Source of the DNA: Candidatus Peregrinibacteria bacterium CG10_big_fil_rev_8_21_14_0_10_36_19
Lineage (GTDB): Bacteria > Patescibacteriota > Gracilibacteria > UBA1369 > LOWO2-01-FULL-3
DNA length: 64,000 bases
Direction: 5' to 3'
Assembly (NCBI GenBank): GCA_002772535.1
Contig: PFDP01000014.1
Span: 227,481 to 291,480 of the forward strand
The translations under genes were made by a program, and so were the position numbers. The notes under the pieces were generated by a model. The model worked only from the letters and a program-made list of their open reading frames with translations. It did not search any database and was not told the origin of the DNA. Below, piece by piece: positions 1-64,000 of this stretch. Positions within the stretch are counted from its first letter, which is position 1; each line of letters opens with the position of its first letter.

Positions 1-459
1 ATACTAGAGCTAGATTCAAAAAAACCACCAGCAATCTTAGTTGTAGAATATCATAACACATCTGGCGACCACCCTCTCAACAAGTCAAAACAATACATGC
101 CCTCAATAATACTTTCAAACCTAGGAACACCAAAAACAGGAGGCAAAGGCAAAGAAAAAAACACACCATCTTTACCAGGGCCACAAATGCAATTTCTCAA
201 AAAAACTATTCAAGAAGAATTAAACCTATCAGTCAAAATAAACGAAATATTCCAAGGCGGATACAATACAAAGTGGATCAGCCAATTACACAAAAAACTT
301 AAAACAAACGCAAAAGTGTATGCAGTTCAAATAGAGTACAATTTAGACATCATATATAACCCAATAAGCAAGCGCAGAGATAAAAAAGCGATGCAAATAA
401 TGCAAACGGCACTAAACAAAGCCATAGTAAAACTCTACAACTCCCTTGCAAACAATTAA
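1..459 (+). CDS. N-formylglutamate amidohydrolase-like protein, C-terminal part
   Basis: Frame 1 is open from base 1, so this is the 3' part of a gene that begins left of the window; the ATG at 97 in the ORF track is internal. The visible 152 residues include EYHNTSGDHP, then a helix, then a glycine patch (QGGYNTK) and VYAVQIEYN. This order resembles the C-terminal half of the N-formylglutamate amidohydrolase (HutG/FGase) fold, where a late Gly-Gly turn is followed by a 'hA(v/l)qIEinr.lY' strand carrying a catalytic-site glutamate. That family removes formyl groups or related amides from small substrates. The assignment rests on the motif pattern only, and the metal-binding N-terminus is not visible. 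A related zinc amidase is possible. Confidence 0.5.
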   Translation: MLELDSKKPPAILVVEYHNTSGDHPLNKSKQYMPSIILSNLGTPKTGGKGKEKNTPSLPGPQMQFLKKTIQEELNLSVKINEIFQGGYNTKWISQLHKKLKTNAKVYAVQIEYNLDIIYNPISKRRDKKAMQIMQTALNKAIVKLYNSLANN

Positions 460-521
460 AGTAAATCTCTTTCAAAATACGTCAAATTCGAGTATATTAC
501 CGGCAATAATAACCGGAAATA

Positions 522-929
522 ATGTTAAACGACGAAGAAGTACAGATAAAACTAAAACCTTGGGGCAAGGAGGTTTGGTTTGCACATACAGAAAAGTATG
601 CTGGAAAAATACTTCATATAACAAAAGGCCATCGCTATAGCCTGCAATATCACGAAAAAAAACGTGAAACACAATTCATATATAGCGGAAAAGTTAAACT
701 TATCTACGGTACAAGCCAGGACAATTTGCAAGAGAAAATCTTAAATTCTGGTGACAAAATAGAAGTACATCCATATACTATCCACCGCTTAGAAGCATTG
801 GAAGATAGTCAGGTATTTGAAGTATCAACACCAGAGCTAGATGATGTCGTAAAACTAGAAGACGACTACGGACGCTCAGGAAAAGGTAACGACGAAAACC
901 TAGACATAAAATTACATAACCAAAAATAA
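522..929 (+). CDS. Small cupin-domain protein, mannose-6-phosphate isomerase-like
   Basis: The 135-residue protein is a single beta-sandwich cupin. PWGKEVWF opens the fold, as in the C-terminal cupin of mannose-1-phosphate guanylyltransferase/phosphomannose isomerase (type II PMI family). LQYHEKKRET supplies the usual metal-binding His/Glu cluster and VHPYTIHRLEAL supplies the second cupin motif with another histidine. Stand-alone members are often called 'cupin' or 'phosphomannose isomerase type II C-terminal'; a sugar-nucleotide substrate is plausible but not shown. The gene sits 1 base before secDF and is probably co-transcribed with it. A possible promoter (TTCAAA, 16 bp, TATATT) lies about 25-45 bases upstream. 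Confidence 0.75.
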   Translation: MLNDEEVQIKLKPWGKEVWFAHTEKYAGKILHITKGHRYSLQYHEKKRETQFIYSGKVKLIYGTSQDNLQEKILNSGDKIEVHPYTIHRLEALEDSQVFEVSTPELDDVVKLEDDYGRSGKGNDENLDIKLHNQK

Positions 930-930
930 G

Positions 931-3900
931 ATGAAAAATTTCTTTTCATGGAAAAACATCCTAATACTGCTAATTGCAGCAACACTGGGAGTTTACGATC
1001 TACCAACATCAATTCAAGAATCTTTACCTCTACCACAAAGTTTTAAAGATGCAAAAATCCAATTAGGCCTAGACCTACAAGGAGGTTCACAACTTGACTA
1101 CAAGCTGGATCTAAGAAAAGTACCTCAAGCTGATCAAGCATCAATCATTGAGGGTGTAAGAGAAGTGCTTGAAAAGCGTGTAAACGGACTCGGAGTAGCT
1201 GAACCAAACATTTACATCTCAAATGTTGCAGATGAAACTCACATCATTGTAGAACTTGCAGAAACGGCAAATATAACACAAGAGGACATCAAAACATACC
1301 TAGGTGGAGACAAAACAATAGAAACACTTACAGATGATGAAAAAAAACTTGTAAGTCTTGAAAAAGCAAAAGCAACAGTAGGAAAAACAATCCAATTAGA
1401 ATTCAAAGAACAAAAAGCAGAATTAGACCCAGAAGAATCAAAGAAAATTAAAGAACAAGCAGAACAAGCACTAAGCAAAATAAATAACGGATCATCTTTC
1501 TCAGTAATAGGACAAGAAGAGCAACAAGCTAATCCAGGAAAAGTAACATACGAAACTTCAGAATATGTTTTCGAAAGTGACCTCAAACCATCAATAAAAG
1601 ATGCAATCACTAAGCTAGAAAAAAACGCTTACACTAAAAATCTAATTGAAGTAACTGGAGATTTTGTTCTTACAGAAAGTGGAGAAGTAAAACAAGATAC
1701 AAGCCTTTCACTATTCAAACTCCTAGATAAAAAGGAAGAGCTAAAAAGCAATAAAGAGGTTGCAACAAGCCACATCCTAATAGCTTGGAAGGGGTCAGAA
1801 GGTGCAAACGACAAAACAACTAGAACAAAAGAAGAAGCTCTAGAATTAGCTAAAGAACTAAAAGTAAAACTACTAGCCGGTGAAGAATTTGGAAAATTAG
1901 CCAAAGAATACTCAGATGACGCCAGCAATAAAGACCAAAACGGAACTCTAGCAGAACCAGTAACTGGTGCTGGAACATATGTATACGAATACGAACAAGC
2001 AGCACTATCTATTGCAAAAAAAGGAGAAATTACAGACCCAGTAGAAACGCAATTTGGATATCACCTAATCAAAGCAGACAACATAATGTCTGATGTAAAA
2101 GAACAAAAATACAAATACGAAACAATTAAATTTTCAACACTACCAGACTCATGGCAAGAAACCGGACTAAATGGTCAACATTTCAAACGTGCTGATGTAG
2201 TTTTCGACAACTTGTTTCAACCAATGGTATCAATCACTTTCAATGAAGAAGGCGCAAAACTATTTGAACAAATCACAGAAAAAAATGTAGGAAAACCAGT
2301 AGCAATTTTTGTTGGAGGAAACCTAATATCATCACCAAATGTAAACGAAAAAATAGTTGGAGGTAATGCTCAAATTAGCGGCAACTTCACAACAGATGAA
2401 GCTAACAATCTAGCTCGTGATCTAAACACAGGAGCAATACCAGCCCCTATCGTTCTAACAGGAGAATACACAATTGGAGCAACACTAGGACAAGAAGCCC
2501 TAACAAAAAGTTTATATGCAGGCGCAATTGGACTTTTACTAGTAATGATTTTCATGGCTTTTTACTATAGAGCAGCCGGAGTTGTTGCTAATATCGCACT
2601 AGCAATTTATGCAGCAATACTTATTTTCCTTATTAAGTCACAACTACACATTGGAATTGCCATAATCCTTTCACTTGGAATTTTTGGATACCTAATAGCA
2701 AAAACTCTAAACAACAAAGATTCAGGTTTAGACAAACTACTCACTTTCACACTAAGTTGTTTCGCATTCTTCTTTGTAACATACTTACTAAAAACTGGAG
2801 TTGTACTAACACTAGCAGGTGTAGCTGGTATCATCTTCTCAATTGGTATGGCCGTAGATGCAAACATTCTTATTTTCGAAAGATTTAAAGAAGAGATGAG
2901 AGATCAAAAATCGTTCACAAACTCTGCAAAAACAGCCTTTGATAGAGCTTGGTCGGCAATTAGAGATTCAAACTTCTCAACATTATTAACTTGTGCAATC
3001 CTATTCTACTTCGGAAGCTCAATTATTAAAGGTTTTGCATTCAACCTAGCTGCCGGAGTACTCGTATCAATGTTTACAGCAATTGTAGTTACACGCAGCC
3101 TTCTACTTGGACTTGCAGACACAAAACTGGCTAAAAACCATTTTGCTATGGGACTACCAAGAGGCGATAGAGAACCAAGAACAATTAATTTCATCAAACA
3201 CACAAACCTTTGGTTGGGAATTTCAGGAGCACTTGTTACCCTATCAATAATTTCAATTGCAATCTTTGGATTAAATCTAGGAATAGATTTCAAAGGTGGA
3301 ACACTAATGGAATTTAATTTCAGTGAAACTGTTACTAAAGATCAATTAGCAGAAAATTTAGGAACACTAGAAAGCGTACAAATTTCTGAATCAGCGGAAA
3401 ATCAGTTCATTGTAAAATCAGGATATCTAACATCAGAACAACACGACACACTTATTGCTAGTATGAAGGAAAAACTACCAAGTTTTACCGAACCAAGATT
3501 CACTACAATAGGACCAGTAATTGGATCAACCCTACTTAAAAAAGCTAGTTATGCAATTGTTGTGGCACTAATAATGATAATTCTTTACATAGGATTTGCG
3601 TTCCGCCGTGTACCAAAAGAAGTTAGCCCATGGAAATTTGGAGCAACAGCAATTATCACTCTTGCACATGATGTAATTATAACAACTGGCGTGTTCTCAT
3701 TACTTGGACACTTCCTAAATGTAGAAATAGATTCACTATTTATAACAGCAATCCTTACAGTATTTGGTTATTCTGTAAACGACACAATCGTAATCTTTGA
3801 TAGACTACGTGAAAACCTAATTAAATCATCAGGAGAAAGCCTAGCATCAATTACAAACAAATCACTCACACAAACCCTAGCAAGATCAATTAACACATCA

Positions 3901-4062
3901 CTTTCTACAATTATTACTCTAGTTGCAATCCTATTCTGGGGAAGTTCATCAATATTCTATTTCGTACTAGCATTAACTCTAGGAATAGGAATTGGAACAT
4001 ACTCATCAATATTCACAGCAAGTCCAATACTCGTATGGTGGACAAAAAAATCTAAGAAATAA
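931..4062 (+). CDS. secDF: SecD-SecF fusion protein with parvulin-like PPIase insert
   Basis: This 1043-residue membrane protein powers late steps of Sec protein export using the proton or sodium gradient. The SecD half has a first TM near residue 8, the LGLDLQGG motif near 45, and GMAVDANILIFER near 638. The SecF half starts near 755 with LGIDFKGG near 783 and GYSVNDTIVIFDR near 945. The extracytoplasmic head holds an insert of roughly 200 residues. Residues about 275-365 read as a full PpiC/parvulin rotamase (SHILI, GEEFGKLAKEYSDD, TQFGYHLIKA). Residues about 165-250 look like a degenerate first copy. An extra hydrophobic hairpin (about 570-625) lies between the usual TM3 and TM4. The gene follows the cupin gene by 1 base and ends at a strong terminator. 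Confidence 0.95.
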   Translation: MKNFFSWKNILILLIAATLGVYDLPTSIQESLPLPQSFKDAKIQLGLDLQGGSQLDYKLDLRKVPQADQASIIEGVREVLEKRVNGLGVAEPNIYISNVADETHIIVELAETANITQEDIKTYLGGDKTIETLTDDEKKLVSLEKAKATVGKTIQLEFKEQKAELDPEESKKIKEQAEQALSKINNGSSFSVIGQEEQQANPGKVTYETSEYVFESDLKPSIKDAITKLEKNAYTKNLIEVTGDFVLTESGEVKQDTSLSLFKLLDKKEELKSNKEVATSHILIAWKGSEGANDKTTRTKEEALELAKELKVKLLAGEEFGKLAKEYSDDASNKDQNGTLAEPVTGAGTYVYEYEQAALSIAKKGEITDPVETQFGYHLIKADNIMSDVKEQKYKYETIKFSTLPDSWQETGLNGQHFKRADVVFDNLFQPMVSITFNEEGAKLFEQITEKNVGKPVAIFVGGNLISSPNVNEKIVGGNAQISGNFTTDEANNLARDLNTGAIPAPIVLTGEYTIGATLGQEALTKSLYAGAIGLLLVMIFMAFYYRAAGVVANIALAIYAAILIFLIKSQLHIGIAIILSLGIFGYLIAKTLNNKDSGLDKLLTFTLSCFAFFFVTYLLKTGVVLTLAGVAGIIFSIGMAVDANILIFERFKEEMRDQKSFTNSAKTAFDRAWSAIRDSNFSTLLTCAILFYFGSSIIKGFAFNLAAGVLVSMFTAIVVTRSLLLGLADTKLAKNHFAMGLPRGDREPRTINFIKHTNLWLGISGALVTLSIISIAIFGLNLGIDFKGGTLMEFNFSETVTKDQLAENLGTLESVQISESAENQFIVKSGYLTSEQHDTLIASMKEKLPSFTEPRFTTIGPVIGSTLLKKASYAIVVALIMIILYIGFAFRRVPKEVSPWKFGATAIITLAHDVIITTGVFSLLGHFLNVEIDSLFITAILTVFGYSVNDTIVIFDRLRENLIKSSGESLASITNKSLTQTLARSINTSLSTIITLVAILFWGSSSIFYFVLALTLGIGIGTYSSIFTASPILVWWTKKSKK

Positions 4063-4079
4063 AAGACTAGACACACAAA

Positions 4080-4106
4080 AGCCCTGGCATTAAGTCAGGG
4101 CTTTTT
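4080..4106 (+). terminator. Rho-independent terminator after secDF
   Basis: AGCCCTG and CAGGGCT form a 7-bp stem around a 9-base loop, and a run of five T follows directly. It lies 18 bases after the secDF stop codon and 30 bases before the tRNA. Confidence 0.88.
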
Positions 4107-4135
4107 GCTAGAATTCACTAGCACAAACTTCATAT

Positions 4136-4212
4136 GCATCCCTAGCTCAACTGGATAGAGCATCGGTCTTCGGAACCGAGGGTTACAGGTTCGAATCCTG
4201 TGGGGTGCACCA
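4136..4212 (+). tRNA. tRNA-Arg (anticodon TCG)
   Basis: The full cloverleaf can be drawn. The acceptor GCATCCC pairs with GGGGTGC (one T-G pair). The D arm is GCTC-AACTGGATA-GAGC. The anticodon stem TCGGT/ACCGA encloses the loop CTTCGGA, giving anticodon TCG, which reads CGA/CGN arginine codons. The T arm has GGTTCGAATCC, and CCA is encoded at 4210-4212. The opposite-strand gene ends one base later, so the space is fully used. Confidence 0.95.
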
Positions 4213-4213
4213 T

Positions 4214-4801
4214 TTATAAAAGACCTTCCTCATTAATTCTTCTATGCTCACGCATTGTATTTGCCATAGAAGAAAATGCTTTAAGAGCATTCTCAAATGC
4301 ATACTTATCATTTATATCATCACAAGTAGCATGCAACAAAATATCTAAAATTTTTGCCCAGCTTTCTTCATACTTAGCAGAAGAAATATACAACACTTTT
4401 TTTACAAATTCCGCATCATGCTCCCACATTGCTGCAACATACTTATCTCTGTGATGCATAACATGATACTCCAAACCATCATTAGAAATAGCTAAAAAGT
4501 CAAAAATTAAAGTCGCCATGACATCATATTTTTCATCCAAAATGTCTAAAACATCTCTCACATGAGCAAAGCCATTTTTGATATATAAATCCAAAAAGAA
4601 ATCCACATTTTTCATAACAACTTTAAATGGCAAATTATGATCAAAAACTAAATGATCAAAAACTACAATCCAATGAGAATCATCTAATCCCAAATCTTCG
4701 CGTAATTTTGTAGGGCCACAATCAATATAAGCAGATATCAATTCTGCAACTTTTCCATGAACATAACGTTCCAAAATCATATTTTTTTCTATATAGTTCA
4801 T
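4214..4801 (-). CDS. Hypothetical all-helical protein
   Basis: I do not recognise this 195-residue protein. It has no signal peptide or TM segment, and its composition (many Asp, His, Leu, Phe) suggests a soluble helical-bundle or HEAT-like fold, for example the stretch HVRDVLDILDEKYDVMATLIFDF. It is transcribed alone on the minus strand, converging on the tRNA-Arg gene and stopping one base from its 3' end. A near-consensus sigma-70 promoter lies just upstream (TTGACA, 16 bp, TATAAT), giving a leader of about 20 bases. The gene is therefore likely real and well transcribed. The overlapping plus-strand ORF 4200-4454 starts inside the tRNA and is a shadow. Confidence 0.75.
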   Translation of the reverse strand: MNYIEKNMILERYVHGKVAELISAYIDCGPTKLREDLGLDDSHWIVVFDHLVFDHNLPFKVVMKNVDFFLDLYIKNGFAHVRDVLDILDEKYDVMATLIFDFLAISNDGLEYHVMHHRDKYVAAMWEHDAEFVKKVLYISSAKYEESWAKILDILLHATCDDINDKYAFENALKAFSSMANTMREHRRINEEGLL

Positions 4802-4826
4802 AAAAAGTTTAGGTTAAAAGCTTATG

Positions 4827-4854
4827 ATTATACATAATAAAATAATTATGTCAA
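4827..4854 (-). promoter_or_regulatory. Sigma-70 promoter for the 4214-4801 gene
   Basis: On the minus strand TTGACA (4849-4854), a 16-bp spacer and TATAAT (4827-4832) match both consensus hexamers perfectly. Transcription should start about 20 bases before the ATG at 4801. Confidence 0.8.
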
Positions 4855-4889
4855 GCAAAGCAAACAAGTACACCTACCCCGCACTACTA

Positions 4890-4918
4890 TTGACAAAAAT
4901 GGCAAAAATGGTTAAAAT
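4890..4918 (+). promoter_or_regulatory. Sigma-70 promoter for the RND efflux operon
   Basis: TTGACA (4890-4895), exactly 17 bp, then TAAAAT (4913-4918). It lies inside the ORF-track version of the adaptor gene (start 4824). The real start must be further in, at ATG 4938, leaving a leader of about a dozen bases. Confidence 0.8.
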
Positions 4919-4937
4919 TACAGCTAATAACAATATT

Positions 4938-6362
4938 ATGAACACACCAAACAACACCTTTAAGATAATTCCCCTACTAGCCATTATTCTCGTAATTTCA
5001 GGGTGCTCACTTGGAGAAGAAAAAATTGTAGAAGAAAAAATATCAAGAACAGATGAGTCCATAGAATCATCAACAGAGAATTTAAAAATAGTAGAAACAA
5101 TTCAAACAAAAAACTTCACACCAAACCTCAATATAACAGCAAATGGAACGGTCGAATCTGAAGAAATTACCATTGTACAGCCAGAAATTGCCGGAAGAAT
5201 TACTAATTTAAAAGTAAAAATTGGTGATGTCGTTAAAGAAAATCAAATACTAGCAACACTTGGAGACTCTCTCTCAACAGATGTTTCAGACATCCAAAAC
5301 CAAGCATCACAAAATGCACTCGAAATTAGCAAACAAGCACAAGAGCTTACAGAGTATTCAACAATTCAAAGCATGAATTTAGCACAAAGAAATTTAAAAC
5401 TTTCTGAAGAAGCTTACAAAAATTCATACCAAAACATAATAAATACACAAAACGCATTCGAGCTTCAATATGACCAAGCAAACATAACAATAGATAACGC
5501 CGAATTAGCCTACGACCAAGCAAAAAAAGCATACAAAAATGCCACTGACGCAACAAAATCACAACTAAAACTACAAAGAGACCTAGCAGAAAATCAACTT
5601 GAACAAGCAGAAACAGCACTAGATCAATTGAATGCAAATTTCTCATCACAAATGAGCCAATTGGAATACGCTATGACAGCAGCAGAAACACAATACCAAA
5701 ACGCTCAAACACAAATCGAAAGCACATATGCAAACTTAAGTCTTCAAAAACTACAAAGTGAATCACAACTAAATCAAGCCCAACAAGGGGCTTCAATATC
5801 AAGAGCAAACTCAAACAGAAAACAAATCACAGCACAAATAAGCGGAACAATTACAAAAGTAAATGTAAAAGAAAACAACCTTGTAACACCAGGACAAGCA
5901 ATTATTGAAATTCAAAACACTAAAAACTTAGTAGTAAAAACATATATTAGCGCTGAAAATGCAGCTTTAATAACCAAAAATGACACAGTAACAATCCAAA
6001 CATCTGGCAAAAAATTACAAGGAAAAATTAGCTACATAGCCACAGTACTAGACCCCCAAACTAAAAAAGTAGAAGTAAAAATCAGTCTACCTAAAGCAAA
6101 TGTAATAGTTGGAGCTGAAGCAAAAGTAATATTCGAACCAAAAACTCAAAACCCACTAGTACCACTAAATGCCGTTTCAATAGTAAATGGTAAACATGCC
6201 CTTAAAGTCTTAGAAGATAACAAAGTAGAAATAAAAGAAGTTACTTTAGGAAATTTACTTAATGAGTATGTTGAAATTTTAGAAGGAATTACACCAACAG
6301 ACGAAATAATAATCACAACAAACACTTTTCTAGACGAAGGAGAAACTGTAAAAAAGCAATAA
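4938..6362 (+). CDS. RND-type efflux adaptor (membrane fusion) lipoprotein
   Basis: From ATG 4938 the product is about 474 residues. The start is moved from 4824 because a consensus promoter lies at 4890-4918 and because the protein then begins with a proper lipoprotein signal (IIPLLAIILVISGC, lipobox ISGC). Next come the first half of a biotinyl-lipoyl-like domain (VVQPEIAGRI...GDVVKENQILATLGD), a long Gln/Asn/Ala-rich coiled coil, the second lipoyl half (AQISGTITKVNVKENNLVTPGQ), a beta-barrel domain and a membrane-proximal domain. This is the AcrA/HlyD adaptor architecture. It links an RND pump, encoded directly downstream with no gap, to the cell surface. No outer-membrane channel gene is nearby. 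Confidence 0.9.
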   Translation: MNTPNNTFKIIPLLAIILVISGCSLGEEKIVEEKISRTDESIESSTENLKIVETIQTKNFTPNLNITANGTVESEEITIVQPEIAGRITNLKVKIGDVVKENQILATLGDSLSTDVSDIQNQASQNALEISKQAQELTEYSTIQSMNLAQRNLKLSEEAYKNSYQNIINTQNAFELQYDQANITIDNAELAYDQAKKAYKNATDATKSQLKLQRDLAENQLEQAETALDQLNANFSSQMSQLEYAMTAAETQYQNAQTQIESTYANLSLQKLQSESQLNQAQQGASISRANSNRKQITAQISGTITKVNVKENNLVTPGQAIIEIQNTKNLVVKTYISAENAALITKNDTVTIQTSGKKLQGKISYIATVLDPQTKKVEVKISLPKANVIVGAEAKVIFEPKTQNPLVPLNAVSIVNGKHALKVLEDNKVEIKEVTLGNLLNEYVEILEGITPTDEIIITTNTFLDEGETVKKQ

Positions 6363-9300
6363 ATGAAAACCCCATTCTTCATAAATAGACTTCCTGTAAC
6401 CTGGCTTATTATTCTAGGAATAATAATATCAGGTGCATATTCAATAAAAACAATTCCACGCGAAATACAACCAGAAATCAACATCCCAATTGCCGCAGTT
6501 ACAGTTGCACTACCAGGTGCAAACCCTTCAGACATAGAATCTCTAATCACAGAACCTCTAGAAAAAAGCATTTCAAACACAGAAGAAATCAAAAAACTCA
6601 CATCAACATCTACACTAGGACTTGCAACTATAGTAGTAGAATTCAATGCAAATGCAGATATAGACAAAGCCATACAAGATTTAAAAGATAAAGTTGATTT
6701 AGCAAAATCAGAATTACCAGAAGATGCAACAGACCCCAATGTAATAAGAGCTAAAGCCAACGAAACAGCAATCATCAGTTTTTCACTAATAGGAAATAGA
6801 CCACTTTATGAATTAACAAAAATCGCAGAAGATTTACAAGATTCACTCGAAGCACATCCCAACATTTCAAAAGCAAGAATATCAGGAGCACAGAAAAAAA
6901 TAATTGAAGTAGAAATTAATCAAGCAAAAGCAGAAAGCTATGGATTAAACATAAATCAAATAATCCAACTAATAAAATTTTCAAATTACAATCTACCACT
7001 CGGAATAATTTCAACAGACAAACTAAACTATTCAATTAATGTAGACAGTCGTTATCAAAGCATTGAAGACATAAAAAACATCACAATTCTACCGAACATA
7101 TACCTTAAAGATGTCGCATCAGTAACAGAAAGCCACAACACTCAACAAGTAACTTCAAGATTATCAATCGATGGCAAAAAATCAAAAAACTCACTTTCAA
7201 TACAAGTATTCAAAAAAGACAAATCAAATGTAATCACGACAGTAGACGATGCAAAAGAAATCGTAAAAAACTTCCCCTTAGAAAAAGATATACAAATTGT
7301 AGTAAGCAATGACCTATCAGAACAAATTAGACAAGACCTAGGCGTACTTACAAACAACGGAATACAAACAACAATACTAATTATAGTAATGTTATTTTTG
7401 GCATTAGGATTAACTGAAGGCCTACTTGCTGGCCTATCAATCCCCCTCACACTCCTTTCAACCATAACAATTATCTCAGCGGCAGGAATGACAATCAACA
7501 GCCTCACTCTTTTCTCAATGGTTATTGCTGTGGGACTTATGGTAGATACAGCAATCGTTATCATGGAAGGAATTCACGACAACATGAAATCAGGAAAAAG
7601 CTCAAAAGAAGCCGCAATAAACGCAATACAAACATATCAGTGGCCACTAATAGCAGGAACACTAACAACAGTTTTTGCCTTTTTCCCAATGCTACTTGTA
7701 AGTGGAATTGTTGGACAATTTCTAAAGTCACTACCAATCACAATTTCGGCAGCACTATTTAGCTCACTTTTTATATCACTAACAGTTATCCCAGCAATCG
7801 CAGGCAAAACAATGAAAGGTCGCAATCTAGCAAACAAATCGAGTATCCTAGAACCATTATTCCACAAAGCCGGATCAATATTTCAAAGATTAATATCAAA
7901 AATATTAACAAGTCGTCTAGCAAGATTAACAGTAATATTAACAAGCATCATACTATTAATAGCAAGCTTCATACTACCAATTAGCGGAGCTCTTAAGGTA
8001 GAAATGTTTCCAAAAACCGATTTTAGATATTTCATAATTAACATAGAAGCACCAAAAGGTTTAGTACTTAGTGAAACAGAAAAAATTGTCCAAACAGTAG
8101 AAGAAAAACTATACAAAGTACCAGAAATCGAAAGCTTCCTGAGTATAATAGGAACAAAGGACGGGATTGTTCAAACAGATCTTGTAGAATTTTCAGGTGG
8201 AGGTAACTCAAATCTCGCAAACATAACTGTAAATCTTGTAGAAGAAAAAGATAGATCAGAAAAAAGTTATGTAATCGCAGACAGAATTAGAACCGAACTA
8301 TCAAAAATAAATACAGCAAAAGTTACCGTAAGAGAACTTACAGAAGGTCCCCCATCAGACTCCCCTGTAGCAGTAAAAATCGTTGGCAAAGATACAGAAA
8401 AACTAAGAAAAATTTCTAACGATTTCCAGAAGATGCTCAAAGAAATCCCTGGAACGCAAAACATAACAACAACACTGCAAGATGGTTTAAACCAATTCAC
8501 ATTCAAACTAGATCAAGACAAGCTAAGCAAATACAGCCTCTCAGGATTAGAAGTTTCAAACCTAATTCGTACAAGTTTACAAGGAAGAGAAGCGGCAACA
8601 GTAACACTTAACGAAGAAGATCTATCCATTTATGTAAAATATGATTTACCAAAAATCAACGATTTCACAAACGCCAACATCGAAACTATAAAAAATTTCC
8701 AAATCACATCAAGAACCGGAGAACAAGTTTCTTTTGGAGAATTAGCAGAAATCAAATTCACAACAGGACTACAAAAAATTGACCACGAAGAACAAGAAAG
8801 AATTATTAAAGTTAAAAGTGATATAGAAAAAGATGCAAATGCAATAGATATCACTACTCAGTTTCAAGAAAAAGTAAACAGCTATAAACTTGATAAAGGC
8901 TACAGAGTTGAGTTTGGTGGAGACACACAAGATGTACAAGAATCATTCCAAGATCTATTTAGATCAATGATTATCGGCGTAATACTAATTGCCTTCACAT
9001 TAGTACTTATATTCAATTCACTAAAACAACCATTTATCATTCTACTAACTTTACCACTTGCTCTAATCGGAGTATTCCCTGGATTAATGAGTATAGGACT
9101 TGCTCTTTCATTCCCAGCCTTTCTTGGGGTAGTAGCGCTAGCAGGTGTAGTAGTAAACGATGCCATTGTTTTAATCGACCGCATAAACAACAACAGAAAA
9201 GAAGGAATGGAATTCACACAATCAATCGCAGAAGCCGGAAATGCCAGACTTCAACCAATTATAATGACATCAATCACAACAATTGCAGGAATTCTACCAC

Positions 9301-9428
9301 TGGCACTTACAAACGAATTCTGGGCAGGATTAGGATTCTCACTAGTGTTCGGACTAGCATGTGCCACAATACTTACCCTAATTGTGATACCTACTTTGTA
9401 TTACATGTTTGAAAAAAAGAACTCATAA
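6363..9428 (+). CDS. RND family efflux transporter (AcrB/HAE-like)
   Basis: This 1021-residue pump has the internally duplicated RND layout. TM1 lies near the N-terminus (PVTWLIILGIIISG), followed by a large extracytoplasmic loop with PREIQPEINIP and PGANPSDIE. TM2-6 include GLMVDTAIVIMEGI (TM4, proton-relay Asp). The second half repeats the pattern with a second loop, and GVVVNDAIVLIDRI falls in TM10. The length matches AcrB/MdtB-type pumps (about 1020-1050). It starts on the base after the adaptor stop codon, so the two form a translationally coupled operon. The substrate cannot be read from the sequence. An RND pump is notable if the host lacks a classical outer membrane. Confidence 0.93.
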   Translation: MKTPFFINRLPVTWLIILGIIISGAYSIKTIPREIQPEINIPIAAVTVALPGANPSDIESLITEPLEKSISNTEEIKKLTSTSTLGLATIVVEFNANADIDKAIQDLKDKVDLAKSELPEDATDPNVIRAKANETAIISFSLIGNRPLYELTKIAEDLQDSLEAHPNISKARISGAQKKIIEVEINQAKAESYGLNINQIIQLIKFSNYNLPLGIISTDKLNYSINVDSRYQSIEDIKNITILPNIYLKDVASVTESHNTQQVTSRLSIDGKKSKNSLSIQVFKKDKSNVITTVDDAKEIVKNFPLEKDIQIVVSNDLSEQIRQDLGVLTNNGIQTTILIIVMLFLALGLTEGLLAGLSIPLTLLSTITIISAAGMTINSLTLFSMVIAVGLMVDTAIVIMEGIHDNMKSGKSSKEAAINAIQTYQWPLIAGTLTTVFAFFPMLLVSGIVGQFLKSLPITISAALFSSLFISLTVIPAIAGKTMKGRNLANKSSILEPLFHKAGSIFQRLISKILTSRLARLTVILTSIILLIASFILPISGALKVEMFPKTDFRYFIINIEAPKGLVLSETEKIVQTVEEKLYKVPEIESFLSIIGTKDGIVQTDLVEFSGGGNSNLANITVNLVEEKDRSEKSYVIADRIRTELSKINTAKVTVRELTEGPPSDSPVAVKIVGKDTEKLRKISNDFQKMLKEIPGTQNITTTLQDGLNQFTFKLDQDKLSKYSLSGLEVSNLIRTSLQGREAATVTLNEEDLSIYVKYDLPKINDFTNANIETIKNFQITSRTGEQVSFGELAEIKFTTGLQKIDHEEQERIIKVKSDIEKDANAIDITTQFQEKVNSYKLDKGYRVEFGGDTQDVQESFQDLFRSMIIGVILIAFTLVLIFNSLKQPFIILLTLPLALIGVFPGLMSIGLALSFPAFLGVVALAGVVVNDAIVLIDRINNNRKEGMEFTQSIAEAGNARLQPIIMTSITTIAGILPLALTNEFWAGLGFSLVFGLACATILTLIVIPTLYYMFEKKNS

Positions 9429-9444
9429 GAGTATAGTCCCAAGC

Positions 9445-11433
9445 ATGAAATATGCTGAAGTACTATTCACTCAAAAAGTCATAGACGACATCAAACCCAC
9501 CCTCACCTACTCAATCCCAGACCACATAGAAGCTCAAGTAGGACACAGTGTGCTTGTGCCTCTTCGTAGAAGCAAAAAATCTGGAATAATTATAGATATT
9601 CACCACAGAAAACCAGACTTTAGAACACTCCCAATTACAGAAATAACATCAAACACTCCCCTTTTAAATGAAAGCCAAATTAAACTTTTAAAATGGGTCA
9701 GCAAATATTATTTTGCACCACTTTTTTCATGTCTAAAACTCTTCATACCAGCAAGAATTTTAGAAAACAAACCAATAAAATCACGAAAAAAGGAGGATGA
9801 ACAAATAATTAGATCACCTCAAAAAGAACTAACAGAAGACCAAAAAGGATGTATAAAAAATATACTCAACTCTAAACACAACACACATCTAATTCATGGC
9901 ATAACTGGATCAGGAAAAACAGAAATTTACACGCGTTTAGCCAATCATTTTACAGAAAAAGGCGAACAAGTTTTAATACTCGTTCCAGAAATCTCACTCA
10001 CACCACAAACCATAGACTACTTTCAAAAAACAACAGGACACAAAGCTGCAATAATCCACAGTAAACGCTCTGCCGGAGAAAGATACAACGACTGGAAAAG
10101 AATCCACAACGGAACAGCCCTACTCACAATAGGATCTCGCTCATCAATATTCACACCATTTAAAAATCTTGGACTAATAATTATAGATGAGGAACACGAG
10201 CTATCATATAAGCAAGACTCATCACCAAGATACAACACCCACACAGTTGCAGAAAAACTCCAAGAATTTTCACCAAATATAAAAATAGTTTTAGGCTCTG
10301 CAACTCCATCAGTAGAAACAACAGAAAAATACAAAGATTCAACCACAGAATTAAATAATCGCGTTGGAACATCAACATTACCAGAAATAGAAATAGTAGA
10401 TTTAAGAGATGAGTTTAAAAAGAAAAACCACTCAATTTTTTCAGAAAAATTGCATCAAGAAATAGAAAAAGCATTAGCAAAAAAAGAACAAGTTATTTTA
10501 TTTCTAAACCGTAGAGGGTCTTCATCATCAGTAGTTTGCCGTGATTGCGGATACATGGAAAAATGCGAAACTTGCGATACAAACTTAACATATCACGCAA
10601 AGACACTTTCAACGCCAAGCCTAATCTGCCACCACTGCGGAAAAATAGAAACACCACCATCAACCTGCAAGGGGTGCAAAGGAGTAAACATTAGATTTCT
10701 CGGAATTGGAACACAAAGAATCGAACTGGAAACAAAAAAAGCATTCCCTAATGCACGCATACTAAGAGCAGATAAAGACACAACAGCAACAAAAGAAGGA
10801 TTTAAAAAAATATATAATGCCTTCAAAAAAAATGAAGCCGACATCCTAATAGGAACTCAAATGATCGCCAAAGGATTGCACTTACCAAATGTAAATTTAG
10901 TTGGAGTAATTCTTGCAGACATAGGACTTTCAATTCCAGACTTTCGCACACAAGAAAGAAATTTTCAACTCCTCACTCAAGTAGCCGGAAGAGCTGGAAG
11001 AACAAACAACAGAGGAAAAGTAATCATTCAAACATACAACCCAGAAAGTGCATCACTAATTCACACAAAAAACAATAACCACCAAGCTCTATTTCAATAC
11101 GAAAGAGCTCAACGAAGTCTTTTAAAATATCCACCATTTTCAAAACTTACAAAATTCATAATCGAAAAACCAACATACAAAGAAGCTCAAACAACAGCAG
11201 AAAAGATAGAAGCAAAATTATGGCAATTTGCACGCGAACTTCAATTAACGGAAAATTTAGAAATCAATATATACCCAGCCTATCTCACAAAATTCAAAAA
11301 TAAATTCAGATACATAGTACTAATAAAATCCCCAAACGAGACACAAATTCACAAAGTATTAGAAAAACTTCCAAAAGAAGTTATAATGAACCCAGAAATA
11401 AAAATTGATATAGATCCAATTTCAACAACATAA
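9445..11433 (+). CDS. priA: Primosomal protein N', replication-restart helicase PriA
   Basis: PriA is a superfamily-2 3'-5' DNA helicase that reloads the replisome at stalled forks. The start is placed at ATG 9445 (MKYAEVLF) rather than 9409, which would overlap the pump gene and add an atypical tail. An N-terminal 3'-DNA-end-binding domain leads to Walker A GITGSGKTEIY (about residue 151) and the DEEH box (about 247). A zinc-binding insert carries eight cysteines in CRDC, CETC, CHHC and CKGC pairs (about 365-412). The helicase C domain has IGTQMIAKGLHLPNV and QVAGRAGR. About 662 residues is slightly short for the family. trpS follows 2 bases after the stop. Confidence 0.95.
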   Translation: MKYAEVLFTQKVIDDIKPTLTYSIPDHIEAQVGHSVLVPLRRSKKSGIIIDIHHRKPDFRTLPITEITSNTPLLNESQIKLLKWVSKYYFAPLFSCLKLFIPARILENKPIKSRKKEDEQIIRSPQKELTEDQKGCIKNILNSKHNTHLIHGITGSGKTEIYTRLANHFTEKGEQVLILVPEISLTPQTIDYFQKTTGHKAAIIHSKRSAGERYNDWKRIHNGTALLTIGSRSSIFTPFKNLGLIIIDEEHELSYKQDSSPRYNTHTVAEKLQEFSPNIKIVLGSATPSVETTEKYKDSTTELNNRVGTSTLPEIEIVDLRDEFKKKNHSIFSEKLHQEIEKALAKKEQVILFLNRRGSSSSVVCRDCGYMEKCETCDTNLTYHAKTLSTPSLICHHCGKIETPPSTCKGCKGVNIRFLGIGTQRIELETKKAFPNARILRADKDTTATKEGFKKIYNAFKKNEADILIGTQMIAKGLHLPNVNLVGVILADIGLSIPDFRTQERNFQLLTQVAGRAGRTNNRGKVIIQTYNPESASLIHTKNNNHQALFQYERAQRSLLKYPPFSKLTKFIIEKPTYKEAQTTAEKIEAKLWQFARELQLTENLEINIYPAYLTKFKNKFRYIVLIKSPNETQIHKVLEKLPKEVIMNPEIKIDIDPISTT

Positions 11434-11435
11434 AT

Positions 11436-12404
11436 ATGAAAACAGTACTATCAGGGATACAACCAAGCGGAAAAATACACCTAGGAAATTATTTAGGTGC
11501 AACAAAGCAACACATAGAAATGCAAAAAGAACATAACTGCATATATTTCATTGCAGATCTTCATGCACTAACAACAATTCGAAACGCCGAAGCAATGAAA
11601 AAAAATACCATTGAAATTGCAATGGCATACATTGCACTTGGGCTAGATACAAACAAAACAATATTCTTCAAGCAATCAGAAGTATCAGAACATTCAGAAC
11701 TATGCTGGATATTTGATTGCATTACGCCAATGCCATTCATAGAAAGAGCACACGCATGGAAAGACGCAAAAGCAAAAGGAAAAAAAGATCCAACAGTAGG
11801 ACTATTCAACTACCCTATTCTTCAAGCAGCTGACATACTTTTATACAAACCAGATTTAGTACCTGTTGGCCAAGACCAAAAACAACACATAGAAATGACC
11901 AGAGACATTGCTCAAAATTTCAACAACACATTCGGCGAAACTTTCAAACTACCTGACCCATATATAAAAGATGAAGTAGCTACAGTACCCGGAACAGACG
12001 GCCAAAAAATGAGCAAGTCTTATGGCAACACTATAGATATTTTCGAATCCGAATCAGTAATAAAAAAACAAGTAATGAGCATAGTAACGAGTTCAATACC
12101 AGTAGAAGATCCAAAAGACCCAAAAAGCTGTAATGTTTTTAAGCTATACAAACTTCTAGCAACTCCTGAAGAAACAAAAGAAATGGAAGATAAATATATT
12201 TCTGGCGGCTACGGCTATGGCGACGCAAAAAAAGAATTGTTGAACAAAATTTTAGAACACTTCAAACAAGCACGAGAAAAATACTCAGAACTTGAAAGCA
12301 AAGAAAACCTTGTGATGGAAATACTTAATAGCGGATCAACAAAAGCTAAAGTAATAGCGAAAGAACATCTCAAAGAAATAAAATCAAAAATAGGATATCT
12401 TTAA
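11436..12404 (+). CDS. trpS: Tryptophanyl-tRNA synthetase
   Basis: The enzyme charges tRNA-Trp with tryptophan and is a class Ic synthetase. At 322 residues it is typical of bacterial TrpRS. The class I HIGH-type signature appears as SGIQPSGKIHLGNYLG at the N-terminus, and KMSKSYGN is the second ATP-binding signature. The motif VPVGQDQKQHIEMTRDIA is characteristic of TrpRS. The gene starts 2 bases after priA with no Shine-Dalgarno motif, so translation is probably coupled. Its 3' end converges on the small minus-strand gene 12409-12699, with four bases between them and no obvious terminator. Confidence 0.97.
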   Translation: MKTVLSGIQPSGKIHLGNYLGATKQHIEMQKEHNCIYFIADLHALTTIRNAEAMKKNTIEIAMAYIALGLDTNKTIFFKQSEVSEHSELCWIFDCITPMPFIERAHAWKDAKAKGKKDPTVGLFNYPILQAADILLYKPDLVPVGQDQKQHIEMTRDIAQNFNNTFGETFKLPDPYIKDEVATVPGTDGQKMSKSYGNTIDIFESESVIKKQVMSIVTSSIPVEDPKDPKSCNVFKLYKLLATPEETKEMEDKYISGGYGYGDAKKELLNKILEHFKQAREKYSELESKENLVMEILNSGSTKAKVIAKEHLKEIKSKIGYL

Positions 12405-12408
12405 AAAA

Positions 12409-12699
12409 TCATTCTTCCACTTTCGAGCCTTTCAAAACAATTACATTTAAGTGAACAGCCACATAACGTAAAACATCAAGAACTGCAGGATCAGCCCCAA
12501 TTGTTTTTTGAGGATCAATACTAAAAAAACCTTTTTCGCCAACATCCAAAAAACCTTCTTTATCTAAAATACCACCATCAACATAAGAAAGTTTTACACA
12601 AACTCCCCCATTACCACGATCTTCTAAACCAAATTCAACCAAACCACCCCTAAAATTCATAACATCAGTTTGACTAGATAAATTACCGAAAGGTGCCAT
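12409..12699 (-). CDS. Hypothetical small protein
   Basis: I do not recognise this 96-residue soluble protein. It is glycine- and valine-rich and appears to be mostly beta-strand (VEFGLEDRGNGGVCVKLSYVDGG), followed by a short helical end. It has no signal peptide or TM segment. It stops with TGA, one of the few UGA stops in the window. A candidate promoter (TTGAAA, 16 bp, TATATT at 12729-12756) lies upstream with a leader of about 20 bases. Convergent overlap with trpS is avoided by four bases. Strand-specific codon use resembles that of the other minus-strand genes, which supports it being coding. Confidence 0.6.
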   Translation of the reverse strand: MAPFGNLSSQTDVMNFRGGLVEFGLEDRGNGGVCVKLSYVDGGILDKEGFLDVGEKGFFSIDPQKTIGADPAVLDVLRYVAVHLNVIVLKGSKVEE

Positions 12700-12728
12700 A
12701 GAAATTTGAATAAAAAATAATCAAGAAA

Positions 12729-12756
12729 AATATATCTTCTTAAAAAAAATTTTCAA
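12729..12756 (-). promoter_or_regulatory. Candidate promoter for the 12409-12699 gene
   Basis: Minus-strand TTGAAA (12751-12756), 16 bp, TATATT (12729-12734). The surrounding DNA is very AT-rich, which lowers the value of the match. Confidence 0.45.
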
Positions 12757-12896
12757 CATAAATATTTTTTTAAACCTCCACACATTTCCCCACTTACGCA
12801 ACCTCAAACACAAAAACACAGCACAACAAAACATTGCAAGAACACACTCTTTGCTCTAAATTGTATTAGTTAAAGGGCATTTAAAACCAGACTAAA

Positions 12897-14507
12897 TTGT
12901 GTAAATATATCTTTGTTACAGGCGGTGTTTGTAGTTCATTAGGTAAAGGAATAGCATCCGCTTCAATAGGAACACTACTAAAAGCTTCAGGGCTAAAAGT
13001 GTTCACTCAGAAGCTAGACCCTTACCTCAATGTCGACCCTGGAACAATGAGCCCGTTTCAACATGGAGAAGTTTTCGTAACAGACGACGGAGGAGAAACA
13101 GATCTAGATCTCGGACACTACGAACGCTTTATAGACACAAGTCTTTCAAAGCTTTCTTCAGTTACAACAGGAAAAGTTTACAGCGAAGTACTAGACAAAG
13201 AACGCAAAGGAGGATTTTTAGGAAGAACAATACAAATCATTCCACATATAACAAATGCCATCCAAGATAAGATCACAGAAGCAGCAGAAAATAGTGGCTG
13301 CGATATAATGATGGTAGAAATTGGTGGAACAGTTGGTGATATAGAAGGCTTACCATACTTAGAAGCAATAAGACAATTAAGCCACAAAGTAGGAAGAGAG
13401 AACACATTTTTTGTTCACCTCACTTTGCTACCCTATTTGGAAGCATCAAAAGAATTAAAAACAAAACCAACTCAAGCATCAGTAAGAGAATTAAGATCAA
13501 TAGGAATTCAACCAGATCTAATTTTAGCAAGAGCAGATAAAATCATTAAGAAAGAACACCTCAAAAAAATTGGTCTATTTTGCGATGTAGAAGAAAAATA
13601 TGTAATACCAGCCCAAACAGCAAATTCAATATATGAAGTTCCCCTAAATCTCAATAAATACAATATTGCTCAACTCATCGCCGAAAAAATGAATTTAGGA
13701 AAACTAAAACCTAATCTCAAAGAATGGGAAACTGTTGTAAAAAAAATAAGAGCAAAAAAATCAAAACTCAAAATTGCTCTAGTTGGAAAATATACAGGAT
13801 TGGATGATGCATACTTAAGTGTAATAGAGTCTTTAAAAATTGCCTGCTTCCATGAATCAAGAGATTTAGAATTATTATGGGTGTCATCAGAAAAATTAGA
13901 AGAAAAAGACAAAGCAGCCTGGAAGGAATTAAAATCTGCTGATGGAATACTAGTACCAGGTGGATTTGGCGTAAGGGGAACAGAAGGAAAAATAATGGCA
14001 GCAAAATATGCACGAGAAAATAAAGTACCATACTTAGGACTATGCTTAGGAATGCAAATCATGACAATAGAATTTGCCAGATACTGTCTAAACAATGAAG
14101 CAATAACTTCAGAAGAATTTGACGAAAAAAACACAGCTGGAAAAGAAAACCACATCATACATTTCCTACCAGGACAATCAAAAGAACGCGATAAAGGAGG
14201 AACACTTCGTCTTGGCTCATATCCATGCAAACTTACAAAAGGAACAAAAACTCACAAATTGTATGAAAAAGAAACAATCAACGAGCGTCATAGACATAGA
14301 TATGAATTTAATAACAATTTCCGAGAATCACTAGAAAAATGTGGGCTCCTATTCTCAGGAATAAATCCAGAAAGTAATTTAGTAGAAATAGCAGAAATAA
14401 AAAACCATCCTTTTATGATAGGATGTCAGTTTCATCCAGAATTTAAATCAAGACCATCAACACCACATCCGCTTTTCTTAGGCTTCATCAAAGCATCTAA
14501 AAAATAA
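12897..14507 (+). CDS. pyrG: CTP synthase
   Basis: This enzyme makes CTP from UTP using ATP and glutamine. Its 536 residues carry the N-terminal synthetase domain (KYIFVTGGVCSSLGKGI, DPYLNVDPGTMSP) and a C-terminal class I glutamine amidotransferase domain (GVRGTEGK, the nucleophile elbow GLCLGMQ, and CQFHPEFKSRP). The start codon must be TTG at 12897. An in-frame TAA lies at 12882, no ATG or GTG is in frame between them, and the protein family begins immediately before KYIFVTGG. Upstream lies a 197-base divergent spacer. The residue after the start is Cys where Lys or Thr is usual. The next gene starts 6 bases after the stop. Confidence 0.96.
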   Translation: MCKYIFVTGGVCSSLGKGIASASIGTLLKASGLKVFTQKLDPYLNVDPGTMSPFQHGEVFVTDDGGETDLDLGHYERFIDTSLSKLSSVTTGKVYSEVLDKERKGGFLGRTIQIIPHITNAIQDKITEAAENSGCDIMMVEIGGTVGDIEGLPYLEAIRQLSHKVGRENTFFVHLTLLPYLEASKELKTKPTQASVRELRSIGIQPDLILARADKIIKKEHLKKIGLFCDVEEKYVIPAQTANSIYEVPLNLNKYNIAQLIAEKMNLGKLKPNLKEWETVVKKIRAKKSKLKIALVGKYTGLDDAYLSVIESLKIACFHESRDLELLWVSSEKLEEKDKAAWKELKSADGILVPGGFGVRGTEGKIMAAKYARENKVPYLGLCLGMQIMTIEFARYCLNNEAITSEEFDEKNTAGKENHIIHFLPGQSKERDKGGTLRLGSYPCKLTKGTKTHKLYEKETINERHRHRYEFNNNFRESLEKCGLLFSGINPESNLVEIAEIKNHPFMIGCQFHPEFKSRPSTPHPLFLGFIKASKK

Positions 14508-14513
14508 GAGCCT

Positions 14514-15875
14514 ATGCCAAATTACAAATACACTGTAGCTAACCCCCAAGGAAAAAGGCTCAGTGGTACAGTAGAGGCACAAAATGAACAAATAGCCCGA
14601 GCAGAACTCAACAACCTCGGTTTTTCCATATTATCATTAGAAGAAACAAATGAAGAAATTCCACAAGACGACAATCTTCAAAAGTTTGTTTTTGAAGCTC
14701 TAGATAAAAGTTCAAAATTAGTCAGTGGAACAATCCCATCAGAATCTAAAGAAGCAGCACTAAAAAGACTTAAAGAAGAATATTTATTAAAAGTGCGTGC
14801 AATATGGAAAGAAGGAGATAGTGAAGAAGAAATAGAAAAAGCAAAAGCCGCAGGACTTCAATCAAATCAAGAAACAGAAGAAGAAATAAACCAAAACCAA
14901 AACTCTGAACAATTTCAAAAAGAGCAAAAAGTAAGAGCAAAAATAGACAGCATTTTAGAACAAGTAAATGAATTACTAGTTAAATTTGATAGTGATTTCG
15001 ATGCTCAACAAAAATCAGAAATAAATAAAAAAATAGATAAAATCCTCAGAATAAAAAACAGTAAAAATACAGACTACATTTTAGCAAATGCCGAAGAACT
15101 TCTTGAATTCATACAGTCTCAAGAAAAAGCAATCAAAGAAAAAGGAATGGAAAATGATGCTCTTTCATTACACCTAAGCACCAAGAATTTAATTCAAGAA
15201 TTAAAACAATCTGAAGATAAAAAAAATCTATCAGAAGATATAATTTCTAAAATAGATAACTGGCAAAGAAAAAACAAATCAAAAGAAAATACTTACATAC
15301 AAGCAATAAATAAAATTCTAACAAAAATTAAGAATTTATTTATTACTCCCGAAGAAATAAAAACAATAGAAAAACAAATTACAAATTACAATAAACAAAT
15401 TATTGAATTTTCTATTCTTTATTTTAAAGAACCAACAAAAGAGTATAAAGAAAAAGTAAAACAAGCCCTAAAACAGGCTTGGGAATCAAGAAAAAAAACA
15501 GTACACAGCCTAAATCATGCCAAGCGTTTTAGAAAAAACAGCTTTCCAAAGAATGAAGAAAAAAGTGCAAACAAAGAAATAATTACAACTTTTATAAATG
15601 AATTAAATTCTTTCACAGGATGGCTACTTACCTTCTACATAATCTACTATTTTACTGCCATTTATTTAACAACAAAGGACTTTGGTATCGAAAACATACC
15701 TCAAGCATTCTACATATACGACACAACTGTTTTCAAATACCTCATATCTATATTATTTTTACTACACGCATGCACAGCAATAAAAATTAATTTCTTCCAA
15801 AAAAATCTTTTGGCATCAGTTATACTTTCAAGCATCTTTATAATAGGATCAATTATTGTATTACTAAATTTTTAA
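14514..15875 (+). CDS. Membrane protein with two PilC/GspF-N-like modules
   Basis: The 453-residue protein begins with YKYTVANPQGKRLSGTVEAQ...ARAELNNLGFSILSLEE. This matches the short N-terminal module of type II secretion/type IV pilus platform proteins (GspF/PilC: 'Y.A.d..G....G.ieA.s...A...L...G..v..i'). A second diverged copy follows at about residues 53-98 (FVFEALDKSSKLVSGTIPSES). Next come about 250 residues of lysine/glutamate-rich coiled coil, then three TM segments (about 365-390, 405-425 and 432-453). The T2SSF membrane domains of real PilC are absent. I infer a membrane-anchored protein that borrowed the PilC interaction module; its function is unknown. It lies between pyrG and lgt with near-zero gaps. 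Confidence 0.75.
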   Translation: MPNYKYTVANPQGKRLSGTVEAQNEQIARAELNNLGFSILSLEETNEEIPQDDNLQKFVFEALDKSSKLVSGTIPSESKEAALKRLKEEYLLKVRAIWKEGDSEEEIEKAKAAGLQSNQETEEEINQNQNSEQFQKEQKVRAKIDSILEQVNELLVKFDSDFDAQQKSEINKKIDKILRIKNSKNTDYILANAEELLEFIQSQEKAIKEKGMENDALSLHLSTKNLIQELKQSEDKKNLSEDIISKIDNWQRKNKSKENTYIQAINKILTKIKNLFITPEEIKTIEKQITNYNKQIIEFSILYFKEPTKEYKEKVKQALKQAWESRKKTVHSLNHAKRFRKNSFPKNEEKSANKEIITTFINELNSFTGWLLTFYIIYYFTAIYLTTKDFGIENIPQAFYIYDTTVFKYLISILFLLHACTAIKINFFQKNLLASVILSSIFIIGSIIVLLNF

Positions 15876-15876
15876 T

Positions 15877-16671
15877 ATGCACCCAATCTTACTTCAAACA
15901 AATTTTTTCACAATAAACACTCTATGGATTTTTATTATTGCAGCGCTATTAACAGGCACTAGTCTATTTATTAAAGAAGCAATTAAAAATAGTCTCAAAA
16001 TACAATTTATAACTCAACACGCTTGGCAACTCATAATCTGGTCAATCATTGGAGCAAGAATAGCCAATATTATTACAAATTATAAAAGTTACTTTTATTC
16101 CTTTAGCGGAGAAGCATTAATTAAAATATTATATTTTTGGGATAAAGGATTTAGTTTCTGGGGCGCACTTATTGGATTTACCGTATATCTCCACTACATA
16201 TGCAAAAAAAACGATCAAGATTTTCTCAGCTGGTTAGATGCCTTAATACCTGCTGGCATTTTTGCCCTATCAATAACACACATTGGCAATTTCTTTGAAG
16301 GATCATCTTACGGAAATGAAACAAGCCTGCCATGGGGAGTAAACTTTGAAAGTCCAGCAATCCGCTACACAGTACCAATACATCCAACTCAAATATATGC
16401 CTTTCTCTACACATTAGCTCTTGGATTTATACTTATATACCTAGAAAAAAGACCAAAAATCCAGTCTCTCAAAAAAAGCGGATTCATAGCTTTAGCAGGT
16501 ATTGCCAGCTACAACGGACTAAGATTTTTAGAGGAATTTTTCAGAGGAGATGATACATTTTTACTATTCGACATAAGAGTTAGCCAAATAATAGTAGGAA
16601 TAATAGCAATCTCAGCTAGCATAATTTTATATCTTCGATATAATAAGCCAAAACGTAAAATTAAAAAATAA
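15877..16671 (+). CDS. lgt: Prolipoprotein diacylglyceryl transferase
   Basis: Lgt transfers diacylglycerol from phosphatidylglycerol to the lipobox cysteine of prolipoproteins in the membrane. The 264-residue protein has about seven TM segments and the family order: PILLQTNFFTINTLW at the N-terminus, GARIANIITNY (a variant of the GGRlgY motif), FSFWGALIGF, the signature GNFFEGSSYGNETSLPWGV (Lgt family: GNf.N.E.yG..t.lPWgv), HPTQIYAFLY, then RFLEEFFRGDD and a QI-containing last TM. The usual N.E in GNf.N.E is F.E.S here. Lipoprotein substrates are present in this window (4938-6362 and 50116-50589). The gene starts 1 base after the upstream stop. Confidence 0.92.
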   Translation: MHPILLQTNFFTINTLWIFIIAALLTGTSLFIKEAIKNSLKIQFITQHAWQLIIWSIIGARIANIITNYKSYFYSFSGEALIKILYFWDKGFSFWGALIGFTVYLHYICKKNDQDFLSWLDALIPAGIFALSITHIGNFFEGSSYGNETSLPWGVNFESPAIRYTVPIHPTQIYAFLYTLALGFILIYLEKRPKIQSLKKSGFIALAGIASYNGLRFLEEFFRGDDTFLLFDIRVSQIIVGIIAISASIILYLRYNKPKRKIKK

Positions 16672-16673
16672 TT

Positions 16674-17096
16674 ATGGAATCAATCAAATCACTCGCTTTA
16701 TACATTTTCGATCGTAACCCTGGAAGTGTATATGGATATTACACTTTATCAATAATACTAATAATAGCTTTAATAGCATTTAGTATTGGATTTTCTCACT
16801 ACTACAAACTTAGAAAAAAAGAAGACCAAGCATTTAAAAAGCTATTTCCAGATTTAGCAAAAACCTCTTTAAAAATGGGTCTACTTTTGGCAGCAGAAAT
16901 ATTTTTCCGCTACGAAACTATTCCTTATTTTTCTATGAGAATATGGCTCTATTTAACACTAGGATATTTAGCCTACCTAATTTATGCATATGTTCAAAAA
17001 TATAGAGTAAGCTATCCACAAGAAAAACTAAACTACACTACAAAAGTAGTTCACACAGAAAAAAAGAGCTACCTTCCAAATAAAAGCAAAAAATAA
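16674..17096 (+). CDS. Hypothetical three-TM membrane protein
   Basis: I do not recognise this 140-residue protein. It has three probable TM helices (IILIIALIAFSIGFSHYY, KMGLLLAAEIFFRY and IWLYLTLGYLAYLIYAYV) and a basic, probably cytoplasmic tail ending KSYLPNKSKK. It begins 2 bases after lgt and is the last gene of the pyrG operon. The position suggests an envelope role, but nothing more specific can be said. Confidence 0.7.
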   Translation: MESIKSLALYIFDRNPGSVYGYYTLSIILIIALIAFSIGFSHYYKLRKKEDQAFKKLFPDLAKTSLKMGLLLAAEIFFRYETIPYFSMRIWLYLTLGYLAYLIYAYVQKYRVSYPQEKLNYTTKVVHTEKKSYLPNKSKK

Positions 17097-17134
17097 AACT
17101 GGCCTTAAAAAAAGACCAGTTCAAATTCAAACAA

Positions 17135-17166
17135 ATAACAAAACTAGATTAATCTAGTTTTGTTAT
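17135..17166. terminator. Perfect 16-bp-arm palindrome over the greA stop codon
   Basis: ATAACAAAACTAGATT is followed directly by its exact reverse complement AATCTAGTTTTGTTAT. The repeat includes the greA stop codon and its last five or six codons. A second weaker repeat (AACTGG/CCAGTT, 17099-17121) with an A/T run lies between the two convergent genes. The most likely role is a bidirectional terminator or 3'-end stabilising hairpin, although the perfect two-fold symmetry would also suit a dimeric DNA-binding protein. Confidence 0.6.
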
Positions 17167-17679
17167 TTCGTATTCAATAACTCCAGCAGGCACATGAGCC
17201 TTAACCTTATCACCTTTCTTTTTATCCAAAAGAGCAGTTCCAACAGGTGATTCATTTGAAATTTTACCTTCAAAAGGATCAGCCTCAGTAGAACCAACAA
17301 TTGTATAAACTTCAACATCATGATTTGTTGTTGAAAGATTTTTCAAATGTACAGTAGTACCAAGCTGAACAGATTTTAAATCTCCGTGTTTTTCACTAAT
17401 AATTTTTACAGTTTTAACCTTCTCTTCAAGCTCCATAATTCTACCTTCCACAAACGCTTGTTCATTCTTAGATTCCTCATACTCAGAATTTTCAGAAAGA
17501 TCTCCATAAGAAATAGCTTCTTTAAGTCTTGCAGCAACTTCTTTTCTCTTCGTAGTTTTCAAATATTCCAACTCTTCAACTAACTTGTCATAACCTTCTT
17601 TAGTAACCAAAGTAGCTTTTTTACCATCTTCAGTAAAAAACTCTTCATGTACTATTTTTGTCTCATCTTTTTTTGGCAT
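17149..17679 (-). CDS. greA: Transcription elongation factor GreA
   Basis: GreA stimulates RNA cleavage by backtracked RNA polymerase. The 176-residue protein has the N-terminal coiled coil (LVTKEGYDKLVEELEYLKTTKRKEVAARLKEA) with the acidic tip region GDLSENSEYE, which carries the catalytic Asp/Glu. It is followed by the C-terminal FKBP-like domain (VGSTEADPFEGKISNESPVGTALL). It is about 18 residues longer than E. coli GreA because of a charged N-terminal extension (MPKKDETKIVHEEFF). It lies downstream of rpoD on the same strand. A TATAAT at 17700-17705 (minus strand) may give it its own promoter. The 3' end sits inside a perfect palindrome. Confidence 0.96.
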   Translation of the reverse strand: MPKKDETKIVHEEFFTEDGKKATLVTKEGYDKLVEELEYLKTTKRKEVAARLKEAISYGDLSENSEYEESKNEQAFVEGRIMELEEKVKTVKIISEKHGDLKSVQLGTTVHLKNLSTTNHDVEVYTIVGSTEADPFEGKISNESPVGTALLDKKKGDKVKAHVPAGVIEYEITKLD

Positions 17680-17722
17680 CTTTATAATTTTAAGTAAGTA
17701 TTATATATAGTTAATCCCCCTT

Positions 17723-18913
17723 TTAATGTGGACGAATCTTAGCACTAGTAGGATGTTCTTTCAACTTCTGAAGAACTTTAGCCTCAATTTGCCTAATACG
17801 CTCACGAGTTACATTAAACTCTTGGCCAACTTCTTCCAAAGTATGACCAACCCCATCTTTCAAACCAAATCTCATTTCAATAATTTTTCTCTCTCTTGGA
17901 GAAAGATACTGAAGCATTTCATGAATATTTTCTTTCAACAACTGTCTATTAGTAGCTTCAGAAGGAGAAAGAGCATCATCGTCTTCAATAAAGTCACCAA
18001 GTTTACTATCCTCTTCAGTACCAACCGGTGCCTCTAAAGAAACTATATCTTGAGATATTTTCAAAATATGCCTCACTTTTTTAATGTCCATATCCATTTC
18101 CGCAGCCAATTCTTCAACAAGAGGCTCACGCCCAAGTTCCTGAACCAAACGTCTTTGCGCATGAGTTAACTTATTAATAGTCTCTACCATGTGAACAGGA
18201 ATACGAATCGTGCGGGCTTGATCAGCAATAGCACGAGTAATTGCCTGACGAATCCACCATGTAGCATAAGTTGAAAATTTAAAACCTCTATTTGGATCAA
18301 ATTTTTCAACAGCTCTAAACAAACCAATATTTCCTTCCTGAATCAAATCTAAAAATGAAAGACCACGCCCAATATATTTTTTTGCAATACTTACAACTAA
18401 TCTTAAGTTAGCCTCAGCAAGCTTAGTTTTAGCAGTTTGGTCACCTTTTGTAATTCTTTTTGCCAACTCAACCTCTTGTTTACCAGTTAAAAGTGGCACT
18501 CTACCAATTTCACACAAATAAAGTCTTATAGAATCATTAGCAATTTCTCTAAACTCAGCCGCTTTTTTCTGCTTATCTTTTTTTCTAGAAGTTAAAGTTT
18601 TTTTCTTCTTTTTCTTAGAATCATCTTCTTCCTTAACCTCTCCAGGAACCTCTTCAACCTTCCCCCACTCTTCTTGATCCAATAAACCTGTATCTTTTGT
18701 GTCGATAATTTCAACACCAAGATCCATAAAAAGGCTATAAACCTCATCTAAAAGTACCAAATCTTGTTCGATATTTGGCATCACCTTAAGCAACTGTTGA
18801 TGAGTAACAAAACCCTGCTGCTTCCCCTTAGTTAAAAGACTCTGAACCTCTTTAGGAAATTTAGCTAAATCGTCGTCTGTAGGTTGAGTAATGAATTTAC
18901 TAGTTCTTGCCAT
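17723..18913 (-). CDS. rpoD: RNA polymerase primary sigma factor RpoD/SigA
   Basis: The 396-residue group 1 sigma factor has a region 1.1-like N-terminal domain ([23 protein letters not shown]). A Lys-rich linker ([17 protein letters not shown]) follows. Region 1.2/2 comes next ([30 protein letters not shown], and the -10-recognising [15 protein letters not shown]), then region 3, then region 4 with the helix-turn-helix [22 protein letters not shown] that reads the -35 box. All recognition residues look conventional, which fits the TTGACA/TATAAT-type promoters found elsewhere here. It follows dnaG by 18 bases, the widespread dnaG-rpoD (macromolecular synthesis) order. Confidence 0.97.
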
Positions 18914-18931
18914 AGAAATTTGTTAGTGGCG

Positions 18932-20695
18932 CTATTTTTTTGAAGTCATCTCAATTAACTGTAAAAGTAAACCTTGCAACTTCTCGGTATCCTTATTATT
19001 TTCCGCCACTTGTATTTGGCGTCTCAAATCACTTATCCTACTCTCCTTACTCTCCCTATCAATTAGGGCAATCAATTGAATAACTTCAGTCTCAAGTGTT
19101 ACAGAGTTAAAACCACCGTAACTATCTTCAGCGTATAAATAAAGTACATTAACACGCTTTTTTAGGTCTTCTGAAAACATCGAATCAAAATCCCATTTCT
19201 CAAGACTTCGCGATGAATTATACTGACCCTCTAAAGCTTTGTAAATAGATTTAAGATCATCACTAAAGTAATCCTCGTTTAATCTTTTAGATACAGTTCC
19301 AAATACAGAAAAATTATACAAACAAACCGCAATTAAAAGCTCCCTAGGCGTCATTTTAAAACCCACCTCAGACACCTGTGAGCCAGAACTTCTGGCAGGA
19401 TGATTTTCAGGTAATTTAAAATTACTCAATTCATCATACAAATAATCCTTATTTACACCCACTTTCACAGCCAGCTCACCCAAATAATAATCCTTATCAG
19501 CAGCAGACAAAGGCTTTAAAAGAGGCATCAATTCACTCAAAACCAACCTTCTGCCAGCAACATCGCTAATATCATTTTTTTCAATTAACTTTGTCATATA
19601 AAAACTGAGGAAATTTTCAGCCCCATTCATTATTTTCAAAAAATCTTCCTTACCATGCTCTTTAAAAAAATCAGCCGGATCCTTACCATCACTCAAAACC
19701 ATAGATTTCACCGAAATATCCTTTTCAGACATCAAAGAATATGCCCTTACCGTAGCCTCAAATCCAGCATTATCCATGTCAAAACAGGTCACAGCCCTTG
19801 TCGTCAATCTCGACAACAATCTAACATGGTCGGCCGTTAAAGCAGTTCCAGAAGTAGCCACCACATTTTTAACACCGTTTTGATAAGGTAAAATCACATC
19901 AAAATACCCCTCAACCAAAAGAACTCTACCATCATCTTTAATAGTAGATTTAGCATGAGAAAGTCCATACAAAACCTTACTCTTATTATAAACTAGATTT
20001 TCAGGAGAATTTAAATATTTAGGCATTTGATCCTGCTTCAAAGCTCTACCTCCAAAACCACAAATTTGCCCAAAATAATTAAAAATTGGAAAAATCAAAC
20101 GCATACGATATTTATCATAAATATCATCTGACGCTAAATTCTTTGCAGAAGCTAAACCAGACTTAATAATAACCTCTTTAGAAATTCCTTTTTTAAGCAA
20201 CAAAGGGTAAAGACCATCATAAACATCTGGCGCAAACCCTATTTTAAACTCATCAATAGTTGCGTCATTCACACCTCTTTTATACAAATACTCCAACACC
20301 TTCTTACCATCATTAGTTTTAAAAAGCTGCTCCTTAAAGTATTCCGCAGCCAAATCATGAGCCTTAAAATACTCATCTTTAACATCTTTAGATGCAAAAC
20401 CCTTACCAACACTCTCCTCTACCTTAATCCCACATGAATCAGCCAAAATCCTTAAAGCCTCAGAAAAACTCACCCCCTCAACCTCTTGCACAAATGTAAA
20501 AATGTCACCACCTTTTCCACAACCAAAACAATGACAAATCTGTTTCTCAGGACTAACAACAAAACTAGGACTCTTCTCTCCATGAAAAGGGCACAAACCT
20601 TTATAGTTTTGCCCGGCTTTTTTCAACTGAACATACTTAGAAACAACATCATAAATACCTAAACGCCCTTTAATATCCTCAACAACATCTGCCAT
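18932..20695 (-). CDS. dnaG: DNA primase
   Basis: DnaG makes RNA primers for replication. The 587-residue protein has the CHC2 zinc domain (C35-P-F-H38 and CHCFGCG with C56/C59), and the polymerase core with a TOPRIM fold (LLVEGYFDV with the catalytic Glu, and CFDMDNAG supplying metal-binding Asp residues). A C-terminal helical DnaB-binding region runs from about 450 to 587, ending in a coiled coil. The length matches typical bacterial primases. It lies between the MraY-like transferase gene and rpoD on the minus strand and is probably part of that operon. Confidence 0.97.
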   Translation of the reverse strand: MADVVEDIKGRLGIYDVVSKYVQLKKAGQNYKGLCPFHGEKSPSFVVSPEKQICHCFGCGKGGDIFTFVQEVEGVSFSEALRILADSCGIKVEESVGKGFASKDVKDEYFKAHDLAAEYFKEQLFKTNDGKKVLEYLYKRGVNDATIDEFKIGFAPDVYDGLYPLLLKKGISKEVIIKSGLASAKNLASDDIYDKYRMRLIFPIFNYFGQICGFGGRALKQDQMPKYLNSPENLVYNKSKVLYGLSHAKSTIKDDGRVLLVEGYFDVILPYQNGVKNVVATSGTALTADHVRLLSRLTTRAVTCFDMDNAGFEATVRAYSLMSEKDISVKSMVLSDGKDPADFFKEHGKEDFLKIMNGAENFLSFYMTKLIEKNDISDVAGRRLVLSELMPLLKPLSAADKDYYLGELAVKVGVNKDYLYDELSNFKLPENHPARSSGSQVSEVGFKMTPRELLIAVCLYNFSVFGTVSKRLNEDYFSDDLKSIYKALEGQYNSSRSLEKWDFDSMFSEDLKKRVNVLYLYAEDSYGGFNSVTLETEVIQLIALIDRESKESRISDLRRQIQVAENNKDTEKLQGLLLQLIEMTSKK

Positions 20696-20719
20696 AATTT
20701 TTTTTAGTGGATCAAAATT

Positions 20720-21754
20720 CTAACGCCTTTTCGGCAATAAAATCAAGGCAGTTGCAAGAAGAATCATCAAAACAATTAAAGCCATAATCATAAAAAATTT
20801 CTGCTGCAAACTCACAAAACTCACAGCTGCAAAGCCAAATACAGCAGTTATAAACAGATAAAGAGAAACTACCTTTCTTTGAGAAATGCCAAGATCCATG
20901 AGCCTATGATGCAAATGCTTTAAATCTCCATGCCAAAACTTTTTCTTATCCACAAAAACTCTTCGCAAAACAACCCACACCATATCTAAAATTGGTAGCC
21001 CCAAAACCAAAAAAGCTGTAGCCACTTTCCCGCCAGAAAAAATAGCTAAAGTAGCGACTAAAAAACCAAGAAAGGTACTACCAGTATCCCCCATCAATAT
21101 TTTAGGTGAAGGAAAATCGAACATAAAAAAGGCCAAAGATATCGCAGCCAAAATAATAGCAATGGTAGCAACAGCAACCTGAGAAGAAGGATTCTCATGC
21201 AATGAGGAATTGATACTAAGAGCAAATATCGTTAAAGACGCCACAAAAGTAACACCACTAGTAAGACCACTAACACCATCAACAAAATTCATACTGTTCA
21301 AAATAGTCATCACCCAAAAAACAGTAAAAAGCCCACTTAAAACAAAAAATCCTTCAAAAATAAAACCAGTAAAATCCAAAACACCTAAAAAAGGAACTTT
21401 CACACTCAAAATTCCAATACCAAACAAAAACAAAACAACTCCAGCAACAAATTGAACAATCAGCCTTATCAAAGGAGAAATACGCCACATATCGTCCAAA
21501 AAACCAATAAACATCACCATACTAGCAGCCAAAAGCAAACCTAAAACATGAGTATTCATCGGCACAAAAACTAAAACAGAAATCAAAAAGGCAGTATAAA
21601 TAATAAGCCCTCCATAGTATGGAATCGCCTCACGCTTTAAACCATACAAATGAGGCCTATCCATCAAGCCAATCTTAGGAAAAAACTTCAAAGCAAATAG
21701 AACAAACACAAGAGTCAAGACAAATCCAAAGATGGCGGGAAAAACATAAATCAT
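20720..21754 (-). CDS. MraY/WecA-type glycosyl-1-phosphate transferase
   Basis: This multi-TM member of glycosyltransferase family 4 links a sugar phosphate from a nucleotide sugar to undecaprenyl phosphate, starting a wall or surface polysaccharide. Diagnostic motifs are LMDRPHLYGLKREAIPYYGGL near the N-terminus, MNFVDGVSGL, MGDTGSTFLGF and the WecA-like HLHHRLMDLGIS (His-rich loop), which favours WecA/TagO-like over MraY. About ten TM helices are visible. The track start at 21805 is a TTG adding an odd tail, so ATG 21754 is preferred. A possible promoter (TTGCAC, 16 bp, TAACTA) would place transcription start at that ATG. It lies downstream of truB. Confidence 0.9.
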   Translation of the reverse strand: MIYVFPAIFGFVLTLVFVLFALKFFPKIGLMDRPHLYGLKREAIPYYGGLIIYTAFLISVLVFVPMNTHVLGLLLAASMVMFIGFLDDMWRISPLIRLIVQFVAGVVLFLFGIGILSVKVPFLGVLDFTGFIFEGFFVLSGLFTVFWVMTILNSMNFVDGVSGLTSGVTFVASLTIFALSINSSLHENPSSQVAVATIAIILAAISLAFFMFDFPSPKILMGDTGSTFLGFLVATLAIFSGGKVATAFLVLGLPILDMVWVVLRRVFVDKKKFWHGDLKHLHHRLMDLGISQRKVVSLYLFITAVFGFAAVSFVSLQQKFFMIMALIVLMILLATALILLPKRR

Positions 21755-21807
21755 AAATAAATAGTTACATAAAGCAATTTTGGGTGCAAGAAAAAGAACA
21801 CACAAAA

Positions 21808-22659
21808 CTAATGTATAACTTTTTTGTACTTAACCCCCTCAGAAACCATTTCTAAAACACCAACCAAAACATCTTTATAAAAAGCCATAATAACACCATC
21901 ATGTTCAACTTTTTTATTCAAAATCCTCCCATCCCTCAACCCCGAATAATCTTCATCACTCAAATTAAGCCTATAAAAATTTGCAACTATAGATTCCAAG
22001 GGAATCAGTCCGCCCTCAGGATTCTTAGAAAAATCCTCAACACTCAAAGCATTTTCAACAGAAAAATCGCCAACCACAGTCCTTCTTAACTCCTGAACAT
22101 AAGCACCACACCCCAAAAGCGCACCAAGATCATGAACCAACGATCGAATATATGTACCGGCAGAACACTTCACCCTAAAGGTAACCAAAGGCCACTTAAA
22201 ACTAGTAACTTCAAATTTTTCCACGAACACAGCCCTAGCCTTCATTTCCACATCTTTCCCACTCCTAGCTAATTCATAAGCCGGCTTACCATTAATTTTT
22301 AAGGCAGAATATTTTGGAGGGACTTGAGATATTTCGCCCAAGAAAGACATCAACAAGGGCTCAACATCACCAATTGAACACTTTTTTTGATCATCAATCT
22401 TCGTCAAAGAACCTTCCGCATCATAAGTATCAGAAACAAAACCAAAATGCGCCACCACTTCATACTCCTTATCGCATCCTATTAAGAACTCTAAAAGTTT
22501 AGTGCCCTCACCAACCGCAACTAAAAGCAAACCAGTAGCTAAAGGATCCAAAGTACCACTATGCCCAACTTTCTTAACACCAGTAGCCTTTCTAACTTTA
22601 TAAACGACATCAAAGGAACTAATCCCCTTGGGCTTATCTATCAAAACAAAACCTTTCAT
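21808..22659 (-). CDS. truB: tRNA pseudouridine-55 synthase TruB
   Basis: TruB isomerises uridine 55 in the T loop of tRNAs. The 283-residue protein begins KGFVLIDKPKGISSFDVV and has the catalytic-Asp motif GHSGTLDPLATGLL. PKYSALKINGKPAYELAR follows, then GTYIRSLVHDLG. The length is typical. A diverged C-terminal PUA-like tail is short. It starts one base after the murE-like stop codon and ends in TAG, so the murE-truB pair is likely translationally coupled. The combination of a peptidoglycan ligase and a tRNA modification enzyme in one operon is unusual but matches the mixed housekeeping content of this block. Confidence 0.96.
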   Translation of the reverse strand: MKGFVLIDKPKGISSFDVVYKVRKATGVKKVGHSGTLDPLATGLLLVAVGEGTKLLEFLIGCDKEYEVVAHFGFVSDTYDAEGSLTKIDDQKKCSIGDVEPLLMSFLGEISQVPPKYSALKINGKPAYELARSGKDVEMKARAVFVEKFEVTSFKWPLVTFRVKCSAGTYIRSLVHDLGALLGCGAYVQELRRTVVGDFSVENALSVEDFSKNPEGGLIPLESIVANFYRLNLSDEDYSGLRDGRILNKKVEHDGVIMAFYKDVLVGVLEMVSEGVKYKKVIH

Positions 22660-22660
22660 A

Positions 22661-23953
22661 TTATTTTTTTAATCCTAATAAATCCTCTACAACCTTTCTA
22701 TCATTCCAAGGCACTTTTTTACCTCTAACAATCATTATCTCCTCACAACCTTTGCCAGAAATAACTACCGCATCATCCTTTTTTGCTAAACTTAAAGCCA
22801 ATTTAATAGCCTCTCTTCTATCAGGTATTTTCCAAAAATTTTGCCCCTCAACCCTAGGTATCCCCTCAGACACCTGATCAATAATCGTAAGCTCATCCTC
22901 TACATATGGATCATCATTGGTAACTATTACATAGTCAGCATACTCATGAGCAACCGCACCCATTTTAGGACGCTTACCTTTGTCCCTACCACCACCAGTC
23001 GCACCAAACACAGAAAAAAGCCTCCCAGAGGTAAGCCCCCTATACATTTTTAAAAGATTTTCCATAGAATCAGGAGCATGAGCATAATCAACAATCACTT
23101 CAAAATCCTGCCCAGCTAAAACTCTCTCAAACCTACCGGAAACACTCCCTGCAAGTTCAAGCCCCTCTTTAATTTTTTCGACAGGAACACCTAAAGTTAA
23201 ACAAACAGAAGCCGTAGCCAAAGCATTATACACATTAAATTCTCCTGGCATTTTCAAATTAACCTCAACAGCATGATTAGGAATATGCAAAACAAAAGAA
23301 GACCCCATAGGCTTCATTTTAATCTCAGCAGCATACACAACAGCATCCCCCATTCCATAAGTTATCTTCCTATCTGCAGCAAATTGATCAAAATAACTAT
23401 AATATTTATCATCTGCATTCAAAACTGTAACCTTGGGAATACCAGGCTTCCTAAGACCTCTGGAAACTTTTTCAAAAAGTCCACCCTTAGCATTGATATA
23501 AGCATTAAAACTACCATGATACTCAATATGATCCTCCATTATATTTGTCAGAACAGCCACATCAAAATTAATACCAATAATTCTAGACTGAGTAACAGCA
23601 TGAGATGTAACTTCCAAAACAGCATATTTACACCCCTCTCTAACCATTCTTCGAAGTAACTTCTGCAACTTAAAAGGAGAAATTGTACTTTGTTTACTAG
23701 CATTAACCCATCTATCATTTCCAACTTGAAAATTAATAGTAGAAGCTAAACCAACCTTATTACCAGCGTTTTCCAAAACCCGCGCAATAAAATTAACAGT
23801 AGTGGTTTTACCATTGGTTCCGGTCACACCTATAACAATCAACTTTGAAGCCGGAAACCAAAAAACAACAGCAGCCAAAACAGCAACAAATTTATGATAA
23901 AAAAGTCTTATAGGGTGTCTATCGGGAATTAGTTTGCGTAAAAAATCCAACAT
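22661..23953 (-). CDS. Mur ligase, MurE-like, with shortened N-terminus
   Basis: Mur ligases add amino acids to the UDP-MurNAc peptide using ATP. The central domain has the P-loop GVTGTNGKTTT and EVTSHAV...NIMEDHIEYHG, both typical of MurE. The C-terminal domain begins near SGRFE and carries DYAHAPDSMENLL and GATGGGRDKGKR. The P-loop lies only about 45 residues from the start, where classical MurE has about 100 or more. The UDP-MurNAc-binding domain is therefore largely missing and replaced by a hydrophobic stretch (FVAVLAAVVFWFPASKLIVI). The amino-acid specificity motif reads DDPY rather than the DNPR of diaminopimelate-adding enzymes. The product may be MurE or a related amino-acid ligase. 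Confidence 0.85.
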   Translation of the reverse strand: MLDFLRKLIPDRHPIRLFYHKFVAVLAAVVFWFPASKLIVIGVTGTNGKTTTVNFIARVLENAGNKVGLASTINFQVGNDRWVNASKQSTISPFKLQKLLRRMVREGCKYAVLEVTSHAVTQSRIIGINFDVAVLTNIMEDHIEYHGSFNAYINAKGGLFEKVSRGLRKPGIPKVTVLNADDKYYSYFDQFAADRKITYGMGDAVVYAAEIKMKPMGSSFVLHIPNHAVEVNLKMPGEFNVYNALATASVCLTLGVPVEKIKEGLELAGSVSGRFERVLAGQDFEVIVDYAHAPDSMENLLKMYRGLTSGRLFSVFGATGGGRDKGKRPKMGAVAHEYADYVIVTNDDPYVEDELTIIDQVSEGIPRVEGQNFWKIPDRREAIKLALSLAKKDDAVVISGKGCEEIMIVRGKKVPWNDRKVVEDLLGLKK

Positions 23954-23960
23954 AGCGTTT

Positions 23961-23989
23961 ATTATTTAGAGGCATTATAATGCAGACAA
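23961..23989 (-). promoter_or_regulatory. Promoter for the murE-truB operon, predicted leaderless
   Basis: Minus-strand TTGTCT (23984-23989), 17 bp, AATAAT (23961-23966), 7 bases before the ATG at 23953. The spacer contains the palindrome GCATTATAATGC, whose other face serves the divergent gene. Confidence 0.55.
23976..23981 (+). promoter_or_regulatory. -10 box for the O-antigen-ligase-like gene, predicted leaderless
   Basis: TATAAT sits 7 bases before ATG 23989 and overlaps the ORF-track ATG at 23980, so 23989 is the better start. The -35 region is poor. It overlaps the divergent murE promoter, so the two genes probably compete for polymerase. Confidence 0.6.
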
Positions 23990-25134
23990 TGCAAAAACTA
24001 AACAGAACATTACTATTTATAAACCTCTTCGCAATACAAGCGTACTTAATTCGCTTTGAAATTTTCACCTACCCCACAAACCTACAAGAAATACTTATAT
24101 CTCTTAACTGCCTAACCTTTCTATCAACTCACAAAGGACTACCAAATCTCAAAAAATACTGGATTATATGGAGCCTTATTATTTTAAGCGGACTTTCAAT
24201 AGCAACTACAGACATCATCAACCAATTAGACTTATTTAGACATCTCAAATTTTTAGCATTTGGATCAGCTTTAACATACATATTCTGCGAAACATTGAAC
24301 AATAAAAATGAACAAGAAAAAGGAATTCAAATTGCTATATATGGCGCGCTAACTTTCGGCATTTTTTCAGCACTCTACAACCTTTTTGGCTTTAATGCCG
24401 CTTACGATCACAGACTACTCGGCCCACTAGATGCAGCAGTATACCTAGCATTTTATTTAGCACCATTTTTCATCTACTCAACAATATCAGCTTTTGAACA
24501 AAAAAATAGATCGCAAATAATTATAAGCACAATTCTTGGAGCACTACTAATAGCGACCTTATCAATGGGAGCGATTGCGGGAAGCTTCATATGTATAAGT
24601 CTTTACCTACTTAACCGCGCCAATAAAAAAACAAAAATTATACTATCAACAATTGCCACAATTATTTTTGTATCAATTTTTTATACAAAAATATTACCAA
24701 CAATTCAAACAGAATACTCAAGCCTAGACGAAAGAGGACAAATATGGCAAACCTCAGCTTACCTTTTAGAGAAACAAAAAAACCTCATAACAGGAGTTGG
24801 ACTTGGGCAATTCCAAGAAAACTACGCGCAAAGTGTAAAATCAGTACTAGGCAAAGAACCACTAGATTATTTTGTCCTACAGCCACACAATATTTTTCTT
24901 CTTTTCATATTCAACTACGGAATACTAGGATTATCCCTATTACTAACACTCATCGTCCTCAATATAAAATCAAAAAGCATATATAAATACATCGCATTCT
25001 ATTTTCTAATTCACGGTTTAATAGATACACCCATCTTCAAAAACGATATCCTTTTCCTATTTATACTTTTCAACACTCTCAGTTTAAACCCGAAACTAAA
25101 TCTCTCAAAACAGCTTCCGGATCAGAAGATTTAG
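23989..25134 (+). CDS. O-antigen ligase / polymerase-like membrane protein
   Basis: The product of about 381 residues has ten or more hydrophobic segments. A central extracytoplasmic loop contains SLDERGQIWQTSAYLL and GVGLGQFQENYA, then PHNIFLLFIFNYGILGLSL. The 'G.G.g.F' and 'pHN.fl......Gi.G' pattern is the signature of the Wzy/WaaL (O-antigen ligase) superfamily, which polymerises or transfers lipid-linked glycans on the outer face of the cytoplasmic membrane. It may act downstream of the WecA-like transferase at 20720. Its last 56 bases overlap tpiA on the opposite strand. Start 23989 is chosen from the position of the -10 box. Confidence 0.8.
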   Translation: MQKLNRTLLFINLFAIQAYLIRFEIFTYPTNLQEILISLNCLTFLSTHKGLPNLKKYWIIWSLIILSGLSIATTDIINQLDLFRHLKFLAFGSALTYIFCETLNNKNEQEKGIQIAIYGALTFGIFSALYNLFGFNAAYDHRLLGPLDAAVYLAFYLAPFFIYSTISAFEQKNRSQIIISTILGALLIATLSMGAIAGSFICISLYLLNRANKKTKIILSTIATIIFVSIFYTKILPTIQTEYSSLDERGQIWQTSAYLLEKQKNLITGVGLGQFQENYAQSVKSVLGKEPLDYFVLQPHNIFLLFIFNYGILGLSLLLTLIVLNIKSKSIYKYIAFYFLIHGLIDTPIFKNDILFLFILFNTLSLNPKLNLSKQLPDQKI

Positions 25135-25738
25135 TAACACCCGAAGCTAAAAGCACACCACTGGCACCAAACTCAACTGCCAAACGAACATCCTCAGCAT
25201 CCTTTACACCAGCACCAACCAAAACTTTGTCATCACCAATATACTGAACAGCCCTCTTAATTATATCGGCTTCAGCCTTAGAAACAGATATATCACCCCC
25301 TATAAGCTCAGGAGGCTCTACAGCCAACAAATCTGGCCCATATGGCAAAATTTCTTTTGCTCTTTCTGGTGTATCAGCACACACAACAACAAACAATCCA
25401 GCCTCTTTAGCCAATCTAATACTCTCTTTCAACACATCATCACTCACAGGCTTTTCTGCATGATTCAACAAAGCACCGTATGCACCACACTTTTTAACCA
25501 AATCAGGAACAACAGACCCCGTACCGCTTCCATATTCTAAATTATCAACATGCTGTGCAAAAACAGGAATAGAAACCGCCTTGCACACAGCAGCTAAATC
25601 AATTGCATTTACAGCTATAGCAATATTTGCACCTGTCTCACTAGCAACTTTCTCATGAATCTTCGCCAAAGAAACAGCAGCCTCTCCAACGGCATTTTCG
25701 TAAACTTTAAAGTTAACTAATATAACTGGTAATTTCAT
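25079..25738 (-). CDS. tpiA: Triosephosphate isomerase, archaeal type
   Basis: The enzyme interconverts glyceraldehyde-3-phosphate and dihydroxyacetone phosphate. At about 219 residues it is roughly 30 shorter than bacterial TIM (about 250) and has the archaeal TIM pattern: LPVILVNFKVYENA at the N-terminus, FAQHVDN, the catalytic His in LLNHAEKP, the catalytic Glu in AVEPPELIGG and the phosphate-binding VGAGVKDAEDV and GVLLASGV. Start ATG 25738 is chosen over 25753 because a promoter (TTGTCT, 16 bp, TATATT) ends 6 bases before it. The gene ends in TGA and overlaps the convergent ligase gene by 56 bases. Horizontal transfer from archaea, or ancient sharing, is the likely origin. Confidence 0.92.
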   Translation of the reverse strand: MKLPVILVNFKVYENAVGEAAVSLAKIHEKVASETGANIAIAVNAIDLAAVCKAVSIPVFAQHVDNLEYGSGTGSVVPDLVKKCGAYGALLNHAEKPVSDDVLKESIRLAKEAGLFVVVCADTPERAKEILPYGPDLLAVEPPELIGGDISVSKAEADIIKRAVQYIGDDKVLVGAGVKDAEDVRLAVEFGASGVLLASGVTKSSDPEAVLRDLVSGLN

Positions 25739-25744
25739 ATTAGA

Positions 25745-25772
25745 AATATACACGTTTTTTCCACCCAGACAA
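25745..25772 (-). promoter_or_regulatory. tpiA promoter, predicted leaderless
   Basis: Minus-strand TTGTCT (25767-25772), 16 bp, TATATT (25745-25750), then 6 bases to ATG 25738. It lies back to back with the giant-gene promoter, with one base between the two -35 boxes. Confidence 0.65.
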
Positions 25773-25773
25773 A

Positions 25774-25802
25774 TTGACTTTTATGCATAGACATGATATA
25801 AT
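25774..25802 (+). promoter_or_regulatory. Strong promoter for the giant two-gene operon
   Basis: TTGACT (25774-25779), exactly 17 bp, TATAAT (25797-25802). The leader of about 25 bases (TTTTTTAAAAAAAC...) has no Shine-Dalgarno motif before ATG 25835. Confidence 0.8.
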
Positions 25803-25834
25803 TCTAGGATTTTTTAAAAAAACAAACAGAAAAA

Positions 25835-28800
25835 ATGTTCAAAAAGATCTTTAAACAAAGTGAAAAAGAAAACAGACTAATATACCAAAATCCTGAAGAA
25901 GGAGCGAATTTAGCAAAGTCACAAAAGGCTGAAGAAACAATCGATAAAGACCACGACAAAGCAAGGGAAGAAGTGGAAAAAAAGGCCACTGAAGAACGCG
26001 CAGAACTTGCAAAAAAAGTCTCTGAATCAATTAAAGATCCAAACAAATATGCAATTTCAAGTCTTGAAAGAAGTATTGGAAACGACATCAAACTAAGAAA
26101 AAAAGACGAAAAAACTTACATACTAACAAGAGATAATCAAGATCTCCCATACGAAGTTGAATTTTCAAAACTAAAAACTGGCTTTTACTTAAGAAAAGTT
26201 GAAAATGGAACAGTAATTTTTCAAGAAAAAATACAAACTGGCCAAATAAAAAAATCTCAAATTTATAACGAAATTAAAGACACCATCTTAAAGATCGAAA
26301 AAGCCAAAGAAGAAGAAAAAAGAAAAGCAGCAGGTTTTGATATTGAAGAAAAATCTGAAAAAACACCAGTAACAGCAGACGCAATAGAGCCAATCAGCCC
26401 CCAAGAAACAGCCCAAACAACAAAAACAGAAAAACCAAGTGAGCCAAAATTAAATGAAAAAGCTCAAGCAGAATTTGATAAAGCTAAAAAAACGATCACA
26501 GATAAATTAGGAAAAGGAGTAACAATAGAAAATCAAATTCGTGAATTATCGAATTCAGAACATACAACTTTCTACATAACAAGAGATGGAGAAAACATTC
26601 CATTTGCAATTCAATTTAACAGAAGAAATTACGAAAAAATTAGAATTATTAAACTAACAAAAGAGGAAGGAAAACTAAAAATTAAAAAAGGAACCTCAGA
26701 AATGAGCGCACAATTAAGCGATAAATCAGAGATCTTTAAAGAAGTTAAAAAATATGTAGAACAAACTGGATCTGTAAAAGCAACGGCAGAAGAATTAGAA
26801 ATAAGAGCATTAGACATCGCAAAAAGAAAAGAACTTTTAGCAAAAATGCCAAACATCATCTTAGAAATGGCTCACAAAGTAGATCAAAATTTTGGCTACA
26901 GCGATCCAATTAAAATTGAAGAAGATGCAAATTTTCAAAAAATACAAATTTTCCATGCTGGCACATTTACAGGAATCACTGTTGAAATAGACAAAAAAAA
27001 TCCAACAGATGTAACATTTACATCACTAAGATCAGATCGTCCCCTATTTGCAAGATTCCAAGTAGAAAAAATCAATACAGACTCAATCACAAAATACGAA
27101 GAAAATGTATCAAATCATTTTAAATTAATTTTTGATTCTCTTTACCCAGGAGCTGAAAATGAACCATCATCAAATGGATTAAACACTCTTTCAGAAATGC
27201 TTCTTACAAAAGCAGATGAAAAAGAAAAAACACCTGCTAAAGAAGACGCAGCTTACGAATATCACAGCATAGATGCCGAATCAGGAAGCCCTGAAAGAAG
27301 AAAATTAAACATCGAATCTTTATACAAATTAAAACAAAAACACCTACAAGAATTCATCACAAAATTTGAAAATTTTGCCAACGCACAATCAAAAACAAAC
27401 AACGATAATAGAAAAATCACAATTTCAAAAGACACCTACAACGGAACAAGCAGACAAACAATCTCTATAGATGGAAAAGTAAGTCCATATTTCCTAGACA
27501 TTTACACAACATACGATGCAGCAGAATCTAAATTTGAAACTAAATTTAACATTTCAAAAAAAGAAGAAGCCTCAGAATTATATGATGCAGAAAATGGTCA
27601 AAATGAAAATTATTTAAAAGAACAATTTTCAAAAGTTTTAGATTCAGTAATAGATGAAAGACCAGTTGAAAATGAAACTGAAACAATCTCAGAACTAGAA
27701 TCAAAAGGAATTATTATAAATGGAACACCAGAAAATTTAACAAGACAAAATGTTAAAGATCTAAAAAATGCGTACAAAAAATTAGACGAAGCAATTAAAG
27801 AAAAAACAAATGTTGTTGATATAGAAAAAGAACTACAAAACACAAAGTACACACTAGAAAATATTCACCGTACAAATGAATCACTAAATAATATTTCACT
27901 AACATTTGGTGAATTAAAACTAAATTGGACACCTGAAACAGGATTTGGACCAAAAGAAGAAACAAGAGAAACTCTCAACAAAATTAAAAAAGCACAACTT
28001 CAAAATGAAGAACAAAAAAAGACATTTGATGCATTAAGTACAACAGCTGAGCGTACACAAAAAAGATTAGAACTTAAAGAAGACAAAAAACTTGGATATG
28101 TAATTAATTTTAGTGAAAAAACAAAAGAAGAATTTACACTTCACCAAAGCATCACAACACTTAACGAAGGTGTAATTAGAAATGAATGGAAAAATATTGA
28201 AAACCATAAAAGGGTTGAGATGTTACTTACAAATGAGCCATTCCTTTTAAATGAAAAAGAAATAGGACTCGTAATTTCAAAATTGATCAAAAACAAAAAA
28301 ACACTAAGTTTTTCAGACATCTTAAAAAACTTAAATTTCAAAAATTTCGATCACGACATTCTCCCAAGAGATATAGAAAAAGATCCAAAAAAATTCTTAG
28401 ATTTTTACAAAAGTTTATCTTACGAAAATAGACTACAAGCAAAACAGTTAACAGTTCTTACAGAAATAATCGAAGCCTCATTAAACTTACTTGAAGCTCT
28501 AGGAGAATTAAAATTCACAAACCATCCAGAATTTATCAAACAAAGAGAAGCCTCACTAAATCCAGAAGTAACAAGAGAAAATATTGCAATTGTTAGAGGT
28601 CTTGCGAAATTAACAGAAACTTCAGAACTTTCAGAAAGTGAAACAGATAAAAGTGGAAATTGGGAAAGATTTAAAACATGGTTAACAGGAGAACAAGAAG
28701 ACATCAACAATCTTACAATGGCGGACATGAATGGTAATACCGCTACATTCGATCGTGGTAATTTTAGAAGATATTACAGCCCTGCAGCCGCAGTAAAAAT

Positions 28801-31800
28801 TATCACAAACACAAAAGGACTTTACGAAGATTTAAGTAGACCAAAAAAATTAGATTCTCAAAAAGTAACAAAAGAAGTTAACAGATTAATAACACTTGGA
28901 GCATTAAATAAATTTATTGCCGAACAAGGTGAATCAAAAATATTTGATGTAATTAACGAAATAAATGAAAGTGAACACTCACTTCAAAGACAAGAATACA
29001 ATCTAGAAACATACAAAGAAGATTTAAAATATATCAAACAAGATAGTGCTTTAACAAAAGAACTTTATCGCGACAAAGAAGCTCAAATTAAAAACACAGA
29101 AAGACAAATAGAAGAATTAGAAACAAAAATATCTAAACTAAAAAGTAGAGCTGAAATGCTTTTCAAAAAAATTGCAGAAAAGGAAAATATTTCACTATTT
29201 GATGTAATAAAAAATCCAAGTCTTTTAAATAAATTAAGAGCAAAATATTACAGACCAAAACAGTCAACTACAGAAATACTAGCAAGCAAAGAATTTAAAG
29301 AGTACTTAGAAAAACATAAAATAACAGACATCAGAGATTTAAACAGTCTAACACAAGAACAAATAATGGCTTTCCAAGCCGGGTTTATTATTGATCAAAA
29401 ATCTCAATTCGACCAAAAAATTGAAGAGGGTAAAAAACTGGAAGCAAAACATCCAGCATTCAAAGACCTAATTATAAAACTTAAAGAATCAGGATTATCT
29501 AATGAAGAAATAGAGAAAATCCAAACAACTTCTCTTGGAATGGCTGGAGTAGAATTTAGAGATGGAAAATTTAATGGTGCAATGTTAGGTAAGAAATTTG
29601 ATCTTGGAAACGGTAAAAGTTTTGCACTTGGTCTTGGTGCCAACGGAGAAGGAACAATCTATGGAGTAGGATTTAGAGTAGAAATTTATGAAGGAGAAAA
29701 AGTTACAAATAGTATTCTTACAGAAATTTCACTTTCAGGAATTACCCCAAATGCAGGTATAGGAATGCAACAAACAATTGCAATTTCAGACTCAGTAGAT
29801 CTTCATATTTTTGAAGGAGTTCGTTGGTCATGGGATAGCGTAATTCCAACACTTGGTGGAGGACTTGCCTTCTCATGGAACAAAGAAAGAGCACTCAAAA
29901 CAGCACTTGAAGACGAAAAAAATGCCAGCATTTATTCAGAAGCATGGAAGAAATTTACAACAATTGATAAACACGATACTCAATCAAGATATAATGCCAT
30001 CATGGCAATTCCACAAGCCAGAGCAACATTCCAAACTCTACAAGCTGCATATGGATTATCAAATGCACATGTAGTGAATATGGTGGAACAAAATGAAAAA
30101 GACATCAACGAAAAAGTAGAAAAAAATCTAAACGAACCTTGGTATAAAAATATCACATCAATTGGTATTAGCATGATAGGACCAGTGCCAATTCCAACTA
30201 TTGGAATTAGAATTGGAACAGCACATTTAGTAATTCCAAACAGAGTTGCAATGGCTCAAACATTGGAAAGAATTTCAGATGTTTCTATCAAAGCAAAACT
30301 AGAAGTTGCAATGGAAAAAGCCATTAAAGAAAGTGAAGCAGATGTACAAAAATTCACAAAAACAGCTCTAGATACACAAGAGGAATCAGGAGATATTATC
30401 GCAGGAAAAAACGGAGAGCTAATGATACTCACAGCATCAAGTTCAGTAAATCTAGAAGAACATTTTACAAAATTACACGAGCGTGAAATTCAAGAAATAG
30501 AACAACGCAACGGACTTTACAGACCAAACAAAGCTCTACAAGAAGCAGGTACAGAAATCCAACTTCTAAAAGGAACTGACAGAAGAATGGAGCTTTTAAT
30601 CTACAACTCCGAAGATAAAGATGTAGAAATTCACATCGACCCTACTCTAAAAAACTTATCAGTAGTAGTAGAAGGTGGACACATCTACTTAGACGGAAAT
30701 GCAAGAGACCTAATAATAACTCGCGAAAGATTTAAACTTCCTTTTAAAGGATCTAGATCAATGTCTAGCATGAGAGACATGATAGTAATTCGTCAAAGAG
30801 ATTCACTTCGTGGAGATAGAGACAGAACATGGATCACAGAAAACGAAGGAACTTTTGCACAAAAACTAGAAGATGAAGCAGGCTTTACAATCCAAAACGG
30901 TAATAGCTCAGAATTAGGACAAGACAACCTATACTATGCTGGAAGCGAAATAGAAAAAACTCGTACACCGGAATTAGAAAAACTTCGTCACAAAGAAGTT
31001 AAAGCAGTAATGGGTAGAGAATTTATTGAATCATATTCTGTAGACCAAGCGGCTCGTATCGAAGCAATAAAAAACAAACTAATAGACGGAAAAACTTACG
31101 ATAAAATGGAAGTTCGCCAAGAACTAAAAGATAGAGTAAGAGAATTGTATAAAAAAATTGAACAAGTTAAGCCTGCAGATAGAATAAAAGATGAATTAAG
31201 CAGAGCATTAGAAGCAAACATTGGCCATCCAAAACTTCTTGCGACATTCATTTCTCAAAGAGTTGAAATACAAGATTTAAACGAAAAAGAATTAAATTAC
31301 GGAATTAATCTTTTAAGAAACCTATACTTCACAACTATCTTCCCACAAAAATCACAAGAAAGAATTAGAGCTGCTAAAGAAAAAGTAAATAAAGTAAAAG
31401 AAAAACTAAATCCAAAAATCACACACACAGAATCGTTTGGACAATTTTCAATCGTAATAACAAAAGAACACAACAAAGAAACAACATATAAAATACTAGA
31501 CACAAAAGACAACAACCAAAATATTTTTGAAAACGGAAAATTAGACACAACTGGATACACAGAAGAACAAGTAAACACAATCAACGAAGCTTTAAACCGT
31601 CTAAAAGAAATCCGTGAAATATTAGAAACAAAAGAATTTACGATATATGTAGATGGAAAGGAAGAAAAACTTTCAGCTCAAAGCACTCAAATGCCAACAC
31701 TAAAAGCAATGGGCAAATTAGAAAACATGAGCTACTACATTACAAACAATAACGAAATTTTCATAGTAGACCATGCTGAGAAAAAAACATTTCAATTAGA

Positions 31801-33574
31801 CTCAAACACAAAAGAAGTAGAAGAAAAATACAAAGCAATTCTAGAACTAGCTAAATCTAGAACTACCCTACCAGCCCTAAACCACGCAGACCCGGAAACT
31901 CCACCAACAAAATCACAAAAAAGACGCCTAGAAAGACAACTTAAACAAGCCGAAACAAACCTTACAAAAGTAAAACAATCTATAAACAACACATTAATCA
32001 GAACAATTAATGGAATGGAAGTTGCCGGTAAAAAATCGGATAAAGGCAGAGCAAGCTTCATGATCGATGCTTTCGCACAAGCATTTGGAAGCCATAGACT
32101 AGCAACAAGACTTGCACTAAAAATTTATACACCACTAACTAAATCACTAGAAGATCCTAACTACGATTTCTCCAAAGAAGAAATCGCAACAGAAGGCCCA
32201 GGGAAAATTCCGGAAGGAGCAATACTAATGTCTGGATCACGCCTTTACACAGCAGAAACCAAAGAAGGTAAAAACTACACAAGATACAGCAAAGAAATAG
32301 AAAAATTAAAACAACTAAACAAAGATTCTCAATTTAAAATTGAAGGATCAGAAGCAAGCCTAGTCCAAGTTATGGAGCAAGAAGAAGCCCTCAAAAAACA
32401 AATAAATGAGCCTAAAGCTTCAATACAAAAAATTGAACAACAAATTAGTACAGCCGATTCAAAAGAAAAAGCAACACTACTAAAACAACTAAAAACTCTA
32501 AAGAGAATTGCTTCAATAAAAGAACGCGCACTTGCAAGAGTACAAAGAAAAATTGACGCTCTAGAAAAAACAATTGCAAAAGAAAGAGACAAAATAACAA
32601 GTCGTGAAACTCAAATTTTAGAAATTACTAAAAACAAACTATTCGAAAGTCCGGTTACAGTTACAAGAAAGAGAGAACCTGTAATGTCTGAAACTGTTAG
32701 CTACCAAACAACAGAAAAAGAAGATGGACTTGCTCACGAATTCGGATTCCTAAAAAACACAGTACACGAATATACAACAAATGATGAAAACTTAGAAAAC
32801 AGAGAACTAAGAAGAGCAATGCTTGAAGCCGCAAGCCCAATAGAAAGAGGTAACAAACCCGCAGAATTAATAAGATTTTTAAAATCAAAACTAGTACTAA
32901 AATTACTAGCAACTGGAAATGAAAATAATTACAACAGCGGCGCAATAATCGCACTCGAAACCGAAGAACAAAGAAAACTTGTAACAGAAGTATTCAAAGA
33001 TTCCTCACTGCTTATAAACAGCAAACCACACCAAGAAGCCGTAAAAGCATTCAGAGAAATTGTACTAAAAATCAGAGAAGCGGAACACAACGGCACAGTA
33101 TTAAATCTACCTGTAGAAACCCCTAGAGGAAAAATAATTCTTACAATCACACCTACATCAAAAGTAGTAGCTGGAGCATTTAGCAAATGTGCAAATGCAA
33201 GTTGGTATGTTACAGAAAGCGTAATAATTCAAGCTCACAGCGAAGCTGACGCAGCCAACATCAATACAGACCAAGTAGTAGCAGCAACAGAAGAATCAAA
33301 CGAAGTTATTGAAAACCAAACACAAAGAAAAGATATAGAAATTGGCGGCGCCGTAGCCTTTACAAGCTCACCGAAAGCAGCAGCAAAACCAGATCGCGCC
33401 CCAAGAAGAAAAACAGGAGAAACAACAAGACAATCAGGAAAACCAAGCAGCACAAATAGCCATGGTGGCGAAAACATCCCATCTCAATCAAGTGCCAATC
33501 AATCACCTAGACCAAGTACTCCAAAAAGTGGTATAAAAGGAGCAAGCAAAGAAAACACAAACGGCAAAGCCTAA
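25835..33574 (+). CDS. Giant protein of unknown function, 2579 residues
   Basis: I do not recognise this protein. It has no signal peptide and starts MFKKIFKQSEKENR, so it is probably cytoplasmic or exported by a non-Sec route. Residues about 65-155, 215-330, 345-445 and 510-615 look like four diverged copies of one alpha/beta unit: a helix, a strand pair such as KTYILTRDNQDLPYEVEF or TTFYITRDGENIPFAIQF, then a helix. Long Lys/Glu-rich coiled coils follow. Residues about 1235-1350 are glycine-rich amphipathic strands (GKSFALGLGANGEGTIYGVG), and 1440-1472 hold a hydrophobic strand patch (SIGISMIGPVPIPTIGIRIG). Another coiled coil spans about 2110-2260. The tail is basic and disordered (PDRAPRRKTGETTRQSG). 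It is co-transcribed with the secreted protein 2 bases downstream. Confidence 0.85.
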   Translation: MFKKIFKQSEKENRLIYQNPEEGANLAKSQKAEETIDKDHDKAREEVEKKATEERAELAKKVSESIKDPNKYAISSLERSIGNDIKLRKKDEKTYILTRDNQDLPYEVEFSKLKTGFYLRKVENGTVIFQEKIQTGQIKKSQIYNEIKDTILKIEKAKEEEKRKAAGFDIEEKSEKTPVTADAIEPISPQETAQTTKTEKPSEPKLNEKAQAEFDKAKKTITDKLGKGVTIENQIRELSNSEHTTFYITRDGENIPFAIQFNRRNYEKIRIIKLTKEEGKLKIKKGTSEMSAQLSDKSEIFKEVKKYVEQTGSVKATAEELEIRALDIAKRKELLAKMPNIILEMAHKVDQNFGYSDPIKIEEDANFQKIQIFHAGTFTGITVEIDKKNPTDVTFTSLRSDRPLFARFQVEKINTDSITKYEENVSNHFKLIFDSLYPGAENEPSSNGLNTLSEMLLTKADEKEKTPAKEDAAYEYHSIDAESGSPERRKLNIESLYKLKQKHLQEFITKFENFANAQSKTNNDNRKITISKDTYNGTSRQTISIDGKVSPYFLDIYTTYDAAESKFETKFNISKKEEASELYDAENGQNENYLKEQFSKVLDSVIDERPVENETETISELESKGIIINGTPENLTRQNVKDLKNAYKKLDEAIKEKTNVVDIEKELQNTKYTLENIHRTNESLNNISLTFGELKLNWTPETGFGPKEETRETLNKIKKAQLQNEEQKKTFDALSTTAERTQKRLELKEDKKLGYVINFSEKTKEEFTLHQSITTLNEGVIRNEWKNIENHKRVEMLLTNEPFLLNEKEIGLVISKLIKNKKTLSFSDILKNLNFKNFDHDILPRDIEKDPKKFLDFYKSLSYENRLQAKQLTVLTEIIEASLNLLEALGELKFTNHPEFIKQREASLNPEVTRENIAIVRGLAKLTETSELSESETDKSGNWERFKTWLTGEQEDINNLTMADMNGNTATFDRGNFRRYYSPAAAVKIITNTKGLYEDLSRPKKLDSQKVTKEVNRLITLGALNKFIAEQGESKIFDVINEINESEHSLQRQEYNLETYKEDLKYIKQDSALTKELYRDKEAQIKNTERQIEELETKISKLKSRAEMLFKKIAEKENISLFDVIKNPSLLNKLRAKYYRPKQSTTEILASKEFKEYLEKHKITDIRDLNSLTQEQIMAFQAGFIIDQKSQFDQKIEEGKKLEAKHPAFKDLIIKLKESGLSNEEIEKIQTTSLGMAGVEFRDGKFNGAMLGKKFDLGNGKSFALGLGANGEGTIYGVGFRVEIYEGEKVTNSILTEISLSGITPNAGIGMQQTIAISDSVDLHIFEGVRWSWDSVIPTLGGGLAFSWNKERALKTALEDEKNASIYSEAWKKFTTIDKHDTQSRYNAIMAIPQARATFQTLQAAYGLSNAHVVNMVEQNEKDINEKVEKNLNEPWYKNITSIGISMIGPVPIPTIGIRIGTAHLVIPNRVAMAQTLERISDVSIKAKLEVAMEKAIKESEADVQKFTKTALDTQEESGDIIAGKNGELMILTASSSVNLEEHFTKLHEREIQEIEQRNGLYRPNKALQEAGTEIQLLKGTDRRMELLIYNSEDKDVEIHIDPTLKNLSVVVEGGHIYLDGNARDLIITRERFKLPFKGSRSMSSMRDMIVIRQRDSLRGDRDRTWITENEGTFAQKLEDEAGFTIQNGNSSELGQDNLYYAGSEIEKTRTPELEKLRHKEVKAVMGREFIESYSVDQAARIEAIKNKLIDGKTYDKMEVRQELKDRVRELYKKIEQVKPADRIKDELSRALEANIGHPKLLATFISQRVEIQDLNEKELNYGINLLRNLYFTTIFPQKSQERIRAAKEKVNKVKEKLNPKITHTESFGQFSIVITKEHNKETTYKILDTKDNNQNIFENGKLDTTGYTEEQVNTINEALNRLKEIREILETKEFTIYVDGKEEKLSAQSTQMPTLKAMGKLENMSYYITNNNEIFIVDHAEKKTFQLDSNTKEVEEKYKAILELAKSRTTLPALNHADPETPPTKSQKRRLERQLKQAETNLTKVKQSINNTLIRTINGMEVAGKKSDKGRASFMIDAFAQAFGSHRLATRLALKIYTPLTKSLEDPNYDFSKEEIATEGPGKIPEGAILMSGSRLYTAETKEGKNYTRYSKEIEKLKQLNKDSQFKIEGSEASLVQVMEQEEALKKQINEPKASIQKIEQQISTADSKEKATLLKQLKTLKRIASIKERALARVQRKIDALEKTIAKERDKITSRETQILEITKNKLFESPVTVTRKREPVMSETVSYQTTEKEDGLAHEFGFLKNTVHEYTTNDENLENRELRRAMLEAASPIERGNKPAELIRFLKSKLVLKLLATGNENNYNSGAIIALETEEQRKLVTEVFKDSSLLINSKPHQEAVKAFREIVLKIREAEHNGTVLNLPVETPRGKIILTITPTSKVVAGAFSKCANASWYVTESVIIQAHSEADAANINTDQVVAATEESNEVIENQTQRKDIEIGGAVAFTSSPKAAAKPDRAPRRKTGETTRQSGKPSSTNSHGGENIPSQSSANQSPRPSTPKSGIKGASKENTNGKA

Positions 33575-33576
33575 AA

Positions 33577-36500
33577 ATGAAAAACTCACACTCACTCCTA
33601 AAAAATAGCTTCCTAAGCCTCCTTATTATAGGAGTGTTAACTTCAACTGCCTACGCACATGGTCCGGAAAACCACCTACAATATTGTAAAGAAAAATATT
33701 TAGATGCTTGGTTTGAAGATAATCAAGGTAAAGCATCAGGAGCATGTGATCCAAATAATCCACCAAATATCGAAGCGGGTATTACTCGTGAATACGGAGG
33801 TACAACAAAAAATTATCCATTCGGACTTTGCTATCCAAGTTTTAACAACTATACAGATTCAGTAGACAAAGCCTTCGACACACCAACAGGTATGGACCCA
33901 TATGGAACACAACCTCCCCTATTTAAGGATGAAAGAAATTTTTTCAAAGTAAGAAAATGGAGCAAAGACGGTCAAACTGCAAAATGGGTAGATTATAAGG
34001 ACGAAGTAGAAGTTGATTACGGTGACACTCTAACATTCATGCTCTACATACATAATGATGGAGATCCATGTTTCAACGAAGGAAACGCAATTCCAAAAAA
34101 TAAATTTTACTCAAACTGGAACACAACATCAAGAAATACAAAAGTAAAAGTTAGCCCATCTCCGGAAACAAAAATTTCAAATGCTACATCTTTTAACGCA
34201 TCAATCTGGTCAGACAACGCTAGAAATGCCAAAGGTGAAATTGCACCTACAATTAACGGAGTAGTTATAAAACCAAAGGATAACAAAGAATTAACGCTAA
34301 AATACAAAGTAGATTCAGCAGCATACACGGATTATGATCAAAACTGGAACTTCACAGAACACGACATTTCAAATCCACAAAACCTTTTCACAAACAACGG
34401 ACTCCCACTAACAACACTACTCAACGGAAGTCCTAAATCTGCCATAGGCGTACAATACGCATCAGAACCATATATAGGAGTTATAGTTTTCTCAGTGCAA
34501 GTAGAAGAAAAACCGGTAGTAAAAACACCTATCTGTAAAAATTTAACAGCCGATTTAAGAAAGGTAACCATAAACAACAGCCAAGCATATAAAATAAACT
34601 ACATAGTAGATGCAGAACCTGGTGCAGATGTTTCAAAAGTTACATTCACATCAACAGAGAATGGAACTTTTTATACAGACGTACAAACAGCCGATAACCA
34701 AACAAAATACTCAGCAATAGGAAAAAAACAAATCACAGTAGATAACGGTCAAAATATTTACTATTTACCTACAAACACAACAGACGATGTTAACATACAA
34801 GTTTACATCACAGACAAATGTAAGGCAGAAGTAAAAATCACAGGAACTCCTATAATACCAACTTGTGAAGCCACTACGGTTACAATGAGAGATCTAGAAA
34901 AAAACACAGAGGTTTCATGTACACTTAACAAAGAATATTCAGTAGAAGCAAAATTCTACGAAGACGCCGCAAAAACAAAAGAAATATCAGCAGCAAACAC
35001 TATTGTAGAATGGAGCTCAACAGACCCAAATGGACTCTTCTACAACCCCCTACTTTATGCATTCAACACAATACTTGGAAAAGAAACCCAAGGACTTAAA
35101 GGCCCAATTCAAGGACCAAGTACAATGAAATACGTAGGACGCGGAACTTTAAATGCAAAACTAGTGAGCATAAACGGCAAACCATATAATGACATAAGAG
35201 GCACAAATGTTTGTGCTTTCTCAATCCCAGAATGTACAAACTCATGCAGAAAACTAAACCTTTCATATGATACAACTCCAGAAGTAGGCAAAACATCAAA
35301 TCTAAAATTCGAAGCGTTTGATATATTTGGCCAAAGATTACCAAGGTCAACAAAAATCATTGTAAAAACCAACACAGATGCAACACTTACCAGTCAAGGC
35401 GAATCAACAACAAATGCAATTCAAACAACTATAGATAAATCAGTTGAATTCAAAAACTCAACCACTCTTGGAAAAATAACTGCTGAAGTTTCAAAAGAAG
35501 ACCCTCTATATAATGAATATTGTAAAGAAGAAGTCTCACTACAAGAACAACTAACATGTAGCTATATAACTGCAACAGTCGATGATCAATTCGCGCCAAC
35601 AATAAAGGCTGGAAATTTCTACAAAATTAAAGCAAAAAGTACATTCTCAAAAATTGGTGTAGAAAAAAGCATCACAATGAAAACATCTCACGGATTATTT
35701 ATTGTACCAAAAACATACAACCAACCATCAGTAGATCAAGCAATTTTATCTTTTGCAATAAACACTGCAAATCAATACAAAGCATCACTTACTTCAAAAG
35801 ATATAAACACAAGCTACGACAATCAATACATCATAGTTGGAAAAGAAGTAACAGTTAAAGATGAAGACACTGTATTGTTCATACCTTTTATAGACATTAC
35901 TTTAGAAGAAGGAATCAATGCATTAACTATTCAAACAACTGGAAGATTAGAACCAGAGTGTATGAAACAGTTCAATATCTACCCTACAGATCAAGTTTGT
36001 AAAAATCTTAGCTTTACAACTTTCCCAACAAAATTTGATCCAACTCAAGACATGGTAATTCGTCTAAATGGATCAACACTTGGAGATTTCAAAGGTAACC
36101 TAGAATTCAAAACAACAAATGGAAAATTCTACTATCCTCAAAAAGAAAGTGAAAAAGCATCAACAAAAACATTTATAATAGAAGAAGCAATATCAGGAAT
36201 TATCTACACAGGAGGTCAATACCAAGACACAGTAGAAATTAAAGCCGTCGGAGATCTTTCAAGCAACTGTGCATATTCATTCACTAATGCGCCAGCTGAG
36301 GTAAGTTGTACAGAAATGACTCTAGAAAAACCATCATCATCATGGAAAGAAGAAGATGTAGATGATGAAGAACAAGAATTCATACTAAACATTAAAACTA
36401 CACCATCAGGATACGAAAATAGCCTAAAATACAAATGGCAAGCAAACGGAGGCAATTTCCAAAACGAAACAACAACCTCACCAACAAACACACTCAAAAA

Positions 36501-38265
36501 TATTGACTTCTCAGATGATGTTTCAATATCAGTTTCTGCAATCAACCCAAACGGATCTACAAGCACAGCGTGTCAATTAACAAAACACCTAGAATCAATT
36601 GATGACATTGATGCAGACATCGAAAAACTAGTTTACGATGTTCAAAATAAAAAATGGGCAAACACAATTAATGTAGGTGGTAAAAAAGAAACCTCAACAG
36701 CAAAAGGTAACTTTGTGAGCTGGCTAAGCAGCAAATATCAATACATAACTTACTTGGCAACTTTTGATCCAGGAACTGCAAAATCAGCCGAAATTTGGGA
36801 ACAAGAACTTAGAAATGGTTACATAACAGCTTCAAACACAAAACGAGGTAAACTAAACTACATCTCATTAGCCATCGTTGTAGAAAGCAACAAAGGCAAA
36901 AAATACACAGCCTATGTTAGCGATAAATTCGATGAAAATCGCTACAACAATCAAAAAATTAACGGCAAAAGCACATTTAGAGATTTTTCAAACTATTCAA
37001 AAAATGAGGACTACTTCATCAAAAACTTTGAATGTGGAAAAAATGACAACAATGAAATTTGTATAGAAAATATAGAAGACCTAGAATCAGACTTCCAAAA
37101 AGGAAGACGTATTCAACTTGGAAACACCGCAAGTGCCTCAAAAATCCATTTCATATACCAAACACAAAATGACACAGCTGTCACAGAACAGTTCTGTAAA
37201 ACAATCATTAAACAATTCCAAGGATGCGGTGAAGAATTCAACAACACAATCAACTTTACAGCCTACAGAAGAGACAACCATTCAGATGAACTAAACGACG
37301 GAAAAGACAGCGCAAAAGCCATCGCAATCTGCCCATACATACTTACACGCCAAGGTGGAGATGTATTCTTCCATAATGCATTAGACACAGGGATAGACGT
37401 AAGCGCATGTTACAAAGTAGAAAATTGTGAAGGACCATGTATTAAACGTGAACAACCAAAGAAAAATGTAATTACATCAACAGGTTCTGGAAACATTGAA
37501 GACATCATTCTTTCAACACCAACCCATGATGTATGTAAACTATCCAATGATCCAAACTCAAGCCTGCCTTCTGCATATAAAGATGTACTTAAAAATTTCT
37601 CTAGTTCAGTTTGTGAATTCAAAGCAGATGTAGCAGCAATATGGACAGAAAAAAACATCAACAAAGCTATAAAATCAAATATTGAAAAGATATCTAGATT
37701 TACATCAAACAAAGGTTCTCACACCTTCAAAAGTCCAAGTGTAGTTAAATTCTCTAACGGAGTATTTGTACAAGATGGTGGCACATTAACAATAGACGGG
37801 TCACCAAACTACTCAATCAATTCAAATGAACCAGCTGCCCAAACATACATTGTTAAAAATGGAGATTTAGTAATTAAAAGCGATATAATTTACAACGACC
37901 AAAATGTAGATCCAAAGAAGCCTAAATCTATTCCATCAGTAGCATTTATCGTTATCAATGGAGACATAAAGATTGATAATAATGTAAGCCGTATAGATGC
38001 AATCCTTATGTCTGTAGATTCAGAAAACAATGGCAAAGGCAAAGTTGTTTCACTACAAAATTCACCTACATTCGACAAAATACTAAACATCAACGGAAGT
38101 TTAATTGGTGACGTAGCAAACCTATTTGAAAACAGACAAGCAATTGGAGATCCATTAAAAGACCAAAGTTCAATCACTATCAAATACGACGAACGTATAT
38201 TACTCAATACCCCACCAGGTCTTGGCGAGCTAATTGATATAAATCAACTAAAAATCGCCAACTAA
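33577..38265 (+). CDS. Giant secreted protein with cysteine-paired Ig-like repeats
   Basis: The 1562-residue protein begins with a Sec signal peptide (SFLSLLIIGVLTSTAYA, cleavage after AYA). After an N-terminal domain of about 310 residues come six Ig/PKD-like beta units of roughly 100-150 residues. Each opens with a Cys strand (CKNLTADL, CEATTVTM, CRKLNLSY, CSYITATV, CKNLSFTT, CTEMTLEK) and closes with another Cys near the end (DKCKAEV, NVCAFSI, EYCKEEV, PECMKQF, SNCAYSF, TACQLTK), which suggests one disulfide per unit. The C-terminal domain (YIVKNGDLVIKSDI, FIVINGDIKI, ILNINGSLIGD, YDERILLNTPPGL) is a beta-solenoid-like end. No anchor is visible. A cell-surface or pilus-associated adhesin is likely, but the function is unknown. 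Confidence 0.85.
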   Translation: MKNSHSLLKNSFLSLLIIGVLTSTAYAHGPENHLQYCKEKYLDAWFEDNQGKASGACDPNNPPNIEAGITREYGGTTKNYPFGLCYPSFNNYTDSVDKAFDTPTGMDPYGTQPPLFKDERNFFKVRKWSKDGQTAKWVDYKDEVEVDYGDTLTFMLYIHNDGDPCFNEGNAIPKNKFYSNWNTTSRNTKVKVSPSPETKISNATSFNASIWSDNARNAKGEIAPTINGVVIKPKDNKELTLKYKVDSAAYTDYDQNWNFTEHDISNPQNLFTNNGLPLTTLLNGSPKSAIGVQYASEPYIGVIVFSVQVEEKPVVKTPICKNLTADLRKVTINNSQAYKINYIVDAEPGADVSKVTFTSTENGTFYTDVQTADNQTKYSAIGKKQITVDNGQNIYYLPTNTTDDVNIQVYITDKCKAEVKITGTPIIPTCEATTVTMRDLEKNTEVSCTLNKEYSVEAKFYEDAAKTKEISAANTIVEWSSTDPNGLFYNPLLYAFNTILGKETQGLKGPIQGPSTMKYVGRGTLNAKLVSINGKPYNDIRGTNVCAFSIPECTNSCRKLNLSYDTTPEVGKTSNLKFEAFDIFGQRLPRSTKIIVKTNTDATLTSQGESTTNAIQTTIDKSVEFKNSTTLGKITAEVSKEDPLYNEYCKEEVSLQEQLTCSYITATVDDQFAPTIKAGNFYKIKAKSTFSKIGVEKSITMKTSHGLFIVPKTYNQPSVDQAILSFAINTANQYKASLTSKDINTSYDNQYIIVGKEVTVKDEDTVLFIPFIDITLEEGINALTIQTTGRLEPECMKQFNIYPTDQVCKNLSFTTFPTKFDPTQDMVIRLNGSTLGDFKGNLEFKTTNGKFYYPQKESEKASTKTFIIEEAISGIIYTGGQYQDTVEIKAVGDLSSNCAYSFTNAPAEVSCTEMTLEKPSSSWKEEDVDDEEQEFILNIKTTPSGYENSLKYKWQANGGNFQNETTTSPTNTLKNIDFSDDVSISVSAINPNGSTSTACQLTKHLESIDDIDADIEKLVYDVQNKKWANTINVGGKKETSTAKGNFVSWLSSKYQYITYLATFDPGTAKSAEIWEQELRNGYITASNTKRGKLNYISLAIVVESNKGKKYTAYVSDKFDENRYNNQKINGKSTFRDFSNYSKNEDYFIKNFECGKNDNNEICIENIEDLESDFQKGRRIQLGNTASASKIHFIYQTQNDTAVTEQFCKTIIKQFQGCGEEFNNTINFTAYRRDNHSDELNDGKDSAKAIAICPYILTRQGGDVFFHNALDTGIDVSACYKVENCEGPCIKREQPKKNVITSTGSGNIEDIILSTPTHDVCKLSNDPNSSLPSAYKDVLKNFSSSVCEFKADVAAIWTEKNINKAIKSNIEKISRFTSNKGSHTFKSPSVVKFSNGVFVQDGGTLTIDGSPNYSINSNEPAAQTYIVKNGDLVIKSDIIYNDQNVDPKKPKSIPSVAFIVINGDIKIDNNVSRIDAILMSVDSENNGKGKVVSLQNSPTFDKILNINGSLIGDVANLFENRQAIGDPLKDQSSITIKYDERILLNTPPGLGELIDINQLKIAN

Positions 38266-38271
38266 ATCTGC

Positions 38272-38277
38272 TATAGT
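38272..38277 (+). promoter_or_regulatory. -10 box for holA, predicted leaderless
   Basis: TATAGT lies 8 bases before ATG 38286. The ORF-track TTG start at 38277 falls within this box. The -35 region is weak. Confidence 0.5.
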
Positions 38278-38285
38278 TGCCTTCC

Positions 38286-39251
38286 ATGAAATCAATATTT
38301 CTCTTACATGGAGATGACAACTTTTCATCAAGCCAAAAGCTCAAATCTTGGCGTGATGGTTTTGTACAAAAATACAACTCAGAACCTGAGATTTTTGATG
38401 GTAAAAAATTAGATCTATCACAATTCGAAACTAACATTGAAGCATACCCATTCCTAAGCGAAAAAAGACTAGTAATAATCAAAAACTTTTTTGAAGACAG
38501 ATCAGCCGAAGATGGCAAAAGAGTAGCAGAATCTCTAAAAAGAGTTCCAGATTTCTGCATCCTGATTTTCCATGAAAATGGCAAAGCAGATAAAAGAACT
38601 GCACTATACAAAAAAATAGAAAAGGAGGGAAAAATAGAAGAATTTAAAGAAAAGTCTCCATTAGAAATAGCTAAATGGGCAGCAGAAAGAGCTACAAAAA
38701 AAGGCATCTCCCTAGCAATAACACAAGCAAATTACTTTGCAGAACATTGTGGAAGTAACCTCTGGCAACTAGAAAATGAAATCGACAAACTAGCACTACA
38801 CAAAGGACCAATCACAAACGAAACTATAGACACTATAACCACCCCCTCACTCACAGCATCAATATTTCGAGTAACAGATAAAGTTGCCGAACAAAACGCC
38901 CGAGAAGCTCTTAAAACACTCAAGACATTACAAGACAACGGAGAAGATATGATTAAAATCCTTTTCATGATAGTAAGACATTTTAGAATACTCATACAAA
39001 TCCACGATCTCATTCATCATAAAGAGTCAACTTCATCAATTGCCTCAAAACTTAAACAACCTCCATTTGTAATACAAAAAGGAGTACAACAATCACGCAA
39101 CTTTACATATGAAAGACTAAAACAAATATACGAAGAATTACTCAAAATCGATACTGATTTTAAAACAGGAAAAATCAAAATCCTCAAACAAGACAACAGA
39201 GAACTACATCTCGCAATCGAAAAATTTATAATCAATTGCTGCCAAAAATAA
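38286..39251 (+). CDS. holA: DNA polymerase III delta subunit
   Basis: HolA is the clamp-loader subunit that opens the beta clamp. Starting at ATG 38286 (MKSIFLLHGDDNFSS), the product is 321 residues, normal for the family (about 320-345). The N-terminal LHGDD and a RRLVIIKN-like strand (KRLVIIKNFF), the middle LEIAKWAAERATKKGISL and CGSNLWQLENEIDKLAL, and the C-terminal collar helices (LFMIVRHFRILIQI) follow the HolA pattern. The Walker B-like region carries no ATPase motif, as expected for delta. The gene probably has its own leaderless promoter inside the end of the giant operon. No terminator is obvious between them. Confidence 0.92.
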   Translation: MKSIFLLHGDDNFSSSQKLKSWRDGFVQKYNSEPEIFDGKKLDLSQFETNIEAYPFLSEKRLVIIKNFFEDRSAEDGKRVAESLKRVPDFCILIFHENGKADKRTALYKKIEKEGKIEEFKEKSPLEIAKWAAERATKKGISLAITQANYFAEHCGSNLWQLENEIDKLALHKGPITNETIDTITTPSLTASIFRVTDKVAEQNAREALKTLKTLQDNGEDMIKILFMIVRHFRILIQIHDLIHHKESTSSIASKLKQPPFVIQKGVQQSRNFTYERLKQIYEELLKIDTDFKTGKIKILKQDNRELHLAIEKFIINCCQK

Positions 39252-39255
39252 ACTC

Positions 39256-39271
39256 CTATATATTCATATAG
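39256..39271. promoter_or_regulatory. Small inverted repeat between holA and the TrmB-like gene
   Basis: CTATAT-ATTC-ATATAG, 34 bases before the ATG of the regulator gene. It could be an autoregulatory operator or a promoter element. No T-run follows, so it is not a typical terminator. Confidence 0.3.
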
Positions 39272-39304
39272 CTTAAAAAATTACTGTTGTAAAAAATTAC
39301 ACCA

Positions 39305-40162
39305 ATGGACGCTGAACTGTTAAAAATTCTCTCCTCTCTAGGACTTACAGACAAAGAATCAAAAGTATATTTAGCAACAATAGAAACAGGAACCCAAGCA
39401 GTTGCAAAAATTGCCCAAGCTGCGGACATCAACAGAGTTACAACCTACGACATTCTCGAAAAGCTAAAACAAAAAGGACTAGTAAGCTATTTTACAAAGA
39501 AAAAGATTCGCTATTTTACAGCCACAAAACCAGAAACTCTTCTTGAAGAATTTGAAAAACGCACTAACGATCTCAGAGTATCCTTACCAAAATTTAAAAG
39601 ACTCACAGGAGAAACAAATCACCCTCGAGTACGTTACTTTGAAGGACTAGAAGGTATCAAAGCAATATACGCAGATACACTTACCGCAAAAACAGAAATC
39701 TTAAATTTCTCAAACTCAGAAGAAATAAGAAAACAATGGCCAAATTACGACAAAGAATATGTAGCAAAAAGAGCTAAGAAAAAAATATACTTAAGGGGTA
39801 TTTGTCCACAAGATGATGCCGGAGAAGCAGTACATTCTGAAGACAAAAAATACCATAGAGAAATGAAACTAGTACCATCAGAACAATTCTATTTCACAAA
39901 CGAAATAAATATTTATGATGACAAAGTTGCAATTATTTCCTTTAAAGATGAGCTAATTGGAATGATAATAGAGAGTCCAGAAATTGCCAGCACTCAAAGA
40001 GCAATCTTCAATAATTGCTGGGAATTTGCAAACATCATGGCAGACTCAAAAGCTGCAAAAACAAAAATGCTAGAACCAATTAGTGAAACAGAAGCAAAAT
40101 CCACAATGACACCAAAGGAAACAAAAGCTATAGAAAAAGAAGATAACCTTTCTTTATTTTAA
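39305..40162 (+). CDS. TrmB-family transcriptional regulator
   Basis: The 285-residue protein starts with a winged helix-turn-helix (LLKILSSLGLTDKESKVYLATIETG, then IAQAADINRVTTYDILEKLKQKGLV) that matches the TrmB domain of archaeal sugar-responsive regulators, which is also frequent in Patescibacteria. A linker helix follows (PETLLEEFEKR). The C-terminal half carries a phospholipase-D-like effector fold (VRYFEGLEGIKAIYADTL, EILNFSN). Its acidic tail (KEDNLSLF) overlaps the convergent gatA end by 9 bases. The target is unknown. An inverted repeat lies just upstream of the gene. Confidence 0.88.
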   Translation: MDAELLKILSSLGLTDKESKVYLATIETGTQAVAKIAQAADINRVTTYDILEKLKQKGLVSYFTKKKIRYFTATKPETLLEEFEKRTNDLRVSLPKFKRLTGETNHPRVRYFEGLEGIKAIYADTLTAKTEILNFSNSEEIRKQWPNYDKEYVAKRAKKKIYLRGICPQDDAGEAVHSEDKKYHREMKLVPSEQFYFTNEINIYDDKVAIISFKDELIGMIIESPEIASTQRAIFNNCWEFANIMADSKAAKTKMLEPISETEAKSTMTPKETKAIEKEDNLSLF

Positions 40163-41581
40163 AGCATCCGCCACAACTAAGCACCTCCCCTCTTCAAACT
40201 GAGGAGCCAAAACCTGCACCCCAATCGGCAAACCAGTCGAACTTTTTCCAAAAGGACAACTAATACCTGGAATACCAGCCGCACTAGCAGGGATAGTAAG
40301 AGCATCAGCCATATACATCGCCAAAGGATCGTCACTCAATTCACCAACCTTAAAAGCCGGCGTTGGAGCAACCGGAGTAAGCAAAACATCCACCTGTTCA
40401 AAAGCCTTCTTAAAATCCTCAATAATTAATGTCCTAACTCTCTGAGCCTTTTTATAATAAGCATCATAATAACCAGCACTTAATACATATGTCCCTATCA
40501 TAATACGACGCTTAATTTCATCACCAAACCCCTCCCCTCTAGCCTTGAAATAAAAATCAACCAAATCTTCCGCACCTTTTACAGACTTACCATACCTAAT
40601 ACCATCAAACCTTTCCAAATTAGCAGAAAGTTCGGCTGGCATAGTAATATAGTAAACCGCCACAGCATATTTAGTCATTGGCAAAGAAACATCAACAAGC
40701 TCCGCCCCCATAGATTGCAATTTATTAGCAGCCTCCTTAACCGTAGCAACATCCTCAGGATCTACACCTTCTCCAAAATACTCCTTTGGAAGACCAACTT
40801 TCATACCCTTAACACCACCCCCAAGAAAAGACAAATAATCAGGAACATCAACTTTAGGAGTAGTAGAATCATATTTATCATGCCCCGCAATTGCATTTAA
40901 AACATAGGCAATATCATCAACGCTTCTACCAAAATTACCAACAGTATCCCAAGAAGAAGCCATTGCAGTAACTCCACTTCTACTAACTCTTCCATAAGTA
41001 ACTTTCATACCATAAACACCACAAAACGATGCAGGTTGCCTAATAGAACCACCAGTATCAGTACCCAAAGTGTACATACACATATCCGCTGCTAAAGCAG
41101 CAGCACTACCACCAGAAGACCCACCAGCAACTCTTTCTAAATCATGAGGATTACGAGTAACACCAAAGCAAGAATGCTCAGTTGAAGCTCCACACGCAAA
41201 TTGATCCATATTAAGCTTACCTATCATCACCATATCATTATCATTCAACATCTTAACAACAGTTGCATCATATGGAGGTATAAAATCCTTTAAGAAAGGT
41301 GAACAACAAGTAGTGCGTATTCCTTTCGTATTAAAAATATCTTTAAGTCCTGCTGGAACTCCAGCCAAAGGACTTAAATCAGAACCTTGAGCAATTTTTT
41401 TATCCACCTCTTTAGCCTTTTCTAAAGCAGAATCAGAACAAACTTCAGTAAAAGCATTAAGCTCTCCATCTCTAGCAGCAATAACATCTAAACAAGATTT
41501 CGTTAACTCTTCACTAGAAAATTTTCCAGACTTAAGCCCATCAGCACATTCACGAATTGTTAATTTATTTAATCCAGACAT
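40154..41581 (-). CDS. gatA: Asp-tRNA(Asn)/Glu-tRNA(Gln) amidotransferase subunit A
   Basis: GatA is the amidase subunit that releases ammonia from glutamine for tRNA-dependent amidation. The 475-residue protein has the amidase signature with the Ser-cisSer-Lys triad: the Lys in PAGLKDIF, and GGSSGGSAAALAADM...GTDTGGSIRQPA for both serines. GVTAMASSWDTVG and PTPAFKVGE also fit. The C-terminus is typical (GISCPFGKSSTGLPIGVQVLAPQFEE). It follows gatC by 1 base. gatB is not in the window, so the usual gatCAB order is broken after gatA. The 3' end overlaps the TrmB-like gene by 9 bases on the opposite strand. Confidence 0.97.
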   Translation of the reverse strand: MSGLNKLTIRECADGLKSGKFSSEELTKSCLDVIAARDGELNAFTEVCSDSALEKAKEVDKKIAQGSDLSPLAGVPAGLKDIFNTKGIRTTCCSPFLKDFIPPYDATVVKMLNDNDMVMIGKLNMDQFACGASTEHSCFGVTRNPHDLERVAGGSSGGSAAALAADMCMYTLGTDTGGSIRQPASFCGVYGMKVTYGRVSRSGVTAMASSWDTVGNFGRSVDDIAYVLNAIAGHDKYDSTTPKVDVPDYLSFLGGGVKGMKVGLPKEYFGEGVDPEDVATVKEAANKLQSMGAELVDVSLPMTKYAVAVYYITMPAELSANLERFDGIRYGKSVKGAEDLVDFYFKARGEGFGDEIKRRIMIGTYVLSAGYYDAYYKKAQRVRTLIIEDFKKAFEQVDVLLTPVAPTPAFKVGELSDDPLAMYMADALTIPASAAGIPGISCPFGKSSTGLPIGVQVLAPQFEEGRCLVVADALK

Positions 41582-41582
41582 A

Positions 41583-41870
41583 TTATATAGTTTTCATTAC
41601 CTTTATCTGATCACTTTCTTTATCTAATTCACTACAAGCTAAAATATCCGCAGGAGTAGCAGTACCGCTTTCAACCACATCACCCCTCATTGCATTATTT
41701 AAACCCGTAACTTGATTCGTAATCTCCACACCATCAACATCAACTTCTTTTAAAATATCCATATAACCCAAAACCTTATTAAGCTGACCACCAAACTTAG
41801 TGACATCTTCATCAGATAACTTAAGCCTTGCCAGCTTTGCTACATGCCTAACTTGTTCATCATTTAACAT
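41583..41870 (-). CDS. gatC: Asp-tRNA(Asn)/Glu-tRNA(Gln) amidotransferase subunit C
   Basis: The 95-residue protein is the small belt subunit that holds GatA and GatB together. It begins LNDEQVRHVAKLARLKLSDEDV, the standard GatC opening, and contains QLNKVLGYMDILKEVDVDGVE followed by an extended tail with NAMRGDVV (usually 'lRpDv'). The length is typical. It forms an operon with gatA (1-base gap). A promoter with its -10 box 6 bases before the ATG suggests a leaderless mRNA. Confidence 0.95.
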   Translation of the reverse strand: MLNDEQVRHVAKLARLKLSDEDVTKFGGQLNKVLGYMDILKEVDVDGVEITNQVTGLNNAMRGDVVESGTATPADILACSELDKESDQIKVMKTI

Positions 41871-41876
41871 GACCAG

Positions 41877-41906
41877 AGTTTAGCAAAAAGCGTATTCAAA
41901 AAGCAA
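41877..41906 (-). promoter_or_regulatory. gatCA promoter, predicted leaderless
   Basis: Minus-strand TTGCTT (41901-41906), 18 bp, TAAACT (41877-41882), then 6 bases to the gatC ATG (41868-41870). Confidence 0.55.
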
Positions 41907-41923
41907 GAATGACTTGCTATAAT
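41895..41923 (+). promoter_or_regulatory. Promoter for the 41930 gene, predicted leaderless
   Basis: TTCAAA (41895-41900), 17 bp, TATAAT (41918-41923), then 6 bases to ATG 41930. It overlaps the divergent gatC promoter. Confidence 0.65.
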
Positions 41924-41929
41924 CAAAGC

Positions 41930-42247
41930 ATGATCATAGATTTAAAAACTCTCAATAACACTAAAAAAGTTGCCTTAGCATTTTTTATAGCTACAGGCCT
42001 ATTTCACTTAGCATCAAGCATGTTTATCGCCAACAGCTACTACCTAAAACAAAGCCTTATTATAAACAGAACTATGGACATTCCATTTCTGCTTACAGGA
42101 TTAATATACGCCCTCACATCAATCAGAATTTCATTAACAGACCCAAACCTCGATCATAAAAAACTGGACATTTTTCTTTCTTCCATCATAATACTAGCCT
42201 TGATAGTTTTAATTATCATCAACCTAGCTTTTGAAAACATTAAATAA
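41930..42247 (+). CDS. Hypothetical three-TM membrane protein
   Basis: I do not recognise this protein of about 105 residues. Three TM segments are visible (KVALAFFIATGLFHLASSMF, MDIPFLLTGLIYALTSI and FLSSIIILALIVLIIINLAF). The start is moved from 41909 to ATG 41930 because TATAAT ends 6 bases before it. The stop codon TAA shares its last A with the ATG of the next gene (TAATG), so the two are translationally coupled. Confidence 0.7.
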   Translation: MIIDLKTLNNTKKVALAFFIATGLFHLASSMFIANSYYLKQSLIINRTMDIPFLLTGLIYALTSIRISLTDPNLDHKKLDIFLSSIIILALIVLIIINLAFENIK

Positions 42248-42687
42248 TGAAAAAAACAGTAATGGTTTTCGGCACATTCGACTACTTACACGCCGGCCAT
42301 GAAAATTTATTTAGCCAAGCAAAAGAACACGGCGATCACATAATTGCAGTTATTGGTCGTGATAAAACAGTTAAAACAATAAAAGGCGAAAATCCAGATC
42401 ACAATGAAAAAGAGCGCTTAAAAAACCTAGAAGCAACAGGATGGGCAAATGAAGTCATTCTAGGAAATGAAAAAGACAAAACCAAAGTAATAAAACAATA
42501 CAAACCAGATGTAATAGCGCTAGGATACGATCAATTTGCTTTTACGTACAACCTTGAAAAACTAATAATAGACACACAACTAGACACAAAAATCATCAGG
42601 CTAAATCCATACAGACCACATCTTTACAAATCCTCAATCATAAAGAAACAAAAAGAATCTTTTGTAGCCAGCGAAACTCCGCTATAA
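42247..42687 (+). CDS. Cytidylyltransferase-family protein, FAD synthase (RibL)-like
   Basis: The 146-residue protein is a compact nucleotidyltransferase with the HIGH-type motif GTFDYLHAGH, then GRDKTVKTIKGENP and a late LGYDQFAF; KSSIIKK stands where the family has its S-S-K motif. The order and length match archaeal FAD synthetase RibL and the related glycerol-3-phosphate cytidylyltransferase TagD. 'IKG..P' and 'LGyDQ' favour RibL. It would transfer a nucleotide from ATP or CTP to FMN or a sugar/polyol phosphate. It overlaps the previous gene by one base. Its stop codon lies inside the ftsX -10 box. Confidence 0.8.
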   Translation: MKKTVMVFGTFDYLHAGHENLFSQAKEHGDHIIAVIGRDKTVKTIKGENPDHNEKERLKNLEATGWANEVILGNEKDKTKVIKQYKPDVIALGYDQFAFTYNLEKLIIDTQLDTKIIRLNPYRPHLYKSSIIKKQKESFVASETPL

Positions 42688-42688
42688 T
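42660..42688 (+). promoter_or_regulatory. ftsX promoter, predicted leaderless
   Basis: TTTTGT (42660-42665), 17 bp, TATAAT (42683-42688), then 7 bases to GTG 42696. The -10 box contains the upstream gene's TAA stop codon. Confidence 0.55.
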
Positions 42689-42695
42689 TCATGGC

Positions 42696-43637
42696 GTGAA
42701 AACAAATTCCTCATTATCAAATTTGGTAAAACAATCTTTACGCTTAAGCATAAGCAATATTTGGCGTAATAAATTTTTATCCCTTGCAACAATTTTCGTT
42801 GTAGGAACAATAATTTTCATTTTTAACATAATTTTAGCAGTAGACTTCATTGCTAAGGATGCCGTAAACAGCTTAAACCAAAAAGTAGATATCATAGTAT
42901 ATCTCAAAGAAAGCACCACTCCACAACAATCACAAAGCTTAATTAACGAACTACAAACACTACCAAACATAAACAAAATCAAACACCTTTCAAAAGAAGA
43001 TGCGTTAAAGCAAATGCAAGCTACACACCCAGACTTATCACTGGCTTTTCAAAAATACGAATTAGGTAACCCTCTACCAGCCAGTATAAATATCAGCACA
43101 AATTCACCTGAAGACCATAAAGAAATTAACAGTCTTCTAAAACAAGAAAAATACAGCACCCTGATTTCAAATGTTGTAAGCAATGAAGAATCAACAAACA
43201 ACGCCATCATGGCAAGTGTATTTAAAAATCTTGTAAAAGTAACAACTTTCACCAATCAACTAACTTTTTGGCTAATATTCACATTTATAATTGGCGGCAG
43301 TTTAATAATACTCAATGCCATACACATCACCATTTTTAATAGAAAAAAAGAAATACAAATAATGAAACTAGTTGGCGCTAGTCATTGGTTTATCAGATCA
43401 CCTTTCATAATAGAAAGCATCATCTATGGAACTTTATCAATTATACTGAGCATAATCATGCTTATTGGCATAACAAAAAACATAACAATTGAAGAAAATA
43501 ATCTATTTCATTACTACTCATTAGGACAATTTTCACTAATCATTTTCGCAGAATTCATAGCAACAATTTTAATAAGTATTTTAAGTTCAAGCATAGCCGT
43601 ACACGAATACCTACACGATGAGAAACGCGACAGTTAA
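42696..43637 (+). CDS. ftsX: Cell-division ABC-type permease FtsX
   Basis: FtsX is the membrane half of FtsEX, which activates peptidoglycan hydrolases at the septum. The 313-residue protein has TM1 (LATIFVVGTIIFIFNIILAV) and an extracytoplasmic domain (VDIIVYLKESTTPQQSQSLINEL, HLSKEDALKQMQ, GNPLPASINI). Three C-terminal TMs surround the FtsX signature NRKKEIQIMKLVGASHWFIRSPFIIE. The start is GTG at 42696; the ATG at 42691 is out of frame. FtsE is normally the preceding gene but is absent here, replaced by a nucleotidyltransferase. The 3' end overlaps recO by 20 bases. Confidence 0.93.
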   Translation: MKTNSSLSNLVKQSLRLSISNIWRNKFLSLATIFVVGTIIFIFNIILAVDFIAKDAVNSLNQKVDIIVYLKESTTPQQSQSLINELQTLPNINKIKHLSKEDALKQMQATHPDLSLAFQKYELGNPLPASINISTNSPEDHKEINSLLKQEKYSTLISNVVSNEESTNNAIMASVFKNLVKVTTFTNQLTFWLIFTFIIGGSLIILNAIHITIFNRKKEIQIMKLVGASHWFIRSPFIIESIIYGTLSIILSIIMLIGITKNITIEENNLFHYYSLGQFSLIIFAEFIATILISILSSSIAVHEYLHDEKRDS

Positions 43638-44217
43638 TTGCATCATACTGGGACATAAAAACTTCGGAGAATCCGATAAGCTTATTTTTCTATATTCAGA
43701 AAAAACTGGAAAAATTAAAGCCATTGCAAAAGGCTCACGAAAAATAAACAGCAAATTCACAGGACACTTAGAAACACTAAATTTTTGTACTGTAGAATTA
43801 TATTTTGGACCAAGAAATATAATAATTACAGAAATAATTAGTGCGACATCTCATTTTAAACATCATGAAAATTTAGAAAAATTAACAGCAGTTTTAGAAG
43901 TAGCCAAAATCACAAATCAACTTTTATTTGAAACTCAAACAGTAGAAAATCTACTCTCATTGATCAAAAAAACTATTCAATCAATAAACGCTACAGATAA
44001 GCCAAATTTAATATCAACATCATACACAATCAAACTATTAGACCTCAATGGCCTAATGCCAGATCTCAAAGAAACACAAACTTCATTGCCAGAAAAATAC
44101 AAAAAATTCTTTCATTTCTTACAAACAAGACCATACAAAGAAATTGCTAGAATTAAAATAGAACCACAAGAAAATCATTACATACAAACAACCGTAGAAA
44201 ATATTCTACAATTGTAA
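43618..44217 (+). CDS. recO: DNA repair protein RecO, short form
   Basis: RecO helps RecR load RecA on SSB-coated DNA. The 199-residue protein begins with the RecO OB-fold: CIILGHKNFGESDKLIFLYSEKTGKIKAIAKGSRK, then FTGHLETLNF and VELYFG. A short helical part follows (KLLDLNGLMPDL). Typical RecO is 230-250 residues with a C-terminal zinc-finger region, and no cysteine cluster is visible here, so this is a reduced version. It overlaps ftsX by 20 bases at its 5' end and the convergent rsh gene by 12 bases at its 3' end. Confidence 0.9.
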   Translation: MRNATVNCIILGHKNFGESDKLIFLYSEKTGKIKAIAKGSRKINSKFTGHLETLNFCTVELYFGPRNIIITEIISATSHFKHHENLEKLTAVLEVAKITNQLLFETQTVENLLSLIKKTIQSINATDKPNLISTSYTIKLLDLNGLMPDLKETQTSLPEKYKKFFHFLQTRPYKEIARIKIEPQENHYIQTTVENILQL

Positions 44218-46110
44218 AAACTCTCTCCAAGTTGCATCTATAGTACGCTTGTTGTCCAAACTATTTAAAATTAAACATGAAGACTTATGAACAGTAAGAC
44301 TATTACCTCTTGTAACATAAGCAATAATTTTATCACCATCAGAAGGTTTACAACAATTGGCAATCTTTAATGGCAAATCACTTTCACCACCAACCAAAAC
44401 CCTTCTTTCAATAGAAAGTCCACTAAAATCACGTTCTTTTTTAGCCTTTTTCACAACAGTGGCTGCCGCCAATTCATCAGCAGGGATAACTTTTTTCAAA
44501 ACTTCCGTTGGCATCTTTGAAGCCTTTCCAACCTCCTCAATAATCCCCTCTCTCTCACTAACAGTTAATTTTTTACCCAAATAATTTTTAAACAAAGTAT
44601 AGTGCTGATCCAAAGGTTCATATCCCAGGCTAATTAATTTTTCATTTAATAATTTTTTACCTTTCCTAATATTACTTTCTCTATCTTTAGCACTGCACCA
44701 TGCCTTAATTTTATTCCTAGCACCATTAGTTTTTGCAATTGCCAACCATTGCAACTTAGGCTCAGCATCCTTCCTTGTAACTATCTCAACTATTTCACCA
44801 TTTCTAAGCTCATAATCTAAGGGAACCACTCTACCATCAACCTTTGCCATTATGCAGTGATTACCAACATCTGTATGAACAGTATAAGCAAAATCAATCG
44901 GACACGCCCCTGCAGGTAAAGATTTCACTTCACCACTTGGAGTCAAAACAAAAATTCTATCTTTAAATATATCCAACTCAACCTCACTCAAAATTTCATT
45001 CTTACTCCTTGAGCCCTGCAAACTTTTAATCAACTGAGATTGAGAACTAGATAATATAGCATTACTAGCACCAGTCTCCTTATAGTTCCAGTGCGATGCA
45101 ATACCATACTCTGCATCATCATGCATCTTTAAAGTTCTAATTTGCACCTCTACAGGTTGATCCATACTTTTAGGAGCCAACCCAATTAGAACAGTATGCA
45201 AACTTCTATAACCATTGGGTTTCGGGCTCGCAACATAATCTTTGAAACGAGTGGATAGAGGAGTCCATTTACTATGCAAAAGACCCAAAGCCGCATATAG
45301 ATGATCCAATTGCTCCTTACCTCCAACTATCTTATCTGGTAACACAATCCTAATCGCAAAAATATCATAAAGATCATCCAAAGACACACTTCCTTTAGCA
45401 TGCATTTTTTTATAAACACTATAATACCCTTTTATCCTCCCCTGAACATCAGTACATTTCAAACCTCTCTCTTCAAAAAAAGAGGAAAGCTCCTTTTGTA
45501 TTAAACTAATAGAAACCTGTCGCTTCTCTTGAACTTTTTTCAAAGCACCTACAACATCTTCATATTCGCGTGGATATGCATATCTAAATGACAAATCCTC
45601 TAATTGCTTCTTCATCAAATGTATACCCAACCTATCGGCAACTGGAACATACAAATTTAAAGTTTCTTTAGCAAAAACAGCAATATTTTTTTTATCACCA
45701 TCAAACTTTTTATAGTTTGATAGTTTATAAAATCTGTAAACAAGCCCAACAAAAATAATTCTCATGTCTTTAGCCATAGCCATAAACAACTTCCTCAAAA
45801 CTTCAACCTGTGAATTTCTATTATTTACAGCATAATTCAAACCTTCAAGCTTTTTAACATCAGAAACAATATTTAAAACCGCATGACCAAATTTTTCAAT
45901 AACCTCAGCGTCACTAATCTCATTATATGAATATAGCTTTTGAATTAAAACAGCCAATAAAACATCTTCATTGGGATTCAATGGAGCCACAATGTTTAAC
46001 AAAGCGCCAACATCCACACCAGCATTAGATGCAATATCGAAGGCTAAAGCAATACGTTTCTTATTAAAAGAAGCCGCATAATCACCAAGTTTTCGTAAAA
46101 ATTTTTCCAT
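44206..46110 (-). CDS. RelA/SpoT-family (p)ppGpp synthetase with degenerate hydrolase domain
   Basis: The product of about 634 residues starts at ATG 46110; the track start at 46137 is a TTG upstream of the -10 box. The N-terminal region keeps the HD-domain shape (VIEKFGHAVLNIVSDVKKLEG). Where the family has LLHDvvEDT it reads LIQKLYSYNEIS, so the metal-binding HD pair is gone. The synthetase domain looks intact: GRIKGYYSVYKKM, YDIFAIRIV, DYVASPKPNGYRSLHT, EVQIRT and AEYGIASHWNYK. A TGS domain (DRIFVLTPSGEVKSLPAG) and the Cys-containing zinc-finger region (IANCCKPSDGDKI) follow. The C-terminal ACT domain is missing. It is likely a synthetase-only long RSH. Confidence 0.93.
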   Translation of the reverse strand: MEKFLRKLGDYAASFNKKRIALAFDIASNAGVDVGALLNIVAPLNPNEDVLLAVLIQKLYSYNEISDAEVIEKFGHAVLNIVSDVKKLEGLNYAVNNRNSQVEVLRKLFMAMAKDMRIIFVGLVYRFYKLSNYKKFDGDKKNIAVFAKETLNLYVPVADRLGIHLMKKQLEDLSFRYAYPREYEDVVGALKKVQEKRQVSISLIQKELSSFFEERGLKCTDVQGRIKGYYSVYKKMHAKGSVSLDDLYDIFAIRIVLPDKIVGGKEQLDHLYAALGLLHSKWTPLSTRFKDYVASPKPNGYRSLHTVLIGLAPKSMDQPVEVQIRTLKMHDDAEYGIASHWNYKETGASNAILSSSQSQLIKSLQGSRSKNEILSEVELDIFKDRIFVLTPSGEVKSLPAGACPIDFAYTVHTDVGNHCIMAKVDGRVVPLDYELRNGEIVEIVTRKDAEPKLQWLAIAKTNGARNKIKAWCSAKDRESNIRKGKKLLNEKLISLGYEPLDQHYTLFKNYLGKKLTVSEREGIIEEVGKASKMPTEVLKKVIPADELAAATVVKKAKKERDFSGLSIERRVLVGGESDLPLKIANCCKPSDGDKIIAYVTRGNSLTVHKSSCLILNSLDNKRTIDATWREFLQL

Positions 46111-46119
46111 AGATGTCCC

Positions 46120-46149
46120 AGTATAACACCAAGACAACTAAGGATTCAA
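46120..46149 (-). promoter_or_regulatory. rsh promoter, near-leaderless, inside the upstream gene's end
   Basis: Minus-strand TTGAAT (46144-46149), 18 bp, TATACT (46120-46125), 9 bases before ATG 46110. The -35 box lies within the last codons of the 46138-47409 gene. Confidence 0.5.
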
Positions 46150-47409
46150 ACGAATGATTGCATTAATATCAGAATCAGGAACATCAAACACCCTTACTCC
46201 TTTTATTACAGCCTCTTGATTCAAAGTGATATCTTCATATCTAGGCTTTAAAGCATTCAAAGAGTTTAGATACATTTCGGCCAACAATTTATAGGCATTA
46301 AAATCAGCTTTAAGCTTACTAGCCTTTTGAGATAAATCAACAAAAGCCTGTAACTGATCATAAGCAGTATCCCCATATAAATCTTGTGCCAAATTAAAAA
46401 ATTGAGTTTCTCGTACAACTTTTTCATCTTCTAAAAGATTAAACTCAGCCTCAATAGAGTCCATAGAGAGGTTAATTTCATTATAAGCAGCATCACCTTG
46501 AACAATTATTTTATTCATATTTTGTAAATACTGTTCAAGAGATTTTCTTCTATTTGTAGACAAATCCAAAAATTCATAAACGTCAGTATCATATATTTGT
46601 TGCAACTGCCTCAACAGTGAAACATAAGCCCCAAACTGCGTTTTATTACTCAAAGGCCCACCCACCAAAAGCCCAACATCAACACCTTTTAAATTAGCAA
46701 AAGCATCTAAAGGTTCTGCAACTATAGGCGACAACGGATTTGTAAACTCAAGCCCAAACACATAGGAAGAAACCAATCCATCAGTACCGTATACGTTGTC
46801 GCCATTATCATCATAATCAACTCTGTCATCATTTTTCTCAACTTTTGGAGTATCAACAACAACAGTTTTATCTATAGAACTACCAACATCACCAACCCCA
46901 AATAAGAACACTGCTAACCCAACTATCACTAATAAAAAGAATACAACAATACCTATAAAATGACCTTTCCCAATACCAGCTTGTCGCAAAATGTCCCAAA
47001 AATCTTCTTTAAAATCAGCCATCAAATCCTCAACAGGCTCATCATCTTCAGTTTTAACATCAACAACCTCAGACTCTACAATTTCAGACTCCACCACCTC
47101 AGGCTCTACAGCCTCAGGCTCTACTTCTGCCGCCTTAGTTTCAAAATCTTCATCAACAAAATCATCATCTTCTTCATCATCAACAACCACATCACCTTCA
47201 TCAAAAGGAGAAGGCGGAACAATATCAGAATCTCTTTTTTTCCTCTTTCTCTTACGCTTTTTTGCAGGATCCGCAACTTCTGCTTCTGCATTTTGCTGAT
47301 TGATTTGATTCCACATTTCAGCGGCCGAATCTTCAGCACTTTTTTGAGAATCATCTCCCAATCCTTGATTTTCATCATCTCCAATTGGAGAATTGTCATC
47401 ATTTATCAT
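46138..47409 (-). CDS. Acidic single-pass membrane protein of unknown function
   Basis: I do not recognise this 423-residue protein. Residues 1-150 are disordered and very acidic apart from a basic knot (KKRKRKRKKRD), and contain a five-residue repeat (VEPEA, VEPEV, VESEI, VESEV). One TM segment (FIGIVVFFLLVIVGLAVFLFG, about 170-190) places the C-terminal 230 residues outside. That part is mainly helical (SLRRQLQQ-like heptads, NMNKIIVQGDAAYNEINLSMDSIEAEF) and ends NAIIRLNP. The layout resembles an envelope scaffold or stalk protein. An extended -10 promoter (TGCTATAAT) lies upstream and the rsh gene follows directly. Confidence 0.8.
   Translation of the reverse strand: MINDDNSPIGDDENQGLGDDSQKSAEDSAAEMWNQINQQNAEAEVADPAKKRKRKRKKRDSDIVPPSPFDEGDVVVDDEEDDDFVDEDFETKAAEVEPEAVEPEVVESEIVESEVVDVKTEDDEPVEDLMADFKEDFWDILRQAGIGKGHFIGIVVFFLLVIVGLAVFLFGVGDVGSSIDKTVVVDTPKVEKNDDRVDYDDNGDNVYGTDGLVSSYVFGLEFTNPLSPIVAEPLDAFANLKGVDVGLLVGGPLSNKTQFGAYVSLLRQLQQIYDTDVYEFLDLSTNRRKSLEQYLQNMNKIIVQGDAAYNEINLSMDSIEAEFNLLEDEKVVRETQFFNLAQDLYGDTAYDQLQAFVDLSQKASKLKADFNAYKLLAEMYLNSLNALKPRYEDITLNQEAVIKGVRVFDVPDSDINAIIRLNP
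47063..47122. repeat. Four imperfect 15-bp tandem repeats in coding DNA
   Basis: The units ACAACCTCAGACTCT, ACAATTTCAGACTCC, ACCACCTCAGGCTCT and ACAGCCTCAGGCTCT follow each other without gaps. They encode the VEPEV-type acidic repeats of the 46138-47409 protein, and their copy number could vary by slippage without a frameshift. Confidence 0.85.
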
Positions 47410-47433
47410 AAAAAAACTCTAAATCATTAATAT

Positions 47434-47442
47434 ATTATAGCA
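47434..47442 (-). promoter_or_regulatory. Extended -10 promoter for the 46138-47409 gene
   Basis: Minus-strand TGCTATAAT is a TGn-extended -10 box about 24 bases before the ATG at 47409. No good -35 box is seen, as is usual for extended -10 promoters. Confidence 0.5.
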
Positions 47443-47466
47443 CAAAAAAGGCTAAAAATACAGCAT

Positions 47467-48009
47467 CTAAATAGAAAATTGCAAAGAAGACAAAAGAAAA
47501 TCCAAAGAAAAATAAACAAAAATCCCCAAAGCTAATAAAAGTAATGAATCATGAATATCTAAACGATGATAAAACCTCAGTAATTTATAAGTAATAACCA
47601 ATAAAAACACAAAAGCCACAAAGTTTAGAAAGCTAACAAACCCTTCAAAAGGCATAAACATAAGCAGCGACGGAAAAACAAAAAGAGACATTCCATACGC
47701 AATTGGCTTAAAAAAACCAAGATCAACACCTTGACCAGAAAAAAATTTACGAGCAGTAAAACTAACAAAATGAATAGCAATCAATAAAGATGCAGCCTTA
47801 AAAAAAACACTACCCAAAGCATAACCCAAGAAAACAACCCCCCATCCAAAATCAAAATAAGCTAAAAAAAAGTGCAAAATATATGGCAAACTAAATAAAA
47901 AGGCAGCACCAAAAAGACGCTCTCGATCTGATGAGATCGAGAGCAGTCTATTACGTTTCAAAGTTAAAACAGAACCTATATCCTGTAATAATTTACTAAA
48001 GAATTCCAT
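47467..48009 (-). CDS. Yip1-like five-TM membrane protein
   Basis: The 180-residue protein has an amphipathic N-terminus ([19 protein letters not shown]) and about five TM helices ([69 protein letters not shown] and [17 protein letters not shown]). The layout resembles bacterial Yip1/YIF1-domain proteins, with a central helix and a soluble turn carrying 'fF.gqg..l'. The function is unknown. Its start overlaps the hppA 3' end by 14 bases, so it is coupled to the pyrophosphatase. Confidence 0.65.
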
Positions 48010-50041
48010 TTGCAGTAAATAGTGTAGCGAAGATTAAAGAAACAACAGTCATCAGTTTAATAAGAATGTTGATACTTGGACCAGATGTATCTTTGAAAGG
48101 ATCACCAACAGTATCTCCCACCACCGCAGCAGCATGAGTGTCAGAACCTTTACCTCCTAAATTTCCAGCTTCAACATATTTCTTAGCATTATCCCAAGCA
48201 CCACCTGAGTTAGCCATAGAAATAGCCAACATTACACCAGACACAAGAGCACCAGCAAGCAATCCTCCTAGAGCAGTTGAACCAAGAACGTAGCCAACAA
48301 ACACTGGAACAATTACAGCCATTAAACCTGGAACGATCATTTCGCGAATAGCAGCTTTAGTTGAGATATCAACACATCTCTTAGTATCACCTTTTGCCTT
48401 ACCTTCCATCAAACCTTTAATTTCTTTAAATTGTCTTCTAACCTCTTCAATCATATCAAATGCAGCACGACCTACAGCGGCCATAGTCATAGCAGAGAAT
48501 AGGAACGGAAGCATTGCACCAATAAAAAGTCCTATAATTACACGAGGATCCATAATATCAATACTTGGAAGTTGAGCAGCTTGAGTGTAAGCAGCAAAAA
48601 GGGCAAGCGATGTCAAAGCAGCAGAACCAATAGCAAAACCTTTACCGATAGCAGCAGTAGTGTTACCAGCAGAATCTAAAGCATCAGTTTTCTTTCTAAC
48701 ATCTGCTCCCAATTCAGCCATTTCAGCAATACCACCAGCATTATCAGCAACAGGACCATATGCATCAACAGCAAGAGAAATACCAAGTGTAGAAAGCATT
48801 CCCACAGCCGACATAGCAATACCGTACAATCCAGCAAATTCAAATGCTAAGAAAATTGCCAAACAAATAAATAAAACTGGTAACGCAGTAGAAGCATACC
48901 CTAAAGCTAAACCTTGAATAATATTTGTGGCAGCCCCAGTCGTAGAAGCATCAGCAATTTTTTTCACAGGAGAATAATGATCAGAAGTATAGTATTCAGT
49001 TAAAAGACCAATAATAATACCAACAACAAGACCAGAAACAACAGCCACAAAAACATCAAAGCTACCAATTAAACCTTCTTCTGGAATAAAAACACGAGTT
49101 AAATAATATGTAGCAACAACCACCAAAGCAGATGAAACCCAAATACCATTTTTCAATGCTCCATGTATATTTCCTTTTTTACCAACTTTTACAAAGAAAG
49201 TACCTACTACAGCCGAAACAATACCAGCCCCAGCTAAAGCTAATGGCAGATAAATACCGTCCATGCCAAATGTAGCCAAACCAAGAATCATCGCTGATAC
49301 AATTGATCCAACATAAGATTCAAAAAGATCTGCACCCATTCCGGCAACATCACCAACATTATCACCAACATTGTCAGCAATAACTGCAGGATTTCTAGGA
49401 TCATCCTCTGGAATTCCAGCCTCAACTTTTCCTACTAAATCAGCACCAACATCAGCAGCTTTTGTATAAATACCACCACCAACACGTGCAAAAAGAGCAA
49501 TAGAAGAAGCACCAAGTCCAAAACCTGTAATCACAGATAGCACAGTGCTAGGAGAAAGCTCCATTACATCAAAGTAAACATAAAAAAGTACAGAAAGCCC
49601 AAGCAGACCAAGACCAACCACAGCAAGCCCCATTACTGCACCAGATTTAAAAGCCACTCCAAGAGCAGAACCCAAGCTTGTTCTAGCAGCTTCAGCAGTT
49701 CTAACATTGGCACTAGTAGCAATACGCATACCAAAAAATCCAGCCAACACACTACTAATTGCACCATAAACAAATGAAATAGCAGTATACAAACCCTCAT
49801 TTACATTTTCTGTAGAGGCATCATCTAAAAACAAAAACAGAATAACAGCTAAAACCGCTACAAAAACAGCTAAAACTTTATATTCCCTCACCAAGAAAGC
49901 CATTGCACCTTCACGAATAGCCAATGCAATTTCTTTCATTTTTTCATTACCTTGTGGCTTTTTACCAATAAGATAAGCAAAAACATAAGCCACCACGAGC
50001 GCCAGGACGCTAACTGCAGCTGTATAAAATACTACGTTCAT
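47996..50041 (-). CDS. hppA: Membrane-bound ion-pumping pyrophosphatase
   Basis: HppA hydrolyses pyrophosphate and pumps H+ or Na+ out, saving energy released in biosynthesis. The 681-residue protein with about 16 TMs has the catalytic loops [70 protein letters not shown] and the late [12 protein letters not shown]...[20 protein letters not shown]. The segment [10 protein letters not shown] has Ala where K+-independent enzymes have Lys, suggesting a K+-dependent type; pump specificity (H+ versus Na+) cannot be decided by eye. A candidate promoter (TTGGTT, 17 bp, TAAAAT) lies about 40 bases upstream. Confidence 0.96.
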
Positions 50042-50078
50042 AAGAAACTAAGTTAAAAACTAATGGTTTACGGCAAGG

Positions 50079-50107
50079 ATTTTAAAGGAAAACCACTAAA
50101 AAACCAA
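50079..50107 (-). promoter_or_regulatory. Candidate hppA promoter
   Basis: Minus-strand TTGGTT (50102-50107), 17 bp, TAAAAT (50079-50084). The predicted leader of about 30 bases is longer than for most genes here. Confidence 0.5.
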
Positions 50108-50115
50108 GATGAATT

Positions 50116-50589
50116 CTAATAAACATCACCACTAAAACGATCTGCCACATCAAGAAAAAAATTCTGTAAATCATTTTGTTCAGAAGAATCAGCCCCCCAT
50201 ATATACCCCCATTCTTTTCCAAGCTCATTTTCTACAATAGAATCAATTGTAATTTTAAAATTAGCATCATCTGGCAAAGCATTTTGATGATTTTCAGCTA
50301 AAATACGAATTACATTTTCAAATTTATCAAAGAACTCCCCTGCCAAAACACCTTCAGAATCAACATCATCACTCCCCTTAGATAAAAAATGTTTTAAATA
50401 TTCAACCTCCAAAGAGCGAGATTCATAATCCGGAGTAATATTCAAACCAATAGTGTAATTATCAGAATTAGTAACACCCTCAGTAATTAAATAAAAATTT
50501 ACAGCCCCAACCCTCTCCACATTGGAATTCAAAAAGGTACATGCGCTCAAAAAAACTGAAAACAAAACCAACAATAATATATTTTTCAT
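50116..50589 (-). CDS. Hypothetical lipoprotein
   Basis: The 157-residue protein opens with a lipoprotein signal peptide (KNILLLVLFSVFLSAC, lipobox LSAC), so Cys17 should be lipidated by Lgt (15877-16671). The mature part is acidic, with mixed strands and helices (VNFYLITEGVTNSDNYTIGLNI, FDKFENVIRILAENHQN), and ends in an Asp/Phe-rich helix. I recognise no family. A TATAAT box 7 bases before the ATG indicates its own leaderless promoter. Confidence 0.75.
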   Translation of the reverse strand: MKNILLLVLFSVFLSACTFLNSNVERVGAVNFYLITEGVTNSDNYTIGLNITPDYESRSLEVEYLKHFLSKGSDDVDSEGVLAGEFFDKFENVIRILAENHQNALPDDANFKITIDSIVENELGKEWGYIWGADSSEQNDLQNFFLDVADRFSGDVY

Positions 50590-50596
50590 AGTTCAA

Positions 50597-50602
50597 ATTA
50601 TA
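50597..50602 (-). promoter_or_regulatory. -10 box for the lipoprotein gene, predicted leaderless
   Basis: Minus-strand TATAAT ends 7 bases before the ATG at 50589. A weak -35 (TTAGTA) lies 16 bp upstream of it. Confidence 0.6.
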
Positions 50603-50657
50603 TACTCTAAAGAAAGTATACTAATATATCAGCAAAGGAACAAGTTCTAAGAAATTA

Positions 50658-51287
50658 TTACTCAGCTGCAGCCTCTCCAGATTCAGCTGATTCAGCAGAA
50701 TCAGAAGATTCTTCAATTGGAGCTTCAACTTCAACCTTAGGAGCAGAAACGTTAGCCACTACATCCTCAGGTTCATGTAAAATTACAACAGTAGAAGGAA
50801 CAACTAGATCTTGAACTCTAACATAAGAGTGAAAATCAACTATAGAGCTAATATCAACCTCTATAGAATGAATAAGATCTTTTGGAAGACATTCTACCTC
50901 AATTTCATGCATATGAGCAGTGAACACACCACCCAACTCTTTTACAGCAGGAGCCATACCTACAAATTCCAAAGGAACTTTAGTATGAAGTTTTTCACCC
51001 ATACGAACATTGATAACATCAACATGAGTAAATCTGTCAGTCGCAGGATGATAAGAAACATCATGAACTAAAACCAATAAAGGTTTTCCAGCACCAGTAT
51101 TCAATTCAATAATAGTATTTGAACCAGCTTTTTTGAATAATCTTCTAAAAGTTTGATAATCAACTTGGAAAGATTGATTTTCAACACCTTTCCCATAATA
51201 TTCTATTGGTAAAAGATTATTAGCCAACAAATCTTTGGCTTTAATACTTTTATCACGAGTTTGTACATCTAATACTATTGAGTCCAT
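50658..51287 (-). CDS. rplY: 50S ribosomal protein L25 (CTC type)
   Basis: L25 binds 5S rRNA. From ATG 51287 the product is 209 residues: the L25 5S-binding domain (VLDVQTRDKSIKAKDLLANNLLPIEYYGKG, LVHDVSYHPATDRFTHVDVINV), the C-terminal TL5/CTC domain (VPLEFVGMAPAVKELGGVF, DLIHSIEVDISSI) and an acidic Ser/Glu/Ala tail. The ORF-track start (51341) is rejected because a good promoter (TTGCAC, 17 bp, TAGAAT) lies at 51313-51341, and L25 proteins begin just before a strand like MDSIVLDVQ. Confidence 0.94.
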   Translation of the reverse strand: MDSIVLDVQTRDKSIKAKDLLANNLLPIEYYGKGVENQSFQVDYQTFRRLFKKAGSNTIIELNTGAGKPLLVLVHDVSYHPATDRFTHVDVINVRMGEKLHTKVPLEFVGMAPAVKELGGVFTAHMHEIEVECLPKDLIHSIEVDISSIVDFHSYVRVQDLVVPSTVVILHEPEDVVANVSAPKVEVEAPIEESSDSAESAESGEAAAE

Positions 51288-51312
51288 AAAATTTAAGTAA
51301 ATTGCGGGGCTT

Positions 51313-51341
51313 ATTCTAATCAATAAGATCATATTGTGCAA
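51313..51341 (-). promoter_or_regulatory. rplY promoter
   Basis: Minus-strand TTGCAC (51336-51341), exactly 17 bp, TAGAAT (51313-51318), leaving a leader of about 20 bases before ATG 51287. Confidence 0.65.
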
Positions 51342-51360
51342 TAGAATTTTGATTAAAGAT

Positions 51361-51389
51361 TTTTTGTGTTAAAATACCGCCCGTATAAT
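51361..51389 (+). promoter_or_regulatory. ybaB-mltG promoter
   Basis: TATAAT (51384-51389) with a poor -35 (TTTTTG, 51361-51366) 17 bp upstream. The leader is under 10 bases. The promoter is back to back with that of rplY. Confidence 0.5.
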
Positions 51390-51403
51390 TAAAAAAAATA
51401 ACT

Positions 51404-51694
51404 ATGTTTGACCAAGCAAAAGACCTATATAAACTACAAAAACAAGCTAAAGAAATTAAAAAGAAGCTAGAAAACACACATATTGAAGCAGAAGAAAATG
51501 GAGTTATCATTACAATCAACGGAGAACAAAAAGTTCTAAAAGTAACTATTCAAGACGAAATGTTACAAAATAAAACACAACTAGAAGCAAATCTAGAAAA
51601 AGCTTTCAACAAAGGAGTGAAAAAAGCACAAGAAATTGGAGCAAGTATGATGAAAGACATTATGGGAGATTTCAATTTACCAGGAATGAACTAA
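51404..51694 (+). CDS. YbaB/EbfC nucleoid-associated protein
   Basis: The 96-residue protein has the YbaB fold: an N-terminal helix (DLYKLQKQAKEIKKKLENTHIEAE), a three-strand sheet (NGVIITINGEQKVLKVTIQD) and a C-terminal helix (LEKAFNKGVKKAQEIGASMM) with an 'M.....lp.m' ending (GDFNLPGMN). Such dimers bind DNA without much sequence specificity. Its usual neighbour recR is absent. It overlaps the mltG start by one base (TAATG). Confidence 0.88.
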   Translation: MFDQAKDLYKLQKQAKEIKKKLENTHIEAEENGVIITINGEQKVLKVTIQDEMLQNKTQLEANLEKAFNKGVKKAQEIGASMMKDIMGDFNLPGMN

Positions 51695-52725
51695 TGGCTA
51701 GAAACAAAAAATTTAAAAGGAAAATAAAAAGATTTATTATTTTCACTTTGATAATAAGTCTTTTCCTCTATCACAAATACAGTACATACATTTATGTACC
51801 TTTTGACGAAAATAACACAGAAGAAATAGCCATCACGATCAAAAAAGGCGAATCAATCAAAGAAATTGCTTCAGACCTCAAAGAAAAAAAACTCATAAGG
51901 AATGCTTTCACTTTCAGATATTTCATAAAACACAACAATTTAGATAAAAACATTTTTGCCGGTAGATTTCACCTACAACAAAGCATGAACGTGCCTAAAA
52001 TAATAGAAAAATTAAGCAACAAAGCGGATGCCGAATATATCATAACAATACAAGAAGGGCTTACAATAAAAGATATAGATGCAAAATTAGTAGAACTAGA
52101 ATTGATAAAAAGTGGAGATTTCATATCTGCTGTAGAAAATTTCAACGGATGGGAGTATTACAATTTTTTAGATAAAGAAGATTTATCCAAATTAAAACTA
52201 CCACTCGAAGGTTATCTCTACCCAGACACCTACTATCTCGATCCAGGAACATTTAAACCTCACCATCTCATATATTTAGCACTGGACAATTTTGAAAAAA
52301 AATATAGCGAAATAAACAAAAACAGCCCAATACTAAAAAAATATGGACTAGAAAATGTAATAACCATGGCATCAATCATAGAAAATGAAGTTTTTGGAGA
52401 AGTAGACAGAAAAATGGTCTCAGATATTCTATGGAGAAGGCTAGAAAACGGCTGGACAATAGGAGCAGACGCTACCCTACTATATATCACCGATGACAGA
52501 ACAATTACAAAATCAGACCTAGCAATAGATTCACCATACAACACTCGTAAAAACACAGGACTCCCGCCAGGACCAATTTCCAATCCAAGCACAAGCAGTA
52601 TAAACGCAGCCTTAAATCCAACGCCAAACAACTACTGGTTTTATCTCACAACTTTAGACACAGGAAAAGTGATCTACGCAAAAACAAACGAAGAACAAAA
52701 TATAAATAGAGCAAAATACCTTTAA
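51694..52725 (+). CDS. mltG: Endolytic murein transglycosylase MltG
   Basis: MltG cuts growing glycan strands at the membrane. The 343-residue protein has a basic N-terminus and a single TM (FIIFTLIISLFLYH), then a LysM-like module (ITIKKGESIKEIASDLKEKKLI). The YceG catalytic domain has GYLYPDTYYLDPGT, MASIIENEVFGE (catalytic Glu near residue 230), DATLLYI, SPYNTRKNTGLPPGPISNPSTSSINAALNPT and a final WFYLTT. The length is typical. It is coupled to ybaB, and its last 4 bases overlap the convergent FecR-like gene. Confidence 0.96.
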   Translation: MARNKKFKRKIKRFIIFTLIISLFLYHKYSTYIYVPFDENNTEEIAITIKKGESIKEIASDLKEKKLIRNAFTFRYFIKHNNLDKNIFAGRFHLQQSMNVPKIIEKLSNKADAEYIITIQEGLTIKDIDAKLVELELIKSGDFISAVENFNGWEYYNFLDKEDLSKLKLPLEGYLYPDTYYLDPGTFKPHHLIYLALDNFEKKYSEINKNSPILKKYGLENVITMASIIENEVFGEVDRKMVSDILWRRLENGWTIGADATLLYITDDRTITKSDLAIDSPYNTRKNTGLPPGPISNPSTSSINAALNPTPNNYWFYLTTLDTGKVIYAKTNEEQNINRAKYL

Positions 52726-54020
52726 TCAGCTAACCCCTCAGAATTAGTAGCCGGCTCAACAGCTGCAGCAGGATCATGAAACACCTTCACAATCAAAGGT
52801 TCACTTTTAGTACCATCTGCAGAAACTGCAACAATCTCATAAGTATTTTCACCCTTAACCATCAAAGAAAAATCTGCATTCGCAAAATAACTCCATGTAG
52901 TATCACCAGGTTTAAATTTAGTTAAAGTAAATCCATTCACAATAACCTTTTCAGCACCAGAAACAGTACCAGTTAAAGTAGCCAATCTACCTGTTACAAC
53001 ATAAAATCCATCAGAGTTGGTTTTTGTAAGCCCTTCAACAGATGCAATGGTCGGCTTTTTCAAAGGAGCAGATTCAGCTTTTTTAGGATCTTCCTTTTCA
53101 GTCGCAGAATCACCATCTTTCGTTTCAGAATCCTTTTCAGCACCATCAACAGATTCACCTTCAGAGTCCTCAGAAGATTCCCCATCAAGAGCCTCCTCTT
53201 CAATCGGCGGTTCTAGTTTTTTAGGCTCAACTTTAATAAAAGTACCAGTATCACTATCAACCTTCACAAACTCTGTAGGATTCTTATCCTCATCAGTATT
53301 CCATAAATACCAAGATGAGTCCTTAAATTCATCAGACAAAGCAGACAAAACGCTAGGACTTTGATGCTGCCAATATCTAGCCAAAACATCGTCATTAAAC
53401 ACAATCTCCTGACCAACCCCAATAGTTTCAGTATCAACAACTTTACCAGAGTCATCATTTGAAATAACATCAACAGACAAAGAATCCCCATGAAGAACCC
53501 TAACAGATTCATCAAACTCATTCACAACTTCAAAAATATTAGAACCAGAAGAAGCTACAACAATATCAGATCCCCTAACAACAATATTAGTAGATTCACT
53601 ATTCTTATAAACTTTATTAAACCAAGCCTTTCCGTCTACCAACAGCAAAGACATAGCAGGTGCCTTTGGATCATCACTCATTTCTTCAAAAACAACGTCA
53701 GACCCCCCATCCAAACGCATAACAGTTCCATCAAAAAACTCTACAATAACTTGCGCCCCAGCGGAAGTTTTAAGCTCATCACCTTGAACAATAAGAGCAT
53801 CTGATGCCAACTCAAAAAAATCTTCAGTACCCCAAGTTTTCATTTCAACAGTTCCGCCAACAATGTGCATATAAGCCCCCTGCGTTGGCTCAGACTTAAA
53901 AACAGTCTTCCACAAATTAAAAAGCAAAACAAAAATCACTCCAACACATAATATAATCAAAAATGGCACGATATAATCAACCAACTCAGATCTACCACGA
54001 GAACGATGCCTTCTATGCAT
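52722..54020 (-). CDS. FecR-like membrane-anchored surface protein
   Basis: The 432-residue protein has a basic N-terminus (MHRRHRSRGRSE), one TM (IVPFLIILCVGVIFVLLFNLW) and a FecR-type beta domain (GDELKTSAGAQVIVEFFDGTVMRLDGGSDVVFEE; GKAWFNKV; VRGSDIVVASSGSNIFEV). After an acidic, Ser/Glu/Asp-rich disordered linker (about 270-320) it ends with an Ig-like module (TGTVSGAEKVIVNGFTLTKF...FSLMVKGENTYEIVAVSADG). FecR domains in non-enteric bacteria are often structural rather than signalling, and no sigma factor gene adjoins it. It lies downstream of dnaA and overlaps mltG by 4 bases. Confidence 0.82.
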   Translation of the reverse strand: MHRRHRSRGRSELVDYIVPFLIILCVGVIFVLLFNLWKTVFKSEPTQGAYMHIVGGTVEMKTWGTEDFFELASDALIVQGDELKTSAGAQVIVEFFDGTVMRLDGGSDVVFEEMSDDPKAPAMSLLLVDGKAWFNKVYKNSESTNIVVRGSDIVVASSGSNIFEVVNEFDESVRVLHGDSLSVDVISNDDSGKVVDTETIGVGQEIVFNDDVLARYWQHQSPSVLSALSDEFKDSSWYLWNTDEDKNPTEFVKVDSDTGTFIKVEPKKLEPPIEEEALDGESSEDSEGESVDGAEKDSETKDGDSATEKEDPKKAESAPLKKPTIASVEGLTKTNSDGFYVVTGRLATLTGTVSGAEKVIVNGFTLTKFKPGDTTWSYFANADFSLMVKGENTYEIVAVSADGTKSEPLIVKVFHDPAAAVEPATNSEGLAD

Positions 54021-54079
54021 AACAATAAATTACAAAATATCTAAGTGTAATATACATAACAAAACATAATCTTGCCAAA

Positions 54080-55522
54080 TTAAAGTCCCATTTCTCTCTT
54101 CAAAGCGTTCACATCTCTAACCAATCTCAAATTTTTCTTCAAATCCTCAGCAGTTTTACTACAAGCATGCATTACAGTAGTGTGATTTCTACCACCAAAT
54201 GTTGATCCAATTTTTTCATATGACTCATTCAACTCTTGTTTGATTAAGTACATACAAATTTGTCTTGGCTGCATAACCTCCTTCTTACGAACTTGACCAA
54301 TTAGATCATCTACACTTAAACCATAGTATTTAGCAACTATTGCCATAACATCAGTAGCCTGCTTAACAATCATTTCAGTTCTTTTAGCCTCAATATCGTA
54401 ACCAATAATCTCCTGAGCCTTGTTAAGTCTTTTAATTATCTCTGCAACAGATCTAATCGTTGGAACACTGTCTGAAAGTTGACTTTCAGCAACTGCCTGA
54501 CGCAAAACCCCTTCCAACTCACGAACACTATTATGAACATTACTTGCAACAAAACTCAAAACCTCTGGATCAATAATTGCTTCAAAATCTTTACATTTAT
54601 CTTGCAAGATAGCTAAACGTGTTTCAAAGTCAGGGAAAAGCATTTCAACAACCATCCCCATAGCAAATCTACTCTTCAACCTTTCATCCAAACCTTGAAG
54701 CTCTGTTGGAGGTCTATCACTTGTAATTACAATTTGTTTATTAGCATCATAAAGCTCATTAAATGTATGAAAAAACTCTTGTTGTGAAGAATCCTTTCTC
54801 GCAAAGAATTGAACATCATCCAATAAAAATACATCAACATTTCTATACTGCTCTTTAAATTTATGCATATTTCTACGACCAATCGCTTCCACAACTTCAG
54901 AAACAAATTTTTCAGCAGTAATATATTTAACAACCTTATCAGGAAAATTTCTCAGGACCTCATTACCAACAGCTTGTAACAAATGAGTTTTACCCAAACC
55001 AACATCACCATAAATATAAAGTGGATTATAAATCCCACCTGGATTCTCACTAACAGCACTACAAACAGCATGTGGAAGTCTGTTATCTTTTCCAACAACA
55101 AAAGTATCTAGTGTATACCTCTCGTTCAACATCTTACTAACAACCCTTTCTCCACGAGACCCCTTTGAAACAGTAACCTCATTAACATTACGAACTTTTC
55201 TAATTTTTTTATCATCAGTCTCTTTAAATAACTCTTTTACATCAGCACCTTCTACACTTTCCTTATCAGCTAATTTACCCAAAACTTCATATTCAACATT
55301 CTTAACAGTAGCATCAACTTCTTTCAAAGCCTGCAAAAGCTTAACCTGATACTTACTACTAATCCAATTCATGGCAAAAACAGTAGGAACACCTACGATT
55401 GCAGTACCATCCTCCTTAATTTCAACAAGCACTGTTGATTGAAACCAAGTTATAAACTGAGCCTTTTGAATTGTTGGCATCAGCCTTTTAAGTACAGACA
55501 ACCATAGATCTTTAGTAGACAT
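54080..55522 (-). CDS. dnaA: Chromosomal replication initiator protein DnaA
   Basis: DnaA opens the replication origin. The 480-residue protein has domain I (LWLSVLKRLMPTIQKAQFITWFQST), a charged linker (KELFKETDDKKIRKV) and the AAA+ core (YTLDTFVVGKDNRLPHA, Walker A YGDVGLGKTHLLQAVG, Walker B VFLLDDVQFF, ITSDRPP and LKSRFAMG). Domain IV carries the DnaA-box-binding helix (IGSTFGGRNHTTVMHACSK). dnaN and recF are not adjacent; a FecR-like gene follows. The 309-base upstream spacer is the natural candidate for regulation, but it has no cluster of DnaA boxes. Confidence 0.97.
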   Translation of the reverse strand: MSTKDLWLSVLKRLMPTIQKAQFITWFQSTVLVEIKEDGTAIVGVPTVFAMNWISSKYQVKLLQALKEVDATVKNVEYEVLGKLADKESVEGADVKELFKETDDKKIRKVRNVNEVTVSKGSRGERVVSKMLNERYTLDTFVVGKDNRLPHAVCSAVSENPGGIYNPLYIYGDVGLGKTHLLQAVGNEVLRNFPDKVVKYITAEKFVSEVVEAIGRRNMHKFKEQYRNVDVFLLDDVQFFARKDSSQQEFFHTFNELYDANKQIVITSDRPPTELQGLDERLKSRFAMGMVVEMLFPDFETRLAILQDKCKDFEAIIDPEVLSFVASNVHNSVRELEGVLRQAVAESQLSDSVPTIRSVAEIIKRLNKAQEIIGYDIEAKRTEMIVKQATDVMAIVAKYYGLSVDDLIGQVRKKEVMQPRQICMYLIKQELNESYEKIGSTFGGRNHTTVMHACSKTAEDLKKNLRLVRDVNALKREMGL

Positions 55523-55538
55523 AGAAAACAGATTAAAA

Positions 55539-55574
55539 ATTTTGCCCTGAAATCTTAGAGGAATATTTTGCCCT
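55539..55574. repeat. 10-bp direct repeat upstream of dnaA
   Basis: ATTTTGCCCT occurs at 55539-55548 and again at 55565-55574, a spacing of 26 bp (about 2.5 helical turns) just before the dnaA start at 55522. It could be an operator. Confidence 0.5.
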
Positions 55575-55772
55575 TAATTCCTAGAAGACGATGTTTATAA
55601 TATATACTTTTATAGGCTTAAACAAGCCCTTAACTCTTAAGCACAAGCAATACAACATTTAGTGTTAAATTAAGAAAACACACCAATATGTGGAATAAAA
55701 AAGCAGCTAAAAAACATTTTAAACAACCTCGCAATAACACCACAGTACATTCTTGACAAAACACGCAAGCCC

Positions 55773-55797
55773 AAAAAAGGCCCGCCTAAGGCGGGCC
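55773..55797 (-). terminator. Rho-independent terminator after rseP
   Basis: On the minus strand GGCCCGCC-TTA-GGCGGGCC forms a perfect 8-bp G/C stem followed by six T. It is the strongest hairpin in the window and ends the pyrH-frr-rseP transcript 35 bases after the rseP stop. Confidence 0.93.
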
Positions 55798-55831
55798 CTA
55801 TTACAAGCTAAATTACTGTAGAAATTTTTTT

Positions 55832-57442
55832 CTACCTCGCAGCAAATAAATGCAATATATCGCTATAAGTAACTGCTAATATCAAAGTTAATATTACAAC
55901 ATATCCAAGCGCATGAATCATAGATTCCCATTTTTGATTAACCTTTTTACCGATCAAGAGTTCAACAATTATAAACAAAAGTCTACCACCATCCAAAGCC
56001 GGAAAAGGCAAAATATTAATCACGGCAAGACTCAAAGACAATATCGCAACAAACCGCAATAAAGGAATTATACCTTCATTAACAAACACATGAGTCATTT
56101 GAGCAATACCAACTGGACCAGCAACCCCCTCAGGAACTTCACCTCTAGTAAAAAAACCTTTAACAAAACCTCCAAACATTTTCACCGTTAAACCAGCCAT
56201 TCTCACAGACTCAGTAAAAGCATGGTAAACAGCCTTATGAACTGGATATTGAATTTTATCAACACCAACAACGGTAGAAAGCAAATCAACATTATAAAGA
56301 CTCATATCTTTCTCACCAGAATAGTCTATTAACTCAGATAACAACACTCCAATTCTTCCCTCTTCAGGAGCAATTTCAAAATAAACCTCCTCACCATCTC
56401 TATCTATAATAAAAGCTAAATTCTTATCCGCATTAAGCTTAATAAAATTAACCATCTCTTCACTATCAAAAAATTCTTTACCGTTTACAGACACAACAAC
56501 ATCACCATCTTCCACCCCAACCTTTGCAGCCGGCTGCCCCGGAACCACATTAGATATAATCACTCTTTTTCCCTTTCCAGTTTCAATTATAAATTTTTCA
56601 TAAGCACCATCCCTGTAAACATCATATTCAACTTTCGCCTTTCCTCTAATTAACTTCTCATACTGATCCAAAGCATAAACTTCACGACCATCAACCCTTA
56701 AAATAACATCCCCTTCTCTCATACCAGCATCATAAATGGCACTCTTTTTATTCACGCTAAAAACCTTAATTCTTGGAAATCTAGTTAAATTGCCAAACTC
56801 AACCCCCAAAGAACCATTATAATCACTAAGCTTATACTCAACACTTTCATCCCCTCTTCTAACTTTATAATGCCCATTAGGATCATCAGCAATAAGTGCC
56901 AAAACATCACTATCTATAACACTGTCGTTAATAGCTACAACAAAATCGCCAGATTTAAAACCAACACTCTCCGCCTTACTTCCAGCCTCTACATTTTTAA
57001 TTTCCGCCCCTTCCGTTAAATGAACTACGCCATTATCAACAGCATCATAAACATCATCCGGAGTGAGTAACGGCTCCATGCCAAAAGTAAAACCTATAGT
57101 TAAAAGAAACCAAGCAAGTAAAAAATTCATCACAACACCAGCAACAATTACAAGTACTCTACTTCGTACAGACTGTGCTATAAAACTCCTCTTCTCTTTC
57201 ATCATTTTAGAGTCCCCTGCATCTTCTCCCAACATTCTCACAAACCCACCAAAAGGTATCCAATTTATAGAATAAATAGTTTCTCCTTTCTTTTTACCCC
57301 ACAATCTAGGAGGCAATCCAAAACCAAATTCCTCAACTTTAATACCAGCACGCTTTGCCATCAAAAAATGACCAAGCTCATGCACAAGCACTAAAACAGA
57401 AAAAATAATTACAAAAACAATTGCAGTAACAAGGTAATCCAT
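55832..57442 (-). CDS. rseP: Site-2 protease RseP with three PDZ domains
   Basis: This intramembrane zinc metalloprotease has the HExxH site in VHELGHFLMAKRAG (H21, E22, H25) in TM1. GFVRMLGEDAGD follows, then TM2, and the C-terminal NILPFPALDGGRLLF supplies the third metal ligand. Between TM2 and TM3 three PDZ-like units can be read: IKNVEAGSKAESVGFKSGDFVVAIN, IKVFSVNKKSAIYDAGMREGDVILRVDG and ISNVVPGQPAAKVGVEDGDVVVSVNG. At 536 residues it is longer than E. coli RseP (450, two PDZ). The location downstream of pyrH-frr matches the usual cluster, without uppS, cdsA and dxr. A strong terminator follows. Confidence 0.95.
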   Translation of the reverse strand: MDYLVTAIVFVIIFSVLVLVHELGHFLMAKRAGIKVEEFGFGLPPRLWGKKKGETIYSINWIPFGGFVRMLGEDAGDSKMMKEKRSFIAQSVRSRVLVIVAGVVMNFLLAWFLLTIGFTFGMEPLLTPDDVYDAVDNGVVHLTEGAEIKNVEAGSKAESVGFKSGDFVVAINDSVIDSDVLALIADDPNGHYKVRRGDESVEYKLSDYNGSLGVEFGNLTRFPRIKVFSVNKKSAIYDAGMREGDVILRVDGREVYALDQYEKLIRGKAKVEYDVYRDGAYEKFIIETGKGKRVIISNVVPGQPAAKVGVEDGDVVVSVNGKEFFDSEEMVNFIKLNADKNLAFIIDRDGEEVYFEIAPEEGRIGVLLSELIDYSGEKDMSLYNVDLLSTVVGVDKIQYPVHKAVYHAFTESVRMAGLTVKMFGGFVKGFFTRGEVPEGVAGPVGIAQMTHVFVNEGIIPLLRFVAILSLSLAVINILPFPALDGGRLLFIIVELLIGKKVNQKWESMIHALGYVVILTLILAVTYSDILHLFAAR

Positions 57443-57459
57443 AGGAATAAGGGGTTATT

Positions 57460-58020
57460 TTAAACTTTCATTACATCTTGCTCTTTAGCCTTTGTAATGT
57501 CGTCAATAGTTTGGTTAACTTCATCAACTTTTAGTTGAAGTTTTTTGTCTGAACTATGTAAATCATCTTCTGTGATCACATTGTCAGCCTTTAATTTTTT
57601 AAATGAGTTATGAGCATCTTGTCTAGCAGTTCTAACAGAAATACGAGCATCTTCAGCCAACTTTCTTACCTGTTTTGTAATTTCAACACGTCTTTCTTCT
57701 GTTAAAGGTGGAACATTAATACGAATCAAAATACCATCATTATTTGGATTAAGACCAGTATTAGCATTAATAATAGCTCTTTCAATTGGAGCTAAAGCAC
57801 TTTTATCCCAAGGCTGTATTTGAATAGTACGAGAATCCGGTATAGAAATGTTTGCAACAGCTTTCAATGGCTGCATCACTCCATACATATCAACCATCAC
57901 AGACTCAACCAAACCAGCACCAGCCCTTCCAACCTGCAATCTAGCAAACTCTTCGCGTAAATGGCTAACCGCCTTTTGAAAATCAGCATCAGCCCTCATC
58001 ATTGTATCTTGTACAGACAT
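57460..58020 (-). CDS. frr: Ribosome recycling factor
   Basis: RRF splits post-termination ribosomes with EF-G. From ATG 58020 the product is 186 residues, the standard length. The track start at 58053 would overlap pyrH and add an atypical tail. The coiled three-helix bundle is clear (FQKAVSHLREEFARLQVGRAGAGLVE, LTEERRVEITKQVRKLAEDARISVRTARQDA), as is the beta domain (YGVMQPLKAVANISIPDSRTIQIQPWDKSAL). It lies between pyrH and rseP. Confidence 0.97.
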   Translation of the reverse strand: MSVQDTMMRADADFQKAVSHLREEFARLQVGRAGAGLVESVMVDMYGVMQPLKAVANISIPDSRTIQIQPWDKSALAPIERAIINANTGLNPNNDGILIRINVPPLTEERRVEITKQVRKLAEDARISVRTARQDAHNSFKKLKADNVITEDDLHSSDKKLQLKVDEVNQTIDDITKAKEQDVMKV

Positions 58021-58033
58021 ATTTTGTTCAAAG

Positions 58034-58747
58034 TTAATTAATAATAGTTCCAATTTTATCCCCCATCACAGCTTTTTCAATATTACCCTTTTTATTAAGG
58101 TTGAAAACTAACATCGGCATATTGCCACTTTCACAAAGAGAAGCGCAAGTTAAATCCATAACCTCTAAACCATTTACAATCACATCTTGAAAGCTCATTT
58201 TAGTAAACTTCTTGGCATCCTTATGCTTAACAGGATCTTTATCATAAACATAATCCACCTTAGTTGCCTTCAAAAGAACATCACAGTCAACTTCTAAAGC
58301 CCTTAAGGCAGCAGCAGAATCAGTAGTAAAAAATGGATTACCAGTACCTCCAGCAAAAATAACCACACGACCTTTATTCAAATGGTGTTTAGCTTTTTTA
58401 ATAGAATAATTTTCCACAGCAGATTCGCAAGGAAAAGAACTCATCGCACGAGCAGCAACACCTTCATCATTAAGTGCACTTTCAAAAGCCAAAGCATTCA
58501 TCACAGTTGCCAGCATACCCATAGTATCAGAAGTTACTCTAGGCAAAGTTAAATGCTTAAAATCTCTGTATCTCCATATATTTCCACCACCAATAACAAT
58601 GGCCACCTGACAACCTAATTTTTGAACTTTTTTAACTTCCTGAGCCAAGCCTTTCAAAATTTTTCCATCAAAACCAAAATCCAAATCCCCTTTAAAAACT
58701 TCACCAGATAATTTCAACAAAATTCTTTTGTATTTCAATTTCGCCAT
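58034..58747 (-). CDS. pyrH: UMP kinase
   Basis: PyrH phosphorylates UMP to UDP and belongs to the amino-acid-kinase family. The 237-residue protein starts YKRILLKLSGEVFKGD, with GCQVAIVIGGGNIWRYRDF, MGMLATVMNALAFESAL, GRVVIFAGGTGNPFFTTDSAAALRALE and the C-terminal MDLTCASLCESGNMPMLVFNL. All are typical of bacterial PyrH. With pyrG in this window it supplies two steps of CTP synthesis. frr follows after 13 bases. Confidence 0.97.
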   Translation of the reverse strand: MAKLKYKRILLKLSGEVFKGDLDFGFDGKILKGLAQEVKKVQKLGCQVAIVIGGGNIWRYRDFKHLTLPRVTSDTMGMLATVMNALAFESALNDEGVAARAMSSFPCESAVENYSIKKAKHHLNKGRVVIFAGGTGNPFFTTDSAAALRALEVDCDVLLKATKVDYVYDKDPVKHKDAKKFTKMSFQDVIVNGLEVMDLTCASLCESGNMPMLVFNLNKKGNIEKAVMGDKIGTIIN

Positions 58748-58750
58748 AAT

Positions 58751-59137
58751 TTAAGATTTAAGAATTAACCAAGTAATAATCACACCAATAACAAGACCAG
58801 CAATCATAAAGGTAACAGGAGTCTTCTTATCATGATTTTCCTCAAAAGCGTTAGCAAGATCTGTTAGCAAATCTGTACTCATAATAATATCCTGATTTTT
58901 GTGTTTTTCTACAACATCCTCATAAGCATGAGTGGCAATTAGATTCACAAATTTATCAAATTTAACTTTAATCTTATCACTAGGCTCAGCACTATTTGAA
59001 CTTACAGCCTCAGCTTTTAATTTTGTAGATTCAGAAGCAAACGGCCCCATTTTAACCGGATCTTTTTTAATCTTAAACTCCGGCTCATCAAAGGCCTTTT
59101 CTACCTTTCGCAAATTTATCATTCCATCATCATTCAT
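58751..59137 (-). CDS. Hypothetical tail-anchored protein
   Basis: I do not recognise this 128-residue protein. It is charged and probably helical, with a single C-terminal TM helix (PVTFMIAGLVIGVIITWLIL) that ends two residues before the stop, the layout of a tail-anchored protein facing the cytoplasm. It lies between the giant surface protein gene (2-base gap) and pyrH (3-base gap), so all are likely co-transcribed. Confidence 0.7.
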   Translation of the reverse strand: MNDDGMINLRKVEKAFDEPEFKIKKDPVKMGPFASESTKLKAEAVSSNSAEPSDKIKVKFDKFVNLIATHAYEDVVEKHKNQDIIMSTDLLTDLANAFEENHDKKTPVTFMIAGLVIGVIITWLILKS

Positions 59138-59139
59138 AA

Positions 59140-62100
59140 TTATTTCCTAAAATATAGAGTTGTTACATTACTTACAGAATTTCTTTTTGGGTTATAAGCA
59201 AAAGCCATTACCTCGTGTTGACCATCTGGCAAATTACGTGGCACAGAAACCTCAAACTTACCTTTGGCATCAGCCACAACAACAGAAGAAAGTATAACAC
59301 TTTGCCAATTAACAACCATTACAGCACCAGGCTCAGCATATCCAACTATATCTTCAGAAGGTTTTTTCAAATTCAGCTCTGATAAAACAAAATCATAAAT
59401 CAAGCTTGAAACAGAACCTTCATTTTTACTCATTAATGCAGAACCATTATTGTACAAATATTGAACTAATTTGAAAGGACCACTAGTAGCAACGCCTTTA
59501 ACTGCCTCAAGACCAATAGGTAATTGCAACCTTGGAGTTCCTAAATCAACCTCATTATTCACAACTATTTTTCCTCCAAAGGCAATTTCATTAGTCACTC
59601 TATCAACAATCATCACATTATAAGTACCATTAGGAATTGGAGATTTAGGCACAACAATAGCCTTACCTTCTTCATCACCTCTAACTCCACTTGCCACAAG
59701 AATTTGCTCATCAAAGTTACCATCTTTAACCAAAACAACATTAACTTCTCTCACAACTGGCTTATTCTTAGATGAAGCAGCTAAAAGGATTTGGCTTAAT
59801 TTCATAGGTGGAGTAACACCTCCTGCTGGAGCCATAGGCGGAGTAACACCTCCTGCCGGAGCCATAGGCGGAGTAACACCTCCTACCGGAGCCATAGGTG
59901 GAGTAACACCTCCTGCTGGAGCCATAGGCGGAGTAACACCTCCAACTTTATTACTAGAAGAAACAGGTATATTAACAGCAATTCTAGGAGCAGAACCAAC
60001 AGTTACAACTTCGTCCAATTTATTTTTGAAAATTTTAGGTGCAACGCTAACAGACAATTCCCCTTTTTCGGCACCAAAACTAATTGCATTTTCAATCGAG
60101 TGATATTTAGTTGAATCCACTTTTGCAAACAAGCTAGTATCCAAGCCCAAAGCATCCTTCGCAGATTTTTCTAACAAATCAGGAACATCATTACCGTTTA
60201 AATTTAATTTGCTCAAAGTACCACTAGCCTTAGCTTCATCAATAATCTTATTCATTAATTCTTCAGCTTTTTTAATATTTGAAACAGCAACAGGTCGACC
60301 GCTGTTATCAAAAATAACTGGCACCTTAGTTTCTCCAGTAACCAAAGACCTTACAACTTCCGCACTAATATCATTTTTAACTAAATCCTTCACAGCTGTA
60401 AAAACTTCATTATCAACATCTTCAAATAAAGAATCAGAAATACTTTCTATAAGTGCTAAGTCTTTATTAATTTGCTCAATTTCTTCTACAGATTTTTCAG
60501 CCTCCGCATCATCAATTGCGGCCTTAACTAGCTCAACAGATATTTTTTCCTGTTTTTTACTCTCAATTTCCTTTTGAACTTCTTGTATTGTTTTTTCAAC
60601 CTTTGGCTCAACAGGACGAACTAAATTAGTTTTTTTGGTCGTTGTTTTAGTAGTCACAGTTTTTTCTGGAACTGGCTGATTTAATGAAACTTCAACTTTT
60701 TCAGTATTAGTAGGAGTATCAACCGTTGTATTCGTAGTAGTAGTTGTTGTTGTCGTAGTTGTTGTAGTATCAGATTGATCACTAGTGTTATTAGAAGTTT
60801 GAGAAGAAGAACCACCACCTCCACCTCCAGAGAAAACAACACCACCACCATTAGCAGAAGTTGTAGCAGAAGCTGATGAAGAAAAAGAAGTTTCAACATC
60901 ATCACCATTTTTTGCTTTCACCTTAAATGTATAAGTAGTAACTGGACTTAATCCAGAAACAGTAACAGTTCCCCAGTTACTAGCAGTTCTCCATGTTTCA
61001 GTAACACTTGAACTACCATCCGCAGTTAAATAACTAGAGTCATTCATCTGTATCGCAAAAGTTGTAGCAGAATTGTTACCATTTGCATTTACAGAAACTG
61101 TTACAGTAGTTGAAGAAGCAGCAGAAACACTAGGAGCACTAGGAGTAATGGCAGCAGTATATGAAGCAACATCAGAAACTGTTGATTCATTACCATAATC
61201 ATCAATTGCCCAAACTTTATAATAATAAACAGTATTAGATGATAATCCCGTGATTGTTGTGGTTAAAGTAGTTCTTGTTAGCAGATCAGCATCGTCACTA
61301 TCATCCCACTCAGTCGCAGTACCAGTTCTGTTTTGAACATCACTCTGACTCGCACCATACCAAACTTCAAAATGATTAAAGTTTGTTTCAGTTAAAGAAG
61401 ACCAAGTTAAAATTTGAGAAGAAGTTGTAATTCCACCTGCAACTAAAGCAGTAAGTCCACTCGGATCTAAATTATCAACTTCGAAAGCAGAAGCAACTGT
61501 AGCAACGGAACCATCAATAGTTCCATCATTAGCCGTAACACGTATTTTAATATCAGTTTGGTCTCCAGCAAGAGCACCATTTTCATTAGTAGCACTTTGT
61601 GTATCCCATGTAATAACTAAAGCATTTGCAGACGCAGTGCTTACAGATCTAATTTGATAAGCCTGAGCATCATCAACGGTAGGAGTACCAGTTGCCGCAG
61701 TGACAGAAACTAAATCTGGGTCATACCAGGTAGAACCATCATCATCAGAATACTCAACCTTTACATTTACAGTATCAGCATCAGCATCAGAAATTGTAGT
61801 TGCAAAAGTAATATAACCACTACCATCCGTAAGCTGAGTAACAGAAGAAGGAGCAGTTGAAGCAGGAGCATTATTAGATTGAGCTACTGAGAATAAACCA
61901 ATTGAACCAGCAGTACCAGGAGCACCACCAAAAGTACCAGCAGCAACACTCACATCACTAATATCAGCCAAAACCGTAGTTGTTACATATTCAACACGGA
62001 TACAACCACCTCCACCTCCACCGGCAGCATCAGCACCACCAGCTCCACCAACAGCACCTACAGTTCCAGCCCCAGTGATAGCAGCGCCAGAAGCCAATTT

Positions 62101-64000
62101 AATTCCACCACCAGCTCCACCACCAGCTCCATAACCAGTAGCAGAAGATCCAACAGCACCATCAGCAGTAATACTACCACCTATTGCAATATCCCCTCCC
62201 GCATTCAAAATAATCAATCCACCACCAGAACCACCAGCATTACTACTATAACCTCCACCTCCACCAGACCCCATAGTAACAGGGTTTGAAACAGCACAAT
62301 AAGCAGTACCACCAGTATCTGCGCTAGCAATACCATCAGCATCAGTACCATCACCACCATCACCGCCGTGAGCACCACCACCACCATCAGAATCAGGATC
62401 ATTAACAGCAGCAATACCAAACCCACCAGCAGGACCATTACCATTTACCGTAGCATCACTACCACCTGTATACCCCTTAGCATCAACATCAATAACACCA
62501 CCAGAAGCAACAGTAACAGCACCAGTCGTTGTAATATTTACTATATGAGTTTGAGCAGTAGTATTAGCACCATGAGTAACAGTTCCGGTTGAAGCAACTG
62601 TTAAGGTATTTAGTTCCAAATCAGTAGCAGTTGTATAATTTCTCATATCCAAAGTACCATTTGTACCAACAGTTAAATCCATAGCCGAAGAACCTGTAAA
62701 AGTAGCGCCAGAATCAAGCCTAAGATCAGCTTGAGCAACTGTAAAGGAACTAGGAGCCGTTAAAGTACCACCCGAATCAACCGCTATAGTACTCGTATTA
62801 TCACTAGCAGCAAAAGGACTAGCATCAGCTAATGTTAAGGTTTTACCAGTTGCTATTTGATAAAAAGAAGCATTCAATAAAGTTAAGGAATCTACACTCA
62901 CAGAAGCATCAATTTGTGGAGTATAAGCCGAGCTAGCCTGATCATTATTTACAACATACACATCATTAATAGTAGTAGCAGAAGTTTTTTTAACATATGC
63001 AACACCAGCTCCTCCACTTTTACCAGCGCCACCGCCTGTAGTACCACCATAAATTAAGAAACTACCACTAGTGGTAATAAAAGTATCATCAATACTATTT
63101 GAAACAGAATACTGAATAAAAACACAACCACCTCCACCAGCTCCAGCACCGGTAGCACCACCATTACCACCAACAACAGAAATAGAAGTTGGAGTTCCAG
63201 AAATTGTAGCAGCAGTTAATTTAATTCCACCACCAGCTCCACCACCAGCTCCAGCTCCAGCAAAACCCGCCCCTTGATTACCAGCAGCAGCAATAGTTCC
63301 AGAAATATTTAAAGTATCAGTAGCATTTAAAATCACCAAACCACCACCAGAACCACCAAGTTGAGCACTATAACCACCACCACCACCAGAACCTATAGTT
63401 GCAGGATTTGAATAAGATCCATAAGCAGTACCACCACTATTTAAGTATGCAGCACCAGTATCAGTAAGTCCATCACCACCAGAACCACAATTAGCTCCAC
63501 CAGCACCATCAGACAAAGCATTGTTATAAGCCGCCAAACCAGCTCCAGGACCATTACCATCATCTAAATGAGTTGTACCCCCTTCATAACCAAGACCACT
63601 TACATCAATATTACCAGCAACAGTAATGTTATTAGCAGAAAAATTAACTTCATAGGCCTGTGTTGTAGTATTTTGAGAGTGTACCAATGAACCACCACTT
63701 GCCACCACTAAATCTCCAGAAATAGACTGAGCAACAACATTGTTTTGAACCAAAATAGCATTACTATTGATATTAATATTTCCTCCAGTTCCAATATTTC
63801 CAACTAAATTTAGCTGAGTAAAAGAACCAGTTCCAAGAGTCAAAGTTCCAAAATCTGCAGTTTGCCCAGAAGAAACAGTAACAGTTGCATTATTTATCGT
63901 AACGATATCATCACTATCCGGTAATAAAGGATCAGAACTCCAGTTTGCAGCATCGTTCCAAGTACTACCATCACCAGCACCATTCCAAGAAACAGCTTCA
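59140..64000 (-). CDS. Giant glycine-rich, Fn3-containing surface protein, N-terminus cut by window
   Basis: The reading frame stays open to base 64000, beyond the track start at 63843, and adds WNGAGDGSTWNDAANWSS and similar sequence, so the gene begins outside. At least 1619 residues are visible. Two homologous glycine-rich domains (about 63640-63090 and 62560-61970) share GSGGGGGYS..GGSGGGL(V/I)ILNA and GGGAGGGIKL. Next come a beta domain (VEYSDDDGSTWYD), two fibronectin type III domains (TVYYYKVWAIDDYGNES; TTYTFKVKAKNGDD), a Ser/Thr-rich linker with a run of twelve Thr, and a helical domain. Five GGVTPPM repeats and a carboxy-terminal Ig-like part (YAEPGAVMVVNW; DGQHEVMAFAYNPKRN) follow. 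It is probably a secreted adhesin or surface-layer protein. Confidence 0.85.
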   Translation of the reverse strand, partial: EAVSWNGAGDGSTWNDAANWSSDPLLPDSDDIVTINNATVTVSSGQTADFGTLTLGTGSFTQLNLVGNIGTGGNININSNAILVQNNVVAQSISGDLVVASGGSLVHSQNTTTQAYEVNFSANNITVAGNIDVSGLGYEGGTTHLDDGNGPGAGLAAYNNALSDGAGGANCGSGGDGLTDTGAAYLNSGGTAYGSYSNPATIGSGGGGGYSAQLGGSGGGLVILNATDTLNISGTIAAAGNQGAGFAGAGAGGGAGGGIKLTAATISGTPTSISVVGGNGGATGAGAGGGGCVFIQYSVSNSIDDTFITTSGSFLIYGGTTGGGAGKSGGAGVAYVKKTSATTINDVYVVNNDQASSAYTPQIDASVSVDSLTLLNASFYQIATGKTLTLADASPFAASDNTSTIAVDSGGTLTAPSSFTVAQADLRLDSGATFTGSSAMDLTVGTNGTLDMRNYTTATDLELNTLTVASTGTVTHGANTTAQTHIVNITTTGAVTVASGGVIDVDAKGYTGGSDATVNGNGPAGGFGIAAVNDPDSDGGGGAHGGDGGDGTDADGIASADTGGTAYCAVSNPVTMGSGGGGGYSSNAGGSGGGLIILNAGGDIAIGGSITADGAVGSSATGYGAGGGAGGGIKLASGAAITGAGTVGAVGGAGGADAAGGGGGGCIRVEYVTTTVLADISDVSVAAGTFGGAPGTAGSIGLFSVAQSNNAPASTAPSSVTQLTDGSGYITFATTISDADADTVNVKVEYSDDDGSTWYDPDLVSVTAATGTPTVDDAQAYQIRSVSTASANALVITWDTQSATNENGALAGDQTDIKIRVTANDGTIDGSVATVASAFEVDNLDPSGLTALVAGGITTSSQILTWSSLTETNFNHFEVWYGASQSDVQNRTGTATEWDDSDDADLLTRTTLTTTITGLSSNTVYYYKVWAIDDYGNESTVSDVASYTAAITPSAPSVSAASSTTVTVSVNANGNNSATTFAIQMNDSSYLTADGSSSVTETWRTASNWGTVTVSGLSPVTTYTFKVKAKNGDDVETSFSSSASATTSANGGGVVFSGGGGGGSSSQTSNNTSDQSDTTTTTTTTTTTTNTTVDTPTNTEKVEVSLNQPVPEKTVTTKTTTKKTNLVRPVEPKVEKTIQEVQKEIESKKQEKISVELVKAAIDDAEAEKSVEEIEQINKDLALIESISDSLFEDVDNEVFTAVKDLVKNDISAEVVRSLVTGETKVPVIFDNSGRPVAVSNIKKAEELMNKIIDEAKASGTLSKLNLNGNDVPDLLEKSAKDALGLDTSLFAKVDSTKYHSIENAISFGAEKGELSVSVAPKIFKNKLDEVVTVGSAPRIAVNIPVSSSNKVGGVTPPMAPAGGVTPPMAPVGGVTPPMAPAGGVTPPMAPAGGVTPPMKLSQILLAASSKNKPVVREVNVVLVKDGNFDEQILVASGVRGDEEGKAIVVPKSPIPNGTYNVMIVDRVTNEIAFGGKIVVNNEVDLGTPRLQLPIGLEAVKGVATSGPFKLVQYLYNNGSALMSKNEGSVSSLIYDFVLSELNLKKPSEDIVGYAEPGAVMVVNWQSVILSSVVVADAKGKFEVSVPRNLPDGQHEVMAFAYNPKRNSVSNVTTLYFRK
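59804..59943. repeat. 30-bp tandem repeat, 4.7 copies, in the giant surface gene
   Basis: The unit ATAGGTGGAGTAACACCTCC plus 10 bases (TGCTGGAGCC) is repeated at 59804, 59834, 59864 and 59894, with a partial copy at 59924-59943; the copies differ by only a few silent or A/V changes. On the minus strand it encodes GGVTPPMAP(A/V). The near-identity points to recent expansion or gene conversion. Confidence 0.95.
60727..60769. repeat. Poly-threonine microsatellite in the giant surface gene
   Basis: GTAGTAGTAGTTGTTGTTGTCGTAGTT and similar trinucleotides encode a run of threonines on the minus strand, forming a flexible linker after the second Fn3 domain and a glycine/serine patch. Confidence 0.8.

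What the first reader, a model, noticed from the sequence alone, without database searches (positions are those of the whole stretch)
25835..38265. Uncharacterised two-gene giant operon: a 2579-residue non-secreted protein paired with a 1562-residue secreted repeat protein
The two genes are 2 bases apart behind a near-consensus promoter (TTGACT-17-TATAAT) and use 12.4 kb, one fifth of the window, in an otherwise very economical genome. The first has no signal peptide but mixes repeated alpha/beta units, coiled coils and glycine-rich amphipathic strands. The second has a clear signal peptide and disulfide-type Ig repeats. The pairing suggests one machine spanning inside and outside, for example a surface appendage, a host-attachment apparatus or a cytoskeletal element with an external partner. 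I recognise neither family.
Basis: partly seen in the sequence, partly recalled or inferred. Interest (0 to 1): 0.65.

Follow-up and report, generated by a model that had tools for sequence, protein, structure and literature searches.

The report
Conserved giant inner–surface protein pair
Two giant genes of unknown function sit side by side in this small, probably host-dependent bacterium; one makes a long disulfide-rich protein sent to the cell surface and the other an equally large protein with no export signal, and the pairing has been kept across several deeply separated groups of its class, which suggests they work together.

Summary
A (25835-33574, 2579 aa) and B (33577-38265, 1562 aa) lie 2 bp apart behind an extended -10 promoter in a Ca. 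Peregrinibacteria genome. Neither matches Pfam, NCBIfam, PHROGs or PDB by sequence. The pairing is strongly conserved: between TPI and HolA across the order, and as pairs of the same plan in three further families that recode TGA. Of 60 A genes whose 3' neighbour I could read, 59 are followed by a signal-peptide gene, directly or after one short gene. B is a secreted, Cys-rich rod of Ig-like domains with a variable middle (adhesin-type modules in some relatives) and a conserved beta-solenoid C-terminus. A has no signal peptide and is Cys-poor; its only Cys lies in an invariant C-x-N motif. Its middle is predicted, at low confidence, as a porin-like up-and-down beta-barrel. In the order A usually starts with a tag, K-E-x-R-[FL]-[VI]-[FY], also seen on other proteins without Sec signals. 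Most likely A and B form one envelope or attachment system, with B outside and A its inner or unconventionally exported partner. B's surface role is well supported; what A does is inferred.

The parts
25774..25802 (+). Promoter TTGACT-17-TATAAT with extended -10 (TG)
   Evidence: best-scoring site, 11/12, directly upstream of A; the count of such sites in the region equals chance
25835..33574 (+). Gene A, 2579 aa, no signal peptide, one Cys
   Evidence: homologues in 58 of 89 genomes of the order by profile
25865..25885 (+). N-terminal tag KENRLIY of A (residues 11-17)
   Evidence: conserved in most A proteins of the order and at the N-terminus of other non-Sec proteins
28037..28954 (+). A residues 735-1040, conserved region, predicted mostly helical in the part modelled
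   Evidence: conservation profile; model
29552..29902 (+). A residues about 1240-1356: Gly-rich amphipathic strands, predicted beta-barrel meander
   Evidence: model made on the G012 homologue, pLDDT about 40-65 here
30356..30448 (+). A residues about 1508-1538: further beta hairpin after a helical insert
32687..33334 (+). A C-terminal domain (residues about 2285-2500) with the C-x-N motif
   Evidence: pLDDT mostly 80-93 in the homologue model; conserved
33188..33196 (+). Codons of the invariant Cys2452-x-Asn2454
   Evidence: 22/22 Peregrinibacteria A proteins and 13/13 recoded A-like proteins listed, plus G475
33335..33571 (+). Low-complexity C-terminal tail of A
   Evidence: 88-132 residues follow the Cys in all 22 aligned members; P/G/S/T/N about 49% over the last 90 residues
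33577..38265 (+). Gene B, 1562 aa, secreted, 28 Cys
33577..33657 (+). Signal peptide of B (residues 1-27)
   Evidence: sequence; an N-terminal hydrophobic signal-like stretch in all B homologues listed
33658..37104 (+). Rod of Ig-like beta domains of B, variable between lineages
   Evidence: model from residue 363 on, fold matches to Ig-chain proteins, adhesin modules in relatives
37105..38262 (+). Conserved B C-terminal region ending YDERILLNTPPGLGELIDINQLKIAN, beta-solenoid
25079..25753 (-). Triosephosphate isomerase, fixed upstream neighbour in the order (not part of the system)
38277..39251 (+). HolA (DNA polymerase III delta), fixed downstream neighbour in the order (not part of the system)

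Best explanation
A and B are two parts of one cell-envelope system of Peregrinibacteria and some recoded families of the same class, most likely used for surface attachment or host contact. Shown by sequence: the genes are inherited together as an A-to-B pair; B carries a signal peptide and is predicted as a disulfide-rich Ig rod with a conserved beta-solenoid C-terminus and a variable middle; A carries no Sec signal or TM helix and is Cys-poor. Inferred: B is displayed on the wall and its variable modules bind partners. A is made in the cytoplasm, may be sorted by its N-terminal KExRFVY tag, and works with B at the membrane through its amphipathic beta domain and its C-x-N C-terminal domain, as inner anchor or assembly factor or as an unconventionally exported partner.
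For: Fixed A-B pair in the order and pairs of the same plan in recoded families f166, f170 and f174; 59 of 60 readable junctions have a secreted gene after A. The lengths of A and B correlate (rho 0.51, p 0.010, not phylogeny-corrected), and their divergence correlates after correcting for HolA (r 0.46, Mantel p 3e-4). Cys content: median 0.17% in A against 1.87% in B. Adhesin-type or wall-binding modules in B relatives. Strand amphipathicity and barrel-like fold of A.
Against: No interaction or localisation data. The barrel is low-confidence (pLDDT about 40-65) and its fold matches have E of 0.2 or more. No wall anchor was identified in B itself. Orders f17-f21 of the class lack A at this sensitivity, so the system is not universal. 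One genome has A without adjacent B. Linked evolution may partly reflect two fast-evolving neighbours.
Confidence: 0.5

Rival explanations
1. A leaves the cell without Sec, directed by its N-terminal tag or its low-complexity tail, and inserts its porin-like beta domain into a membrane outside the cell, such as the outer membrane of a Gram-negative host, while B is the adhesin that brings the two cells together.
For: Top PDB fold matches of the A model are transmembrane beta-barrels; strongly amphipathic strands; Gly-zipper-like hydrophobic stretch in the hairpin of some members; a tag shared with other non-Sec proteins; relatives of this class attack Gram-negative hosts (PMC8080830).
Against: Fold matches are weak, amphipathic strands also fit soluble barrels, no export route is known, and the recoded A proteins read have no such tag.
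Confidence: 0.2
2. A is a cytoplasmic scaffold or regulator with its own role (for instance coiled-coil organisation of the cell), and B is an independent surface protein expressed with it for convenience.
For: A lacks export signals and is Cys-poor, with charge-rich, coiled-coil-like stretches.
Against: The pair is kept at different genomic addresses in different families, which argues for a functional link; A and B co-vary beyond HolA.
Confidence: 0.18
3. The two genes are merely syntenic neighbours in a conserved stretch of slowly rearranging genomes.
For: TPI, HolA and TrmB, which are functionally unrelated, share the synteny within the order.
Against: In the loci of G516 and G475 the pair is kept although the order's TPI-HolA setting is not. 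The gap is under 50 bp in most cases, and only one of 60 readable junctions lacks a secreted gene after A.
Confidence: 0.1

Closest known systems
Large Cys-rich extracellular proteins of Ca. Peribacter and giant surface proteins of Vampirococcus and a related epibiont (PMC4736985, PMC8080830, PMC13059738)
   Same: Giant, often Cys-rich secreted proteins proposed for attachment, in related Patescibacteria; B is of this general kind.
   Different: I found no mention there of a conserved two-gene pairing or of a non-secreted giant partner like A; identity with their listed proteins was not tested.
Intimin/invasin inverse autotransporters
   Same: A transmembrane-like beta-barrel plus Ig-like rod; weak fold matches to the intimin/invasin barrel for A and to the invasin rod for B.
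   Different: Here barrel and rod are on separate proteins, the barrel protein has no signal peptide, and no sequence match was found.
Giant attachment and gliding proteins of mycoplasmas (recalled, not tested)
   Same: Small-genome bacteria that combine inner and surface giant proteins at a contact structure.
   Different: No sequence relation found in Pfam or PDB searches.
DUF7305 module (PF23981)
   Same: A distant relative of the B C-terminal module passes the Pfam cut-off (L265).
   Different: B itself and its 28 aligned homologues do not match DUF7305.
Type I-secreted RTX giant adhesins
   Same: Giant proteins without N-terminal signal peptide.
   Different: No RTX or T1SS signature in A and no transporter genes beside it.

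Membership tests
Secreted surface adhesin/stalk (for B) | N-terminal signal peptide | tested here: met
   Hydropathy and sequence, all homologues listed
Secreted surface adhesin/stalk (for B) | Tandem Ig-like domains | tested here: met
   AlphaFold2 beta-domain chain and fold matches to Ig-chain proteins
Secreted surface adhesin/stalk (for B) | Recognised binding or anchoring domain | tested here: inconclusive
   SpaA, SdrD_B, MucBP and PG_binding_1 only in single relatives, not in the window's B
DUF7305 | Profile match over the curated cut-off | tested here: not met
   No DUF7305 match for B and its 28 homologues
Outer-membrane beta-barrel protein (for A) | Amphipathic beta-barrel fold | tested here: inconclusive
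   Low-confidence barrel, fold matches at E of 0.2 or more
Outer-membrane beta-barrel protein (for A) | Sec signal peptide | tested here: not met
   Absent in all A proteins examined
Outer-membrane beta-barrel protein (for A) | Outer membrane and BAM machinery in the cell | not tested
Inverse autotransporter (intimin/invasin) | Barrel and Ig rod on one secreted polypeptide | tested here: not met
   Two genes; the barrel protein lacks a signal peptide
Type I-secreted RTX giant adhesin (for A) | RTX repeats or T1SS domains | tested here: not met
   No such Pfam match in 22 A proteins
Type I-secreted RTX giant adhesin (for A) | Adjacent ABC/MFP transporter genes | tested here: not met
   Neighbours are TPI and HolA
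S-layer protein (for B) | Known S-layer domain by profile | tested here: not met
   None in Pfam; fold matches to S-layer chains are generic

The most novel reading that the evidence does not exclude
A contact apparatus ancestral to Gracilibacteria-type Patescibacteria: a giant Sec-independent protein carries a porin-like barrel that is deployed into a membrane, and its operon partner B is the surface adhesin. In Peregrinibacteria the giant is sorted by a previously undescribed N-terminal tag (K-E-x-R-[FL]-[VI]-[FY]) that marks a wider set of proteins using an unknown sorting or export route.
Probability: 0.15. Interest if true: 0.9.

Novelty: new variant of a known kind. Interest (0 to 1): 0.6.

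Why it matters
How predatory and episymbiotic Patescibacteria other than Saccharibacteria attach to or breach other cells is largely unknown. This locus is a conserved, testable target: a surface rod and a giant partner with an invariant C-x-N motif, kept both in Peregrinibacteria and in TGA-recoded families of the class. It also gives a handle on the many very large proteins without export signals in these genomes: in one related epibiont about half of the proteins over 1500 aa lack TM or signal peptide (PMC13059738), and Peregrinibacteria rank high for huge, unannotated proteins (PMC11573180).

Tried and rejected
1) Known family by sequence: Pfam, NCBIfam, PHROGs and PDB profiles gave nothing for A or B of the window. 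Matches of single A members to PdsO, MgtE_N and ketoacyl-synthase were set aside as isolated. 2) A 25,343-aa frame in G149 carrying the B module looks like an artefact of masked sequence: the next 19.9 kb read entirely as N. 3) The pair is not a general neighbour of HolA in the class: HolA loci of other families lack it, so the fixed address belongs to the order. 4) B module as a pilin part: proteins carrying it have ordinary N-terminal signal or anchor stretches; not supported. 5) Sequence repeats in A: only weak self-matches. 6) The 849-aa tagged protein of this genome is not a homologue of A, and the two orthologues that could be read show no tag (which stopped part-way). 7) The first class-wide search with the A middle region gave only one marginal hit outside the order; followed up, that hit revealed the recoded pairs. 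8) Viral fold library: no meaningful match. 9) The first mirror-tree run timed out and was repeated in shorter form.

Full report
Observation. Genes A (25835-33574, 2579 aa) and B (33577-38265, 1562 aa) are complete and 2 bp apart. An extended -10 promoter precedes A; the number of promoter-like sites in the region equals chance, so only its 11/12 score and its position speak for it. A has no signal peptide, no predicted TM helix and a single cysteine; B has a signal peptide and 28 cysteines.

Who it is. Named relatives recovered with the B C-terminus are labelled Candidatus Peregrinibacteria, Peribacteria or Gracilibacteria, with one labelled Nitrospirota.

Pair conservation in the order. The usual order is TPI(-) | A | B | HolA, often with an O-antigen ligase-like gene and a TrmB gene outside. 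A large gene sits at the A position even where its sequence is too diverged for BLAST. With a profile of the A middle region, 58 of 89 genomes of the order match; B homologues are found in 51 of 60 relatives. In family f8 a short protein of about 175 aa with an N-terminal anchor lies between A and B.

Pair conservation beyond the order. A marginal hit in G481, which reads TGA as an amino acid, led to an A-like gene of 1728 aa followed by a signal-peptide gene of 1342 aa, close to HolA. Twenty more genomes of that family match this A protein. The eleven further loci read all show C-x-N-E-S followed by a gene with a signal peptide. G516 (f174) and G475 (f170) have the same arrangement in a different gene context. 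The relation to Peregrinibacteria A rests on a profile-profile match in the beta region (P = 3e-7, probability 93%), on the invariant C-x-N and on the partner's similar C-terminus (hhalign P = 3.8e-4 for G481; PPxL-type ends and GD/GN-xxNL motifs in G516 and G475). This is convincing for a shared plan and weaker for full-length homology. A core profile built from both groups finds 81 of 353 class genomes, all in the order or in f166, f170 and f174. Members of each group trained that profile, so the tally shows distribution and is not independent proof.

Counting. Of 60 A genes whose 3' side was held, 59 are followed by a secreted protein, directly or after one short gene. The exception is G033 (L137), where HolA follows A directly; G033 has 7% estimated contamination.

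Linked evolution. Over 24 genomes the lengths of A and B correlate (rho 0.51, p 0.010, not corrected for phylogeny). Over 19 genomes the divergence of A and B correlates after regression on HolA (r 0.46, Mantel p 3e-4). Both are fast-evolving neighbours, so this is support, not proof.

What B is. AlphaFold2 of residues 363-1562 gives a string of all-beta domains, mostly pLDDT 70-90, and a C-terminal beta region of lower confidence that reads as a solenoid. Fold matches are generic Ig-chain proteins: macroglobulins, mastigoneme, S-layer, invasin, integrin. Six of 29 homologues carry DUF4215, and single members carry SpaA, SdrD_B, MucBP or PG_binding_1. The C-terminal module occurs in other secreted Patescibacteria proteins ending like YDxRxxxNxPPG, one of which passes the DUF7305 cut-off. 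B is therefore a surface rod with a variable outer part; what it binds is inferred.

What A is. There is no sequence match in Pfam, NCBIfam, PHROGs or PDB. AlphaFold2 of the G012 homologue (residues 480-1678) shows an eight-strand meander, a helical insert and a further hairpin at pLDDT about 40-65, then a C-terminal domain mostly at 80-93. Foldseek against PDB ranks transmembrane beta-barrels first, all at E of 0.2 or above; this is a lead only. The strands are strongly amphipathic, which does not by itself separate membrane from soluble barrels. The only Cys of the window's A is the invariant one.

The tag. A of the order usually begins with a short stretch ending in K-E-x-R-[FL]-[VI]-[FY]. 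In sequence not chosen for the motif, its core occurs 12 times in N-termini and once elsewhere, but 11 of those 12 are A homologues, so they are not independent. Independent support comes from a degenerate DNA pattern in 30 family genomes: 68 matches against 36 for the reversed pattern, and among matches lying in open frames of 100 aa or more in the loci fetched, 24 are within the first 60 residues and 2 are not. About 18 of these are proteins other than A, with no Pfam domain in the ten scanned. Codons differ, so the constraint is on the protein. The tag was not seen in the recoded A proteins whose start was read, nor in other code-11 orders sampled except a looser look-alike in L163. Its function is unknown; a sorting or docking signal is a guess.

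Most likely reading. One envelope system with B outside and A inside or exported by an unconventional route (0.5). A membrane-inserting exported A (0.2), an independent scaffold (0.18) and mere synteny (0.1) remain possible.

Literature. Peribacteria genomes are noted for large Cys-rich exported proteins that vary between strains (PMC4736985). Vampirococcus and a related epibiont carry giant surface proteins (PMC8080830, PMC13059738). Peregrinibacteria rank high for huge proteins with little annotation (PMC11573180). I found no description of this pair in the passages searched; most subscription papers and all supplements were out of reach.

Noticed in passing
window 25865-25885; L193:10448-12997; L209, L210, L215, L219, L223, L226, L230, L232, L242, L245, L253, L255, L256: An N-terminal motif K-E-x-R-[FL]-[VI]-[FY] followed by a Pro-rich stretch occurs on about 18 proteins other than A, without Sec signals or Pfam domains, in this family. 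It may be a sorting or docking tag.
   Followed up: partly
L242:1736-5098; L250:1-6691: Tagged genes can lie close together, e.g. a 207-aa and a 778-aa tagged gene in L242, and a 360-aa tagged gene followed by a 1868-aa gene starting MENRLIYKNSPPE in L250.
   Followed up: no
L193:10448-12997 (own genome C3:380448-382994): An 849-aa tagged protein is found in 25 of 30 family genomes as an unknown conserved family; the two orthologue starts that could be read show no tag.
   Followed up: partly
L144 and L149 (G048); G044:C13:58066: A homologues appear to reach about 7000 aa (G048) and 5600 aa (G044) open frames.
   Followed up: no
L170:6087-6947 and L278:7548-8270: In both recoded loci the gene before A is a small secreted protein ending KTGPExYxLxxL...RK, which resembles a sortase-type sorting signal.
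   Followed up: no
L068:12721-13257, L076:12101-12637, L127:5111-5641, L129:7087-7611, L132: In family f8 a short protein of about 163-178 aa with an N-terminal membrane anchor is inserted between A and B.
   Followed up: no
window 6363-9428 and 4824-6362: From its start sequence, a likely RND-type efflux transporter with a preceding possible membrane-fusion protein, unexpected for a bacterium regarded as lacking an outer membrane; no profile was run.
   Followed up: no
window 59140-64000 (-): A further large protein (at least 1619 aa) runs off the window end; not examined.
   Followed up: no
L145, L277 (G149:C2): A 25,343-aa open frame reported by a search lies in sequence that largely reads N, so it should not be taken for a giant gene.
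   Followed up: yes
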